Shown here: piece after piece, positions 1-43,263 of the stretch
Numbering within the stretch: the stretch's first letter is position 1
How the letters are laid out: each line of letters opens with the position of its first letter
NCBI RefSeq assembly: GCF_004366375.1
Contig: NZ_SOEF01000022.1
Location: 1 to 43,263, forward strand
Direction: 5' to 3'
Source of the DNA: Halanaerobium congolense
GTDB taxonomy: Bacteria; Bacillota; Halanaerobiia; Halanaerobiales; Halanaerobiaceae
Length of the DNA stretch: 43,263 bases
Notes under the pieces: generated by a model
The model's database searches: none
What the model was told of the DNA's origin: nothing
The model's input: only the letters and a program-made list of their open reading frames with translations
Program-made: the position numbers and the translations under genes

Positions 1-89
1 TGGATAAATCAATTATACAGGAGATGGTGTTGAGATGGTACACTTTTCGATTAGCAGAACATTATTTTTGGTACACTTTTAGTTTAGCA
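1..89. mobile_element. Terminal end of an IS21-like element (rest outside window)
   Basis: Two copies of the 11-mer GGTACACTTTT lie at 37-47 and 70-80, 33 bp apart. Multiple short terminal repeats of this kind are typical of IS21-family ends. The sequence AGTTTAGCA follows and ends in CA at about 89, as expected for IS21-type 5'-TG...CA-3' termini. The kinase-like reading frame starts directly after this point and lacks its N-terminal half, which supports 89/90 as the insertion boundary. The element itself lies to the left of the window and its transposase genes are not visible. It is not the same element as the complete IS21-family copy at 3139-5695, whose terminal repeats differ. Confidence 0.6.
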
Positions 90-90
90 T

Positions 91-906
91 ATGCATAAAG
101 AAGTACATAATAAAGAAATTGTTCATAGGGATATTAATCCTAATAATATTTTAATTATAAATGATAATATCAATATTTCGGATTTTGGTTTGGGTAAGGA
201 TTTAGATGTTTTTCATTCACATAGAACAGTGGACACACATTCGTTTGGCCAGTACGCTTATTGTGCCCCCGAACAATTTATGAAATTAAAAGATGGGAAT
301 AAAAAAAGTGATGTTTATTCACTAGGAAGTTTAATAAATTTCATATTTACTAGGGATCCTTCAAATAAAAGACATCGTTTGAGAAGTGTAGTTGAAAAAG
401 CCAGGAATGAAAGTCCAAATATTAGGTTTGAAAATGCAGAAGTATTGCTTGAAAGTGTAAAACAAACAATTAAATATCTTAAAGACAAAAGAAGAGAAGA
501 GAAAGTGAAAACAAAGATAGAGGCAAATAAATTTGATGAAGATGTAGAAAACTTCATATATGAATTAAGTGGTCAAAGATTATGCGATGAAATAATATCA
601 CAATCAAATTTCAAAAATATTATAATTAAATTTATGACTATTAATAAAACTAATTCTTCAGAAATCATGAAGCTTATTGAAAAAAATTTCATAGATTCTT
701 GCAGTAGATATGAACATCATGATAAATTTTCATCAATTGCAAAAAACATAATTAAAGCTAAGTTTCCATTTGTTTCTAAAGAGATAGCAGCAAAAGTACT
801 TAATTATAATGCAAATGAGGTTAATAGATTCCATGCTCAACGAATTATTGAGGAACTGATTGATAAAGGTGTGGAACCTCTAATTGAAGATATATTGGAA
901 GAATAA
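91..906 (+). pseudogene. Ser/Thr protein kinase-like gene, 5'-truncated (C-lobe plus helical C-terminal region)
   Basis: The 271 residues begin in the middle of a eukaryotic-type kinase fold. The catalytic loop HRD is at 12-14 with the following Asn near 19, DFG is at 31-33 and an APE motif is at 59-61. The glycine-rich loop, the VAIK-type lysine and the alpha-C glutamate of the N-lobe are all missing, so ATP binding and catalysis should be lost. An in-frame TAG lies at 85-87 inside the IS-like end, so no N-lobe continues upstream in the window. Residues from about 120 onward are a charged, helical region of unknown function. The simplest reading is a defence-island kinase broken by an IS21-like insertion. 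Whether the remnant is translated from the ATG at 91 cannot be told; no good ribosome binding site precedes it. Confidence 0.7.
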
Positions 907-1039
907 TAAGACGGATAATTTAATGTAATTGAGGTCTATAGTTTAAATATTTTTGTATCCAAATATGTTTATCTAACTTTATTAATTTTTAGAATTTAAT
1001 ATTGCTGACCGATATATCTGATTTTATAGAGGTGAAAAT

Positions 1040-2404
1040 ATGAGTTTATCTGATGAAATAGTTAAATATGGTGAAGTTTTATTTGAATATGAAGGAAAAG
1101 GAATCATATATACTGAAGAAAATGATGAATATAAATGTGAATTTTATGCTTGTCAATTCAAAAATGGTAAGGTTATGATAGGTTTTTCTATTCCCGATTC
1201 TCTTGTTTTGAATAAACAAATTAAAGAATTTTCAGGAAATACTTTTGATAAAAGCTGGAGTTTAAAGACTACTGGTCCATTTAGTGAAATGTTTTTTAAA
1301 CCAGATATAACAAAAGATTTTTATGGGAGTTGGATTTTATTTCACACTAGCAGGTTGATAGTAATGAAGGATGATAAGTCTGAAAATACTAAATATAGTT
1401 TTGGAATAACCAATTTTGAATTTGCAAAAATTAATAAAAAAGGTCAGAATCTTGATATTAAAAAAGATTTGGATATAAAAATTAAAGTGATAAATAACTA
1501 TAGAGAAAAAATTAATAATATTAAAGCCAAAAAGGGAATAGATATAACAGGAGAAATTGAAATATTAAGTTCAATTAGCTATAAATTTGAAAAAATAATT
1601 GAAATAGTTGATAACATATGTTTTTTATTGTCTTTAGCTAGAGGAACTAAAATTCAGTATATTTATTATAAAGAAAAGAATGTTTCTGATGATCATTTAG
1701 TTAAAATTAAACATTTTAGTCGGGTAACTAATCAATATGTTCCATTTAAGGTGATTGATTTTTTTGAGAATATGCCAATATCAGAATTTATTAATCAAAC
1801 GTATAATCAATATGCAAATAATAAGAAGGATTATAATTTGAATAAAGGAATAGAAGCCTTAATTTATGCAAGATCAACACACGATTTTTTAGAACTTAGA
1901 GGAGTAAAACTTGCCGTGGTATTAGAAATTTTAATAAATTCTTTTATTAACAATAGTGAAAATATAGGATATATTTTTCCTCCTAAAAAATATGAAAAAC
2001 AAATAGAAAAAGAACTTTATTATTGTTTAAATGATAAATTAAAAGAATTAGAGATAGGACATGATAAAATACAGGAACTTATTGGGAATGAAAATAATAT
2101 TAACTTAAAAAGTTTAAACAGAAAATCTTTTGGAAATTTAATTAAAAAAATGTTCGAACAAATAGGATTAAAATATAATTATAAAGAAATAAAATTATTT
2201 AAATCAAGCAGAAACAAATTAGTTCATCAAGGTTGCTTTTGTAGTCAAATAGACTCTGAAAAAAGTATATTCTCTAGTCCATATGCAGAGTATTTGTTTA
2301 TGATAAATATGTTAGATAAAATTTTTTTGACATTAATCGGATTTAAAGGAAAGTACATTGACAGGTCGAATCCAAATAACCCACAAAGCTTAGTTTTAGA
2401 ATGA
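1040..2404 (+). CDS. HEPN-domain protein with ApeA-like architecture (putative abortive-infection protein)
   Basis: This 454-residue soluble protein has a beta-rich N-terminal half (about 1-200) and a helical C-terminal half. The C-terminal half ends in a HEPN-type motif, R391-NKLV-H396, which fits RX4-6H, the catalytic signature of HEPN ribonucleases. The arrangement recalls ApeA-type anti-phage proteins, in which an N-terminal sensor-like domain precedes a HEPN RNase domain. The ApeA assignment is inferred from architecture and motif only, not from a database match. The start has AGAGGTG (1028-1034) upstream. The gene stands alone between the broken kinase and a long non-coding stretch and is very AT-rich, like its accessory neighbours. 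Other HEPN families remain possible. Confidence 0.6.
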   Translation: MSLSDEIVKYGEVLFEYEGKGIIYTEENDEYKCEFYACQFKNGKVMIGFSIPDSLVLNKQIKEFSGNTFDKSWSLKTTGPFSEMFFKPDITKDFYGSWILFHTSRLIVMKDDKSENTKYSFGITNFEFAKINKKGQNLDIKKDLDIKIKVINNYREKINNIKAKKGIDITGEIEILSSISYKFEKIIEIVDNICFLLSLARGTKIQYIYYKEKNVSDDHLVKIKHFSRVTNQYVPFKVIDFFENMPISEFINQTYNQYANNKKDYNLNKGIEALIYARSTHDFLELRGVKLAVVLEILINSFINNSENIGYIFPPKKYEKQIEKELYYCLNDKLKELEIGHDKIQELIGNENNINLKSLNRKSFGNLIKKMFEQIGLKYNYKEIKLFKSSRNKLVHQGCFCSQIDSEKSIFSSPYAEYLFMINMLDKIFLTLIGFKGKYIDRSNPNNPQSLVLE

Positions 2405-2875
2405 GAAGCTATCTTTTATTTAACATGGGTTTGGAAATATGTCTTCTATAATTAAATTTGCAGCTTAACCAAATACTGATATGAAAAGAAAGGTTTTTGC
2501 AAGTTTATTGTGATATAAATTAAATTGTAAAATCCAGGGCATTAATAATAAATTTAAATGTCCCACTGGCATCACCATTTCTCAATCACGAAAGAAAATG
2601 TTTCTTATTTCCTTAAAGTCTATATTTAAAACAATTACCTATTATTTTTTATCAGTCCATTTAAAATAAGACAAAAGGTCTTTCTCGTGACCGAGATATC
2701 TATAAATAGTTTAAAAATTAATGATCTGTAACAAACCTGGGTATTATATTTAAAGAACTTAATTGCGGACTTTGTTACAAATAGTTAAATTTGATAATTA
2801 TATTTGAATTTAAAAGTTATAAATGGGAGTCTAAAAATTATTATAATCACTAAAATTTATTGGGAGTTGAAATAA
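2405..2875. other. 471-bp AT-rich non-coding stretch
   Basis: No convincing gene is seen on either strand. The stretch holds one perfect inverted repeat (2727-2779, listed separately). It also holds an imperfect one, TCTCAATCACGA near 2579-2590 against CTCGTGACCGAGA near 2685-2697, about 100 bp apart. The latter could be the remains of an old insertion. It probably also carries the promoter of the small gene at 2876. Confidence 0.5.
2727..2779. promoter_or_regulatory. Perfect 9-bp inverted repeat upstream of the small acidic gene
   Basis: TGTAACAAA (2727-2735) and TTTGTTACA (2771-2779) are exact reverse complements separated by 35 bp. There is no T-tract, so a simple terminator is unlikely. 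The repeat lies about 100 bp before the 2876 gene. A paired operator or a long-loop RNA hairpin are both possible. Confidence 0.35.
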
Positions 2876-3148
2876 ATGAGTACAAATTATCAAGTTGGAA
2901 ATTATTATAAAGGAAAACCCTATAGAGAAAGTGGATTTAACTTTCCAGAAGGTGAATATAAACTAAAAATAATTAGAGAAGACTTCCCTGAAAAGCCTGT
3001 CAATGATGAAGATGAATTAGTCATTGCAGAAGAACAGTGGCTCGAAGGATTAGAAGGCAGCGATCAATATAGAACTGATTTAGAAGGTAACTGGTATTAC
3101 TTTGAGTTTCCTATCAATGATGAGGGTATTGATGTGAATGTCAAATAA
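2876..3148 (+). CDS. Small acidic protein of unknown function, probably 3'-truncated by IS21-family insertion
   Basis: The gene encodes 90 residues, rich in Asp/Glu, Tyr and Trp, with no membrane segment or recognised motif. A good ribosome binding site (GGGAG, 2862-2866) precedes the ATG, which supports a real gene. The stop codon TAA (3146-3148) lies inside the predicted end of the IS21-family element, whose TG terminus would fall at 3139. If so, the last two residues and the stop come from the element and the native C-terminus is lost. No obvious continuation is seen beyond the far end of the element (after 5695). I do not recognise a family. Confidence 0.55.
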   Translation: MSTNYQVGNYYKGKPYRESGFNFPEGEYKLKIIREDFPEKPVNDEDELVIAEEQWLEGLEGSDQYRTDLEGNWYYFEFPINDEGIDVNVK

Positions 3149-3149
3149 T

Positions 3150-3180
3150 ATTTTACACTTTTCGCTCATTAAGATTTTAC
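3150..3180 (+). repeat. IS21-family terminal inverted repeat, istB side
   Basis: This 31-bp repeat matches the reverse complement of 5654-5684 except for five central bases (CTTTT here, GAAAA in the reverse complement of the other). TTTTACA occurs twice within and around it, giving the multiple-repeat end structure typical of IS21 elements. Confidence 0.85.
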
Positions 3181-3182
3181 AC

Positions 3183-3938
3183 CTAAGATTTTCCAAAAAT
3201 GGTTTCTCTGTGAGTCAATCGATAGCTATCACCATCTAAATTGATGATTTCACACTTATGAACTATGCGATCTAAAATTGCAGCTGTAATAGCTTGATCA
3301 CCTATTAGTTCACCCCAATCTGAAGGCCCTTTATTTGAGGTGATGATAATTGAAGTCTGACCATACAGCTTGTTTATCAGCTGGAAAAAGAGGTTAGATT
3401 CCTGTTTTTCCATTGCCATAAACATAATGTCATCGATAATTAAAAGATCACACTTTAAAACTCTATTGAGTTTAGTTTTAGAAGATCTGATCATTTCAGC
3501 AGTTTTAAGCCAATAAATCAAATCACTAATTCCTGCAAAAATTACTTTGTAGCCTTCGTTAATGGCATGAATACCGAGGCCAATACTCAGGTGAGTCTTA
3601 CCTACACCCGAAGGTCCAAGCAGGACTATATTGTAGCCCCGCTCAAGCCAGGATAGTTCCTTAAGCTGGTTAAACTGTTTTTTAGATAGAGTCTGCTGTT
3701 CTTCAAGATTAAACTCAGCCAGAGTTTTATATTCTGGGAATGCAGCCTGTTTTAGGTATTTTTCCAGTCTGGCTGCTTCTCGTGCTTGAATCTCCTGATC
3801 CAATATATACTCAACCAGTTTCTCATTGGAGAAGGAATTTTCAACAGAGTGAGATATGATTTCTGATATATTCTCAGAGGCGTTTTTTAACTTTAAAACT
3901 TTAAATTTATCTTTTAGGTTTGCAATTGTGGTTGTCAT
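3183..3938 (-). CDS. istB: IstB-like ATP-binding transposition helper protein
   Basis: The 251-residue AAA+ ATPase is close to the family's usual length of about 250. It has an N-terminal helical region (about 1-95), a Walker A motif GPSGVGKTH at 108-116 and a Walker B motif LLIIDD ending at D169-D170. IstB proteins are DnaC-related and assemble on target DNA to activate the IstA transposase. The gene lies 14 bp downstream of istA with GGAGG just before its ATG, which indicates translation from the same transcript. Its stop codon lies only 3 bp from the inner edge of the terminal inverted repeat. No frameshift or missing motif is seen. Confidence 0.95.
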   Translation of the reverse strand: MTTTIANLKDKFKVLKLKNASENISEIISHSVENSFSNEKLVEYILDQEIQAREAARLEKYLKQAAFPEYKTLAEFNLEEQQTLSKKQFNQLKELSWLERGYNIVLLGPSGVGKTHLSIGLGIHAINEGYKVIFAGISDLIYWLKTAEMIRSSKTKLNRVLKCDLLIIDDIMFMAMEKQESNLFFQLINKLYGQTSIIITSNKGPSDWGELIGDQAITAAILDRIVHKCEIINLDGDSYRLTHRETIFGKS

Positions 3939-3952
3939 TGATACCTCCAGTT

Positions 3953-5527
3953 TTAAGAATCAAATATCTTTTGATATACATCAAGATCTCTTACTGCTGG
4001 TTTAGCAGCAAGTTTTGCTTTATCTTTTTCATTTAAGGCTATATTATCAGCTACCAGTAAAATATCATCATTTTTAGATTTTATTTTTTCTTTATCATAG
4101 AAATTGATAACATCTCTAAAATCACTGGCACTGTAGAGTTTATTGCCAATACAGTATTCTAGTGCTTTTGTGATAGTTTCAGGATCTTTATCCTGTAAAG
4201 CTTTTTCTATTACAAGCAGTTGATCCCTGATATATCGCTGTTTTTCTTTTCTGATTCTTGATAGAAATTTATTTGCTCTTTTGTTATCAGGAAAGAGAAG
4301 AATTATCTTTTCTATCAGTTTATTAATATTATCAGATTTCTTTCTTCCGTGATCTCTGTTTTTAGAGAGTTTACCTTTAGTTTTTATTATTTTATGTTCT
4401 GCCAGTTTAGCTGTACTTTCAAAATCATATATCAAGTATTTATCATTGTCCTCAAGCACTTTAACATAGCTTTCAGGACCCTGATAGGTACCTAAGGGAA
4501 CAGAATATCTGTTACCTTTTATCGGGATAGTATTGTCTTTTCTCACCTGATAAGTTATACTTAAATCAGAACAAGTAGTTTTAATTTTTTCGGATACTGG
4601 CTTCAGGTATTTCTTTTCGACGGTGAATACCTGAGCTGGTATTTTTTTCGTTGTGCCATGTATTTTTCCATTAGCACGGCGTTCAAGCCACTTAAGACAA
4701 TCATCATTCCACTTTTCTAAATTGATAAATATTCTATGAGCTGCAAAGTTATTTTTAGCATACCCAACAAGATTTTCAATGCGCCCTTTTGTTTCTGGAT
4801 CAGCAGCACGACACATATATACTCTAAATTTTCTTTCAAGCCTGTAGGATGCAAACTGATGAGTGTAGATTAAATCACCATAGTTTTCACTGTACAAGAT
4901 TAAACTATCCTGATCATAGACCGCCTCCTCTGGTATTCCTTCAAAGTATTCAAATGCATTTTCATGTGCTGCTACTACATCAGCTGTAGTTAATGGTCTA
5001 TCAAACCATTCTACATATTTATATCGAGAATGGGAGAGAACAAAAGCAATCAGATAGAGTTTAACTCTGGTGATTTTATCTGCTTTGTAGACCCATTTTT
5101 CACCCATATCTACCTGCATCTGCTGACCCATTGGTGGATCTTCCATTGCCTCATAGAGTCGGGGATGCTTTGTTTTGGGGGTGTTATGTTCTTTTCTTAA
5201 ATCTCTGATGTATCTTCTGAGAGTATTCTCAGCAAAACCAGGGTGTCCATTAGCCTGTTCTTCGATCCAGTCATAGATCTGAGAGGCTGAGATATCAGGA
5301 TGTTCTTTAAGCCAGTTTAGTATTTTGTCATGGTATTTATCAGCTTTTTTAGCTCGAGAGTTCATTGTTTCAAGAACATCTTTAAATTCTTCTGTATTTA
5401 AATCATAGTATTTATTGAGTGTTGGTCTGCTGATATTTAATCTTCTTGCAATCTGGGATTTATTGAAGCCCATTTCTTTTAACTGCTGGATTTTTATATG
5501 CATTTTGTATCCATCTTCTTTATTCAA
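3953..5527 (-). CDS. istA: IstA-like DDE transposase
   Basis: The transposase has 524 residues. An N-terminal helix-turn-helix lies at about 21-41 (FNKSQIARRLNISRPTLNKY). A DDE retroviral-integrase-like core follows with D140 (QVDMGEKW), D205 (AVYDQD) and E251 (GRIEN), then a beta-rich C-terminal domain. IstA binds the terminal repeats and carries out strand transfer with IstB. The start is TTG at 5527, preceded by a strong GAGGGGG site. An ATG eight codons downstream lacks a comparable site. All three catalytic residues are present and the gene is full length, so the transposase is probably functional. Confidence 0.94.
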   Translation of the reverse strand: MNKEDGYKMHIKIQQLKEMGFNKSQIARRLNISRPTLNKYYDLNTEEFKDVLETMNSRAKKADKYHDKILNWLKEHPDISASQIYDWIEEQANGHPGFAENTLRRYIRDLRKEHNTPKTKHPRLYEAMEDPPMGQQMQVDMGEKWVYKADKITRVKLYLIAFVLSHSRYKYVEWFDRPLTTADVVAAHENAFEYFEGIPEEAVYDQDSLILYSENYGDLIYTHQFASYRLERKFRVYMCRAADPETKGRIENLVGYAKNNFAAHRIFINLEKWNDDCLKWLERRANGKIHGTTKKIPAQVFTVEKKYLKPVSEKIKTTCSDLSITYQVRKDNTIPIKGNRYSVPLGTYQGPESYVKVLEDNDKYLIYDFESTAKLAEHKIIKTKGKLSKNRDHGRKKSDNINKLIEKIILLFPDNKRANKFLSRIRKEKQRYIRDQLLVIEKALQDKDPETITKALEYCIGNKLYSASDFRDVINFYDKEKIKSKNDDILLVADNIALNEKDKAKLAAKPAVRDLDVYQKIFDS

Positions 5528-5653
5528 AATTTCTGCCCCCTCTTAGGATATTTAAAAGAATATTATATCCTAAAAGAGCAGATTATGGTACTGGATTAAT
5601 TTAACATATTTACCATCTCAAATTCGTTATTTTTACATTATCTAGCAATATCC

Positions 5654-5684
5654 GTAAAATCTTAATGAGCGTTTTCTGTAAAAT
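5654..5684 (-). repeat. IS21-family terminal inverted repeat, istA side
   Basis: This is the partner of 3150-3180. It begins GTAAAATCTTAATGAGCG and ends TGTAAAAT, and lies about 130 bp upstream of the istA start, leaving room for the element's own promoter. Confidence 0.85.
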
Positions 5685-5786
5685 TTATTTTATCATCTAC
5701 ACCTTCATTATTGTTTTCTGTTTGTTGCTATTCAATTATACCAAAAACGGGAGTTTTATGCTATTTTTTTGCTAAATAATATTGAA

Positions 5787-5815
5787 ATGGTGAATTGCAA
5801 GTTGCAATTCACCAT
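5787..5815. promoter_or_regulatory. 29-bp near-perfect palindrome upstream of marR
   Basis: Two perfect 14-bp arms (ATGGTGAATTGCAA and its reverse complement) flank a single G at 5801. As RNA it would fold with almost no loop, and only a weak T-rich run follows, so it is a poor classical terminator. It lies 22 bp before the -35 box of the marR promoter. It could be an operator, or a transcription stop for upstream transcripts. Confidence 0.5.
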
Positions 5816-5837
5816 CTTTAATTAATCTTAAAAAATA

Positions 5838-5866
5838 TTGACAAAAGAAAAAATATGATTTATTAT
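5838..5866 (+). promoter_or_regulatory. Consensus promoter of marR
   Basis: TTGACA (5838-5843) and TATTAT (5861-5866) are separated by exactly 17 bp. The promoter lies about 60 bp before the marR start codon and is followed directly by a palindrome that may be the MarR operator. Confidence 0.8.
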
Positions 5867-5867
5867 G

Positions 5868-5877
5868 TGTATATACA
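5868..5877. promoter_or_regulatory. Candidate MarR operator 1 (TGTATATACA)
   Basis: This perfect 10-bp palindrome lies directly after the -10 box of the marR promoter, over the expected transcription start. A near-identical motif, TGTATGTACA, occurs upstream of the next gene (6381-6392). The repeated occurrence suggests binding by the MarR product encoded between them. Confidence 0.55.
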
Positions 5878-5926
5878 AGTGTTATTGATTATTTGAATAA
5901 ATAGAAAGAAAAGAAAGGAAAAGTAG

Positions 5927-6361
5927 ATGTCAGAAATAAAAGATGAATTAAATAACTGTTTATATTTTACTTCAAATAAGCTTTCCAGAATGATTGGGAA
6001 AATGGCAGACCAAGAATTTAAAATAACAGGCCTTTCGCCAACATATGCCTTTTTGCTAAGTATTGTCAATAAAAAAGAAGGTATAGTCCAAAAAGAAATC
6101 GGCGAAATATTGCATATGTCATCTTCTACTATAACTAGATTTATCGATAAATTAGAAAATCAAGCTTTGCTTAAAAGAGTCAAAAAAGGGAAGAACTCCT
6201 TAATCTATTTAACAGAAAAAGGAAAGCAAAAGCAGGCAGAAATTGATCAAGCTTGGGAAAATTTGCATCAAAGATATGAAAAAGTTATTGGCTCAAAAGA
6301 GGCAGAAATAGTGGAAAATATAAATAAAATAAGTAATCAGATTGAAAAAGAAGTTAAATAA
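5927..6361 (+). CDS. MarR-family transcriptional regulator
   Basis: This 144-residue protein has the size and layout of MarR regulators. An N-terminal dimerisation helix region leads into a winged helix-turn-helix at about 55-100, including QKEIGEILHMSSSTITRFIDKLE and a wing rich in Lys. A C-terminal helix follows. MarR proteins are dimers that usually repress their own gene and adjacent enzymes until a small ligand or oxidant releases them. AAGGAAAAG precedes the ATG. Three oxidoreductase genes follow on the same strand, and matching palindromes lie before marR and before the first of them. Control of that cassette is therefore the likely role. The ligand is unknown. Confidence 0.9.
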   Translation: MSEIKDELNNCLYFTSNKLSRMIGKMADQEFKITGLSPTYAFLLSIVNKKEGIVQKEIGEILHMSSSTITRFIDKLENQALLKRVKKGKNSLIYLTEKGKQKQAEIDQAWENLHQRYEKVIGSKEAEIVENINKISNQIEKEVK

Positions 6362-6373
6362 TCTTCTTTTTAA

Positions 6374-6403
6374 TTTACATTTGTATGTACAACTAACTAA
6401 ATT
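6374..6403 (+). promoter_or_regulatory. Candidate promoter with MarR operator 2 in its spacer
   Basis: TTTACA (6374-6379) and TAAATT (6398-6403) are 18 bp apart. The palindrome TTGTATGTACAA (6381-6392) lies in the spacer and closely matches the motif at the marR promoter. Binding there would block RNA polymerase at the oxidoreductase promoter. The hexamers are only fair matches. Confidence 0.45.
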
Positions 6404-6449
6404 TTTTAATTAAAAATACTAATAATAATATAAGAAAGGGTTGATTAAG

Positions 6450-7004
6450 ATGGAAAATGAAGTAATTAAGACAATTAAGAACAGAAGAAGTATTAGAAAT
6501 TATAAAGAAGAACAAATAAAAGAAGAAGAATTAAAAACAATTTTAGAGGCGGGGATTCAGGCTCCGAGTGCGAATAATTTACAGCCTTGGCACTTTACAG
6601 TTGTCCAAAATAAAGAATTGATTGATTTGATGAGTGCTGAATCTAAAAAAATGATGCTTAAAAGTGATAATCCCAAATTAGTTCAGATGGGAGAAAATAT
6701 TCCTCACATCTTCTATAATGCACCAACTGTCATCATAGCTTCAGGTAAAAAAGATATTGAGTCAGCTTTAGTTGATTGTGCTGCTGCTATAGAGAATATG
6801 TTAATAACTGCTGAAAGTATTGATTTAGGTGGAGTTTGGATTGGTCTGACTAGATTCTTTTTTCAAAAGGAAGAAAATGTTAAAAAATTAGATTTACCTA
6901 CAGGTTATAAACCATTTTATGCAGTAGCTTTAGGTTATAAAGGAGAAAAAATTCCAACAGGGCCTTCTAAAAGAAAGATGGATGTCATAAATTATATAAG
7001 ATAA
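6450..7004 (+). CDS. Nitroreductase-family FMN oxidoreductase
   Basis: The protein has 184 residues from the ATG at 6450. AAAGGG ends 9 bp before it, which makes the in-frame TTG at 6441, adjacent to that site, unlikely. The N-terminal RRSIRNY segment and PSANNLQPW are the FMN-binding signatures of the family, and GGVWIGLT lies in the C-terminal half. Members use NAD(P)H to reduce nitro groups, quinones, enones or flavins, usually as dimers in the cytoplasm. The substrate cannot be told from sequence. It is the first gene of a probable MarR-controlled cassette with an alcohol dehydrogenase and an OYE-like enzyme, which suggests detoxification of electrophiles or disposal of reducing equivalents. 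Confidence 0.9.
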   Translation: MENEVIKTIKNRRSIRNYKEEQIKEEELKTILEAGIQAPSANNLQPWHFTVVQNKELIDLMSAESKKMMLKSDNPKLVQMGENIPHIFYNAPTVIIASGKKDIESALVDCAAAIENMLITAESIDLGGVWIGLTRFFFQKEENVKKLDLPTGYKPFYAVALGYKGEKIPTGPSKRKMDVINYIR

Positions 7005-7059
7005 TTAATTAGACAAAAATAAATTAATTAACTATAAATTAGGGAGAGTGAACTAAAGC

Positions 7060-8223
7060 ATGCTAAATTTTAATTATTCAGTTCCAACAAAAATACTTTT
7101 TGGTAAGCATAAAATTGATTTGTTAGCAGAAAATATAAAAGAATATGGTTCTAAGGTTTTGCTTGTTTATGGTGGAGGCAGTATAAAGAGAAATGGTATT
7201 TATGATACTATAATAGATATTTTTGCTGAAAATAATATAAGTTCCTGGGAATTAGGGGGAGTTAAGCCTAATCCTAGAATTGCTAGTGTAAAAGAAGGAA
7301 TAAAAATTTGTAAAAAGCAGGAAATAGATCTTATCCTTGCAGTTGGGGGAGGAAGTACAATTGATTGTGCCAAAGTTATTGGTGCAGGTTTTTATCATAG
7401 TGGAGATCCCTGGGAAATAGTTACTGATTCCAGAAAAATAGAGGATTCTCTACCAATTGCAACTGTTTTAACTCTAGCTGCTACAGGTTCGGAAATGAAT
7501 GCAGGTGCAGTAATTACTAATTTAGAAACCCAAGAAAAATTAGGAACTGGTCATCCAAGTATGGCACCTAAATTTTCTATCTTAGATCCTACTTATACTT
7601 TTACAGTTCCTGAAAAACAAACCGCTGCTGGTACAGCAGATATAATGAGTCATATTTTCGAAGTATATTTCAGCAAGACAAAAGGAGCCTATGTCCAAAA
7701 TAGAATGGCAGAGTCCCTCTTAAAAACAGCTATTAATTATGGCACAAAAGCTCTTGCAGAACCTGAAAATTATGAGGCTAGAGCTAATTTAATGTGGACA
7801 GCTAGCTTAGCTATCAATGGTCTTTTAAGTTCTGGCAAAGAAACTGAGTGGAGTGTCCACGCTATGGAACATGAACTGAGTGCTTTTTACGATATTACTC
7901 ATGGTACTGGCCTTGCTATTTTAACACCTTATTGGATGGAATATGCCTTAAATGATAATACTCTAGATAAATTTGTTAAATACGGGGTTAATGTTTGGGG
8001 AATTGATTCTGAGCAGGATAAATATAAAATTGCTCAAACTGCGATTGAAAAAACAAGAGAATACTTTAGCTCACTTGGAATCCCTACTAAGTTAAGTGAA
8101 GTTGGGATTGAAGCAGAAAAATTAGAAAAAATGGCAGAACAAGCTACTAGAAGAGGCGAACTAGGTAACTTTAAACCTTTAAGCAAAGAAGATGTCTTAA
8201 ATATTTATCAAAAAGCCTTATAA
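7060..8223 (+). CDS. Iron-containing alcohol dehydrogenase, YqhD/butanol dehydrogenase type
   Basis: The protein has 387 residues, the usual length for group III metal-dependent alcohol dehydrogenases. The nucleotide-binding GGGST lies at 96-100. The metal ligands are D194, H198, H267 and H281, the same positions as in Escherichia coli YqhD. YqhD-type enzymes reduce a broad range of aldehydes to alcohols with NADPH; clostridial relatives act as butanol dehydrogenases. GGGAG precedes the ATG. The gene sits between a nitroreductase and an OYE-like reductase behind a MarR gene. That points to a role in aldehyde stress or fermentative redox balance rather than a dedicated solvent pathway. Cofactor preference is inferred from the subfamily. 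Confidence 0.92.
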   Translation: MLNFNYSVPTKILFGKHKIDLLAENIKEYGSKVLLVYGGGSIKRNGIYDTIIDIFAENNISSWELGGVKPNPRIASVKEGIKICKKQEIDLILAVGGGSTIDCAKVIGAGFYHSGDPWEIVTDSRKIEDSLPIATVLTLAATGSEMNAGAVITNLETQEKLGTGHPSMAPKFSILDPTYTFTVPEKQTAAGTADIMSHIFEVYFSKTKGAYVQNRMAESLLKTAINYGTKALAEPENYEARANLMWTASLAINGLLSSGKETEWSVHAMEHELSAFYDITHGTGLAILTPYWMEYALNDNTLDKFVKYGVNVWGIDSEQDKYKIAQTAIEKTREYFSSLGIPTKLSEVGIEAEKLEKMAEQATRRGELGNFKPLSKEDVLNIYQKAL

Positions 8224-8268
8224 ATCTCAAATAGCTGAGATTAAAAGAAGTATTTGGTGGGAGGAATT

Positions 8269-9360
8269 ATGAGCAAATTATTTGAAGAGACAAAATTAAA
8301 GAATATGAATTTAAAAAATAGATTTTTTAGGTCAGCGACTTGGGAAGCAATGGCAGATGAGAAAGGTCATTTGACAGAGAAATTAGTTAAAGTTTATCAA
8401 GAGCTGGCCCAAGGTGGAGTCGGCACAATAATTACAGGCTATGCCTTTGTTACCGAAGATGAACAACCAAACCCAGGGATGATGGGGATTTATGATGATT
8501 CTTTTATTAAAGAATATCAGGAATTTACTGATCAAATACATCAATTTGAGACAAATATAATAATGCAGTTGGCTTATGGCGGTTCTCAAACAAACTTTCA
8601 AGTTGAGAATAGAACTATTTTAGGTCCTTCGGCTGTACCACATGCCACTTATGGGGTTAGTCCCAAAAAGGCGACTAAGGCAGAAATAAAGTCACTAATC
8701 AATAGTTTTGCTGAGGCTGCTTTAAGGGCCAAAAAAGCAGGTTTTGATGGAGTTCAGTTTCATGCTGCTCACGGCTATCTTTATAGTCAGTTTTTGAGTC
8801 CCCATTATAATCAGAGAACTGATGAATATGGAGGCAGCATTGAAAATAGAGGTAGAATTATTTTTGAAACATTAGCTGCTGTGAGAGAAAAAGTCGGAGA
8901 AGATTTTCCAGTAATGATTAAGCTTAATAGTTCTGACTTTAAAGATGATGGCTTTACTTTTGCAGACTGCAAATATATTTGCCAGCGTTTAGATGAGTTA
9001 GGAATAGATGCGATAGAAATTAGTGGAGTTGTGGGGGCCGAAAAAGAAGATATTAGTGTTAGGAAACGGGGCCTTGCTTATTTAAAAGAAGAATCCTATT
9101 TCCGAAAATATGCAGCAGAAATAGCAGCAGAAGTTGAAGTCCCAATCATTTTAGTTGGTGGTAATCGCTCACCACAGCTGCTGGAAAAGCTCTTAGAAGA
9201 GACAGAAATTGAATATTTTTCTTTAGCCAGACCATTTTTAAGAGAGCCTGATTTAATAAATAGATGGAAAAATGGAGATAAAACTAAGGCAAAATGTATT
9301 TCCTGCGGCCAGTGCAGAGCTGAAGCTGGTAATTCCTGTATATTTAAGCGAAAAAAATAA
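8269..9360 (+). CDS. Old Yellow Enzyme-like NADH:flavin oxidoreductase
   Basis: The protein is a 363-residue TIM-barrel FMN enzyme. The signature HAAHGYLYSQFLSPHYNQR and the following DEYGGSIENR segment are the substrate/FMN-binding region of the OYE/NADH oxidase family. The start chosen is the ATG at 8269, with GGGAGG just before it; the in-frame TTG at 8254 has no such site. Members reduce activated C=C bonds with NAD(P)H. The last 20 residues hold a Cys cluster (CISCGQC ... C), reminiscent of the 4Fe-4S site that links the barrel to a second domain in 2,4-dienoyl-CoA reductase. That second domain is absent here. It is the last gene of the cassette and a strong terminator follows. Confidence 0.88.
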   Translation: MSKLFEETKLKNMNLKNRFFRSATWEAMADEKGHLTEKLVKVYQELAQGGVGTIITGYAFVTEDEQPNPGMMGIYDDSFIKEYQEFTDQIHQFETNIIMQLAYGGSQTNFQVENRTILGPSAVPHATYGVSPKKATKAEIKSLINSFAEAALRAKKAGFDGVQFHAAHGYLYSQFLSPHYNQRTDEYGGSIENRGRIIFETLAAVREKVGEDFPVMIKLNSSDFKDDGFTFADCKYICQRLDELGIDAIEISGVVGAEKEDISVRKRGLAYLKEESYFRKYAAEIAAEVEVPIILVGGNRSPQLLEKLLEETEIEYFSLARPFLREPDLINRWKNGDKTKAKCISCGQCRAEAGNSCIFKRKK

Positions 9361-9370
9361 GATTTAAGAG

Positions 9371-9403
9371 GTCCACTGCTTTGATTAGCGGTGGACTTTT
9401 TTT
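9371..9403 (+). terminator. Rho-independent terminator of the oxidoreductase cassette
   Basis: A 10-bp stem (GTCCACTGCT with AGCGGTGGAC, one G-T pair) and a 6-nt loop are followed by seven T residues, 10 bp after the OYE-like gene. Confidence 0.92.
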
Positions 9404-9407
9404 ATCT

Positions 9408-9457
9408 AAAAAAGCCAAGAAACCTCCATCTAAATCTGTGATTTAGGTGGAGAGGTT
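9408..9457 (-). terminator. Probable terminator of the hepT/mntA operon
   Basis: Read on the minus strand, an interrupted stem centred on CCTAAATC-ACA-GATTTAG (9421-9457) is followed a few bases later by TTTTTT (9408-9413). It lies just after the hepT stop and faces the previous terminator, so the two operons converge. Confidence 0.65.
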
Positions 9458-9462
9458 CACAA

Positions 9463-9870
9463 TTATATATTCTGATTGATCTGTTGAATATAAGAAAGGT
9501 AGTATTTTATTAATTTATCAAGGTTTTGATAAACAATTCTATTATCTACTTTTTCATATTCATGGACAAGCCTGTTTCTTATTCCTGTACTAGGAGCAAT
9601 ATCTTTTGCAAATTTTTCTGATAATATTTCAAGATCAATCAATTCTAAGAAAGAGGAATAATAATCTTGAGCTGGGTATCTATCAGCTTTTTTTATTAGC
9701 ATATTATTAATATCGAGTGCTAAATCAATAATCAACTGGATAAGACGTTCAATTGCATAGCGTTTAAGCTGATCATTTTTATAATCCTTAAAAGTCTTAG
9801 GTTTGAATTTTTCCAGTTCACTAATATAGCTTTCCATTTTGATGAGTTTGTTTATTATTATTTCATTCAT
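9463..9870 (-). CDS. hepT: HepT-like HEPN ribonuclease toxin (DUF86 type)
   Basis: This 135-residue all-helical protein carries the exact HepT signature RX4HXY as R98-NRLV-H103-E-Y105. HEPN toxins of this family are dimeric RNases whose active site is formed by the Arg and His. In characterised HepT/MntA systems the Tyr of this motif is AMPylated by the partner, which silences the toxin. The start codon overlaps the mntA stop (TAATG), so the two are translationally coupled with the antitoxin first. It belongs to the defence-rich accessory region. Family assignment is firm; the RNA target is unknown. Confidence 0.92.
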   Translation of the reverse strand: MNEIIINKLIKMESYISELEKFKPKTFKDYKNDQLKRYAIERLIQLIIDLALDINNMLIKKADRYPAQDYYSSFLELIDLEILSEKFAKDIAPSTGIRNRLVHEYEKVDNRIVYQNLDKLIKYYLSYIQQINQNI

Positions 9871-10259
9871 TAATATCTCGCCTCAAGTTTTTTCGCAAGA
9901 GTTTTTCTCCTGTCATTATATAAAAACTTAGTATCAGCGTAAATACCTGCTGCATAGATACTGAATTTTTCAAATTCTTTTTTGCTACCGTATAATAATT
10001 TTCCTTTTTTTGCAATTTCTACTTTTAAAATAGGTTCAGCTTTAGTTAGATTAACAAGATCAATATCAGCACGTTTATAAAATCGAGATAATTCATTTAA
10101 AAGTTCTATCTCTTTTGATTCTGTTAACAGCTCAGAGCATTTATACCCAAGATCAAGATCACTGTTTTGGTTATTTGTGTTACTAGCATAGGAACCAAAA
10201 ACAATAAATAATTCTATATTATACTTATCAATAATAGCATTGGGTACTTTTAATTTCAT
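9870..10259 (-). CDS. mntA: MntA-like nucleotidyltransferase antitoxin
   Basis: The protein is a minimal nucleotidyltransferase of 129 residues. The motif G22-S23-X10-D34-L-D36 exactly fits GSX10DXD of MNT antitoxins, which bind Mg-ATP and transfer AMP to HepT. The start is taken as the ATG at 10259 because GAGGTGG ends 5 bp before it. Two in-frame ATGs further upstream (10292, 10289) lack a site and would add 11 residues. Downstream hepT overlaps by one base. It is divergently oriented from hsdM, with about 140 bp between them. An intact catalytic motif suggests a working antitoxin. Confidence 0.92.
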   Translation of the reverse strand: MKLKVPNAIIDKYNIELFIVFGSYASNTNNQNSDLDLGYKCSELLTESKEIELLNELSRFYKRADIDLVNLTKAEPILKVEIAKKGKLLYGSKKEFEKFSIYAAGIYADTKFLYNDRRKTLAKKLEARY

Positions 10260-10325
10260 TTCAACCACCTCTTCATTTAAATTATACATCATTTTTGAAA
10301 ACTTAAAAAGAAAAATTTTGTTGAT

Positions 10326-10354
10326 TTGTAAATAAAGGAAAAAGCAGATATTTA
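10326..10354 (+). promoter_or_regulatory. Candidate promoter of the hsd operon
   Basis: TTGTAA (10326-10331) and TATTTA (10349-10354) are 17 bp apart, about 45 bp before the hsdM start, in the short divergent region between mntA and hsdM. In such AT-rich DNA this is only a moderate match. Confidence 0.4.
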
Positions 10355-10400
10355 AAGAAGTATGTACTTAATAGAAATTACATAGGAGGAAATTGATATA

Positions 10401-12497
10401 ATGAACAACTTCGGAGAAAAAGTAAATTTCATTTGGAACATAGCAAATCTATTAAGAGGTCCATATAAACCAGAAAAATATGGAGATATAATACTACCTC
10501 TTTCAGTTTTAAGACGTTTTGACTGCATTTTAGAACCGACTAAACCTAAAGTTTTAGAGAAAGCAAAGGAAGTAGATATTCCTGAACTGTTGAATGCAGC
10601 AGCGGGATTTAAATTTCACAACAAAAGCAAATATGACTTTGAAAAACTGCTTGATGATCCAGATAATATTGCAGAGAATTTAAGAGCATATATCAGAGGT
10701 TTCAGTTCTAACATCAGAGAGATTATGGAGAACTTTGATTTTGATAAAGAGATAACTAAACTTAACTCAAATAATCTTCTCTTTCTGGTAGTTAAAGAAT
10801 TTAACAAATTAGATCTACACCCTGAGAAAGTATCCAATCAGGAAATGGGTTACATATTCGAAGAATTAATCAGAAGATTTTCTGAAAATGCTGAGGCTGG
10901 TGATCACTATACACCACGAGAAGTAATCGAATTAATGGTTAATATTATTTTTAATGGTGAAGAAGATGAACTGACCAATCCAGGGAATATTTCTACCATT
11001 GGAGACTTTGCATGTGGAACTGGTGGTATGCTTTCAGTAGCTGAGAACTACATTCACGAGATGAATCCTAATGCTGAAGTAGCTTTATATGGCCAGGAAA
11101 TCAATGATCAGTCCTATGCTATCTGTAAGGCAGATATGCTGATTAAAGGTGAGGGAGAAAATGCTGATAACATTGCCTTAGGTAACTCTTTAACCAATGA
11201 TTTACATCATGGTTTACGGGTTAGATATGGTTTAATGAATCCTCCCTTCGGTGTCAGTTGGAGAAAAGACAGCAAGGAAGTAAAAAAAGAACACAAGAGT
11301 CAGGGTTTTGATGGTAGATTTGGTGCTGGTACACCAAGAACCTCTGATGGGTCTCTCCTCTTCCTGCAGCACATGCTTTCTAAAATGAAAACTGATAAAA
11401 AAGGTAGTAGAATGGCTATTATCTTTAATGGGTCACCCCTATTTACGGGTGATGCAAATAGTGGTGAAAGTGAAATTAGACGCTGGATAATAGAGAATGA
11501 TTTATTGGAGGGTATTATTGCTCTGCCAGAAGAATTGTTTTACAACACTGGGATTGCTACATATATCTGGGTCTTATCTAATAGAAAAAATGATGATTTA
11601 GAAAAAGGTCCGCTCAGAAAAGATAAAATTCAACTGGTTGATGCAACAAGCTTCTATAAAAAAATGAGAAAATCACTGGGTGCCAAAAGAAACAAAATTT
11701 CTAAGCAGCAGATTAATAGAATAAGTGAAATCTATGGTGCTTTCCAGGAAAATGAATACTCTAAAATCTTTGATAAAGAAGAATTTGGTTATCTTAAAGT
11801 TCGAATTGAAAGACCACTTAAATTAAACTTCAAAATCACTGAAGATAGAATTGAAAATATTTATGCTGAAAATACTTTCTCAAAATTATTTGATGAAGAA
11901 AAATATAAGAAACTGAAGAAATTATCTGAAGCTCCAGAGTTTAAATCTAAGGATAAAAAGAAATTAGAAAAACTGGAAGCAGGTAAAAAACTGCAGGAGA
12001 AAATTTTAAATAGATTGAGAGCAAATATTGAGCAGGATAAAGTCTGGAAAAACAGAAAAGAATTTAAAGAAGTGCTGAAAGAAATTTTAGGTGATTTAGA
12101 TTTAAAGCGTTCCTTAATGAAAGCTGTCAGAAATGGTCTTGCTAAAAGAGATGAAACTGCTGATTATTGTAAAAAGCGAGGCAAGATAGAATCAGATACA
12201 GATCTGCGTGATTATGAGCGAATTCCTTTTAGTCACAAGGTAGAAGAATACAAACAGGATTACTCTGATTTTGTGGAAAAAGAAAAAGATAACATTACAG
12301 CTTATTTTGAAGAAGAAGTAAAACCACATGTGCCAGAAGCATGGGTAGATTATTCTTATACTAGAGTTGGCTATGAGATTCCTTTTACAAGATATTTTTA
12401 TGAGTTTGAAGAGTTAGAGCCTTCTCATAAGATTAAAGAAGATATTGAAGAATTGGAAGCAGAAATCAATCAGATTATGCAGAAAGTTTTAGGTTAG
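10401..12497 (+). CDS. hsdM: Type I restriction-modification system DNA methyltransferase subunit
   Basis: HsdM here has 698 residues. An N-terminal helical HsdM domain (about 5-130) leads into an N6-adenine methyltransferase core with SAM-binding motif FACGTGG at 203-209 and catalytic NPPF at 280-283. A long charged C-terminal region (about 470-698) makes it longer than typical 500-residue HsdM proteins; such long forms are known in some type I subclasses. It methylates adenines in the bipartite site chosen by HsdS and joins HsdS and HsdR in the restriction complex. GGAGG precedes the ATG. The stop (TAG, 12495-12497) lies 5 bp before the likely hsdS start, so the genes are coupled. Confidence 0.95.
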   Translation: MNNFGEKVNFIWNIANLLRGPYKPEKYGDIILPLSVLRRFDCILEPTKPKVLEKAKEVDIPELLNAAAGFKFHNKSKYDFEKLLDDPDNIAENLRAYIRGFSSNIREIMENFDFDKEITKLNSNNLLFLVVKEFNKLDLHPEKVSNQEMGYIFEELIRRFSENAEAGDHYTPREVIELMVNIIFNGEEDELTNPGNISTIGDFACGTGGMLSVAENYIHEMNPNAEVALYGQEINDQSYAICKADMLIKGEGENADNIALGNSLTNDLHHGLRVRYGLMNPPFGVSWRKDSKEVKKEHKSQGFDGRFGAGTPRTSDGSLLFLQHMLSKMKTDKKGSRMAIIFNGSPLFTGDANSGESEIRRWIIENDLLEGIIALPEELFYNTGIATYIWVLSNRKNDDLEKGPLRKDKIQLVDATSFYKKMRKSLGAKRNKISKQQINRISEIYGAFQENEYSKIFDKEEFGYLKVRIERPLKLNFKITEDRIENIYAENTFSKLFDEEKYKKLKKLSEAPEFKSKDKKKLEKLEAGKKLQEKILNRLRANIEQDKVWKNRKEFKEVLKEILGDLDLKRSLMKAVRNGLAKRDETADYCKKRGKIESDTDLRDYERIPFSHKVEEYKQDYSDFVEKEKDNITAYFEEEVKPHVPEAWVDYSYTRVGYEIPFTRYFYEFEELEPSHKIKEDIEELEAEINQIMQKVLG

Positions 12498-12502
12498 TGG
12501 TT

Positions 12503-13903
12503 ATGATGAGAGAATATAAGAGATATGAGGAGTATCAGGATAGTGGAGTTGAATGGATAGGTGAGATACCTAAAGCATGGAATTTAATTAGATTTAAATA
12601 TTTATTTTCATATCAAAAAGGTAATTCACCAAATGAATATGTAGGTAAAAGTGAAGGTATACCCTATCTTTCAATGGATTACCTTAGAGGAAATAATGAT
12701 GAAATAACATATGTAAGTAATGATCCTAATATGATTAAAGTAGAAAATAATCAGATATTATTATTATGGGATGGTTCAAATTCTGGAGAATTTATCAAAT
12801 CTAAAAAGGGATTATTATCTTCAACTATGTCTTTGATTACTGACATAAAAATAGATAAGGAATTTTCTTATCATTATTTTAAGTCTTCAGAAAAATATTT
12901 AAAAGATCAAACAATTGGTATGGGAATTCCTCATGTTGATTCAAAAATTTTAAAGAACTTACATCTATCTGTCCCAGAAAAAGATGAACAACAAAAAATA
13001 GCATCTTTCCTTGACCAAAAGACAGCTGAAATAGATGAGATAATATCCAAAAAAGAGACTCTTATAGACCATCTAGAAAAATTTAAAAAATCAGTTATAA
13101 CTGAAGCTGTAACTAAAGGTAAATTAGGAGATAAATATATCAATAAAGATGGAGAATTAGTTGATGAAATTGAAATGAAAGATAGTGGAATTGAATGGAT
13201 TGATGATGTACCTAATAATTGGGAAGTAAATTATATAAAGTACTATTGTTCTAAAATAACAGATGGTTCACATCATTCTCCAGCTCAACAATCTGAAGGA
13301 AGACCATATATAACAGTGAGAAATATTGAAGAAAATAATATAAATTTCAATTCCTGTTCATATTTATCAGAAGACAATTATAATGAATTGGTTTTAAGTG
13401 GGTGCAAACCAAAATCTGGAGATGTTTTATTAAGCAAAGATGGTACAGTTGGGAAAGTTGTAATAGTAAATGACAATGATTTTGTGGTTTTATCTTCAAT
13501 AGCAATTTTAAGACCAAAGAGCAATAATTTGTTATCTAATTTTTTGTTTTATATTTTGAAATCTAATTACTTAGAAAATCAAATGAATAGTTTTATGGCT
13601 GGAGCAGCTATAAAGAGAATAACTATTACTGATATAAATAAATTTATTATTATTGTTCCTCAACTCAATATTCAAAATGAAATAATAAATTATCTTAATA
13701 AAAAAACAAATCAAATAAACAACCTAATCCAAAGAACAAAAGAATCAATAGAAAAATACAAAGAATACAAAAAGTCTCTTATCTTTGAAGCTGTTACTGG
13801 TAAGATAGATTTAAGAGATTACGAATTAGAAGGGGGAGAAGAACTTGCTGAGCACAATAACTCCAGCGAAACTGAAAGAGAAAGCATTTCAGCAGTTGAT
13901 TAA
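12503..13903 (+). CDS. hsdS: Type I restriction-modification system specificity subunit
   Basis: HsdS of about 466 residues has the two-fold repeated layout of the family: target recognition domain 1, central conserved helix, target recognition domain 2, distal conserved helix. Each half opens with DSG(V/I)EWI and closes with a coiled-coil segment (EQQKIASFLDQKTAEIDEII and QNEIINYLNKKTNQINNLI). Each target domain reads one half of a bipartite sequence and the helices set the spacing. The ATG at 12503 is preferred; a GTG at 12497 would overlap the hsdM stop, and neither has a strong site. The last 59 bp overlap hsdR. The target domains are AT-rich compared with hsdM and hsdR, as expected for segments that exchange by recombination. 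Confidence 0.93.
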   Translation: MMREYKRYEEYQDSGVEWIGEIPKAWNLIRFKYLFSYQKGNSPNEYVGKSEGIPYLSMDYLRGNNDEITYVSNDPNMIKVENNQILLLWDGSNSGEFIKSKKGLLSSTMSLITDIKIDKEFSYHYFKSSEKYLKDQTIGMGIPHVDSKILKNLHLSVPEKDEQQKIASFLDQKTAEIDEIISKKETLIDHLEKFKKSVITEAVTKGKLGDKYINKDGELVDEIEMKDSGIEWIDDVPNNWEVNYIKYYCSKITDGSHHSPAQQSEGRPYITVRNIEENNINFNSCSYLSEDNYNELVLSGCKPKSGDVLLSKDGTVGKVVIVNDNDFVVLSSIAILRPKSNNLLSNFLFYILKSNYLENQMNSFMAGAAIKRITITDINKFIIIVPQLNIQNEIINYLNKKTNQINNLIQRTKESIEKYKEYKKSLIFEAVTGKIDLRDYELEGGEELAEHNNSSETERESISAVD

Positions 13904-16829
13904 AGAATATCTCATTAGTGAGAATAATTATGTTGAAAGCAGTAATTTAAGCTATGATAAATATCATGCTATAGATACAGAAATGTTATTTGAATTCTTA
14001 GAAACAACTCAGGAAAAAACCATGAAGGAACTAAAAAATATTTATGGACCTGAGTATAAGCAAAAAATAGTTAAGAGGTTAAATGAAGAATTAGCCAGGC
14101 GAAGCATGATTGATGTAATAAAGCATGGTATTAAAGATTATGGTAAAAAACTGGACTTAGCATACTTTAAGCCCCCGACAGACTTCAATGAAAAGCTAAA
14201 TAAACTGTACAGTCAGAACATCTTTTCCGTGATCGATGAACTAAATTATCAGGATGAAAAAAGAATTGATGTTGTTCTTTTTCTAAATGGTTTACCTATC
14301 ATAACAATGGAATTAAAAAATCAGGATACAGGTCAGGATTATAAGAATGCAATCTATCAATATAAAAATGATAGATCTCCAAATGAAAAATTATTTAGAT
14401 TTAAGCAGCGGGCAATAGTAAACTTTGCAGTTGATAAAGATGAGGTCTATATGACAACTGACCTTAATGGAAAAGATACTTTCTTTCTTCCTTTTAATAA
14501 AGGTCAAGGCAAGGGCAAATCTAAAAAAGCTGGTAATCCTGAAGTTGAAGGCAAATTAAAGACTCATTACCTCTGGGAGAATATTTTCAAGAAAGACCAG
14601 CTTTTAGAGATTCTGCAGAAATTTGTTTTTATTGATCTTGAAGAAGATATTGATGAGCAGGGCAATCTTCATAAAGATGAAAAATTAATCTTCCCTCGTT
14701 ACCATCAGTTAGATGTAGTGTCTAAAATATTGAATGATGTTACAGAAAAGAAAGCTGGCCATAAATATTTGATTCAGCATAGTGCGGGCTCAGGTAAAAC
14801 CTATTCAATCACCTGGTTAGCTCATAGATTGTCCAGTTTACATGATAGAGATAATAATCCTATTTTTAGCAGTGTAATAGTTGTTACCGACAGAGTTTCT
14901 TTAGACCAGCAGCTGCAGGATACTATATATCAAATAGACCATAAGCTGGGTGTAGTAGCTCCTATTAAAAAAGATTCACATCAATTAGCCGATGAATTAA
15001 ATTCAGGCACCAATATTATTATCAGTACAATCCAAAAGTTTCCCTTTATATTAGATAAGGTATCAGATACTAAAGACAAGAACTTTGCAATTGTTATTGA
15101 TGAGGCTCATTCTTCTACAAGTGGTAAAAACATATTAGCTCTAAAAGAATCCCTATCACTCGAAGAAGCAGCTGAATTAGATAGGCAGGCAGAAATGAAT
15201 TCTGATGATGTTGAAGATAAGATTAATAAGGAATTAATGCGGGTCCAGAGTCTGGATTCCTTAAGTTTCTTTGGCTTTACAGCTACTCCTAAGTCTTCAA
15301 CACTAGAACTATTTGGTTCTACTAGTCAGACAGGTAAAAGGGAGCCATTTCATGTCTATTCGATGCGGCAGGCTATTGAAGAAGGTTTTATTTTAGATGT
15401 TTTAGAAAACTATATGACCTACAAAACTTACTATCGGGTTAATAAAAAGATTAAAGATGATCCTGAATTTGAGAAATCCAGAACTTCAAAAGAAATTGCC
15501 AGATTTGTAAGTCTTCATCCTCACAACATATCACAGAAAACTGAAATAATGATTGAACATTTCCGTGATAAGACAATGCACAAAATTGGTGGAGAAGCTA
15601 AGGCGATGCTGGTTACCTCTTCTCGTCTGCATGCAGTAAGATATAAAAAGGCTTTTGATAAATATATTAGAAAAAAAGGTTATAAGAATCTAAAAAGTCT
15701 GGTTGCTTTTTCAGGCACAGTCAAAGATGATGGTTTTGAATACACTGAACCTAAGATGAATGACGGCATACCTGAATCAGAAACAGCTAAAGAATTTAAT
15801 AAAGATGAATATCAGATCCTTTTAGTTGCTAATAAATATCAGACTGGCTTTGACCAGCCAAAACTGCACACCATGTTTGTTGATAAGCGGTTGAGAGGTG
15901 TTAATGCTGTCCAGACTTTATCCCGTTTAAATAGGACATACAAAGGGATTAAGGAAGATACCTTTGTCCTTGATTTTGTTAATGAAGCTGATGATATTAA
16001 GAATGCCTTTGAACCTTATTATGATGTAACAAGACTGGATTCAGATAATATAAATCCTAATGAAATGTACACTCTTTATGATGAGATAATGGATTCAATG
16101 CTGATAAATAAAGATGATATTGATGATTTTGCTCAATGCTATTATGAAAATGATTCTACAGAGGAGATAATAGCAGCTGGTGATAATGCTTTATCACACA
16201 GTGCAGACAGAATCAGAAATTTATCGAAAGAAGATAAGTTAGAATTCAGATCCAAGATGAAGCGATTTATCAACCTCTATAATTTAGTACTGCAGGTCCA
16301 TCCAATCAAAGATGCTGATCTGCACAAGATGAATATCTATTTAAGATTCCTGCTTAAAAGGATTGATATTGAAACCCCTGGTAATGTAGATATTTCTGAT
16401 AAAGTTGTACTTGAATACTATCAGCTCGAGAATAAAGGTCAGCAGAGTATAGGATTAATTGGTGAAGAAGAACTTACGGGACCGTCTCTGGGCAGTGGCA
16501 GCTATCACGAGGAAGAAAAAGAATATTTGAGTGTTATTATTGAGAGATTAAATGAAAAGTTCCAGACTGATTTTTCAGAATCAGCTAAAGTTGCTACCGA
16601 GCAGATGACTAATAAGCTAAAAAATGATGATGACTTAAAGAAACGTGCTCAGGCTAATAGCTTAGAAGATTTTAAGATTGCCGTTAAGAAGAAGTTTACC
16701 GACACAGTTGTTGAATCTTATAATGAGAATACTGAATTTTATGGTAAGATTCTTAATGATAAAGCTTTTAAGGAGCAGCTGATGGAGTTAATTATTATTG
16801 ATCTTTATCGGAGCTTGAATGGAGAATAA
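13845..16829 (+). CDS. hsdR: Type I restriction-modification system endonuclease/translocase subunit
   Basis: HsdR has 994 residues. The N-terminal nuclease domain shows the PD-(D/E)XK pattern D142 and E156-L-K158. A superfamily 2 helicase follows with Walker A AGSGKT at 314-319 and DEAH at 419-422, then the second RecA-like domain and a helical C-terminal region that docks on HsdM. It translocates DNA by ATP hydrolysis and cuts at a distance. The start is TTG at 13845: GGGGGAG (13832-13838) sits 6 bp before it, and the 59-bp overlap with hsdS implies coupling. The protein is full length with all key motifs present, so restriction is probably active. Confidence 0.94.
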   Translation: MLSTITPAKLKEKAFQQLIKEYLISENNYVESSNLSYDKYHAIDTEMLFEFLETTQEKTMKELKNIYGPEYKQKIVKRLNEELARRSMIDVIKHGIKDYGKKLDLAYFKPPTDFNEKLNKLYSQNIFSVIDELNYQDEKRIDVVLFLNGLPIITMELKNQDTGQDYKNAIYQYKNDRSPNEKLFRFKQRAIVNFAVDKDEVYMTTDLNGKDTFFLPFNKGQGKGKSKKAGNPEVEGKLKTHYLWENIFKKDQLLEILQKFVFIDLEEDIDEQGNLHKDEKLIFPRYHQLDVVSKILNDVTEKKAGHKYLIQHSAGSGKTYSITWLAHRLSSLHDRDNNPIFSSVIVVTDRVSLDQQLQDTIYQIDHKLGVVAPIKKDSHQLADELNSGTNIIISTIQKFPFILDKVSDTKDKNFAIVIDEAHSSTSGKNILALKESLSLEEAAELDRQAEMNSDDVEDKINKELMRVQSLDSLSFFGFTATPKSSTLELFGSTSQTGKREPFHVYSMRQAIEEGFILDVLENYMTYKTYYRVNKKIKDDPEFEKSRTSKEIARFVSLHPHNISQKTEIMIEHFRDKTMHKIGGEAKAMLVTSSRLHAVRYKKAFDKYIRKKGYKNLKSLVAFSGTVKDDGFEYTEPKMNDGIPESETAKEFNKDEYQILLVANKYQTGFDQPKLHTMFVDKRLRGVNAVQTLSRLNRTYKGIKEDTFVLDFVNEADDIKNAFEPYYDVTRLDSDNINPNEMYTLYDEIMDSMLINKDDIDDFAQCYYENDSTEEIIAAGDNALSHSADRIRNLSKEDKLEFRSKMKRFINLYNLVLQVHPIKDADLHKMNIYLRFLLKRIDIETPGNVDISDKVVLEYYQLENKGQQSIGLIGEEELTGPSLGSGSYHEEEKEYLSVIIERLNEKFQTDFSESAKVATEQMTNKLKNDDDLKKRAQANSLEDFKIAVKKKFTDTVVESYNENTEFYGKILNDKAFKEQLMELIIIDLYRSLNGE

Positions 16830-16858
16830 TCATGGATCAATGAAAGGAGGTGGTATTT

Positions 16859-17008
16859 ATGGCTGTTAAACATATAGATACTGGAATAGTACACAAGGGT
16901 ACAAAAGGTGGAAAGACTGGTTGTGGAGTTGATACTAGAAAAAAACCAAGTCATTGGGCAAGCACAAGCTCAAGAGTAACATGTAAAAAAGATGGATGTA
17001 AAAACTAG
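16859..17008 (+). CDS. 49-residue Cys/His-rich protein, putative small zinc-binding accessory of the hsd operon
   Basis: A short gene starts at the ATG at 16859 behind one of the strongest ribosome binding sites in the window (AAAGGAGGTGG), 29 bp after hsdR. It ends just before a terminator, which makes it the last gene of the hsd operon. The 49 residues are basic, with H12, C22, H32, C42 and C47 near the C-terminus (VTCKKDGCKN). The layout, a single Cys in a CG turn and a closing VTCK-X3-C, recalls small phage and plasmid zinc-finger proteins of unknown function. That resemblance is from memory and weak. No transmembrane segment is seen. Function unknown; its operon position suggests a link to restriction or its control. 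Confidence 0.75.
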   Translation: MAVKHIDTGIVHKGTKGGKTGCGVDTRKKPSHWASTSSRVTCKKDGCKN

Positions 17009-17018
17009 TTTTATGGGG

Positions 17019-17064
17019 CCAGGTAACAGAAGATATTTTTTTAACAAAACTGTTGCCTGGTTTT
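17019..17064 (+). terminator. Terminator of the hsd operon
   Basis: An 11-bp stem (CCAGGTAACAG with CTGTTGCCTGG, one G-T pair) has a 20-nt AT-rich loop and is followed by TTTT. It lies 10 bp after the small Cys-rich gene, which places that gene inside the hsd transcript. Confidence 0.8.
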
Positions 17065-17167
17065 ATAGAATATCTAAAGACAATAATTAGTTTATTTTGA
17101 GAAATGATTTAATATATCTATATTGAAATGTTTGAAGAATCAACCTTATTTTGAAGGATAAAACTAT

Positions 17168-17195
17168 TTGCCATAGAAGTAATATAATATATAAT
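17168..17195 (+). promoter_or_regulatory. Promoter of the AAA+/subtilase operon
   Basis: TTGCCA (17168-17173) and TATAAT (17190-17195) are 16 bp apart, about 45 bp before the AAA+ start codon and after the hsd terminator. The -10 box is consensus; the spacing is one base short of optimal. Confidence 0.6.
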
Positions 17196-17239
17196 GTATA
17201 TAAGTCTATAAAATTATAACTATTTGGAGGTGTTATAAA

Positions 17240-18211
17240 ATGGCTAGAGGTGATTTAGTTTTAAAATTAGTTCAGGCTGGGATGTCTGGAGATAAGAGCT
17301 TATTTGAAAGAACCACTAAAGCTATTATTTCCGAAGAAAAAGCGAAAGATCATCACATTTTGGCTTCAAGGATCGAAGAAAAGTTTAAAAACGAGAACAA
17401 GGGCACTTCTAACAATAAAAATAATACCTATTATCTCAAAAATAAAAATGCTAAAAACAAAGCTTTAATAGAAAGAGTTCCTCGTTTTACTTTTGAAGAT
17501 TTAATTTTAAATAAAAAGATATTGAAGGTTTGTAGTGAACTGATTGAGGAGCAGCAGAAGTCTGATATATTAAGAGCTAATAATGTAGAGCCGAGACACA
17601 GGGTCCTTTTAGTAGGCCCACCTGGAAATGGTAAAACTTCCTTAGCAGAAGCGATTGCTGAAGAATTAATGATTCCTTTGTTTATAGTTTCTTATGAACA
17701 ACTTATAAGCAGCTATCTGGGAGAAACAGCTAAGAAAATTAATGAATTATTTGAATTTGTTAGCAAACGAAATTGTGTATTGTTTTTTGATGAGTTTGAT
17801 GTGCTGGGTAAAGAAAGAGGAGATTCCAGAGAGTCAGGAGAAATTAAAAGAGTGGTCAGTTCTTTATTAATGCAGGTAGATGATTTACCAAGTAATGTGG
17901 TTGTTGTAACTGCAACTAATCATCCGGAATTGTTAGATAGAGCTGTCTGGCGTCGATTTCAAATTAAGCTTGAATTAGATTATCCTTCCAAAAAAGATAT
18001 TATTAAATGGTTTAATAAATTCGAAAAAAGTATCAATACCAATTTAAAATTTGAGAAAGAGATTCTGGCGGATAAATTGTTAGGGCTGAGTTTTGCGGAG
18101 ATAGAACAATTTGGCCTTGATGTTTATAGAAGATTAATATTAAGTGGTAATTCTCTTAAAAGTATAATAAATGAAAGATTAGAGCAGTGGGATAATAAAA
18201 TAAATGACTAA
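17240..18211 (+). CDS. AAA+ ATPase, IetA-like partner of a subtilase
   Basis: The protein has 323 residues. A basic, low-complexity N-terminal region (about 1-80) precedes one AAA+ module. Walker A is GPPGNGKTS at 126-134, Walker B is VLFFDEFD at 180-187, sensor 1 is ATN near 225-227, and RR at 238-239 is placed as an arginine finger. It resembles FtsH/p97-type AAA domains without a fused protease. The next gene, 26 bp away, encodes a subtilisin-like protease. That ATPase-plus-S8-protease pairing is the layout of IetAS, described as a plasmid stability locus and as an anti-phage system. The IetA label rests on pairing and domains, not on a search. GGAGGTG precedes the ATG. Confidence 0.78.
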   Translation: MARGDLVLKLVQAGMSGDKSLFERTTKAIISEEKAKDHHILASRIEEKFKNENKGTSNNKNNTYYLKNKNAKNKALIERVPRFTFEDLILNKKILKVCSELIEEQQKSDILRANNVEPRHRVLLVGPPGNGKTSLAEAIAEELMIPLFIVSYEQLISSYLGETAKKINELFEFVSKRNCVLFFDEFDVLGKERGDSRESGEIKRVVSSLLMQVDDLPSNVVVVTATNHPELLDRAVWRRFQIKLELDYPSKKDIIKWFNKFEKSINTNLKFEKEILADKLLGLSFAEIEQFGLDVYRRLILSGNSLKSIINERLEQWDNKIND

Positions 18212-18237
18212 TTAATAATTGATTGGAGGAAATTAAC

Positions 18238-20805
18238 TTGCCCCAGAAAAAGTATATTCCTTTTCCTGATTATACAATTATTGGACGCGAAAGTTTAAAT
18301 AGCGGTGGAAGAGATACTATGAAATATCCTTCACGCAAAGAACAAAAAGATAAATTTGATGGTCCCATGAGAGAGTTGACGCGTACAATGGAGTCAAGAC
18401 TCGCTGAAATAAAAGATGAGACTACTGGCTTAGACCCGGATATGGTTCTGGTATTAGAAACGGTAGGAAATATCGGTAATTTTTATACAGCAGTAAAAAA
18501 CACTCAAGGGTTTAACTGGTTGGTAGATTCTATGTCAGAGAGTATTGAGGAAAATGAAGAGTTTTATAAAGATAGTGCTCCTTCAGGTAAGGAATTAAAA
18601 TGCAAGTTATATATGCTTTTAACAAATAGGACTGCTCTGGAACAGTTACTTCAGTTATGGGATAAATTCAATAGGGAAGAAGAACTTCCTCGAGGTAAAA
18701 AAGGTTGGAGAGAGATTTTTAATCATTTAAAAGATATTAGAACCTGGGGTGTAGAGGATAGGCTTCAAGATACGGGTCTGTTAGAAAGATGGAAAGAAGA
18801 TTTAGAATATCAAGACTCAGTGAAGTTTGAAATAGAATTCTGGTTTAATAATGATCAAGATAAGCAAAGATTAATTGAGTCTGATTTTAAAAGTAAAATC
18901 GAGGAATTTGAAGGTGAAATTATCGATTCAGCTTTAATCGAAGAGATTAAATATCATGCTTTTTTAGCAGAAATCCCTGTTGTTTCAGCTGAAAAATTAG
19001 TTGTTGACTTTAAAGAAAACAATGATAATAAACTTTTAAAGTCTGAGTCTGTAATGTTCTTTAATCCACTCCCACAGGCGGATTATAAATTTCAGGTTGA
19101 AGAATTGGAAGAATCAGCTACCGATACCGACAATATTGGTACTACAGAACAAACCGGTATGGAGCCAGTGGTTGCTTTATTTGATGGTTTGCCTCTGCAA
19201 AACCATCAGTCTATAAAAAATAAATTAATTATTGATGATCCTGAAGATTTTGAGGATAATTATCTGGCTAAATATAGATTACATGGTACAAGTATGGCTT
19301 CTTTGATTTTAAATGGAGATTTAAATAATTCTTTTCTTAAACATGAAAGGCCTATTTATGTTAGACCAATACTAAAGCCAGACTTAGAAAATAATTTTGA
19401 TGGTCAAATAAGAGAAACTATCCCTGAAGATATATTATTTATAAAAAGGATTTATCAGGCTGTAAAAAGACTATTCGAAGAAGGAAATGATGGGGTAGCT
19501 TCTGAAATAAAGATCATTAATTTTTCCATTGGTGATAAATATCGTCCATACTTAGATAAGATGAGTTCTCTGGCCAGACTATTAGATTGGCTTTCATGGA
19601 AATATAAAGTTCTTTTTATGGTTAGTGCCGGTAATAAAGTTGAGAATTTTGATTTCGAAGAGGGAGAATACACAAAGGACAGCTTATTAAAAAATATAAA
19701 TGAAAATTTAAGAAATAGTAAAATTTTGTCACCTGCAGAGTCAATAAATTCAATTACTGTTGGAGCTCAACATAAAGATTATAGTGAGTTTTCTTTAAAT
19801 AGTAATATACATGTCGATTTTTTCGAAGAGCATAATGATTTACCCAGTCCTATTTCACGCTTTGGTTTAGGTTATAATAGAACAGTTAAACCAGATATTT
19901 TATTGCCAGGTGGAAGACAGATATATAATAAGAATTACTTACCTGAGGGAAATTATAGATTTACTCCTAACTTTTCACCACATAACCCCCCTGGTTTAAA
20001 AGTTGCTTTTCCTGGATCAAGTCCAGGATTAAATAATTTTGCTTATACTACGGGTACAAGTAATGCCAATGCCTTGGCAACTCATAAAGCAGCTGAATTA
20101 TATGAGTTACTAAAAACCAATGAAGAGTTTACTAATATACCAGATGATGAGATAACAGCATTAATAAAATGTCTGCTAGTTCATTATGCAGACTGGAATA
20201 ATGGATATGAATTATTGGAAGAAACATTGTCTCAAGAAGTAAATGTTAATTATTTTAGAAAACATGCACAAAAGTTTTTAGGTTATGGTTTTATTAGTCC
20301 AGAACAAATATATGGGTGCACTGAAAGTCAGGTTACTTTATTTACCACATCAAAAATCAAGGCTGAGGAGGGACATCAATATATTTTTCCTTTACCTGAA
20401 AGTCTTGAAAGTAAAACTATTCCAAGAGATCTAATTATTACTTTGGCCTGGTTTAGCCCAATTAAATCTCAGTTTAAAAATTATCGATTGGCTAAATTAT
20501 ATTTTAAACCGCCACAAGATGAATTAATGTTGGGAAGAAGTCAGGCGGACTGGCATGCTGTAATGAGAGGGACTCTTCAGCATGAAATTTTAACAGGTGA
20601 TAAAGCCAGTGTTTATTATGATAGTGATAATATAGAGGTTAGTGTTAACTGCTATGATAAAACAAATGAATTAAAAAAGAATGATTTTAAAATTCCTTAT
20701 GCACTCGCAGTTACACTAAAAATTGAAGAAGATATTAATATTTATAATGAAATAGAAGAAAAGGTAAGAATAATTAATCAACAGAGAGAACAGATTAGAA
20801 CATAA
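18238..20805 (+). CDS. Subtilisin-like (S8) serine protease, IetS-like
   Basis: The protease has 855 residues from TTG at 18238; TTGGAGGA lies 7 bp before it, so the in-frame TTG at 18223, which is part of that site, is not used as start. A roughly 310-residue N-terminal region without a recognised motif is followed by an S8 core. The core has D316 (ALFDGLP), H349 (LHGTSMA), an oxyanion-hole Asn at about 466 (SAGN) and S608 (GTSNANA). A C-terminal beta-rich domain completes the protein. There is no signal peptide, so it acts in the cytoplasm. Paired with the upstream AAA+ ATPase, it fits the IetAS defence/stability module, in which the ATPase is thought to control the protease. The catalytic set is intact. 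Confidence 0.8.
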   Translation: MPQKKYIPFPDYTIIGRESLNSGGRDTMKYPSRKEQKDKFDGPMRELTRTMESRLAEIKDETTGLDPDMVLVLETVGNIGNFYTAVKNTQGFNWLVDSMSESIEENEEFYKDSAPSGKELKCKLYMLLTNRTALEQLLQLWDKFNREEELPRGKKGWREIFNHLKDIRTWGVEDRLQDTGLLERWKEDLEYQDSVKFEIEFWFNNDQDKQRLIESDFKSKIEEFEGEIIDSALIEEIKYHAFLAEIPVVSAEKLVVDFKENNDNKLLKSESVMFFNPLPQADYKFQVEELEESATDTDNIGTTEQTGMEPVVALFDGLPLQNHQSIKNKLIIDDPEDFEDNYLAKYRLHGTSMASLILNGDLNNSFLKHERPIYVRPILKPDLENNFDGQIRETIPEDILFIKRIYQAVKRLFEEGNDGVASEIKIINFSIGDKYRPYLDKMSSLARLLDWLSWKYKVLFMVSAGNKVENFDFEEGEYTKDSLLKNINENLRNSKILSPAESINSITVGAQHKDYSEFSLNSNIHVDFFEEHNDLPSPISRFGLGYNRTVKPDILLPGGRQIYNKNYLPEGNYRFTPNFSPHNPPGLKVAFPGSSPGLNNFAYTTGTSNANALATHKAAELYELLKTNEEFTNIPDDEITALIKCLLVHYADWNNGYELLEETLSQEVNVNYFRKHAQKFLGYGFISPEQIYGCTESQVTLFTTSKIKAEEGHQYIFPLPESLESKTIPRDLIITLAWFSPIKSQFKNYRLAKLYFKPPQDELMLGRSQADWHAVMRGTLQHEILTGDKASVYYDSDNIEVSVNCYDKTNELKKNDFKIPYALAVTLKIEEDINIYNEIEEKVRIINQQREQIRT

Positions 20806-21076
20806 TTTTTCTAAGCCTATAACAACTGTTTTTCTGATAATTCACCTTTCTAACTAGTGTTAAATCGCCTGAATTTTAATTCATAACAGTTCCTACATGC
20901 TGTCAAACTAAACAATACTAATTTATTTCAAAAAGTCCTTGACGAGACCCTTATATGCTGTTATAATAATAATCGTCGTCTGAAATAATCAGTCGTTCAT
21001 CGGCTGTTGATTTCTGGTTTTAATCTCTGAAAGGGTTAAACAGAGGGAGAGATCCCCGACATAATCAACTTACTGT
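20806..21076 (+). other. Junction between accessory region and conserved core; leader of the tRNA-Arg/tadA transcript
   Basis: The first 130 bp after the protease gene show no gene and no clear terminator. A consensus promoter sits at 20939-20967. The following leader of about 110 bp is transcribed but non-coding as far as I can see; it leads into tRNA-Arg. No integrase gene or direct repeat of the tRNA end was found. Confidence 0.5.
20939..20967 (+). promoter_or_regulatory. Strong promoter for tRNA-Arg-tadA-tRNA-Ser
   Basis: TTGACG (20939-20944) and consensus TATAAT (20962-20967) are separated by 17 bp. It is the only good promoter before the tRNA-Arg gene. Confidence 0.85.
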
Positions 21077-21153
21077 GCGCCCGTAGCTCAACTGGATAGA
21101 GCGTCTGACTACGGATCAGTAGGCTAGGGGTTCGAATCCTCTCGGGCGCGCCA
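21077..21153 (+). tRNA. tRNA-Arg (anticodon ACG)
   Basis: This 77-nt cloverleaf has acceptor arms GCGCCCG and CGGGCGC, a D-arm from GTAGCTCA, anticodon loop CTACGGA, TTCGAAT in the T-loop, discriminator G and an encoded CCA. The outermost anticodon-stem pair is a T-T mismatch. A34 of the ACG anticodon is the known substrate of TadA, whose gene starts 21 bp downstream. Confidence 0.97.
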
Positions 21154-21173
21154 TTTTAAACAGGAGATATTCT

Positions 21174-21638
21174 ATGGAAGATGATATAAAATATATGCAG
21201 ATGGCCCTGGCAGAAGCCAGGAAGGCTTATCAAAGAGCTGAAGTTCCTATTGGTGCAGTTGTTGTCTGTAATGATCAGGTTGTTGGCCGTGGGTTTAATC
21301 TCCGGGAGCAAACTCAGGACCCAACTTCTCATGCCGAAATGATTGCTCTGAGAGAAGCTGCCGCAAATGAGGACAGCTGGCGTTTAGAAGATTGTCAGCT
21401 TTATGTGACTTTAGAGCCCTGCCCAATGTGTGCAGGTGCAATTTTACAGTCGCGAATTAAACGCCTTGTTTACGGTGCCAGTGATCCCAAAGCAGGAGCT
21501 GTCAGAAGTCTGTATCAGCTATTAGATGATAATCGATTTAATCATCAGGTAGAAGTTGAAGCAGGTGTACTGGAAAAAGAATCAGCTCAGCTTTTAAAAG
21601 ATTTTTTCCGTGAGTTACGACAACGGAAGGATGGGTGA
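21174..21638 (+). CDS. tadA: tRNA-specific adenosine-34 deaminase
   Basis: TadA here has 154 residues. The zinc site is H53-A-E55 (H ligand and catalytic Glu) with P82-C83-P-M-C86, the deaminase signature. The enzyme converts A34 of tRNA-Arg(ACG) to inosine so that one tRNA reads CGU, CGC and CGA. AGGAGA precedes the ATG. The gene sits 20 bp after the CCA of tRNA-Arg(ACG), its own substrate, and its last 14 bp are also the first 14 bp of a tRNA-Ser gene. Processing of that tRNA's 5' end would remove the stop codon region from the mRNA. The length and motifs are normal. Confidence 0.96.
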   Translation: MEDDIKYMQMALAEARKAYQRAEVPIGAVVVCNDQVVGRGFNLREQTQDPTSHAEMIALREAAANEDSWRLEDCQLYVTLEPCPMCAGAILQSRIKRLVYGASDPKAGAVRSLYQLLDDNRFNHQVEVEAGVLEKESAQLLKDFFRELRQRKDG

Positions 21639-21717
21639 GTCTGGCTGAAACCGCTTGACTCGAAATCAAGTAGACAGTTTTACTGTCTCGAGGGTTCAAA
21701 TCCCTCTCCTTCCGCCA
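21625..21717 (+). tRNA. tRNA-Ser (anticodon CGA)
   Basis: This 93-nt class II tRNA has acceptor arms GGAAGGA and TCCTTCC, anticodon loop CTCGAAA within the CTTGA/TCAAG stem, a long variable arm (AGACAG-TTT-CTGTCT region), TTCAAAT T-loop, discriminator G and encoded CCA. Its first 14 nt overlap the 3' end of tadA, including the TGA stop. Confidence 0.96.
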
Positions 21718-21771
21718 TTAGATTTTGTCATCCATAGAATTATATATAAATTTTCAAAGTAGAGACTTTAC

Positions 21772-21865
<94 letters not shown>

Positions 21866-21893
21866 AAAAACTTTATAATTTTTGTTAAGATTT

Positions 21894-22164
21894 GGCCGCA
21901 CTAGATGGGGTGGTAGCGGTACCCTGTAACCTGCAAACCGCTAAAGCAGGATTGACGCCGTGGCTGAGAATTTTTTCTTTCAGGGTCTGGCCCTGATAAG
22001 TAGTGTTGACAATTGGGTCTCGCGCAATGAAGTCTTGTGAACCCCGTCAGGTCCGGGAGGAAGCAGCGGTAAGCAAGTCGCTTCATGTGCCGCGAGGGTG
22101 CCTGGTTCGAGCTAACTGTCAGGGTAACGCCTGGGGGAAAATTTTCGAAACACGGTGTGCGGCC
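21894..22164 (+). ncRNA. ffs: Signal recognition particle RNA, large Bacillus-type
   Basis: The conserved SRP domain IV is present around 22046-22075 (GTCAGGTCCGGGAGGAAGCAG), where Ffh binds. The 5' end GGCCGCAC (21894-21901) pairs with GTGCGGCC (22157-22164), giving a closed RNA of about 271 nt, the size of the Bacillus subtilis small cytoplasmic RNA with its Alu-like domain. A terminator follows directly. Position between tRNA-Ser/tadA and dnaX is the usual Bacillota order. The ends are set by the terminal pairing and could be off by a few bases. Confidence 0.95.
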
Positions 22165-22173
22165 ACTTTTTTA

Positions 22174-22197
22174 AAACACCCGGAATAGGGTGTTTTT
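22174..22197 (+). terminator. Terminator of the SRP RNA gene
   Basis: A stem of AAACACCC with GGGTGTTT and loop GGAATA runs into a T-rich tail, 10 bp after the SRP RNA. Confidence 0.85.
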
Positions 22198-22228
22198 GTT
22201 ATATAATACTATTTTAGAGGTGAAAAAA

Positions 22229-24097
22229 ATGTCCTTTCTCTCTCTTTATCGAAAATATAGGCCTGAGAATTTCAATGATTTAATTGGACAGGATCAGGTA
22301 AAACAGACTTTAAAAAATGCTCTAAAAAATGACAGAGTTGCTCACGCTTATCTTTTTGCTGGGCCTAGAGGTACTGGCAAGACATCGACTGCAAAAGTTT
22401 TTGCTAAATCACTCAATTGTGCTAATCCGTCTCCAAATTTTGAACCATGTGGTGAGTGTAACTCCTGTCAGCGCATAGAAAAAGGAAATTCTCTTGATGT
22501 AATTGAAATCGATGCAGCTTCCAATCGTGGGATTGATGAAATTCGAGAACTGAGAGAAAAGGTCAAATTTTATCCTGGTGAAGGTAAGTATAAAGTGTAT
22601 ATTATTGATGAGGTGCACATGCTGACCAAAGGTGCTTTTAATGCTCTATTAAAGACTTTAGAGGAGCCGCCAGAAAGTGTTGTTTTTATTTTAGCAACAA
22701 CAGAACCACATGAGGTTATTACAACAATTATGTCCCGCTGCCAGCGTTTTGATTTTACCCTCTTAACCTTAAACAATCTAAAGCAGAGGTTAGAATATAT
22801 TGCAGATTCAGAAGGATATGAAATAGAAAAAGAAGCTCTTGATATTTTGGCTCGAAGTGCTCGGGGTGGAATGAGAGATGCAATTAGTCTTTTAGATCAG
22901 GCAATCTCTTTTAGCGATGGTCAGCTAAGTGCTGAGAAGATCACTAGAATGCTTGGCCGGATTAATAAAACTGATTTAAAACAATTTTTAGTTCATTTAA
23001 GTAAAAAACAAAGTCAACAAGCTTTAGAATTATTAAATAAACAGTTAGAATCTGGTTTGGGAATAGAAAGATTCAGTGATGAGCTGATTGAATATTGTCG
23101 TGAATTACTTTTGATTAAGGAATGTGGTATTGATTCTGGAATTTTAGAGTATTCCCGCAGTTATTTAGAAGAAATTGCTTCTGCAGCTGCCAATTTAAGT
23201 ACTAAAGAGATCACTCAGATCATAGATGAATTTGCTTCTTTAAAAGAAAAATTGCGTTCAAGTGCTAGACCCCGTTTACAATTGGAGATAAGTGTTATAA
23301 AATTAAGTAGTAGAGAGAGCAGTGGTAGTGGATTAGAAGCCAGACTCTCTGAAATTGAATTTAAATTGAATAATTTATTAACTAACAAAGATAATTCTAA
23401 TTTCAAAAAAGAACTGACTGCAAAAAAATCGGAGCTTGGTTCTGCAGCAGTGGACGATAATATTCAAAAAAATAAAGAAGAGTCTACAAATGATAGCTCT
23501 GATCAGCAAAAAGCACAGATAGAAGAGGACTCTCAATCTAAAAAGGAAATAGAACCTAAAACTCCAGCAGTAAAGGAAAATGCTAAATCAGACAGTTCTG
23601 CCGGAACAGGAAATCTTTCTTTGGAACAGGTTAAAGATAATTGGGGCCGAGTTTTAAACGAAATTCGCCAGCTCGATGTATCTGTACAGGCGCTTTTAAG
23701 AGAAGGAGAACCACTGGCTGTAGATAAGAAGACAGTCACTGTAGCTTTTCCTGAGACTAAGAAATTTCATTATAAAGGTGCTGTTTCTAATAAAGCTTTG
23801 ATTTCTCGAGTTTTAAGAAATGTTTTAAATGAAGCAGTAGAATTAGAGCTGCAGTTGGGTGCTAAAAAAAAAGAGCTAAATGAAGCAAAGACTAATCAGG
23901 CTAAAAAAAATGATGCTGATATTGTTGAAGACAGCAGTAATTCTCAAAATAATAAAAAAACTAAAACACCGGCTTCTAAATCTAAGGAAAATGATAATTT
24001 TGCTGGTGATTTAGATATAGAAAATTTAGCCAGAATTTTTTCTGGTGAAATCATTGAAGTTGACCAATCAATATTGGAAAATAGGGGAGGAAAATAA
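22229..24097 (+). CDS. dnaX: DNA polymerase III subunits gamma and tau
   Basis: The protein has 622 residues from ATG 22229 (GAGGTG, 22217-22222); an in-frame upstream GTG overlaps the SRP terminator and is rejected. Walker A GPRGTGKT lies at 45-52. Zinc cysteines are C64, C74, C77 and C80, and Walker B is VYIIDEVH near 123-130. The SRC sensor/arginine-finger motif follows in the clamp-loader ATPase. Domains I-III end near 370, a charged disordered linker spans about 370-460, and a tau C-terminal region follows. A 7-A slippery run at 23422-23428 would give a gamma-sized product of about 410 residues by -1 frameshift. Tau links polymerase and helicase at the fork. It forms an operon with ebfC and recR. 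Confidence 0.96.
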
Positions 24098-24098
24098 A

Positions 24099-24407
24099 AT
24101 GAATATGCAAAAAATGATGAAACAAGCACAAAAGATGCAGGCTAAGATGGCTAAAATGCAGGAAGAATTAGAAGAAAAGACACTTGAAGCTACTGCTGGT
24201 GGCGGAGCTGTTAAGGTAGTAGTTAATGGTAAGCAGGAAGTTGTTGATTTGCAGATTGATCCCGAAGTAGTTGATCCAGAAGATGTAGAAATGCTTGAAG
24301 ATTTAGTGCTGGCAGCTGTTAATCAGGGTATGAGAGAAATTCAAGAAATGGTAAATGAGGAAATGGGTAAAGTAACTGGTGGAATGAATCTACCAGGGAT
24401 GCCTTAA
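24099..24407 (+). CDS. ebfC: YbaB/EbfC-family nucleoid-associated protein
   Basis: This small protein has 102 residues from ATG 24099, with GGGGAGG at 24084-24090; an upstream in-frame start inside dnaX is not supported. An N-terminal Met/Lys/Gln-rich helix, [19 protein letters not shown], is followed by a beta-sheet segment ([17 protein letters not shown]) and a C-terminal Met/Glu-rich helix, the standard EbfC fold. Members are DNA-binding dimers conserved between dnaX and recR, as here. It starts 2 bp after the dnaX stop and its stop overlaps the recR start. Its exact role is not settled even in well-studied species. Confidence 0.95.
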
Positions 24408-25006
24408 TGAATCCATATCCTAAACCTATGGGGAAATTGATCGGCGAGCTCAGTAAACTGCCTGGAATAGGGCCTAAAACTGCTCGCCGTCTTTCTTTTT
24501 ATATACTGGGTCAGCCTAAAAATGATGTCAAGAATCTGGCAGATGCTTTAATTGAAGCCCGTGAAAAAATTAATTACTGTTCTAACTGCAATCACTTAAC
24601 TGAAGGGGAAACTTGTACTTTCTGCCAATCTGAAGAAAGAGATAGAACTTCGATTTGTGTTGTAGAAAGCCCGCGTGATGTGGTAGCAATGGAAAAAACT
24701 GGAGAATACAATGGTCTGTACCATGTGCTGCATGGAGCTATTTCACCAATGGATGGAATCGGGCCAGATGAAATAAAAATTAGATCCCTTATTCCTCGGT
24801 TAGAGAAAGACAAGGTGAAAGAGGTTATTGTAGCAACAGATCCGAATGCAGAAGGTGATGCTACTGCAATGTACCTGGCTAAGTTAATTAAACCTCTAGG
24901 GGTTAAGGTAACCCGTATTGCCCATGGAATCCCTGTTGGAGGAGATTTAGAGTATGCAGATGAAGTTACCCTTTCTAAAGCATTAGAGGGACGGAGAGAA
25001 TTATAA
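24407..25006 (+). CDS. recR: Recombination mediator protein RecR
   Basis: RecR has 199 residues, the usual length. An N-terminal helix-hairpin-helix ([18 protein letters not shown], about 17-34) comes first, then a zinc finger C58-X2-C61-X8-C70-X2-C73 and a Toprim domain with [16 protein letters not shown]. RecR works with RecO to load RecA on single-stranded DNA during gap repair. Its ATG overlaps the ebfC stop (TAATG), showing coupling. No missing residues are seen. Confidence 0.97.
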
Positions 25007-25065
25007 TAAAAACTTTGCGTGTGCACTACTATTTATGGAACCATAAAATGGTAAAAGATTAAGCG

Positions 25066-25100
25066 AACCCACTATTTTAAACCAGAAATAGTGGGTTTTT
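25066..25100 (+). terminator. Terminator of dnaX-ebfC-recR
   Basis: A 12-bp stem, AACCCACTATTT with AAATAGTGGGTT, loop TAAACCAG and a T run follow. It lies 60 bp after recR. The stretch between recR and guaB (about 307 bp) otherwise holds the guaB promoter and its leader. Confidence 0.9.
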
Positions 25101-25146
25101 AAAAAAAGCTTAGGTTTACTAATTTTTATGGAAATATATGGGTTCG

Positions 25147-25167
25147 TAAACGGTAGGTGCACGTTTA
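25147..25167. promoter_or_regulatory. Short inverted repeat just upstream of the guaB -35 box
   Basis: TAAACG (25147-25152) and CGTTTA (25162-25167) are perfect 6-bp arms 9 bp apart, ending 4 bp before the -35 hexamer. It could be a regulator site, but short arms like these also arise by chance. Confidence 0.25.
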
Positions 25168-25171
25168 TCCC

Positions 25172-25200
25172 TTGACATTATCTCTAAGCTCTGTTAAAAT
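25172..25200 (+). promoter_or_regulatory. Consensus promoter of guaB
   Basis: TTGACA (25172-25177) and TAAAAT (25195-25200) are 17 bp apart, leaving a leader of about 105 nt. I see no purine-riboswitch core in that leader. Confidence 0.85.
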
Positions 25201-25286
25201 ACTTAAAATATTAGATTTATTTTTGAACAATAAATATCCAATCGTTTTATTAATTTACATATATTTTAAAATTTTATAAGTATTAA

Positions 25287-26777
<1,491 letters not shown>

Positions 26778-26802
26778 AATTAAATCAGATTTTTAAAGTC
26801 AG

Positions 26803-26829
26803 CTCTCTGCTGTATCAGCAGGGAGTTTT
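26803..26829 (+). terminator. Terminator of guaB
   Basis: A 10-bp stem (CTCTCTGCTG with CAGCAGGGAG, one G-T pair) with a 3-nt loop is followed by TTTTC. Confidence 0.85.
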
Positions 26830-26984
26830 CTTAGGTTTGCTTAAAATTGTTACCAGGGCGAGGCTTTTGTTGCTGGTTTAACAGAAAAAACGGGGGAATA
26901 GTAATACGATAATATTTGAAAGTTGAGATATAAATCAAATTTAAATAAATTTAATTAGATCAAAGCTTTAAACAGGGGGAATTA

Positions 26985-28040
26985 ATGATGAATGATAAAA
27001 ATAGACAGGAAGAAAATTTAATTATTATTGGTGGTGGACCGGGGGGGTTATCTGCTTCAATTTATGCAGCCAGAAATGGTGTTGCCCCATTAGTCTTAAA
27101 TGGACCGGAACCTGGAGGACAGATTACAACAACCTCTGAATTAGAAAATTATCCTGGTTTCCCAGAATCGATTGGTGGTTTTGAATTAACTCAAAAAATG
27201 ACAAAACAGGCGGAAAATTTTGGGGTTCGTCTGGAATATGAAAGTGCTGAAGAAGTTGACTTTTCAGGAGATAAATTCATTGTAAAAACAGAAGCAGGAG
27301 AATACATTGCAGATTCTATCATAATTGCCACTGGATCTGAGCCAAAAACTTTAGGTTTGGATAAAGAAGACAGCTTGCGGGGTAATGGAGTTTCTTATTG
27401 TGCAACTTGTGATGCTGCATTTTTTAGAAACAAAGAGGTGGCAATTGTAGGTGGAGGAGATACAGCATTATGGGAGGCAACATTTTTAGCTAAATTTGCC
27501 TCTAAAGTATATATCTTACATCGACGCGATAAATTTAGAGGAGCCAAGATTCTTGGCGATCGGGTTAAAGCAAAAGAAAACATTGAAATTTTATGGAATA
27601 CAGAGGTTAAAAATCTCAAAGGTGAGAAAAAATTAGAAGGTCTGCGTATTTTCAATAATAAAACAGATGAAGAGAGCGGCCTTGATGTAGATGGACTATT
27701 TGTTGCTATCGGTCATCATCCAAGAACTAAGTGTTTAAAAGGCCAGGTAGAACTTGATGATTACGGCTATATAGTGACAGATAAAAAACAGCATACCAAT
27801 ATTGAAGGCGTTTTTGCCTGTGGAGATGTGCAGGATCCTGACTACAGGCAGGTAGTAATCGCTGCCGGATCTGGAGCTAAAGCAGCAATTGAGGCTTCAG
27901 AATATATTGAAGAAAAAGAGGATTCCTTCCCGGCAAAAGAAGTTAAAATTAAAAATTATAATGAAGATAATAAATCTGGTAAATCTGCTGATCAAGGAAA
28001 AGAGGAAGGTGGATTAAGTTTAAGTCTTAATTTGGATTAG
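26985..28040 (+). CDS. trxB: Thioredoxin reductase-like FAD/NAD(P)H oxidoreductase
   Basis: The protein has 351 residues. The FAD-binding GGGPGGLSA lies at 16-24, the redox pair C139-A-T-C142 lies in the NAD(P)H domain, GGGDTALWEA is the dinucleotide fold, and the C-terminal FAD motif is GVFACGDV. It reduces thioredoxin or a similar small thiol protein. A GGGGGA site precedes the ATG. The body ends near residue 316; the last roughly 35 residues form a charged, low-complexity tail (Lys/Glu/Asn then GLSLSLNLD) that typical TrxB proteins lack. No thioredoxin gene lies nearby. Enzymes of this layout in anaerobes can be ferredoxin-dependent, so the electron donor is not certain. Confidence 0.9.
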   Translation: MMNDKNRQEENLIIIGGGPGGLSASIYAARNGVAPLVLNGPEPGGQITTTSELENYPGFPESIGGFELTQKMTKQAENFGVRLEYESAEEVDFSGDKFIVKTEAGEYIADSIIIATGSEPKTLGLDKEDSLRGNGVSYCATCDAAFFRNKEVAIVGGGDTALWEATFLAKFASKVYILHRRDKFRGAKILGDRVKAKENIEILWNTEVKNLKGEKKLEGLRIFNNKTDEESGLDVDGLFVAIGHHPRTKCLKGQVELDDYGYIVTDKKQHTNIEGVFACGDVQDPDYRQVVIAAGSGAKAAIEASEYIEEKEDSFPAKEVKIKNYNEDNKSGKSADQGKEEGGLSLSLNLD

Positions 28041-28056
28041 CTTTTTACAGTTCCAG

Positions 28057-28095
28057 TTTAGACTTTGGCTGCAGATAGTTCAGCCTGGGTCTAAA
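28057..28095 (+). terminator. Hairpin after trxB
   Basis: TTTAGAC pairs with GTCTAAA and GGCTG with CAGCC around a small internal loop, 17 bp after the trxB stop. No T-tract follows on the plus strand, so it may instead protect the 3' end of the mRNA. Confidence 0.45.
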
Positions 28096-28126
28096 AATAA
28101 TATTTACTAAATACTAATTAATTAAG

Positions 28127-28180
28127 AGTCGACAAAACATTTCAGCAGTAGGGTGGGGTGTTTCAGTCGGCTTTTCTTTT
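28127..28180 (+). terminator. Probable terminator before tmk
   Basis: AGTCGAC and GTCGGCT pair (one T-G) around a long loop with a further AACA/TGTT pairing, and TTTCTTTT follows. This separates trxB from the tmk operon. Confidence 0.55.
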
Positions 28181-28261
28181 ATTGCATTAGCCAGTTGATT
28201 ATTATATAATTAATATATAAATAAGATTATTTTAACAAAGTTTTGAGAGGGGCTGACAGTT

Positions 28262-28888
28262 TTGGCAGAAGGATTTTTTATTACATTCGAAGGTATTGAA
28301 GGATCAGGTAAAACAACACAGATTCGCCTGCTTGCAGATTATTTACAAAATAAAGGATATGAAGTTTTGGTTAGTAGAGAACCAGGCGGCACTCCTTTAG
28401 GTGAGAAGATTAGAAATTTACTTTTAGATCCTCAATATGATTTTATGGATTACAGAACAGAAATTCTTCTATATGCCGCTGATAGAGCTCAGCATGTCAA
28501 AGAAAAAATAAAACCAGCTTTAGGAAAAGGCAAAATAGTTATTTCCGATAGGTTTGCAGATTCTAATTTAGCCTATCAGGCAGCTGGCCGGGGTTTAGAT
28601 TATGAGATGGTTTATCAGATTAATGATTGGGTAATTGACTCTACTTGGCCAGATCTAACTTTTATTTTAGATATTGATATTAAAGAAGGCCTAAACAGGG
28701 CTAGAGCTCAAAGTTCTGAGGCTGAAGGTGATAGATTGGAAAGAGAAGTAGACGAATTTCACCAGCGGGTAAGAGATGCTTATTTACAAATGGCAGAAAA
28801 AGAACGTTTTGCCTTAGTAAATGCTGGTGAAAGTATAGAAAATGTCCAAAAAAATATAGAAAATATAATTAGCAGGAGGTTATTCTAA
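28262..28888 (+). CDS. tmk: Thymidylate kinase
   Basis: The kinase has 208 residues. The P-loop is GIEGSGKTT at 11-19; REPGGTPLGE and DRFADSNLAYQ are the dTMP-binding segments; the lid holds SSEAEGDRLERE. It phosphorylates dTMP to dTDP. The start is TTG at 28262 with AGAGGGG 9 bp before it; no in-frame ATG lies near. It begins the conserved Bacillota run tmk-darA-holB and its stop overlaps the darA start. Confidence 0.96.
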   Translation: MAEGFFITFEGIEGSGKTTQIRLLADYLQNKGYEVLVSREPGGTPLGEKIRNLLLDPQYDFMDYRTEILLYAADRAQHVKEKIKPALGKGKIVISDRFADSNLAYQAAGRGLDYEMVYQINDWVIDSTWPDLTFILDIDIKEGLNRARAQSSEAEGDRLEREVDEFHQRVRDAYLQMAEKERFALVNAGESIENVQKNIENIISRRLF

Positions 28889-29247
28889 TGAAAAAAAGAG
28901 CAAAAACTGGCAAAACAGTTAAAATGATAATTGCAGTTATTCACGACCACGATGCAGCTGATCTAATGGAGGCTTTAACTACTTCAGGTTTTCAAGTAAC
29001 TAAAATGGCATCTACCGGTGGTTTCTTACGGGAAGGTAACACTACTTTTATTATTGGCTCTGATGAAGGTCATGTAGAAGAAGTTTTAGATATTATTAGA
29101 AAAAACTGTGAAGCACGCAAAAAAACTGTGGCACCAATGTCCCCTGTTGCTAATTCTTTAGAAGGATATTATTCTTTCCCAATGGAAATTAAAATTGGCG
29201 GAGCAACTGTATTTATTATTGATGTAGAACAGTTTATTAAAATGTAA
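28888..29247 (+). CDS. darA: Cyclic-di-AMP receptor, PII-like (DarA/PstA)
   Basis: The 119-residue protein has a ferredoxin-like PII fold; the segments IIAVIHDHDAADLMEAL, VTKMASTGGFLREGNTTFIIG and a C-terminal PMEIKIGGATVFIIDVEQF match the DarA/YaaQ family. Members bind c-di-AMP as trimers; the downstream partner is not known. The family usually starts near MKLIIAV, so this copy carries about 10 extra basic residues. The ATG at 28888 is still preferred because AGGAGG lies just before it and the start overlaps the tmk stop. Position between tmk and holB is the conserved one; the usual neighbour yaaR is missing. Confidence 0.93.
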   Translation: MKKRAKTGKTVKMIIAVIHDHDAADLMEALTTSGFQVTKMASTGGFLREGNTTFIIGSDEGHVEEVLDIIRKNCEARKKTVAPMSPVANSLEGYYSFPMEIKIGGATVFIIDVEQFIKM

Positions 29248-29264
29248 TTAAAAGGAGTTTTTAA

Positions 29265-30254
29265 ATGAGTTTTGACTCAGTTATTGGTCAGAAAGAAGCT
29301 GTAGAAATTTTACAGGATGAAATAGAAAAAAATAGAATCAGCCATGCCTATCTTTTTTCTGCAAAAAAAGGCAGTGGTAAAACAAAACTGGCTTTTGAGT
29401 TTGCTAAGGCCAGTTTTTGTGAGGAGTCTAAAGTTGACAGCTGTGGCAGCTGCCTTAACTGTAGAAAAATGGATCACCAAAACCATCCTGATTTTAAAAC
29501 AATTTCTATTCTGGAAGGCAAAACTGCTATTTCGATTGATCAAATTAGAGAGTTAAAAAAGGAAATAGCTTATAAACCCTATGATAGTGATCATAAAATA
29601 TATATTATTGAGCCTGCAGAAAAAATGACAAAGCAGGCAGCTAATTCGCTCTTGAAAACTTTAGAAGAGCCACCGTCCTTTGTTACAATAATTTTACTAA
29701 CAGAAGATAGTGGCAAATTACTACCGACAATTGTTTCTCGCTGCCAACAAATTAAATTAAGTAGTGTTAGTCAGCAAAAGATTAAAGATTTACTTTTAGC
29801 TGAAGGATTAAATCAAGAACAGGCAGCTATAATTAGCAAAACTGCTGCTGGAAGTCCGGGCAGAGCTTTGGAAATTATAAAAATAGATGATTATTTTGAA
29901 CATCGTCAAGAAATTTATGATTTTTTAAAAGATATTAAATCTAAAAACACAATAGAGATCTTCAAAATAACAGAAAAGTTGGTCTCACTGCTTAAAAGCG
30001 GTTTTCCCTGTTTTAATTTGCTATCAGACTGGTATCGCGATATAATGTTGATTAAACAGGATTATCTGGATGCAGTGATAAATAAAGATTATTTAGAAGA
30101 TTTGAAAATTATGGCAGAGAAGTTAAGTTTGCAGAATATCATTCGTAGTTTAGAATTAATAACTGAAAGTGAAGAATATATTGAACGCAATATTAGAGAA
30201 GAACTTAGTTTAGAAGTCTTATTTTTTAAACTGCGCCAGCCTGATCAAGAATAG
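29265..30254 (+). CDS. holB: DNA polymerase III subunit delta'
   Basis: This clamp-loader subunit has 329 residues. The N-terminal AAA+ domain is DnaX-like with GSGKTK, a zinc-binding set (C, then CGSCLNC) near 50-66, and SRCQQ. C-terminal helices follow. Delta' pairs with tau/gamma and delta to open the sliding clamp. AAGGAG precedes the ATG. Unlike Escherichia coli delta', the Walker A Lys-Thr pair is kept, so ATP binding cannot be excluded. It is distinguished from dnaX by its length, lack of the tau region and its place in the tmk operon. Confidence 0.93.
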   Translation: MSFDSVIGQKEAVEILQDEIEKNRISHAYLFSAKKGSGKTKLAFEFAKASFCEESKVDSCGSCLNCRKMDHQNHPDFKTISILEGKTAISIDQIRELKKEIAYKPYDSDHKIYIIEPAEKMTKQAANSLLKTLEEPPSFVTIILLTEDSGKLLPTIVSRCQQIKLSSVSQQKIKDLLLAEGLNQEQAAIISKTAAGSPGRALEIIKIDDYFEHRQEIYDFLKDIKSKNTIEIFKITEKLVSLLKSGFPCFNLLSDWYRDIMLIKQDYLDAVINKDYLEDLKIMAEKLSLQNIIRSLELITESEEYIERNIREELSLEVLFFKLRQPDQE

Positions 30255-30275
30255 ATAAATGAGGTGTGTATTTTA

Positions 30276-31082
30276 ATGAATACGGTAGTTGGAGTTAGTT
30301 TTAAAAAAGCCGGAAAAATCTATTATTTTGATCCGGGAGAACTTGAAATAAAAGCTGGAGATTATGTAATAGTAGAAACTGCCCGGGGCATAGAATATGC
30401 CGAAGTAGTTGTTGGTAAAAAAGAAATATCCGATGATGAGATTGTTGCTCCTTTAAAAGATGTAATTAGAAAGGCAACTTTAAAAGATAGAGATAGACAT
30501 GAAAAGAACTTGGAACTAAAAGAAGAAGCATATGACATTTGTTTAAAGAAAATTGATAAGCATAATCTACCAATGAAATTGATAGATGTAGAATATACTT
30601 TTGATCACAATAAAATTATATTTTACTTTACGGCAGATGGCAGAGTTGATTTTAGAGAATTAGTTAAAGATTTGGCATCTGTATTTAAAACTAGAATTGA
30701 ATTAAGACAGATTGGGGTCAGAGATGAAGCCAAAATGCTTGGTGGACTTGGCCCTTGTGGCTTACCAGTTTGCTGTGCTACTTTTTTGAGAGATTTTCAA
30801 CCTATCTCAATTAAAATGGCAAAAAAGCAGGATCTTTCACTTAACCCTTCCAAAATCTCAGGTCTCTGTGGGCGATTAATGTGCTGTCTGCAGTATGAAT
30901 CCCAAACTTATAAGAGCTTGAAAAAATTAATGCCAAATGTAGGTGAAAAAATAGATTTAGAAATGGGTAAAGGAAAAGTTGTAGATAGAAATCTTGTTAA
31001 ACATACAGTAGAAGTTGATATTGGAACAGATGAGAATTTAGAAGTAAATGTAGACGATTTAGATAAATATGATTTAAATTGA
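30276..31082 (+). CDS. ricT: RicT/YaaT-like PSP1-domain Fe-S protein
   Basis: The protein has 268 residues from ATG 30276 with GAGGTG at 30261-30266; a GTG at 30264 lies within that site. The PSP1 domain carries six conserved cysteines: C161, C166, C167, C198, C203 and C204 (GPCGLPVCC and LCGRLMCC). In Bacillus subtilis, RicT with RicA and RicF binds 4Fe-4S clusters and steers RNase Y toward mRNA maturation. Neither partner is encoded here. Location after holB and before yabA matches the conserved order. All six Cys are present. Confidence 0.94.
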   Translation: MNTVVGVSFKKAGKIYYFDPGELEIKAGDYVIVETARGIEYAEVVVGKKEISDDEIVAPLKDVIRKATLKDRDRHEKNLELKEEAYDICLKKIDKHNLPMKLIDVEYTFDHNKIIFYFTADGRVDFRELVKDLASVFKTRIELRQIGVRDEAKMLGGLGPCGLPVCCATFLRDFQPISIKMAKKQDLSLNPSKISGLCGRLMCCLQYESQTYKSLKKLMPNVGEKIDLEMGKGKVVDRNLVKHTVEVDIGTDENLEVNVDDLDKYDLN

Positions 31083-31102
31083 TTGGAAAGGAAGGAAATT
31101 TA

Positions 31103-31429
31103 ATGGATCAGGAAATATTAAGCAGCCTTGCCCATTTTCAGGAGCAAATTGAGGCCCTTTCCCTTCGATTTCATAAGCTTAAAGATATTACCTATCAGCT
31201 TTATCAAGAAAACGAAGAATTACAGCGTGAAAACGAAGAATTAAAATCTCTACTTTTTAAAGATCAAGAAAAAGCAGAAGAAGCTGTAGTTAAAAAAGAG
31301 GGTTACAGTAATTTAATTCATATTTATGATGAAGGTTATCATGTGTGTCCTTTAAGTTTTGGTGAAAGAAGAAAAGGGGACTGTCTGTTCTGTTTGAATC
31401 TGCTGGAAAATCAGGGTAAGGAGAAGTAA
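31103..31429 (+). CDS. yabA: Replication initiation-control protein YabA
   Basis: The protein has 108 residues from ATG 31103 with AAGGAAGG upstream; an earlier in-frame start inside ricT is unsupported. The N-terminal half is a leucine-rich coiled coil (YQENEELQRENEELKSLL). The C-terminal half is the zinc-binding monkey-domain with H and three Cys (HVCPLSFGERRKGDCLFC). YabA binds DnaA and the clamp DnaN and limits re-initiation at the origin. Its place in an operon with clamp-loader genes fits that job. Confidence 0.9.
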   Translation: MDQEILSSLAHFQEQIEALSLRFHKLKDITYQLYQENEELQRENEELKSLLFKDQEKAEEAVVKKEGYSNLIHIYDEGYHVCPLSFGERRKGDCLFCLNLLENQGKEK

Positions 31430-31432
31430 TTG

Positions 31433-32155
31433 ATGGAAGAGATTCATTATTTAATAAAAGATAAGCTTGAAATTATACAGGATGATAGATTTTTCAAATT
31501 TGGAACTGATTCTGTACTTTTAGCAAATTTTGTTGAACTCCGAACTGGAGATAAAGTAATTGATCTTGGTACAGGCAGTGGTGTAATCCCACTGCTTTTA
31601 GCATATAAGAATAGGGATGTAGAAGTAACTGGTGTTGAAATTCAACCCGAAGCCGCTGATTTAGCAGAGCGGAATGTAAAGTTTAACAATTTGGAAGGAA
31701 AAATTAAGATAATTAATGCTGATCTCTGCAGTCTTAAACCACAGCTGGAGGCAGGAAGTTTTGATATTGTTGTTTCTAATCCACCTTATTTACCTGTAGA
31801 AAGTGGCAAGATGAAAGCAAATGATTTTGTAGCAATTGCGAGACATGAAATTCATGCTGATTTAGAAGATGTGGTTGGAGAAGCAGCCCGTCTCTTAAAA
31901 TATGGAGGTCATTTTTTTCTTGTTCATCGAACTGAAAGACTAACAGAGGTTATTGAGGTTCTTGCTAAATATAACTGTCAGGCAAAGGAATTACGCTTAG
32001 TTCAGGCTCGGAGGGATAAGGAAGCTGATATTTTCCTGCTGAAAGCAAAAAAAGGGGCTAATCCAGGACTCAGAGTTAAACCAGTACTTATAATTTATCA
32101 GGATGACAGCTGTGAATATACAGCTGAATTAAAAGAAATATATGGTCAAAAATAG
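31433..32155 (+). CDS. trmN6: tRNA1(Val) adenine-37 N6-methyltransferase-like (YabB/TrmN6)
   Basis: The protein has 240 residues from ATG 31433; AAGGAGAAG precedes it. SAM motif I is VIDLGTGSGVIPLL and the catalytic motif is SNPPYLP, as in N6-adenine methyltransferases acting on tRNA. The N-terminal FKFGTDSVLLANFV is typical of this family. In Escherichia coli the enzyme methylates A37 of tRNA1-Val; the substrate here is inferred. It starts 3 bp after yabA. The usual neighbour yazA (GIY-YIG protein) is absent. Confidence 0.88.
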   Translation: MEEIHYLIKDKLEIIQDDRFFKFGTDSVLLANFVELRTGDKVIDLGTGSGVIPLLLAYKNRDVEVTGVEIQPEAADLAERNVKFNNLEGKIKIINADLCSLKPQLEAGSFDIVVSNPPYLPVESGKMKANDFVAIARHEIHADLEDVVGEAARLLKYGGHFFLVHRTERLTEVIEVLAKYNCQAKELRLVQARRDKEADIFLLKAKKGANPGLRVKPVLIIYQDDSCEYTAELKEIYGQK

Positions 32156-32167
32156 CAGTGAATCTAG

Positions 32168-32201
32168 CTGTTGATATAAATTTACTGTTGATATAAATTT
32201 A
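32168..32201 (+). repeat. Perfect 17-bp tandem duplication upstream of rsmI
   Basis: CTGTTGATATAAATTTA occurs twice head to tail (32168-32184 and 32185-32201) in the short gap between trmN6 and rsmI. Each copy holds a TTGATA and TATAAAT-like sequence, so it could affect a weak promoter, or be a chance slippage product. Confidence 0.9.
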
Positions 32202-32233
32202 GCAAATTTAAGGCAGAGATTGGAGGTTATTTT

Positions 32234-33103
32234 TTGCAAGCAGCAAATCTTTATTTGTGTGGTACTCCTATCGGTAATTTAGACGATGTGAGTCAGCGAC
32301 TTCTGGATACCTTAGAAAAAGTAGATCTGATTGCCTGTGAAGATACTCGCAGAAGCCAAAAACTTTTAAATTATTTTTCTATCAAAACAAAATTAATCAG
32401 CTACCATGAACACAATGAAAAACAGCGGAGCCAGGAGTTAATTGAACATTTAAAATCAGGTAGGGAAATTGCCTTAGTTAGTGATGCCGGGATGCCTGGA
32501 ATTTCTGATCCAGGAGAAATTTTAGTTCGCCAGGCAGTAGCTGCCGGTGTTGAAGTCATACCGATTCCAGGGCCCAGTGCTTTTTTAGCAGCATTAGTAG
32601 TTTCAGGATTAGATCTTTCATCTTTTTCATATAAGGGGTTTATTCCCCGCTCTGGAGAAAAAAGACAGAGTTTTTTTGAGGAATTAGCTTTAGCAAAAGA
32701 TACTACAGTTTTTTATGAGTCTCCTTATAGGATTAAAGACACTTTGAAGGATCTTTGTGATTTTAGTGCTGAATTAGCAGCAAGACAAACAGTTGTAGCG
32801 CGAGAAATAACTAAAATTCATGAGCAAAAATATTATGGAACTGCAGCTGAACTGGAAGGGCAATTAAAAAATCAGGAGATCAAGGGAGAAATTGTGATAG
32901 TTATTGCTGGCAGAAGTGAAATTAAAGAAGAAAGTGAAGGCTGGGAAGATTTAAGTATTTTAGAACATCTAAAGCTTTTAATTGAAAACGGAATGACAAA
33001 AAAACAGGCAATCAAAAAGGTTGCCAAACTACGTGACCTTCCTAAGAGCGATGTTTATAAAGAAGCAGTTGTCATTTCAGTTGATAAAGATAAATTTGAA
33101 TAA
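32234..33103 (+). CDS. rsmI: 16S rRNA cytidine-1402 2'-O-methyltransferase
   Basis: The enzyme has 289 residues. The tetrapyrrole-methylase fold shows the N-terminal LYLCGTPIGNLDD, CEDTRRSQKLL, SDAGMPGISDPG and PIPGPSAFLAAL motifs of RsmI. It methylates the ribose of C1402 in the decoding centre. The start is TTG at 32234 with GGAGG (32222-32226) 7 bp upstream. A C-terminal helical extension (about 235-289) is normal for the family. Confidence 0.95.
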   Translation: MQAANLYLCGTPIGNLDDVSQRLLDTLEKVDLIACEDTRRSQKLLNYFSIKTKLISYHEHNEKQRSQELIEHLKSGREIALVSDAGMPGISDPGEILVRQAVAAGVEVIPIPGPSAFLAALVVSGLDLSSFSYKGFIPRSGEKRQSFFEELALAKDTTVFYESPYRIKDTLKDLCDFSAELAARQTVVAREITKIHEQKYYGTAAELEGQLKNQEIKGEIVIVIAGRSEIKEESEGWEDLSILEHLKLLIENGMTKKQAIKKVAKLRDLPKSDVYKEAVVISVDKDKFE

Positions 33104-33127
33104 ACAAATTTGGAAAGGATGATTATT

Positions 33128-35095
33128 TTGAGCAGAGATACTTATTATGTAACAACACCAATTTACTATCCGAGTGACAAATTACATATCGGTCATGCTT
33201 ATACAACAGTTGCTGCTGATACTATAGCTCGATATAAGAAAATGCGTGGTTTTGATACCATGTTTTTAACTGGTTCTGATGAACACGGCCAGAAAATTGA
33301 GCGTAAGGCACAGGCAGCTGGCAAAGAAACTCAAGAATATGTTGATCAAATAGTTAAGACATTTAAAAAGCTGTGGGATAAACTTGATATTGACTATGAT
33401 TATTTTATTCGTACTACTGAAGAGCGGCATGAAAAAGTAGTACAGAAAATATTTAAAAAACTTTATGATAAAGGAGATATCTATAAAGGTAATTATGAAG
33501 GTTGGTACTGCACCCCTTGTGAATCTTTTTGGACAGAAAGACAGTTAGAGGAAGAGAATGGGGAAAAAGTCTGTCCTGATTGTCACCGCTCGGTAGAATG
33601 GGTTGAAGAAGAAAGTTATTTCTTCAAAATGGGGAAATACGCAGATAGACTTTTAGAACATATCAAAACTCATCCAGAATTCATTGAACCAGAATCTCGC
33701 CGGAATGAGATGATCAATTTCATTGAGAATGGCCTTGATGATTTAAGTGTATCAAGGACTACCTTTGATTGGGGAATTCCAGTTCCAATTGATGAAGATC
33801 ATGTTATTTATGTCTGGATCGATGCTTTAAGCAACTATATAACTGCAATTGGTTATGAAACTGATCCAGAAAATTTTGAACATTACTGGCCTGCAGATTT
33901 ACACCTTGTAGGAAAAGACATACTCCGTTTTCACACAGTAATTTGGCCCATTATTTTAATGGGGCTAGATTTAGAACTACCTGTTCAGGTTTTTGGTCAT
34001 GGTTGGCTTTTGAGTGATACTGGAAAAATGTCAAAATCAAAGGGGAATGTTGTTGATCCAGTAGTTTTAATCAATGATTTTGGCAAAGATGCTATTCGTT
34101 ACTATCTTTTGCGTGAGGTAGCTTTTGGTACAGATGGAACCTACTCTACTGAAGCTTTAATTCAAAGAATAAATTCTGATTTAGCAAATGATCTAGGTAA
34201 TTTATTAAATAGAACTGTTTCTATGGTTGAACAGTATTTTGACAGTGAAATTCCTGAGCCATCTGTTGTAGAAGAAGTGGATCAAGACTTAATTAACCTG
34301 GCCGCTGAAACCAAAACAGAGGTTGAGTCTCAGATGGATAAATTGAAATATACTGTTGCTTTAGAAAAAATATGGAATTTGGTTCGTCGGACAAATAAAT
34401 ACATTGATCAAACAACCCCCTGGATTTTAGCCAGGGAAGAGAATAAAAGAGAAAGATTAAAAACAGTCCTCTATAATTTATTAGAAGCTTTAAGAATTAT
34501 AGCTGTCATGTTAAAACCATTTTTAACTGAGGCCCCTTATAAAATGGGTGAACAGCTGGGACAGCTGGAAGCAATAGAAAACGCCAGTTGGGATGATAGC
34601 AAATGGGGTTCTTTAAAGACAGGTGTTAAGGTTTATAATGGAGAGCCAATGTTTCCAAGAATAGATTTAGAAGAGTATTTTGAAAAAGTTGAGGCTCGTA
34701 AGGAGGAATCTGCAGCAGAGGCAGATGATAATAAGGAGGAAAATAATTTGGAATTAGCAGAAGTTAAAGATAGAATTACTTTTGAAGAATTTATGAATAC
34801 TGACATTAGGGTTGCTGAAATTATAGAAGCTGAAAAAATTGAAGGTAGTAATAAGCTTCTAAAATTAAAGGTAGACATTGGCTTAGAAAAAAGGCAATTA
34901 GTTGCTGGGATTGCCAAACATTTTAGTGCTGAGGATGTGATTGGACGCAAAATATTGATTGTTGCTAATTTAGAACCTGCAACAATTTTTGGAGTTAAAT
35001 CAGAAGGAATGATTTTAGCTGCTTCAGATCCTGATGGCAACATGGTATTATCAACAGTTGGAGACAACATAGCAAATGGAAGTCAAGTAAAATAA
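33128..35095 (+). CDS. metG: Methionyl-tRNA synthetase
   Basis: The synthetase has 655 residues from TTG 33128, which is placed correctly after GAAAGG and gives the family-typical start YYVTTPIYYP; an ATG at 33119 overlaps that site. HIGH lies at 20-23, zinc cysteines at C128, C131, C149 and C152, and KMSKS at 300-304. After a charged linker (about 535-555) comes a C-terminal Trbp111-like tRNA-binding domain (ITFEEFMNTDIRVAEI) that makes the enzyme a dimer. It charges both initiator and elongator tRNA-Met. No T-box or SAM riboswitch fits in the 24-bp gap after rsmI. Confidence 0.97.
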   Translation: MSRDTYYVTTPIYYPSDKLHIGHAYTTVAADTIARYKKMRGFDTMFLTGSDEHGQKIERKAQAAGKETQEYVDQIVKTFKKLWDKLDIDYDYFIRTTEERHEKVVQKIFKKLYDKGDIYKGNYEGWYCTPCESFWTERQLEEENGEKVCPDCHRSVEWVEEESYFFKMGKYADRLLEHIKTHPEFIEPESRRNEMINFIENGLDDLSVSRTTFDWGIPVPIDEDHVIYVWIDALSNYITAIGYETDPENFEHYWPADLHLVGKDILRFHTVIWPIILMGLDLELPVQVFGHGWLLSDTGKMSKSKGNVVDPVVLINDFGKDAIRYYLLREVAFGTDGTYSTEALIQRINSDLANDLGNLLNRTVSMVEQYFDSEIPEPSVVEEVDQDLINLAAETKTEVESQMDKLKYTVALEKIWNLVRRTNKYIDQTTPWILAREENKRERLKTVLYNLLEALRIIAVMLKPFLTEAPYKMGEQLGQLEAIENASWDDSKWGSLKTGVKVYNGEPMFPRIDLEEYFEKVEARKEESAAEADDNKEENNLELAEVKDRITFEEFMNTDIRVAEIIEAEKIEGSNKLLKLKVDIGLEKRQLVAGIAKHFSAEDVIGRKILIVANLEPATIFGVKSEGMILAASDPDGNMVLSTVGDNIANGSQVK

Positions 35096-35117
35096 AAATT
35101 TATTGGGAGGAATTAAA

Positions 35118-35774
35118 GTGAAAAACAGAGAGAATATACCTAAAGCAACAATTGAGAGGCTCCCTTTATATTACAGATGTCTTGATAAGATGGATACTTT
35201 TGAAGATATAGATGTAGTTTCTTCTAAAGATCTGGGAGGAAAACTGGATATTCCATCAACTCAAGTGCGGAAAGATCTTTCCTATTATGGAGAGTTTGGA
35301 CGCCGCGGGGTTGGATATAATGTTAATGAGCTGAAGAAATCGGTAGGTAAAATTTTAGGTGTTGATAGAATGTGGCCGGCAATATTAGTTGGGGCAGGTA
35401 ATCTAGGACATGCTCTAGTCAATTATAAAAGTTTTTCCATGATGGGTTTTGAAATTGCATGTGTTTTAGATAATGATCCAGCTAAGATTGGAAATATGAT
35501 TAATGGAAAAAAAGTACAGGATATTAAGAATATAGATAAAATAGTAGCAGAAACTGATATTAAGTTAGGAGTAATTGCAGTTCCAACAGATGCAGCTCAA
35601 GTTGTTGCAGATGAGATGATCGATTCTGGAATTAAGGCTATCTGGAATTTTGCTCCAACTAGACTTCGGGTTCCGCCAGAAATAGAAGTTAAAAATGAAG
35701 ACCTGGCAGTTGGTATTGTTTCTTTGATTTATCATTTAAGTTGGCAGGAAGAAATGGAAACAAAGGGTGAATAA
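35118..35774 (+). CDS. rex: Redox-sensing transcriptional repressor Rex
   Basis: Rex has 218 residues from GTG 35118, with GGGAGG at 35105-35110. An N-terminal winged helix (IPKATIERLPLYYRCL through STQVRKDLSYYGEFGRRGVGY) precedes a Rossmann NADH-sensing domain with VGAGNLGHAL. Rex represses fermentative and respiratory genes until the NADH/NAD+ ratio rises. Conserved operator-contact segments are intact. I did not find a convincing Rex operator elsewhere in the window, including before the oxidoreductase cassette. Confidence 0.96.
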   Translation: MKNRENIPKATIERLPLYYRCLDKMDTFEDIDVVSSKDLGGKLDIPSTQVRKDLSYYGEFGRRGVGYNVNELKKSVGKILGVDRMWPAILVGAGNLGHALVNYKSFSMMGFEIACVLDNDPAKIGNMINGKKVQDIKNIDKIVAETDIKLGVIAVPTDAAQVVADEMIDSGIKAIWNFAPTRLRVPPEIEVKNEDLAVGIVSLIYHLSWQEEMETKGE

Positions 35775-35778
35775 AGAA

Positions 35779-36597
35779 GTGAAAATCGAAACAGCAGTTT
35801 TATCCAGCGGCAGTAAAGGTAACTCTACCTATATAAGAGCTGGAGAATATTCTGTTTTAATTGATGCCGGTTTAAGCGGTAAGGCTTTAGAGCAGAGAAT
35901 GGAAACTTTAGATTTGAAGGCGGAAGATTTAAATGCTCTACTTATTACACACGAACATAAAGATCATATCAAAGGGGTAGGAATTCTATCCCGCCGCTAT
36001 GACATTCCTATTTATGCAAATGATGGGACCTGGGCTGCAGCAGAGTCTGAATTGGGTAAAATAAAAGCTGAAAATCGTAGAGTTTTTACGGGAGACTTTA
36101 TAATCGGAGATTTAAAATTTTCACCATATGTAATTTCACATGATGCTTCTCAGCCGGTGGGCTATGTTTGTTATGCCGGCAGCAAAAAGATTGTATTAGC
36201 TACAGATACAGGAATCATGAATCAAAAAATGATTGCAAAAATTAAAGGGGCAGATTTTTTTGTACTTGAGTCAAATCATGATTTAGAAATGCTGATGACT
36301 GGTAAATATCCTTATTTTTTAAAGAATAGGATTAAAGGTCAAAAGGGTCATTTGTCAAATGATGATACTGCCGCCTTATTACCTGCCCTAATAAAAGATA
36401 ACTTTCCAACAGTTGTTTTGGCTCATTTGAGTGAAGAAAATAATAACCCTAAAGTTGCTTATATAACAGTTAATAATGCACTTAAAGAAGCAGGCTTTAA
36501 AGTGGGGGAAGATTTAAGAATGGGCTGTGCTGCTCAGTCTAAGACAACATCACTTTTTAGAATTGATCAAAAGGCAAAGAAAAAGGAAATATTTTAA
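35779..36597 (+). CDS. MBL-fold metallo-hydrolase, WalJ/YycJ-like
   Basis: The protein has 272 residues from GTG 35779; family members begin close to LSSGSKGNST, and GGGTG lies about 9 bp upstream, overlapping the rex 3' end. An earlier GTG at 35767 would add four residues. The metal motif HxHxDH is H58-E-H60-K-D62-H63. YycJ/WalJ proteins are 5'-3' exonuclease-like enzymes tied to DNA repair and cell-wall control in Bacillota and often lie near rlmH, as here. Confidence 0.88.
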   Translation: MKIETAVLSSGSKGNSTYIRAGEYSVLIDAGLSGKALEQRMETLDLKAEDLNALLITHEHKDHIKGVGILSRRYDIPIYANDGTWAAAESELGKIKAENRRVFTGDFIIGDLKFSPYVISHDASQPVGYVCYAGSKKIVLATDTGIMNQKMIAKIKGADFFVLESNHDLEMLMTGKYPYFLKNRIKGQKGHLSNDDTAALLPALIKDNFPTVVLAHLSEENNNPKVAYITVNNALKEAGFKVGEDLRMGCAAQSKTTSLFRIDQKAKKKEIF

Positions 36598-36599
36598 CT

Positions 36600-37079
36600 A
36601 TGGATATAAATATCATAACAGTTGGCAGCTTAAAATCTTCATTTTTAGAGCCGGGTATTCAGGAATTCAAAAAACGTTTAAGCCGTTATTGTGATTTGAA
36701 TATTATTGAAGTTAAAGATGAAGCTGTTCCTAAAAATTATTCTAAAAAAGATATAGAAGCTCTACAAGCTTTAGAAGGTGAGAGAATAACTAAAAATATA
36801 CCTGAACGAAGTTATGTATTTGCGCTTGAGATAAAAGGTAAACCGATGACTTCTATCGGCTTTGCAAAATCTCTTAATAATTTACAGGTTCGAGGTTATA
36901 GTTCTTTTACCTTTATTATTGGCGGAGCAACTGGTTTAAGTGATTTTGTTTTGAATACTGCTGATTATAGATTTTCATTATCACATCTAACGTTTACTCA
37001 TCAGATGATTCGCTTAATATTATTAGAGCAGATTTATAGAGCCTTTAAAATTAATAATAATGAACCATACCATTTATAA
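36600..37079 (+). CDS. rlmH: 23S rRNA pseudouridine-1915 N3-methyltransferase
   Basis: RlmH is a 159-residue SPOUT enzyme, the usual length. The C-terminal knot carries FIIGGATGLSD and the tail SHLTFTHQMIRLILLEQIYRA...NNEPYH, which is diagnostic. It methylates pseudouridine 1915 in helix 69 of 23S rRNA, probably on 70S ribosomes. It starts 2 bp after the preceding stop, so the two genes are coupled. Confidence 0.97.
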   Translation: MDINIITVGSLKSSFLEPGIQEFKKRLSRYCDLNIIEVKDEAVPKNYSKKDIEALQALEGERITKNIPERSYVFALEIKGKPMTSIGFAKSLNNLQVRGYSSFTFIIGGATGLSDFVLNTADYRFSLSHLTFTHQMIRLILLEQIYRAFKINNNEPYHL

Positions 37080-37197
37080 ATTACAGCTTTCATTTTTGGA
37101 AGCGCTAAAAAAATATTGATAAGAATAAAAAAATGCCATTAATCTAAATGTAAATCAAGATTAGAATGAATAATATTAAGCTGTGAGGAGTGGAATT

Positions 37198-37833
37198 TTG
37201 AGCTGTAAAATATGCGGCAGTAATGATTTGGAAGAAATAGAGAACAAAGATACTTATTATTTTTGTAATAACTGTGAAGTGATTTTTATTGACTCTGCAG
37301 AAATTGTTGATCCGGAAGCAGAAAAGGAAAGATATCAGGGTCATGATAATAATCATCAAAATGACGGTTATGTTAAGATGTTTAGGAAATTCATATCAAA
37401 TTTATTAGAGCCAAATATAGATTTTGAAGCCGTTAAAGATGTTTTGGACTTTGGTTGTGGACCAGGCCCAGTTTTAGCGGATCTTTTAAGAGAGAAAAAA
37501 TTTAATGTTGATCAATATGATCCATACTTTTTTCCGAAAAAAAAATTTAAAAATAAGAAGTATGATTTAATTACATCTACCGAAGTTTTCGAGCATTTTT
37601 CTGATCCCATTAAAGAAATGGAACTATTAACTTCACATTTAAAAAAGGGTTCTTATCTGGCAGTGATGACCTTTTTGCATCCGGGGCCAGAAAACTTTGC
37701 TGATTGGTGGTATAAATGGGATTCTACTCATATTGTTTTTTATAATGAAATTACCTTTAACAAAATTGCTTCAATCTTTGATTTAGAAATTGTTGATACT
37801 GATTTTGAAAAATATATTCTTTTTAAAGCTTAG
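37198..37833 (+). CDS. Zinc-ribbon plus class I SAM-dependent methyltransferase, substrate unknown
   Basis: The protein has 211 residues from TTG 37198, which sits 7 bp after GAGGAG; the in-frame GTG at 37183 precedes that site. A rubredoxin-like zinc ribbon (C3-X2-C6 ... C23-X2-C26) precedes a methyltransferase domain with motif I VLDFGCGPGP near 83-92 and STEVFEHF further on. Similar fusions modify sugars, lipids or small metabolites; no neighbour identifies the substrate. It is separated from rlmH by about 120 bp and followed 14 bp later by a secreted-protein gene, so those two may be cotranscribed. Confidence 0.8.
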   Translation: MSCKICGSNDLEEIENKDTYYFCNNCEVIFIDSAEIVDPEAEKERYQGHDNNHQNDGYVKMFRKFISNLLEPNIDFEAVKDVLDFGCGPGPVLADLLREKKFNVDQYDPYFFPKKKFKNKKYDLITSTEVFEHFSDPIKEMELLTSHLKKGSYLAVMTFLHPGPENFADWWYKWDSTHIVFYNEITFNKIASIFDLEIVDTDFEKYILFKA

Positions 37834-37847
37834 AGGAGGAGAGACTC

Positions 37848-38276
37848 TTGAAAAAAGTTTTAGTGTCCTTAGCAGTAATTTTTGCAATTGGTTTACTTTT
37901 AACAGCAGGAGTAAGTGCTGAAGAAATGGATGTTTGGGAAAAGGCAAAAGCGGAAGGAGTTCATTTCCGGGCAGTTGGTAATGAGCCTGGATGGCTGGTT
38001 GAGATAATAGATGATAAAAGAATTAGATTTGTTAATGACTATGGTAAATTAGAAATGAAAGCCCCAGTTGATGATCTATGGGTTGGACCAGCTGGTGAAG
38101 ATAAGATTTATTATGTTGAAAATGATGCTATTCAATTTCAGGTAATAATTATGAAAAAAAGTTATCAGGATACAATGAGTGGTGAAAATTATCCTTATCA
38201 AGTAAGAGTAGTTTTTCCAAACAAGAGCTACATAGGTGGCGGTAGAGTATTAATTTCAACTGATAATGAAAATTAA
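37848..38276 (+). CDS. Small secreted protein of unknown function (COG3650-like)
   Basis: The protein has 142 residues starting with TTG 37848 after a strong GAGGAGGAGAG site. A clear signal peptide (KK, then a hydrophobic stretch to about residue 22, cleavage after VSA) is present with no lipobox Cys. The mature part opens with FRAVGNEPGWLVEI, a motif I associate with COG3650-like envelope proteins, and ends in a short Gly-rich turn. A beta-rich extracytoplasmic protein is likely. Function unknown. A terminator follows directly. Confidence 0.75.
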   Translation: MKKVLVSLAVIFAIGLLLTAGVSAEEMDVWEKAKAEGVHFRAVGNEPGWLVEIIDDKRIRFVNDYGKLEMKAPVDDLWVGPAGEDKIYYVENDAIQFQVIIMKKSYQDTMSGENYPYQVRVVFPNKSYIGGGRVLISTDNEN

Positions 38277-38286
38277 ATAAAAAAAT

Positions 38287-38320
38287 ATCCCTGTAAAGTT
38301 CTGCAGGGATTTTTATTTTA
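38287..38320 (+). terminator. Terminator before the NiaR unit
   Basis: ATCCCTG and CAGGGAT form a 7-bp stem with a 10-nt loop and a T-rich tail. It lies just left of the duplicated segment, and is not duplicated with it. Confidence 0.85.
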
Positions 38321-38343
38321 ATTTTAAAAATAGAATTAATGTC

Positions 38344-38372
38344 TTTACAGATGTCATGACAGATGATAGAAT
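38344..38372 (+). promoter_or_regulatory. niaR promoter, copy 1, with NiaR-type operator in the spacer
   Basis: TTTACA (38344-38349) and TAGAAT (38367-38372) are 17 bp apart. The perfect palindrome TGTCATGACA (38352-38361) fills the spacer. It resembles the NiaR/YrxA operators known from Bacillota and would make the unit self-repressed in the presence of niacin. Confidence 0.7.
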
Positions 38373-38404
38373 GTTTAGCATAGCAGCTAAATTTAATTAT
38401 TGAG

Positions 38405-38935
38405 GTGATAAAAATTAAAACTAAGGAAAGACGAGGTAAATTGCTGCAGAGATTAAAAGCGTCTCAGCAGGCATTGATTGGTTCTCAATTGGCAGAGGAA
38501 TTTGGGGTTAGTCGTCAGGTTATTGTTCAAGATATTGCTCTTTTGAGGGCAGAAGGGGAGAAGATAGTTGCCACTTCTCAGGGATATTTCTATGAAAAAA
38601 ATTTGGGGATGCCAACTGTTAAAGCTTCTATTGCCTGCTCTCACGATGATCAGCAAGAATTAAAAGATGAACTTTTGACTGTTGTTAATTATGGAGGTAG
38701 AGTTATTGATGTTAAAGTTGAACATCCAATTTATGGTGATTTAAGCGGTAACTTAATGATCAGCAGCAGAGAAGATGTTGATAATTTTATAAAAAATTAC
38801 AGAGAAAATGAGGCCTCATTACTTTCTAAACTTACAGAGGGTGTCCATTTGCATACAATTGAAGCTGTTAATAGGCAGGTTTTAAAAAAGATTAAAGAAG
38901 AATTAAAAGAAAAAGGATATTTGTTGGAGGAATAA
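38405..38935 (+). CDS. niaR: Niacin-responsive transcriptional repressor NiaR, copy 1
   Basis: NiaR has about 176 residues. An N-terminal winged helix-turn-helix (LIGSQLAEEFGVSRQVIVQDIALLRAEG, about 25-52) precedes a 3H domain with the conserved histidines in VEHPIYGDL and GVHLHTIEAV. These bind nickel and nicotinic acid in characterised members. NiaR represses niacin uptake and NAD synthesis genes. The start is uncertain: the GTG at 38405 is itself part of the site GAGGTG, and a rare ATT at 38414 would be correctly spaced from it. A matching operator lies 45 bp upstream, and a transporter gene follows, consistent with autoregulation of an uptake unit. Confidence 0.9.
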   Translation: MIKIKTKERRGKLLQRLKASQQALIGSQLAEEFGVSRQVIVQDIALLRAEGEKIVATSQGYFYEKNLGMPTVKASIACSHDDQQELKDELLTVVNYGGRVIDVKVEHPIYGDLSGNLMISSREDVDNFIKNYRENEASLLSKLTEGVHLHTIEAVNRQVLKKIKEELKEKGYLLEE

Positions 38936-38995
38936 TTTTTTATTTTTACTGTAAAGACAGCTGTATATTCAGCTATAATATTGGGGGTTATAAAT

Positions 38996-39196
38996 TTGGG
39001 AAATGATAAATTAAAAAAATTAAGATTACTTTATGTGGCATTGATTTTACTGCTTGTACTTAGTGCTTTGACTGTTCCTTATCTTATGTTAAATTCGATT
39101 AATCTTTTTAGAGGGGCTTTTCTATTCTGGCTTTTTTTTGCTTTAATTGTTATCTTTTTAACTATAAAAATTACAACTTACTGGAGGGATAATTAA
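38996..39196 (+). CDS. Small two-helix membrane protein, probable symporter partner, copy 1
   Basis: This 66-residue protein starts with TTG 38996, 8 bp after GGGGG (38983-38987). Two transmembrane segments (about 8-30 and 37-57) with basic ends are clear. Small genes of this type (YhdT- or DUF3311-like) often lie directly before sodium:solute symporter genes. Its stop overlaps the symporter start (TAATG), so production is coupled. A role in assembly or stability of the symporter is inferred. Confidence 0.8.
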   Translation: MGNDKLKKLRLLYVALILLLVLSALTVPYLMLNSINLFRGAFLFWLFFALIVIFLTIKITTYWRDN

Positions 39197-40683
39197 TGCC
39201 GATATCATATTTATATACAGCAATAATTTTATACATAATAATTGGCTCGATAGTTGCTTTAATGGCCAGACGAGAAATGAATGATGGAGTTGTCGAATAT
39301 TTTTTAAGTGGTAGGAATACAGGGGGGGTTGTGGCTGCTCTTTCTTATAGTGCTACTACCTATAGTGCTTTTATGATGATTGGTCTGGCAGGCTTTACAT
39401 ATTCAGGTGGAGTTGGAGCACTTGGATTTGAGCTTATTTATTTATCAGGCTTGTCTCTAGTAGCATTTTTTGGTCCCCGGTTTTGGTTAATTGGGAAAAA
39501 AAATAATTATGTTTCACCTTATGAAATGTTGGGTGATCGTTATCAAAATCAGTGGATAGCTTTTGCAGCTTCACTTTCGGCCTGCATTTTTTTAATTCCA
39601 TATCTTGCAGTTCAGCTAATGGGAGTTGGCTATCTCTTGAATGGACTCTCAGATGGTGAAATTCCATTTATTTTTGGAGTCGCAATAGCTGTAATGCTGG
39701 CAATCGCCTGGGCCTTAATTGCTGGCATGAAATCTGTTACCTGGACTGATTCTCTGCAGTCATTAATTATGATTGTAATCAGTGTAATTATTTTATTTTA
39801 TGTAATCTATCAGAATTTGGGTGGTTTTAAAGATTTTTTTGATTCACTTGCAGCTCTGGAAGGAAATGTATTAACTGTACCTGGACCAGGATTTTTTAAA
39901 TTTAAAACATTTCTTGGGTTGAGTCTGCCCTGGTTTTTCTTTTCTATCTCTAATCCCCAGGTTAGTCAGCGTCTTTTTATTCCCCGAGATTTAAAAGCTA
40001 TGAAAACAATGATCAAAGGCTTTTTAGTTTTTGGATTTATTTATACTTTAGTTTCAGTTTTTTGGGGATTTTCAGCTAGACTTTTAATTCCTGGACTGAG
40101 TAATGCAGATTTGGCAACACCAGAGCTTCTAGCATCTCAATATGTGCCAACTGCTTTAGCACTGGCAGCCATGATTGGAATAACAGCTGCTGCAATTTCC
40201 ACCATTGATTCAATAATGCTGACTTTATCTTCACTTGTAGTTAGAGATATTTTCAAAAATATGGAGGATAATTTGGATCAAGAGCAAAATTTAAGACAGC
40301 TGCGGACAGCTAAAATTGCTATTTTGATTATCGCTCTTTTAGGATTTTTCTTTGCTATTCAGGAGCTCGACTTAATTGCCACTCTCTCAGTAGCAGCTTC
40401 AATTGGACTGCTGGTTGTAGTTCCCTCGATTTTTGGTGCTTTTTTCTGGAAAAAAGCTACAGCTGCTGCATCTTTGAGCAGTATTATAATTGGTTCGATT
40501 ACTGCTTTATACCTCCAGTTTAGCAGCTGGAGTCCACTGGGTCATGGTGCCGGAGTTTGGACACTGCTCGTTTCAACAGCAGTTTTTGTTATTGGCAGCT
40601 TATTTACTGAAGCTCCGACAGAAAAAGCTGATCAATTTATAGATTATATAAATGAAGAATGTAGGCAAAGAAATATAATTTAA
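39196..40683 (+). CDS. Sodium:solute symporter family transporter, copy 1 (candidate niacin-related uptake)
   Basis: This 495-residue polytopic membrane protein has about 13 predicted helices and the SSS-family features EYFLSGRNTGG near the first loop, SYSATTYSAFMMIGLAG, and AAAISTIDSIMLTLSS in the region of the second sodium site. GGAGGG precedes the ATG. It sits in one unit with niaR under a NiaR-like operator. Known NiaR-linked transporters are NiaP, NiaX and NiaY types, not SSS members, so nicotinate or a related compound as substrate is a hypothesis. Pantothenate-type symporters (PanF) are the nearest family alternative. Confidence 0.88.
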   Translation: MPISYLYTAIILYIIIGSIVALMARREMNDGVVEYFLSGRNTGGVVAALSYSATTYSAFMMIGLAGFTYSGGVGALGFELIYLSGLSLVAFFGPRFWLIGKKNNYVSPYEMLGDRYQNQWIAFAASLSACIFLIPYLAVQLMGVGYLLNGLSDGEIPFIFGVAIAVMLAIAWALIAGMKSVTWTDSLQSLIMIVISVIILFYVIYQNLGGFKDFFDSLAALEGNVLTVPGPGFFKFKTFLGLSLPWFFFSISNPQVSQRLFIPRDLKAMKTMIKGFLVFGFIYTLVSVFWGFSARLLIPGLSNADLATPELLASQYVPTALALAAMIGITAAAISTIDSIMLTLSSLVVRDIFKNMEDNLDQEQNLRQLRTAKIAILIIALLGFFFAIQELDLIATLSVAASIGLLVVVPSIFGAFFWKKATAAASLSSIIIGSITALYLQFSSWSPLGHGAGVWTLLVSTAVFVIGSLFTEAPTEKADQFIDYINEECRQRNII

Positions 40684-40727
40684 AAGTTATTGACAATTAT
40701 AATCTATAATTTTAATTCAGATTGAGC

Positions 40728-40756
40728 TTGACAAAAGATCTTTTATAAGATAAAAT
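40728..40756 (+). promoter_or_regulatory. Consensus promoter at the end of unit 1, with a palindrome in the spacer
   Basis: TTGACA (40728-40733) and TAAAAT (40751-40756) are 17 bp apart. The 12-bp palindrome AAAAGATCTTTT (40733-40744) begins at the last base of the -35 box. In the ancestral arrangement it would have driven the gene to the right of the unit; after duplication this copy points into niaR copy 2, about 100 bp away. Confidence 0.75.
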
Positions 40757-40798
40757 TATTAAAAATCAAGTGATAATTAAAATTAAAAAATTAAAAAC

Positions 40799-40827
40799 AT
40801 TACAGATGTCATGACAGATGATAGAAT
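40799..40827 (+). promoter_or_regulatory. niaR promoter, copy 2, with altered -35 box
   Basis: This is the counterpart of 38344-38372. The operator TGTCATGACA (40807-40816) and TAGAAT (40822-40827) are unchanged, but the -35 reads ATTACA because the duplication junction falls after its first base. The first T of the -35 box is normally well conserved, so this promoter should be weaker. Confidence 0.65.
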
Positions 40828-40859
40828 GTTTAGCATAGCAGCTAAATTTAATTATTGAG

Positions 40860-41390
40860 GTGATAAAAATTAAAACTAAGGAAAGACGAGGTAAATTGCT
40901 GCAGAGATTAAAAGCGTCTCAGCAGGCATTGATTGGTTCTCAATTGGCAGAGGAATTTGGGGTTAGTCGTCAGGTTATTGTTCAAGATATTGCTCTTTTG
41001 AGGGCAGAAGGGGAGAAGATAGTTGCCACTTCTCAGGGATATTTCTATGAAAAAAATTTGGGGATGCCAACTGTTAAAGCTTCTATTGCCTGCTCTCACG
41101 ATGATCAGCAAGAATTAAAAGATGAACTTTTGACTGTTGTTAATTATGGAGGTAGAGTTATTGATGTTAAAGTTGAACATCCAATTTATGGTGATTTAAG
41201 CGGTAACTTAATGATCAGCAGCAGAGAAGATGTTGATAATTTTATAAAAAATTACAGAGAAAATGAGGCCTCATTACTTTCTAAACTTACAGAGGGTGTC
41301 CATTTGCATACAATTGAAGCTGTTAATAGGCAGGTTTTAAAAAAGATTAAAGAAGAATTAAAAGAAAAAGGATATTTGTTGGAGGAATAA
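40860..41390 (+). CDS. niaR: Niacin-responsive transcriptional repressor NiaR, copy 2
   Basis: The encoded protein is identical to the niaR product at 38405, with the same winged helix and 3H domain, and the same uncertain start (GTG 40860, or ATT 40869 behind GAGGTG). Transcription can come from its own altered promoter, from the consensus promoter at 40728, or by read-through from unit 1, since no clear terminator separates the units. Two copies could raise repressor dose. Confidence 0.9.
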   Translation: MIKIKTKERRGKLLQRLKASQQALIGSQLAEEFGVSRQVIVQDIALLRAEGEKIVATSQGYFYEKNLGMPTVKASIACSHDDQQELKDELLTVVNYGGRVIDVKVEHPIYGDLSGNLMISSREDVDNFIKNYRENEASLLSKLTEGVHLHTIEAVNRQVLKKIKEELKEKGYLLEE

Positions 41391-41450
41391 TTTTTTATTT
41401 TTACTGTAAAGACAGCTGTATATTCAGCTATAATATTGGGGGTTATAAAT

Positions 41451-41651
41451 TTGGGAAATGATAAATTAAAAAAATTAAGATTACTTTATGTGGCATTGAT
41501 TTTACTGCTTGTACTTAGTGCTTTGACTGTTCCTTATCTTATGTTAAATTCGATTAATCTTTTTAGAGGGGCTTTTCTATTCTGGCTTTTTTTTGCTTTA
41601 ATTGTTATCTTTTTAACTATAAAAATTACAACTTACTGGAGGGATAATTAA
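41451..41651 (+). CDS. Small two-helix membrane protein, probable symporter partner, copy 2
   Basis: Identical to the gene at 38996: 66 residues from TTG 41451 behind GGGGG, two transmembrane helices, and a stop that overlaps the symporter ATG. No base differences were seen, so both copies should be equally functional. Confidence 0.8.
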   Translation: MGNDKLKKLRLLYVALILLLVLSALTVPYLMLNSINLFRGAFLFWLFFALIVIFLTIKITTYWRDN

Positions 41652-43138
41652 TGCCGATATCATATTTATATACAGCAATAATTTTATACATAATAATTGG
41701 CTCGATAGTTGCTTTAATGGCCAGACGAGAAATGAATGATGGAGTTGTCGAATATTTTTTAAGTGGTAGGAATACAGGGGGGGTTGTGGCTGCTCTTTCT
41801 TATAGTGCTACTACCTATAGTGCTTTTATGATGATTGGTCTGGCAGGCTTTACATATTCAGGTGGAGTTGGAGCACTTGGATTTGAGCTTATTTATTTAT
41901 CAGGCTTGTCTCTAGTAGCATTTTTTGGTCCCCGGTTTTGGTTAATTGGGAAAAAAAATAATTATGTTTCACCTTATGAAATGTTGGGTGATCGTTATCA
42001 AAATCAGTGGATAGCTTTTGCAGCTTCACTTTCGGCCTGCATTTTTTTAATTCCATATCTTGCAGTTCAGCTAATGGGAGTTGGCTATCTCTTGAATGGA
42101 CTCTCAGATGGTGAAATTCCATTTATTTTTGGAGTCGCAATAGCTGTAATGCTGGCAATCGCCTGGGCCTTAATTGCTGGCATGAAATCTGTTACCTGGA
42201 CTGATTCTCTGCAGTCATTAATTATGATTGTAATCAGTGTAATTATTTTATTTTATGTAATCTATCAGAATTTGGGTGGTTTTAAAGATTTTTTTGATTC
42301 ACTTGCAGCTCTGGAAGGAAATGTATTAACTGTACCTGGACCAGGATTTTTTAAATTTAAAACATTTCTTGGGTTGAGTCTGCCCTGGTTTTTCTTTTCT
42401 ATCTCTAATCCCCAGGTTAGTCAGCGTCTTTTTATTCCCCGAGATTTAAAAGCTATGAAAACAATGATCAAAGGCTTTTTAGTTTTTGGATTTATTTATA
42501 CTTTAGTTTCAGTTTTTTGGGGATTTTCAGCTAGACTTTTAATTCCTGGACTGAGTAATGCAGATTTGGCAACACCAGAGCTTCTAGCATCTCAATATGT
42601 GCCAACTGCTTTAGCACTGGCAGCCATGATTGGAATAACAGCTGCTGCAATTTCCACCATTGATTCAATAATGCTGACTTTATCTTCACTTGTAGTTAGA
42701 GATATTTTCAAAAATATGGAGGATAATTTGGATCAAGAGCAAAATTTAAGACAGCTGCGGACAGCTAAAATTGCTATTTTGATTATCGCTCTTTTAGGAT
42801 TTTTCTTTGCTATTCAGGAGCTCGACTTAATTGCCACTCTCTCAGTAGCAGCTTCAATTGGACTGCTGGTTGTAGTTCCCTCGATTTTTGGTGCTTTTTT
42901 CTGGAAAAAAGCTACAGCTGCTGCATCTTTGAGCAGTATTATAATTGGTTCGATTACTGCTTTATACCTCCAGTTTAGCAGCTGGAGTCCACTGGGTCAT
43001 GGTGCCGGAGTTTGGACACTGCTCGTTTCAACAGCAGTTTTTGTTATTGGCAGCTTATTTACTGAAGCTCCGACAGAAAAAGCTGATCAATTTATAGATT
43101 ATATAAATGAAGAATGTAGGCAAAGAAATATAATTTAA
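41651..43138 (+). CDS. Sodium:solute symporter family transporter, copy 2
   Basis: The 495-residue product is identical to that of 39196-40683, with the same sodium-site segments and about 13 helices. Having a second full copy should raise uptake capacity if both are expressed. The gene ends 125 bp before the right edge of the window, so its downstream neighbour is not visible. Confidence 0.88.
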   Translation: MPISYLYTAIILYIIIGSIVALMARREMNDGVVEYFLSGRNTGGVVAALSYSATTYSAFMMIGLAGFTYSGGVGALGFELIYLSGLSLVAFFGPRFWLIGKKNNYVSPYEMLGDRYQNQWIAFAASLSACIFLIPYLAVQLMGVGYLLNGLSDGEIPFIFGVAIAVMLAIAWALIAGMKSVTWTDSLQSLIMIVISVIILFYVIYQNLGGFKDFFDSLAALEGNVLTVPGPGFFKFKTFLGLSLPWFFFSISNPQVSQRLFIPRDLKAMKTMIKGFLVFGFIYTLVSVFWGFSARLLIPGLSNADLATPELLASQYVPTALALAAMIGITAAAISTIDSIMLTLSSLVVRDIFKNMEDNLDQEQNLRQLRTAKIAILIIALLGFFFAIQELDLIATLSVAASIGLLVVVPSIFGAFFWKKATAAASLSSIIIGSITALYLQFSSWSPLGHGAGVWTLLVSTAVFVIGSLFTEAPTEKADQFIDYINEECRQRNII

Positions 43139-43182
43139 AAGTTATTGACAATTATAATCTATAATTTTAATTCAGATTGAGC

Positions 43183-43211
43183 TTGACAAAAGATCTTTTA
43201 TAAGATAAAAT
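43183..43211 (+). promoter_or_regulatory. Consensus promoter at the end of unit 2
   Basis: This is the second copy of the 40728 promoter: TTGACA (43183-43188), 17-bp spacer with AAAAGATCTTTT, TAAAAT (43206-43211). It points out of the window and probably drives the next gene to the right. Confidence 0.7.
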
Positions 43212-43263
43212 TATTAAAAATCAAGTGATAATTAAAATTAAAAAATTAAAAACATTGATCAGG

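Follow-up and report, generated by a model that had tools for sequence, protein, structure and literature searches.

A broadly transferred 49-residue mini-protein with a predicted single metal site, adjacent to but separate from the type I restriction-modification genes of Halanaerobium congolense

Immediately behind hsdR of Halanaerobium congolense lies a short open reading frame (ORF), which raises the question whether it belongs to the type I restriction-modification (RM) operon and what its product might do. The window analysed here is a stretch of 43,263 nt (contig NZ_SOEF01000022.1). In a preliminary description the frame was regarded as a real, unannotated last gene of the hsd operon, and its product was suggested to have one zinc site. 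The features needed to follow the argument are:

10401..16829, + strand: hsdM, hsdS and hsdR, type I RM genes; neighbours, outside the transferred unit of the mini-protein
16839..20799, + strand: block shared with locus L001 (Halanaerobium saccharolyticum), 89.6% DNA identity
16845..16853, + strand: ribosome-binding site AGGAGGTGG, from sequence; within the block conserved with L001
16859..17008, + strand: gene of the 49-residue mini-protein with putative zinc site (PHROG 38555 family); H12, C22, C42 and C47 invariant
17019..17060, + strand: hairpin 3' of the mini-protein gene; 11-bp stem, 20-nt loop, TTTT tail
17168..17195, + strand: best promoter-like site, TTGCCA-16-TATAAT, 11/12, a consensus match only
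17240..18211, + strand: IetA-like AAA ATPase; NCBIfam IteA_antiphage E 1.6e-70 (below the equivalog cut-off), Pfam AAA
18223..20805, + strand: IetS-like S8 peptidase; NCBIfam IteS_antiphage E 4.7e-27 (below the cut-off), Peptidase_S8

The ORF starts with an ATG at 16859, its stop codon ends at 17008 and the product has 49 residues (MAVKHIDTGIVHKGTKGGKTGCGVDTRKKPSHWASTSSRVTCKKDGCKN). Since dozens of full-length homologues exist across several phyla and the own genome contains a single full-length copy, the ORF is not a chance frame. It is a genuine gene, as had been proposed. Likewise the proposed ribosome-binding site and spacing are confirmed: AGGAGGTGG is located 5 nt in front of the ATG, and a gap of 29 bp separates the gene from hsdR, whose stop codon is complete at 16829. 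The terminator that had been placed 10 bp behind the stop holds in part. A hairpin does begin at this position (stem arms 17019-17029 and 17050-17060) and is kept in two related (sister) genomes with one compensatory change; against a strong terminator stand the loop of 20 nt, the tail of four T and a strict scan which called no terminator here, whereas a looser scan picks the hairpin up. It probably represents a weak terminator or attenuator. The promoter-like site is located downstream of the mini-protein gene and upstream of ietA. As the mini-protein gene itself lacks a conserved promoter, it may be transcribed from the hsd promoter in the window. An Rfam search of 16700-17300 for regulatory RNA returned nothing besides two eukaryotic matches below threshold, which were taken as chance and discarded.

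Further features of the window were noted. A HepT/MntA type VII toxin-antitoxin pair (9463-10292, - strand) closely precedes hsdM in the opposite orientation, so that the window holds three consecutive defence-type systems, namely HepT/MntA, type I RM and IetAS. The frames of hsdS and hsdR overlap by 59 bp (13845-13903) if hsdR begins at its first TTG; the true hsdR start may be further in. At the end of the window 38405-40859 and 40860-43263 form a near-perfect tandem duplication (99.8% over 2,404 bp), which may be real or an assembly artefact. The duplicated unit encodes a 176-aa protein similar to transcriptional repressors (NiaR-like by eye) and a 495-aa protein similar to sodium/solute symporters.

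The profile of PHROG 38555 matches the window protein over its full length (positions 1-49 of 49, E 2.8e-20); the lowest E-value, 2.4e-27, was obtained with a Vibrio member. Pfam and NCBIfam contain no matching family at E up to 1. The sequence motifs tried and the PHROG name occur in no paper found, and a small protein of this kind was not found in the literature on defence, integrons and restriction. The mini-protein thus belongs to an uncharacterised family, so far catalogued only as the unnamed PHROG 38555. A search of 50,697 phage records yielded zero copies, and deeper viral scans added no further homologues.

Among GTDB species genomes 13 homologues were detected, in Halanaerobium, Neiella, Photobacterium, Algoriphagus, Mesonia and a Neomarinimicrobiota MAG. 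Further homologues are located on Vibrio and Marinobacter plasmids, on virus-classed contigs and in Flavobacteriaceae and Vibrionaceae. Homologues are 40-96% identical and cover at least four phyla, the taxa being Halanaerobium, other Bacillota, Gammaproteobacteria, Bacteroidota and Neomarinimicrobiota. Of the five records with the first plasmid matches, four have no annotated gene in the matched stretch. Presence is sporadic: counting each group's seed genome, the gene occurs in 3 of 12 genomes of the own genus, 2/299 of the phylum, 2/369 of a gammaproteobacterial class, 4/395 of the class Bacteroidia, 23/299 Flavobacteriaceae and 7/197 Vibrionaceae, and its frequency is ~1% or less in broader genome samples. 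The gene has been transferred broadly between very different bacteria.

The final alignment of the family comprises 49 sequences. H12, T20, C22, W33, C42 and C47 are invariant in all of them, while H5 and H32 vary. Hence the best reading of the alignment is a single predicted H-C-C-C metal site formed by H12, C22, C42 and C47 with the spacing H-x9-C-x19-C-x4-C, all four ligands that a zinc-binding mini-domain calls for being invariant (n=49). The member in L101 ends in ...ITCKNCLR, a classic C-x2-C, which supports the metal site. The metal is most likely Zn(II). The single zinc site postulated before is thereby very probable as a single metal site; of the pattern H12/C22/H32/C42/C47 all residues are present in the window protein, but H32 falls outside the invariant set and was dismissed as a zinc ligand, being missing in L035 and L048.

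AlphaFold2 models of the mini-protein reach a mean pLDDT of 87-89 with a pTM of about 0.6 and show short strands at 2-5, 11-13 and 33-36. Searching the PDB by sequence and by fold revealed no convincing relative, and a viral fold library gave E >= 1.8 only. The net charge of the homologues ranges from -2 to +9, a spread which fits poorly with one simple mode of binding or coating nucleic acid.

The defence neighbours of the gene change from locus to locus. McrBC-like genes are found in L001, Mrr in L002, RloB with an AAA_21 protein and HsdR in L005, HEPN-RES and HsdM in L007, and Cas_TM1802 in L008. Other loci contain SIR2 (L015), UvrD-type helicases (L013 and L036), a HamB-like helicase (L012), Lamassu-like LmuB (L038), PD-T7-5 (L103), PDC-S19 (L104) and PDC-M02B (L036). 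In Neiella (L003, 4377-7693) TniQ and Csy2-like genes adjoin the homologue, together with an SMC-like ATPase; a Tn7-like CRISPR-associated transposon may carry this copy as cargo. Residence in defence islands is not universal, since the surroundings are ordinary chromosomal ones in Photobacterium L010 (near a BCCT transporter), L037 (beside CbiM) and L040 (beside dnaN). Moreover, defence neighbourhoods gather many kinds of cargo, so that location alone is no proof of a defence role. No neighbour cluster is common to most loci, and the largest recurrent clusters are mostly limited to Bacteroidota. A two-gene toxin-antitoxin pair was ruled out on this ground, as the partner gene is not constant.

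In Vibrio, the DNA common to L034 and L103 is a 659-bp segment with the mini-protein gene and nothing more, and in L104 the gene is located between attC-like direct repeats whose hairpin folds have z of about -2.4 to -3.5. Genes of DUF3265, a marker of Vibrio cassette arrays, are found near the plasmid copies L047 and L048. By these sequence signs the Vibrio copies look like integron cassette cargo; an integron integrase was not identified for them. In two loci the domain is part of a longer protein: in L004 (8288-9007) it is followed by two hydrophobic segments, with a normal solo copy just upstream (8001-8150), and in L048 (7791-8153) two weaker hydrophobic segments precede it.

The window itself was compared with L001. 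Window positions 16839-20799 align to L001 7982-11922 with 89.6% identity over 3,969 columns (3.97 kb). This block runs from the ribosome-binding site of the mini-protein gene to the end of ietS and contains the mini-protein gene, the hairpin, ietA and ietS; upstream of it lies hsdR in the window and an unrelated 533-aa gene in L001. The alignment with L002 of the same genus is limited to the 149-bp gene itself (79%), and IetAS is absent there. From the block boundaries, the mini-protein gene of the window probably came in together with IetAS. Its adjacency to hsd is therefore positional only, and on this reading the mini-protein does not count among the subunits of the type I RM system. The view of the gene as last member of the hsd operon finds no support as biology, because the shared block opens at the ribosome-binding site and excludes hsd; in view of this boundary and the changing neighbours, the idea that gene and hsd operon form one biological unit was rejected.

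One rival reading is that the mini-protein regulates the type I RM system or counters its toxicity, in agreement with its position 29 bp after hsdR. HsdR or HsdM is found <=6 kb from the mini-protein gene in 9 of 48 loci and in none of 40 control stretches, taken mostly from the same contigs as the case loci (one-sided Fisher p about 0.003, calculated by hand), in a comparison which covers type I RM genes only and in which the HsdR/HsdM profiles came from the case loci, tilting sensitivity toward these; L083 and L085 have their matches at the locus edge. Direct adjacency of hsd genes is seen in the window, L033 (142 bp after hsdR), L007 and L107, and hsd genes are also near in L005, L090 and L098. 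The expected recurrent linkage to hsdR thus exists, but most homologues have other neighbours, the hsd side is left out of the transferred block, and with four HSDR_N matches and one mini-protein copy in the own genome the gene accompanies one of four HsdR loci. Neither constant linkage to hsd nor co-transfer with it was observed, and control of restriction or countering of HsdR toxicity, as put forward earlier, finds no specific support. We regard this role as very unlikely. A third component of the IetAS locus, which would regulate or activate the pair of IetA ATPase and IetS protease or be its substrate, would agree with the common 3.97-kb block in two Halanaerobium genomes and the IetA-like ATPase directly upstream in L039. 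However, IetA occurs in only 3 of 48 loci (window, L001 and L039) and IetS in 2, so that the gene shows no conserved presence with both, and 45 loci show no IetA; L002 carries the gene without IetAS, and in the window the hairpin and the best promoter-like site separate it from ietA. Such a role appears improbable.

Alternatively the gene could serve mobile elements as an anti-defence or stabilisation gene that shields the element from its host. Its occurrence on plasmids and virus-classed contigs, beside the CRISPR transposon of L003 and in cassette-like arrays would agree with this, whereas copies beside host defence systems and on chromosomes and the lack of any match in the phage collection argue against it and leave it a slim chance. 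The remaining rival sees the mini-protein as a small domain for sensing or stress (metal or envelope stress), one of several under the control of a TPR histidine kinase and response regulator, with residence in defence loci being secondary. In Flavobacteriaceae the same response regulator is present <=6 kb from the gene in 17 loci, in about 15 of them upstream on the same strand after a TPR-histidine kinase; in L086 and L096 it lies about 490 and 570 bp upstream. A TerB-like gene occurs in 12 loci, in many cases with genes of a membrane protein and of a lipoprotein (by eye possibly vWA-like) behind it, and in Flavobacteriaceae small YegP/DUF1508-, DUF4236-, excalibur- and YidD-like ORFs (by eye) surround the gene. 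CbiM upstream in L037 points in the same direction. Yet the regulator is found in 48 of 120 Flavobacteriaceae genomes mostly without the mini-protein gene, which makes the gene optional cargo of this locus too, and the search for this regulator gave no match at the mini-protein loci of Bacillota and Vibrio. As a general explanation this is unlikely, although among the rivals it has the most support, followed by the IetAS helper, the element-protecting gene and the hsd regulator.

The Flavobacteriaceae locus deserves a note of its own. In L083 (2102-10851) and its relatives L088, L091, L095 and L097 the recurrent locus comprises a small membrane protein, the TPR-histidine kinase, the response regulator, exchangeable small one-domain genes, the TerB-like protein, a 421-aa membrane protein and a 303-aa lipoprotein. 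PADLOC gave no match for the latter two proteins. By its arrangement this resembles a conflict or stress locus of a kind not yet described. In L130, likewise from Flavobacteriaceae, a nucleotidyltransferase-like ORF (CD-NTase-like by eye) lies downstream of a similar response regulator, which hints that the two-component pair may control defence cargo.

Given no constant partner, travel as lone cargo and conservation across phyla, the data are most simply read as a mini-protein that suffices by itself and acts on a widely conserved target. We consider it probable that the gene encodes an autonomous, horizontally moving mini-protein built around one metal ion, which serves as adaptor or effector of defence islands with no fixed partner. 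The protein would fold on a single metal ion via H12, C22, C42 and C47, and its gene would travel as lone cargo through defence islands, integron-like cassette arrays and conflict loci. Most likely it would then work as a small adaptor or effector whose conserved residues V3, H5, T26, H32 and W33 make up the binding surface for some cellular or phage component of wide conservation, adding a layer of defence or stress response without dependence on a fixed partner. In some hosts it might act at the membrane, as the two fusions to membrane segments would suggest, and in Flavobacteriaceae possibly under the stress two-component system. Identity of ~60% across phyla together with the lack of a fixed partner points to a single conserved interaction under strong selection. 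More tentatively, and with a modest chance of being correct, the gene of the 49-residue zinc protein alone may already be a full anti-phage or anti-element gene that is portable, ranks with the smallest known and works in Gram-positive and Gram-negative hosts on a conserved target. Searches of defence islands aim at large enzymes, and tiny genes mostly stay unannotated. If the mini-protein acts alone, it would represent a portable defence module of very small size and give easy access to that target.

Compared with known systems, the mini-protein resembles type I RM accessory genes in directly following hsdR in two loci, but differs in that its partner is not conserved and the shared block omits the hsd side. 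With the IetAS anti-phage system it has in common that ietA and ietS share one transferred block with it in two genomes; unlike the two named genes of that system, it usually occurs without IetAS. Zinc ribbons and one-domain zinc-finger micro-proteins are likewise short with one site of four conserved Cys/His, and one mini-protein member shares their C-terminal C-x2-C, whereas most members have no paired CxxC knuckles and the family matches no PDB entry and no Pfam or NCBIfam profile. A further counterpart is PHROG 38555, whose profile covers the mini-protein in full length. In PHROGs it is entered as a virus family with no function assigned, in contrast to our dataset, where most members reside in bacterial genomes and defence islands.

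Follow-up and report, generated by a model that had tools for sequence, protein, structure and literature searches.

We propose that niaR, a small membrane-protein gene and an SSS-family symporter gene of Halanaerobium congolense very likely form an operon for niacin uptake, controlled by the repressor that it encodes, in which the symporter would import nicotinate with Na+. The original prediction had put the symporter forward as a candidate new type of transporter for niacin or a related compound, and this proposal gained support from the operators, the linkage to niaR and nadABC and the nicotinate-fermentation clusters described below.

The niaR unit and its tandem copy

The window, the whole stretch of DNA analysed, is the first 43,263 bases of the 54,963-base contig C22 of a 2.83-Mb draft genome. 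The three genes had been predicted to form one unit, and this was confirmed by open frames on the same strand with tight spacing (Table 1). The SSS gene is followed in this genome by a T-box leader and then by pheA and further genes for aromatic amino acids, whose names were assigned by eye. The leader lies 5' of pheA, downstream of the unit (L058, 442-690), and was also observed in L067 and L059.

The whole unit is duplicated exactly in tandem (2457 bases, 2-base overlap), which the original prediction missed. A 92-N scaffold gap starts at 43264, and about 100 bases preceding the gap recur beyond it. The duplication may be an assembly artefact, because the second copy ends 7 bases before the gap with overlapping flanks; alternatively, it may be a real amplification. 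Given the gap-adjacent copy, the overlapping gap ends and the single SSS match in each of the 18 remaining genomes of the order that carry the gene, we set aside an explanation by gene dosage.

Table 1. Features of the niaR unit in the window
Feature	Position	Strand	Remarks
Terminator-like hairpin	38287..38310	+	Boundary between the unit and the preceding gene; 1 found, 0.4 expected
NiaR box TGTCTTTACA	38340..38349	+	Overlaps -35 of the niaR promoter; missing in copy 2
Candidate niaR promoter TTTACA-17-TAGAAT	38344..38372	+	TTTACA at 38344, TAGAAT at 38367
NiaR box TGTCATGACA	38352..38361	+	Box of the original prediction, inside the 17-nt spacer
niaR, HTH_11 + 3H niacin-responsive repressor	38405..38935	+	Frame, domains, ligand residues
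Transporter-pair operator TGTAAAGACAGCTGTATATTCA	38950..38971	+	Followed by TATAAT at 38974
Small membrane protein, 71 residues	38981..39196	+	Alternative start TTG at 38996
SSS-family symporter, proposed Na+/nicotinate symporter	39196..40683	+	Pfam, fold, tree
Second copy of the unit	40800..43256	+	Exact match to 38345-40801
Copy 2, niaR	40860..41390	+	
Copy 2, operator	41405	+	
Copy 2, small membrane protein	41436..41651	+	
Copy 2, SSS symporter	41651..43138	+	

NiaR and its operators

The regulator carries an HTH_11 domain (PF08279, 53 bits) and a 3H domain (PF02829, 123 bits, E 6.7e-36), each with a cut-off of 25 bits, and its best solved relative was B. halodurans NiaR (E 8e-45). The metal and niacin ligands given for the B. 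halodurans protein are His83, Glu91, His150 and His152 (PMC7713382), and these align with H80, E89, H148 and H150 of the window protein. Judged by its domains, residues and operator type, the regulator is NiaR, and its DNA binding would depend on niacin.

The type I NiaR operator is described as TGT-N4-ACA (PMC7713382), and three boxes of this form were found within the unit. The palindrome TGTCATGACA was found where it had been predicted, in a promoter spacer between TTTACA and TAGAAT. This niaR promoter ranked best among promoter-like sites in the region, and alone is weak evidence because 8 such sites were found against 4.6 expected from shuffles. Two further boxes were missed by the original prediction: TGTCTTTACA, over the -35 of this promoter, and TGTAAAGACA (38950-38959). 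The latter lies directly 5' of the small/SSS pair and is the best conserved of the three. From the position of the TATAAT that follows, we infer that this operator covers the -35 region of a putative transporter promoter.

A box of the TGTAAAGACA type stands 5' of the small gene in two deeper Bacillota MAGs as well as in most Halanaerobium loci. Genomes that lack this SSS gene have the same box 5' of nadA or of niaR-nadA. We built an operator matrix from eight niaR/nadA boxes picked by eye, seven from 5 of 20 upstream regions and one from G046; the remaining 15 regions had no clear box, or other boxes. The matrix was scored on the 200 bases 5' of the small gene in 25 SSS genomes with 100 shuffles each, and 22 of the 25 had a site scored above all shuffles. 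The score of G181 was reached by 3 of 100 shuffles, and the matrix failed in G111 (88/100) and G046 (64/100), as well as in four loci without adjacent niaR (100, 20, 85 and 43 of 100). G149, which has a contig break there, was excluded from the 25, and its box was observed separately.

Across the 2.83-Mb genome, TGTMWWKACANNTGT gave nine matches, five of them in the locus and its copy, and the reversed pattern gave none. Three of the four other matches lie within reading frames and one before a MarR-type gene, and on this ground we rejected further NiaR-controlled genes in this genome. The 7-kb pncB region was without a TGT[AC]AAGACA or TGTCTT[TG]ACA box. At 5868-5882 of the window, TGTATATACAAGTGT lies 5' of a MarR-type and a nitroreductase-like gene (both identified by eye); it is probably a site for the MarR-type regulator rather than for NiaR.

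The SSS transporter and its small partner

The symporter matched PF00474 with 137.6 bits (cut-off 22.8), and all of its Pfam matches were to SSF; PnuC (PF04973) was matched neither by this protein nor elsewhere in the genome. Its AlphaFold model (pLDDT 85.8) has the LeuT-type SSS fold. In a Foldseek search of the model, 5nv9 was the best match (E 6.4e-15), and the animal transporter SMCT1 (7sl9) was also matched at 17% identity. In an alignment with SiaT, using the residues that we take to form its Na2 site, A53, A332, S335 and T336 of the SSS protein fell at these positions and were invariant in 16 of 16 sequences. The Na2 site is described as consisting of one small residue, in cTMD1, and a pair of Ser/Thr residues in cTMD8 (PMC7918813, section 4.1).

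Relatives of the SSS protein from named species, at 88-90% identity, are in Halanaerobium saccharolyticum and H. kushneri. In a tree, all of these SSS proteins clustered together (100/99), separate from PanF, PutP and ActP of E. coli and also from the other SSS paralogue of the window's genome; the outer order of the tree is unsure because of long branches. The small protein (about 65-71 residues) was without a known family in Pfam and profile searches and probably has two helices, as read from its sequence. YhjB/YhjC of B. subtilis were considered as possible relatives; a literature search on them returned nothing useful.

We considered whether the protein might be a PanF-like pantothenate symporter that happens to sit in a NiaR operon. 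TIGR02119 (panF) was indeed its best NCBIfam match (E 4.3e-47), but at 161.2 bits it reached about half of the equivalog cut-off of 328.05, and its identity to E. coli PanF is 28%, compared to 27% between PanF and PutP. The E. coli panF gene likewise has a small membrane-protein gene, yhdT, directly 5' of it; however, the two small partners are unrelated by profile comparison, as the protein of the unit had no match to PF06196 (control YhdT, 97.6 bits) and hhalign gave a probability of 0.2%. We therefore rejected PanF orthology on cut-off, identity and partner, and YhdT as the family of the small protein. Pantothenate would be needed just as much as niacin, because PanB is missing in 14 of the 19 genomes of the order that carry the SSS gene, and in 12 of 12 genomes of the window's genus. 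Against this, PanB is present in five SSS genomes of the order, and the nad and nicotinate-fermentation neighbours have no link to pantothenate. Pantothenate transport is, on balance, quite improbable, and we retain niacin as the probable substrate.

Linkage to niaR across genomes

Counting SSS relatives at E <= 1e-100, we found them in 9 of 149 genomes of a phylum sample and in 19 of 38 genomes of the order, 26 different genomes overall. In 21 of the 26, niaR lay at most 2 kb from the SSS gene. The 3H protein was present in 9/9 SSS genomes of the phylum sample, compared to 62/149 overall, and in the order it was present in 18/19 genomes with the SSS gene and 3/19 without it. The corresponding Fisher values (2.6e-4 and 6.5e-7, respectively) are merely descriptive because related genomes are not independent.

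Individual loci departed from this arrangement in several ways. In G161, niaR is gone, with an apparent insertion sequence in its place, and the operator is kept; therefore, uptake may be unregulated there. A transposase-like gene pair was seen by eye at the expected niaR position (L061, 8529-10012). The G149 locus is split over two contigs, one ending in niaR-small and the other starting in the SSS gene. In G059 a box-like site is present and niaR is located elsewhere, and in G111 the SSS gene is within a nicotinate-fermentation cluster. G046 has the SSS gene without an operator and niaR elsewhere; its small-SSS pair was observed directly 3' of a LarE-like gene (by eye; L064, 5205-6209), with no NiaR box. 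A pattern search, which favours near relatives because the patterns came from the window's protein, gave four extra SSS loci: L019, in nicotinate fermentation, and L017, L020 and L022, with no niacin link.

The last three loci speak for the possibility that the symporter carries an unrelated solute and is hitch-hiking in the operon, as does the fact that SSS substrates are not readable from sequence. The same SSS/small pairing, however, recurs in several families of the phylum, the operator adjoins the pair itself, and the pair is kept where nadABC is gone, making such hitch-hiking extremely unlikely. The original prediction called for other genomes to be searched for this SSS subfamily beside niaR or NiaR operators, and niaR or a box adjoined it in most. 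Homologues occurring mostly with other regulators or pathways were looked for and were not what we found.

In three Halanaerobiales without the SSS gene (G171, G172 and G176), niaR is followed by a membrane protein of about 180 residues (L097 3485-4033, L098 1176-1706, L099 1714-2244). The protein had no Pfam or NCBIfam match in the two of three tried and no PDB match in the one tried. It is perhaps another niacin transporter.

NAD genes and nicotinate-fermentation clusters

The gene order niaR-small-SSS-nadA-nadB-nadC, with a second nadA after it, was found in G158 and G160. In G158, 32 bases separate the SSS gene and nadA. The nad genes of G158 were identified by family models, and those of G160 by search (nadA) or by matching frames (nadB, nadC). 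The second nadA 3' of nadABC is a paralogue (L059, 9960-10886, in G158; likewise in G160). A nadA stump of 38 residues lies 3' of the SSS gene in G156, and nadE lies directly 5' of niaR in G149. Loss of nadABC is the simplest explanation because G160 has nadABC between the SSS gene and the pheA region.

The genome of the window has PncB (TIGR01513, 590 bits, cut-off 297) and lacks NadA. We rejected NadA absence as the mark of an SSS-specific niacin need, since in the order NadA is absent from 15/19 genomes with the SSS gene and from 14/19 without it. It counts against the proposal that NAPRTase (PF04095) was detected in only 9 of the 19 genomes of the order with the SSS gene; misses are possible, not shown, because the model recognises this protein poorly and scored just 46 bits on the window genome's own PncB.

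Two members of the SSS subfamily, both without an adjacent niaR, are encoded inside nicotinate-fermentation clusters, a catabolic context rather than one of NAD salvage, and different from that of the window. In L018 (Clostridiales PH28_bin88), whose contig is as long as one of G111, genes for FAD, iron-sulphur and two Mo subunits are followed by the SSS gene with its small gene, then by an enamidase gene (best match 2vun, E 2.8e-166). The Mo subunits matched the two chains of nicotinate dehydrogenase far above any other chain, 3hrd_A with 500 bits (next best 211) and 3hrd_B with 354 bits (next 175); in NCBIfam the subunits were xanthine-dehydrogenase-like, below cut-off. L019 (Moorella UBA4076) has a medium Mo subunit (3hrd_B, 335 bits) and an enamidase. 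Enamidase catalyses a step of nicotinate fermentation.

We name nicotinate as the proposed substrate because it is common to NAD control and nicotinate breakdown. Import of a different precursor of NAD (nicotinamide, quinolinate or a riboside) would be compatible with NiaR control and with the 10 of 19 SSS genomes in which NAPRTase went undetected. The clusters of nicotinate dehydrogenase and enamidase point instead to nicotinate, as does PncB in the window's own genome, and we consider another precursor unlikely.

Discussion

In the mechanism that we propose, NiaR with nicotinate bound would sit on the boxes of the niaR and small/SSS promoters and turn both off, and the pair would be made when niacin is scarce. 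The SSS protein would then bring in nicotinate, or less probably nicotinamide, together with Na+, as would suit a halophile, and the small protein would serve as the accessory subunit of the symporter. Imported nicotinate would be converted to NAD via PncB in this NadA-less genome. NiaR binding, transport substrate, Na+ coupling and the role of the small protein were each inferred.

The unit resembles NiaR (YrxA) regulons in the repressor family, the type I boxes and the control of a niacin transporter and nadABC. The NiaR-controlled niacin transporters named in PMC7713382 and PMC6593275 are NiaP, NiaX and NiaY, in line with the original prediction that the known ones belong to other families; the candidate described here, whose Pfam matches are all to SSF and which comes with a small partner, probably lies outside these three. 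The idea of an SSS protein that carries nicotinate has a precedent, because SMCT1 (SLC5A8), which has the SSS/SLC5 fold too, transports nicotinate together with Na+ (PMC5368959). SMCT1 is, however, a broad monocarboxylate transporter of animals without NiaR control, and its likeness to the window protein is the fold match. Our literature search, which did not extend to the 2008 NiaR regulon and 2006 nicotinate-cluster papers, found no SSS niacin transporter, and niacin, nicotin- and pantothenate go unmentioned in the SSS review PMC7918813. A bacterial SSS niacin carrier under NiaR with a small subunit thus appears to be new, within the known SSS superfamily.

We think it probable that the pair represents a fourth prokaryotic niacin transporter family, a Na+/nicotinate symporter made of the SSS protein and a small membrane subunit and serving both NiaR-controlled NAD salvage and nicotinate fermentation. 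The Halanaerobiales ancestor would have had niaR-small-SSS-nadABC, and most species would since have lost nadABC and become halophiles that depend on niacin. Niacin transport is a known gap: of the niacin auxotrophs predicted in a gut genome survey, just 25% had one of the three known transporter families (PMC6593275). Part of this gap would be filled by a family that is driven by Na+ and can be told by its NiaR control and by nicotinate-fermentation clusters. The putative accessory subunit would be a further object of study, and the family may explain how the vitamin reaches halophiles that are auxotrophic for it.
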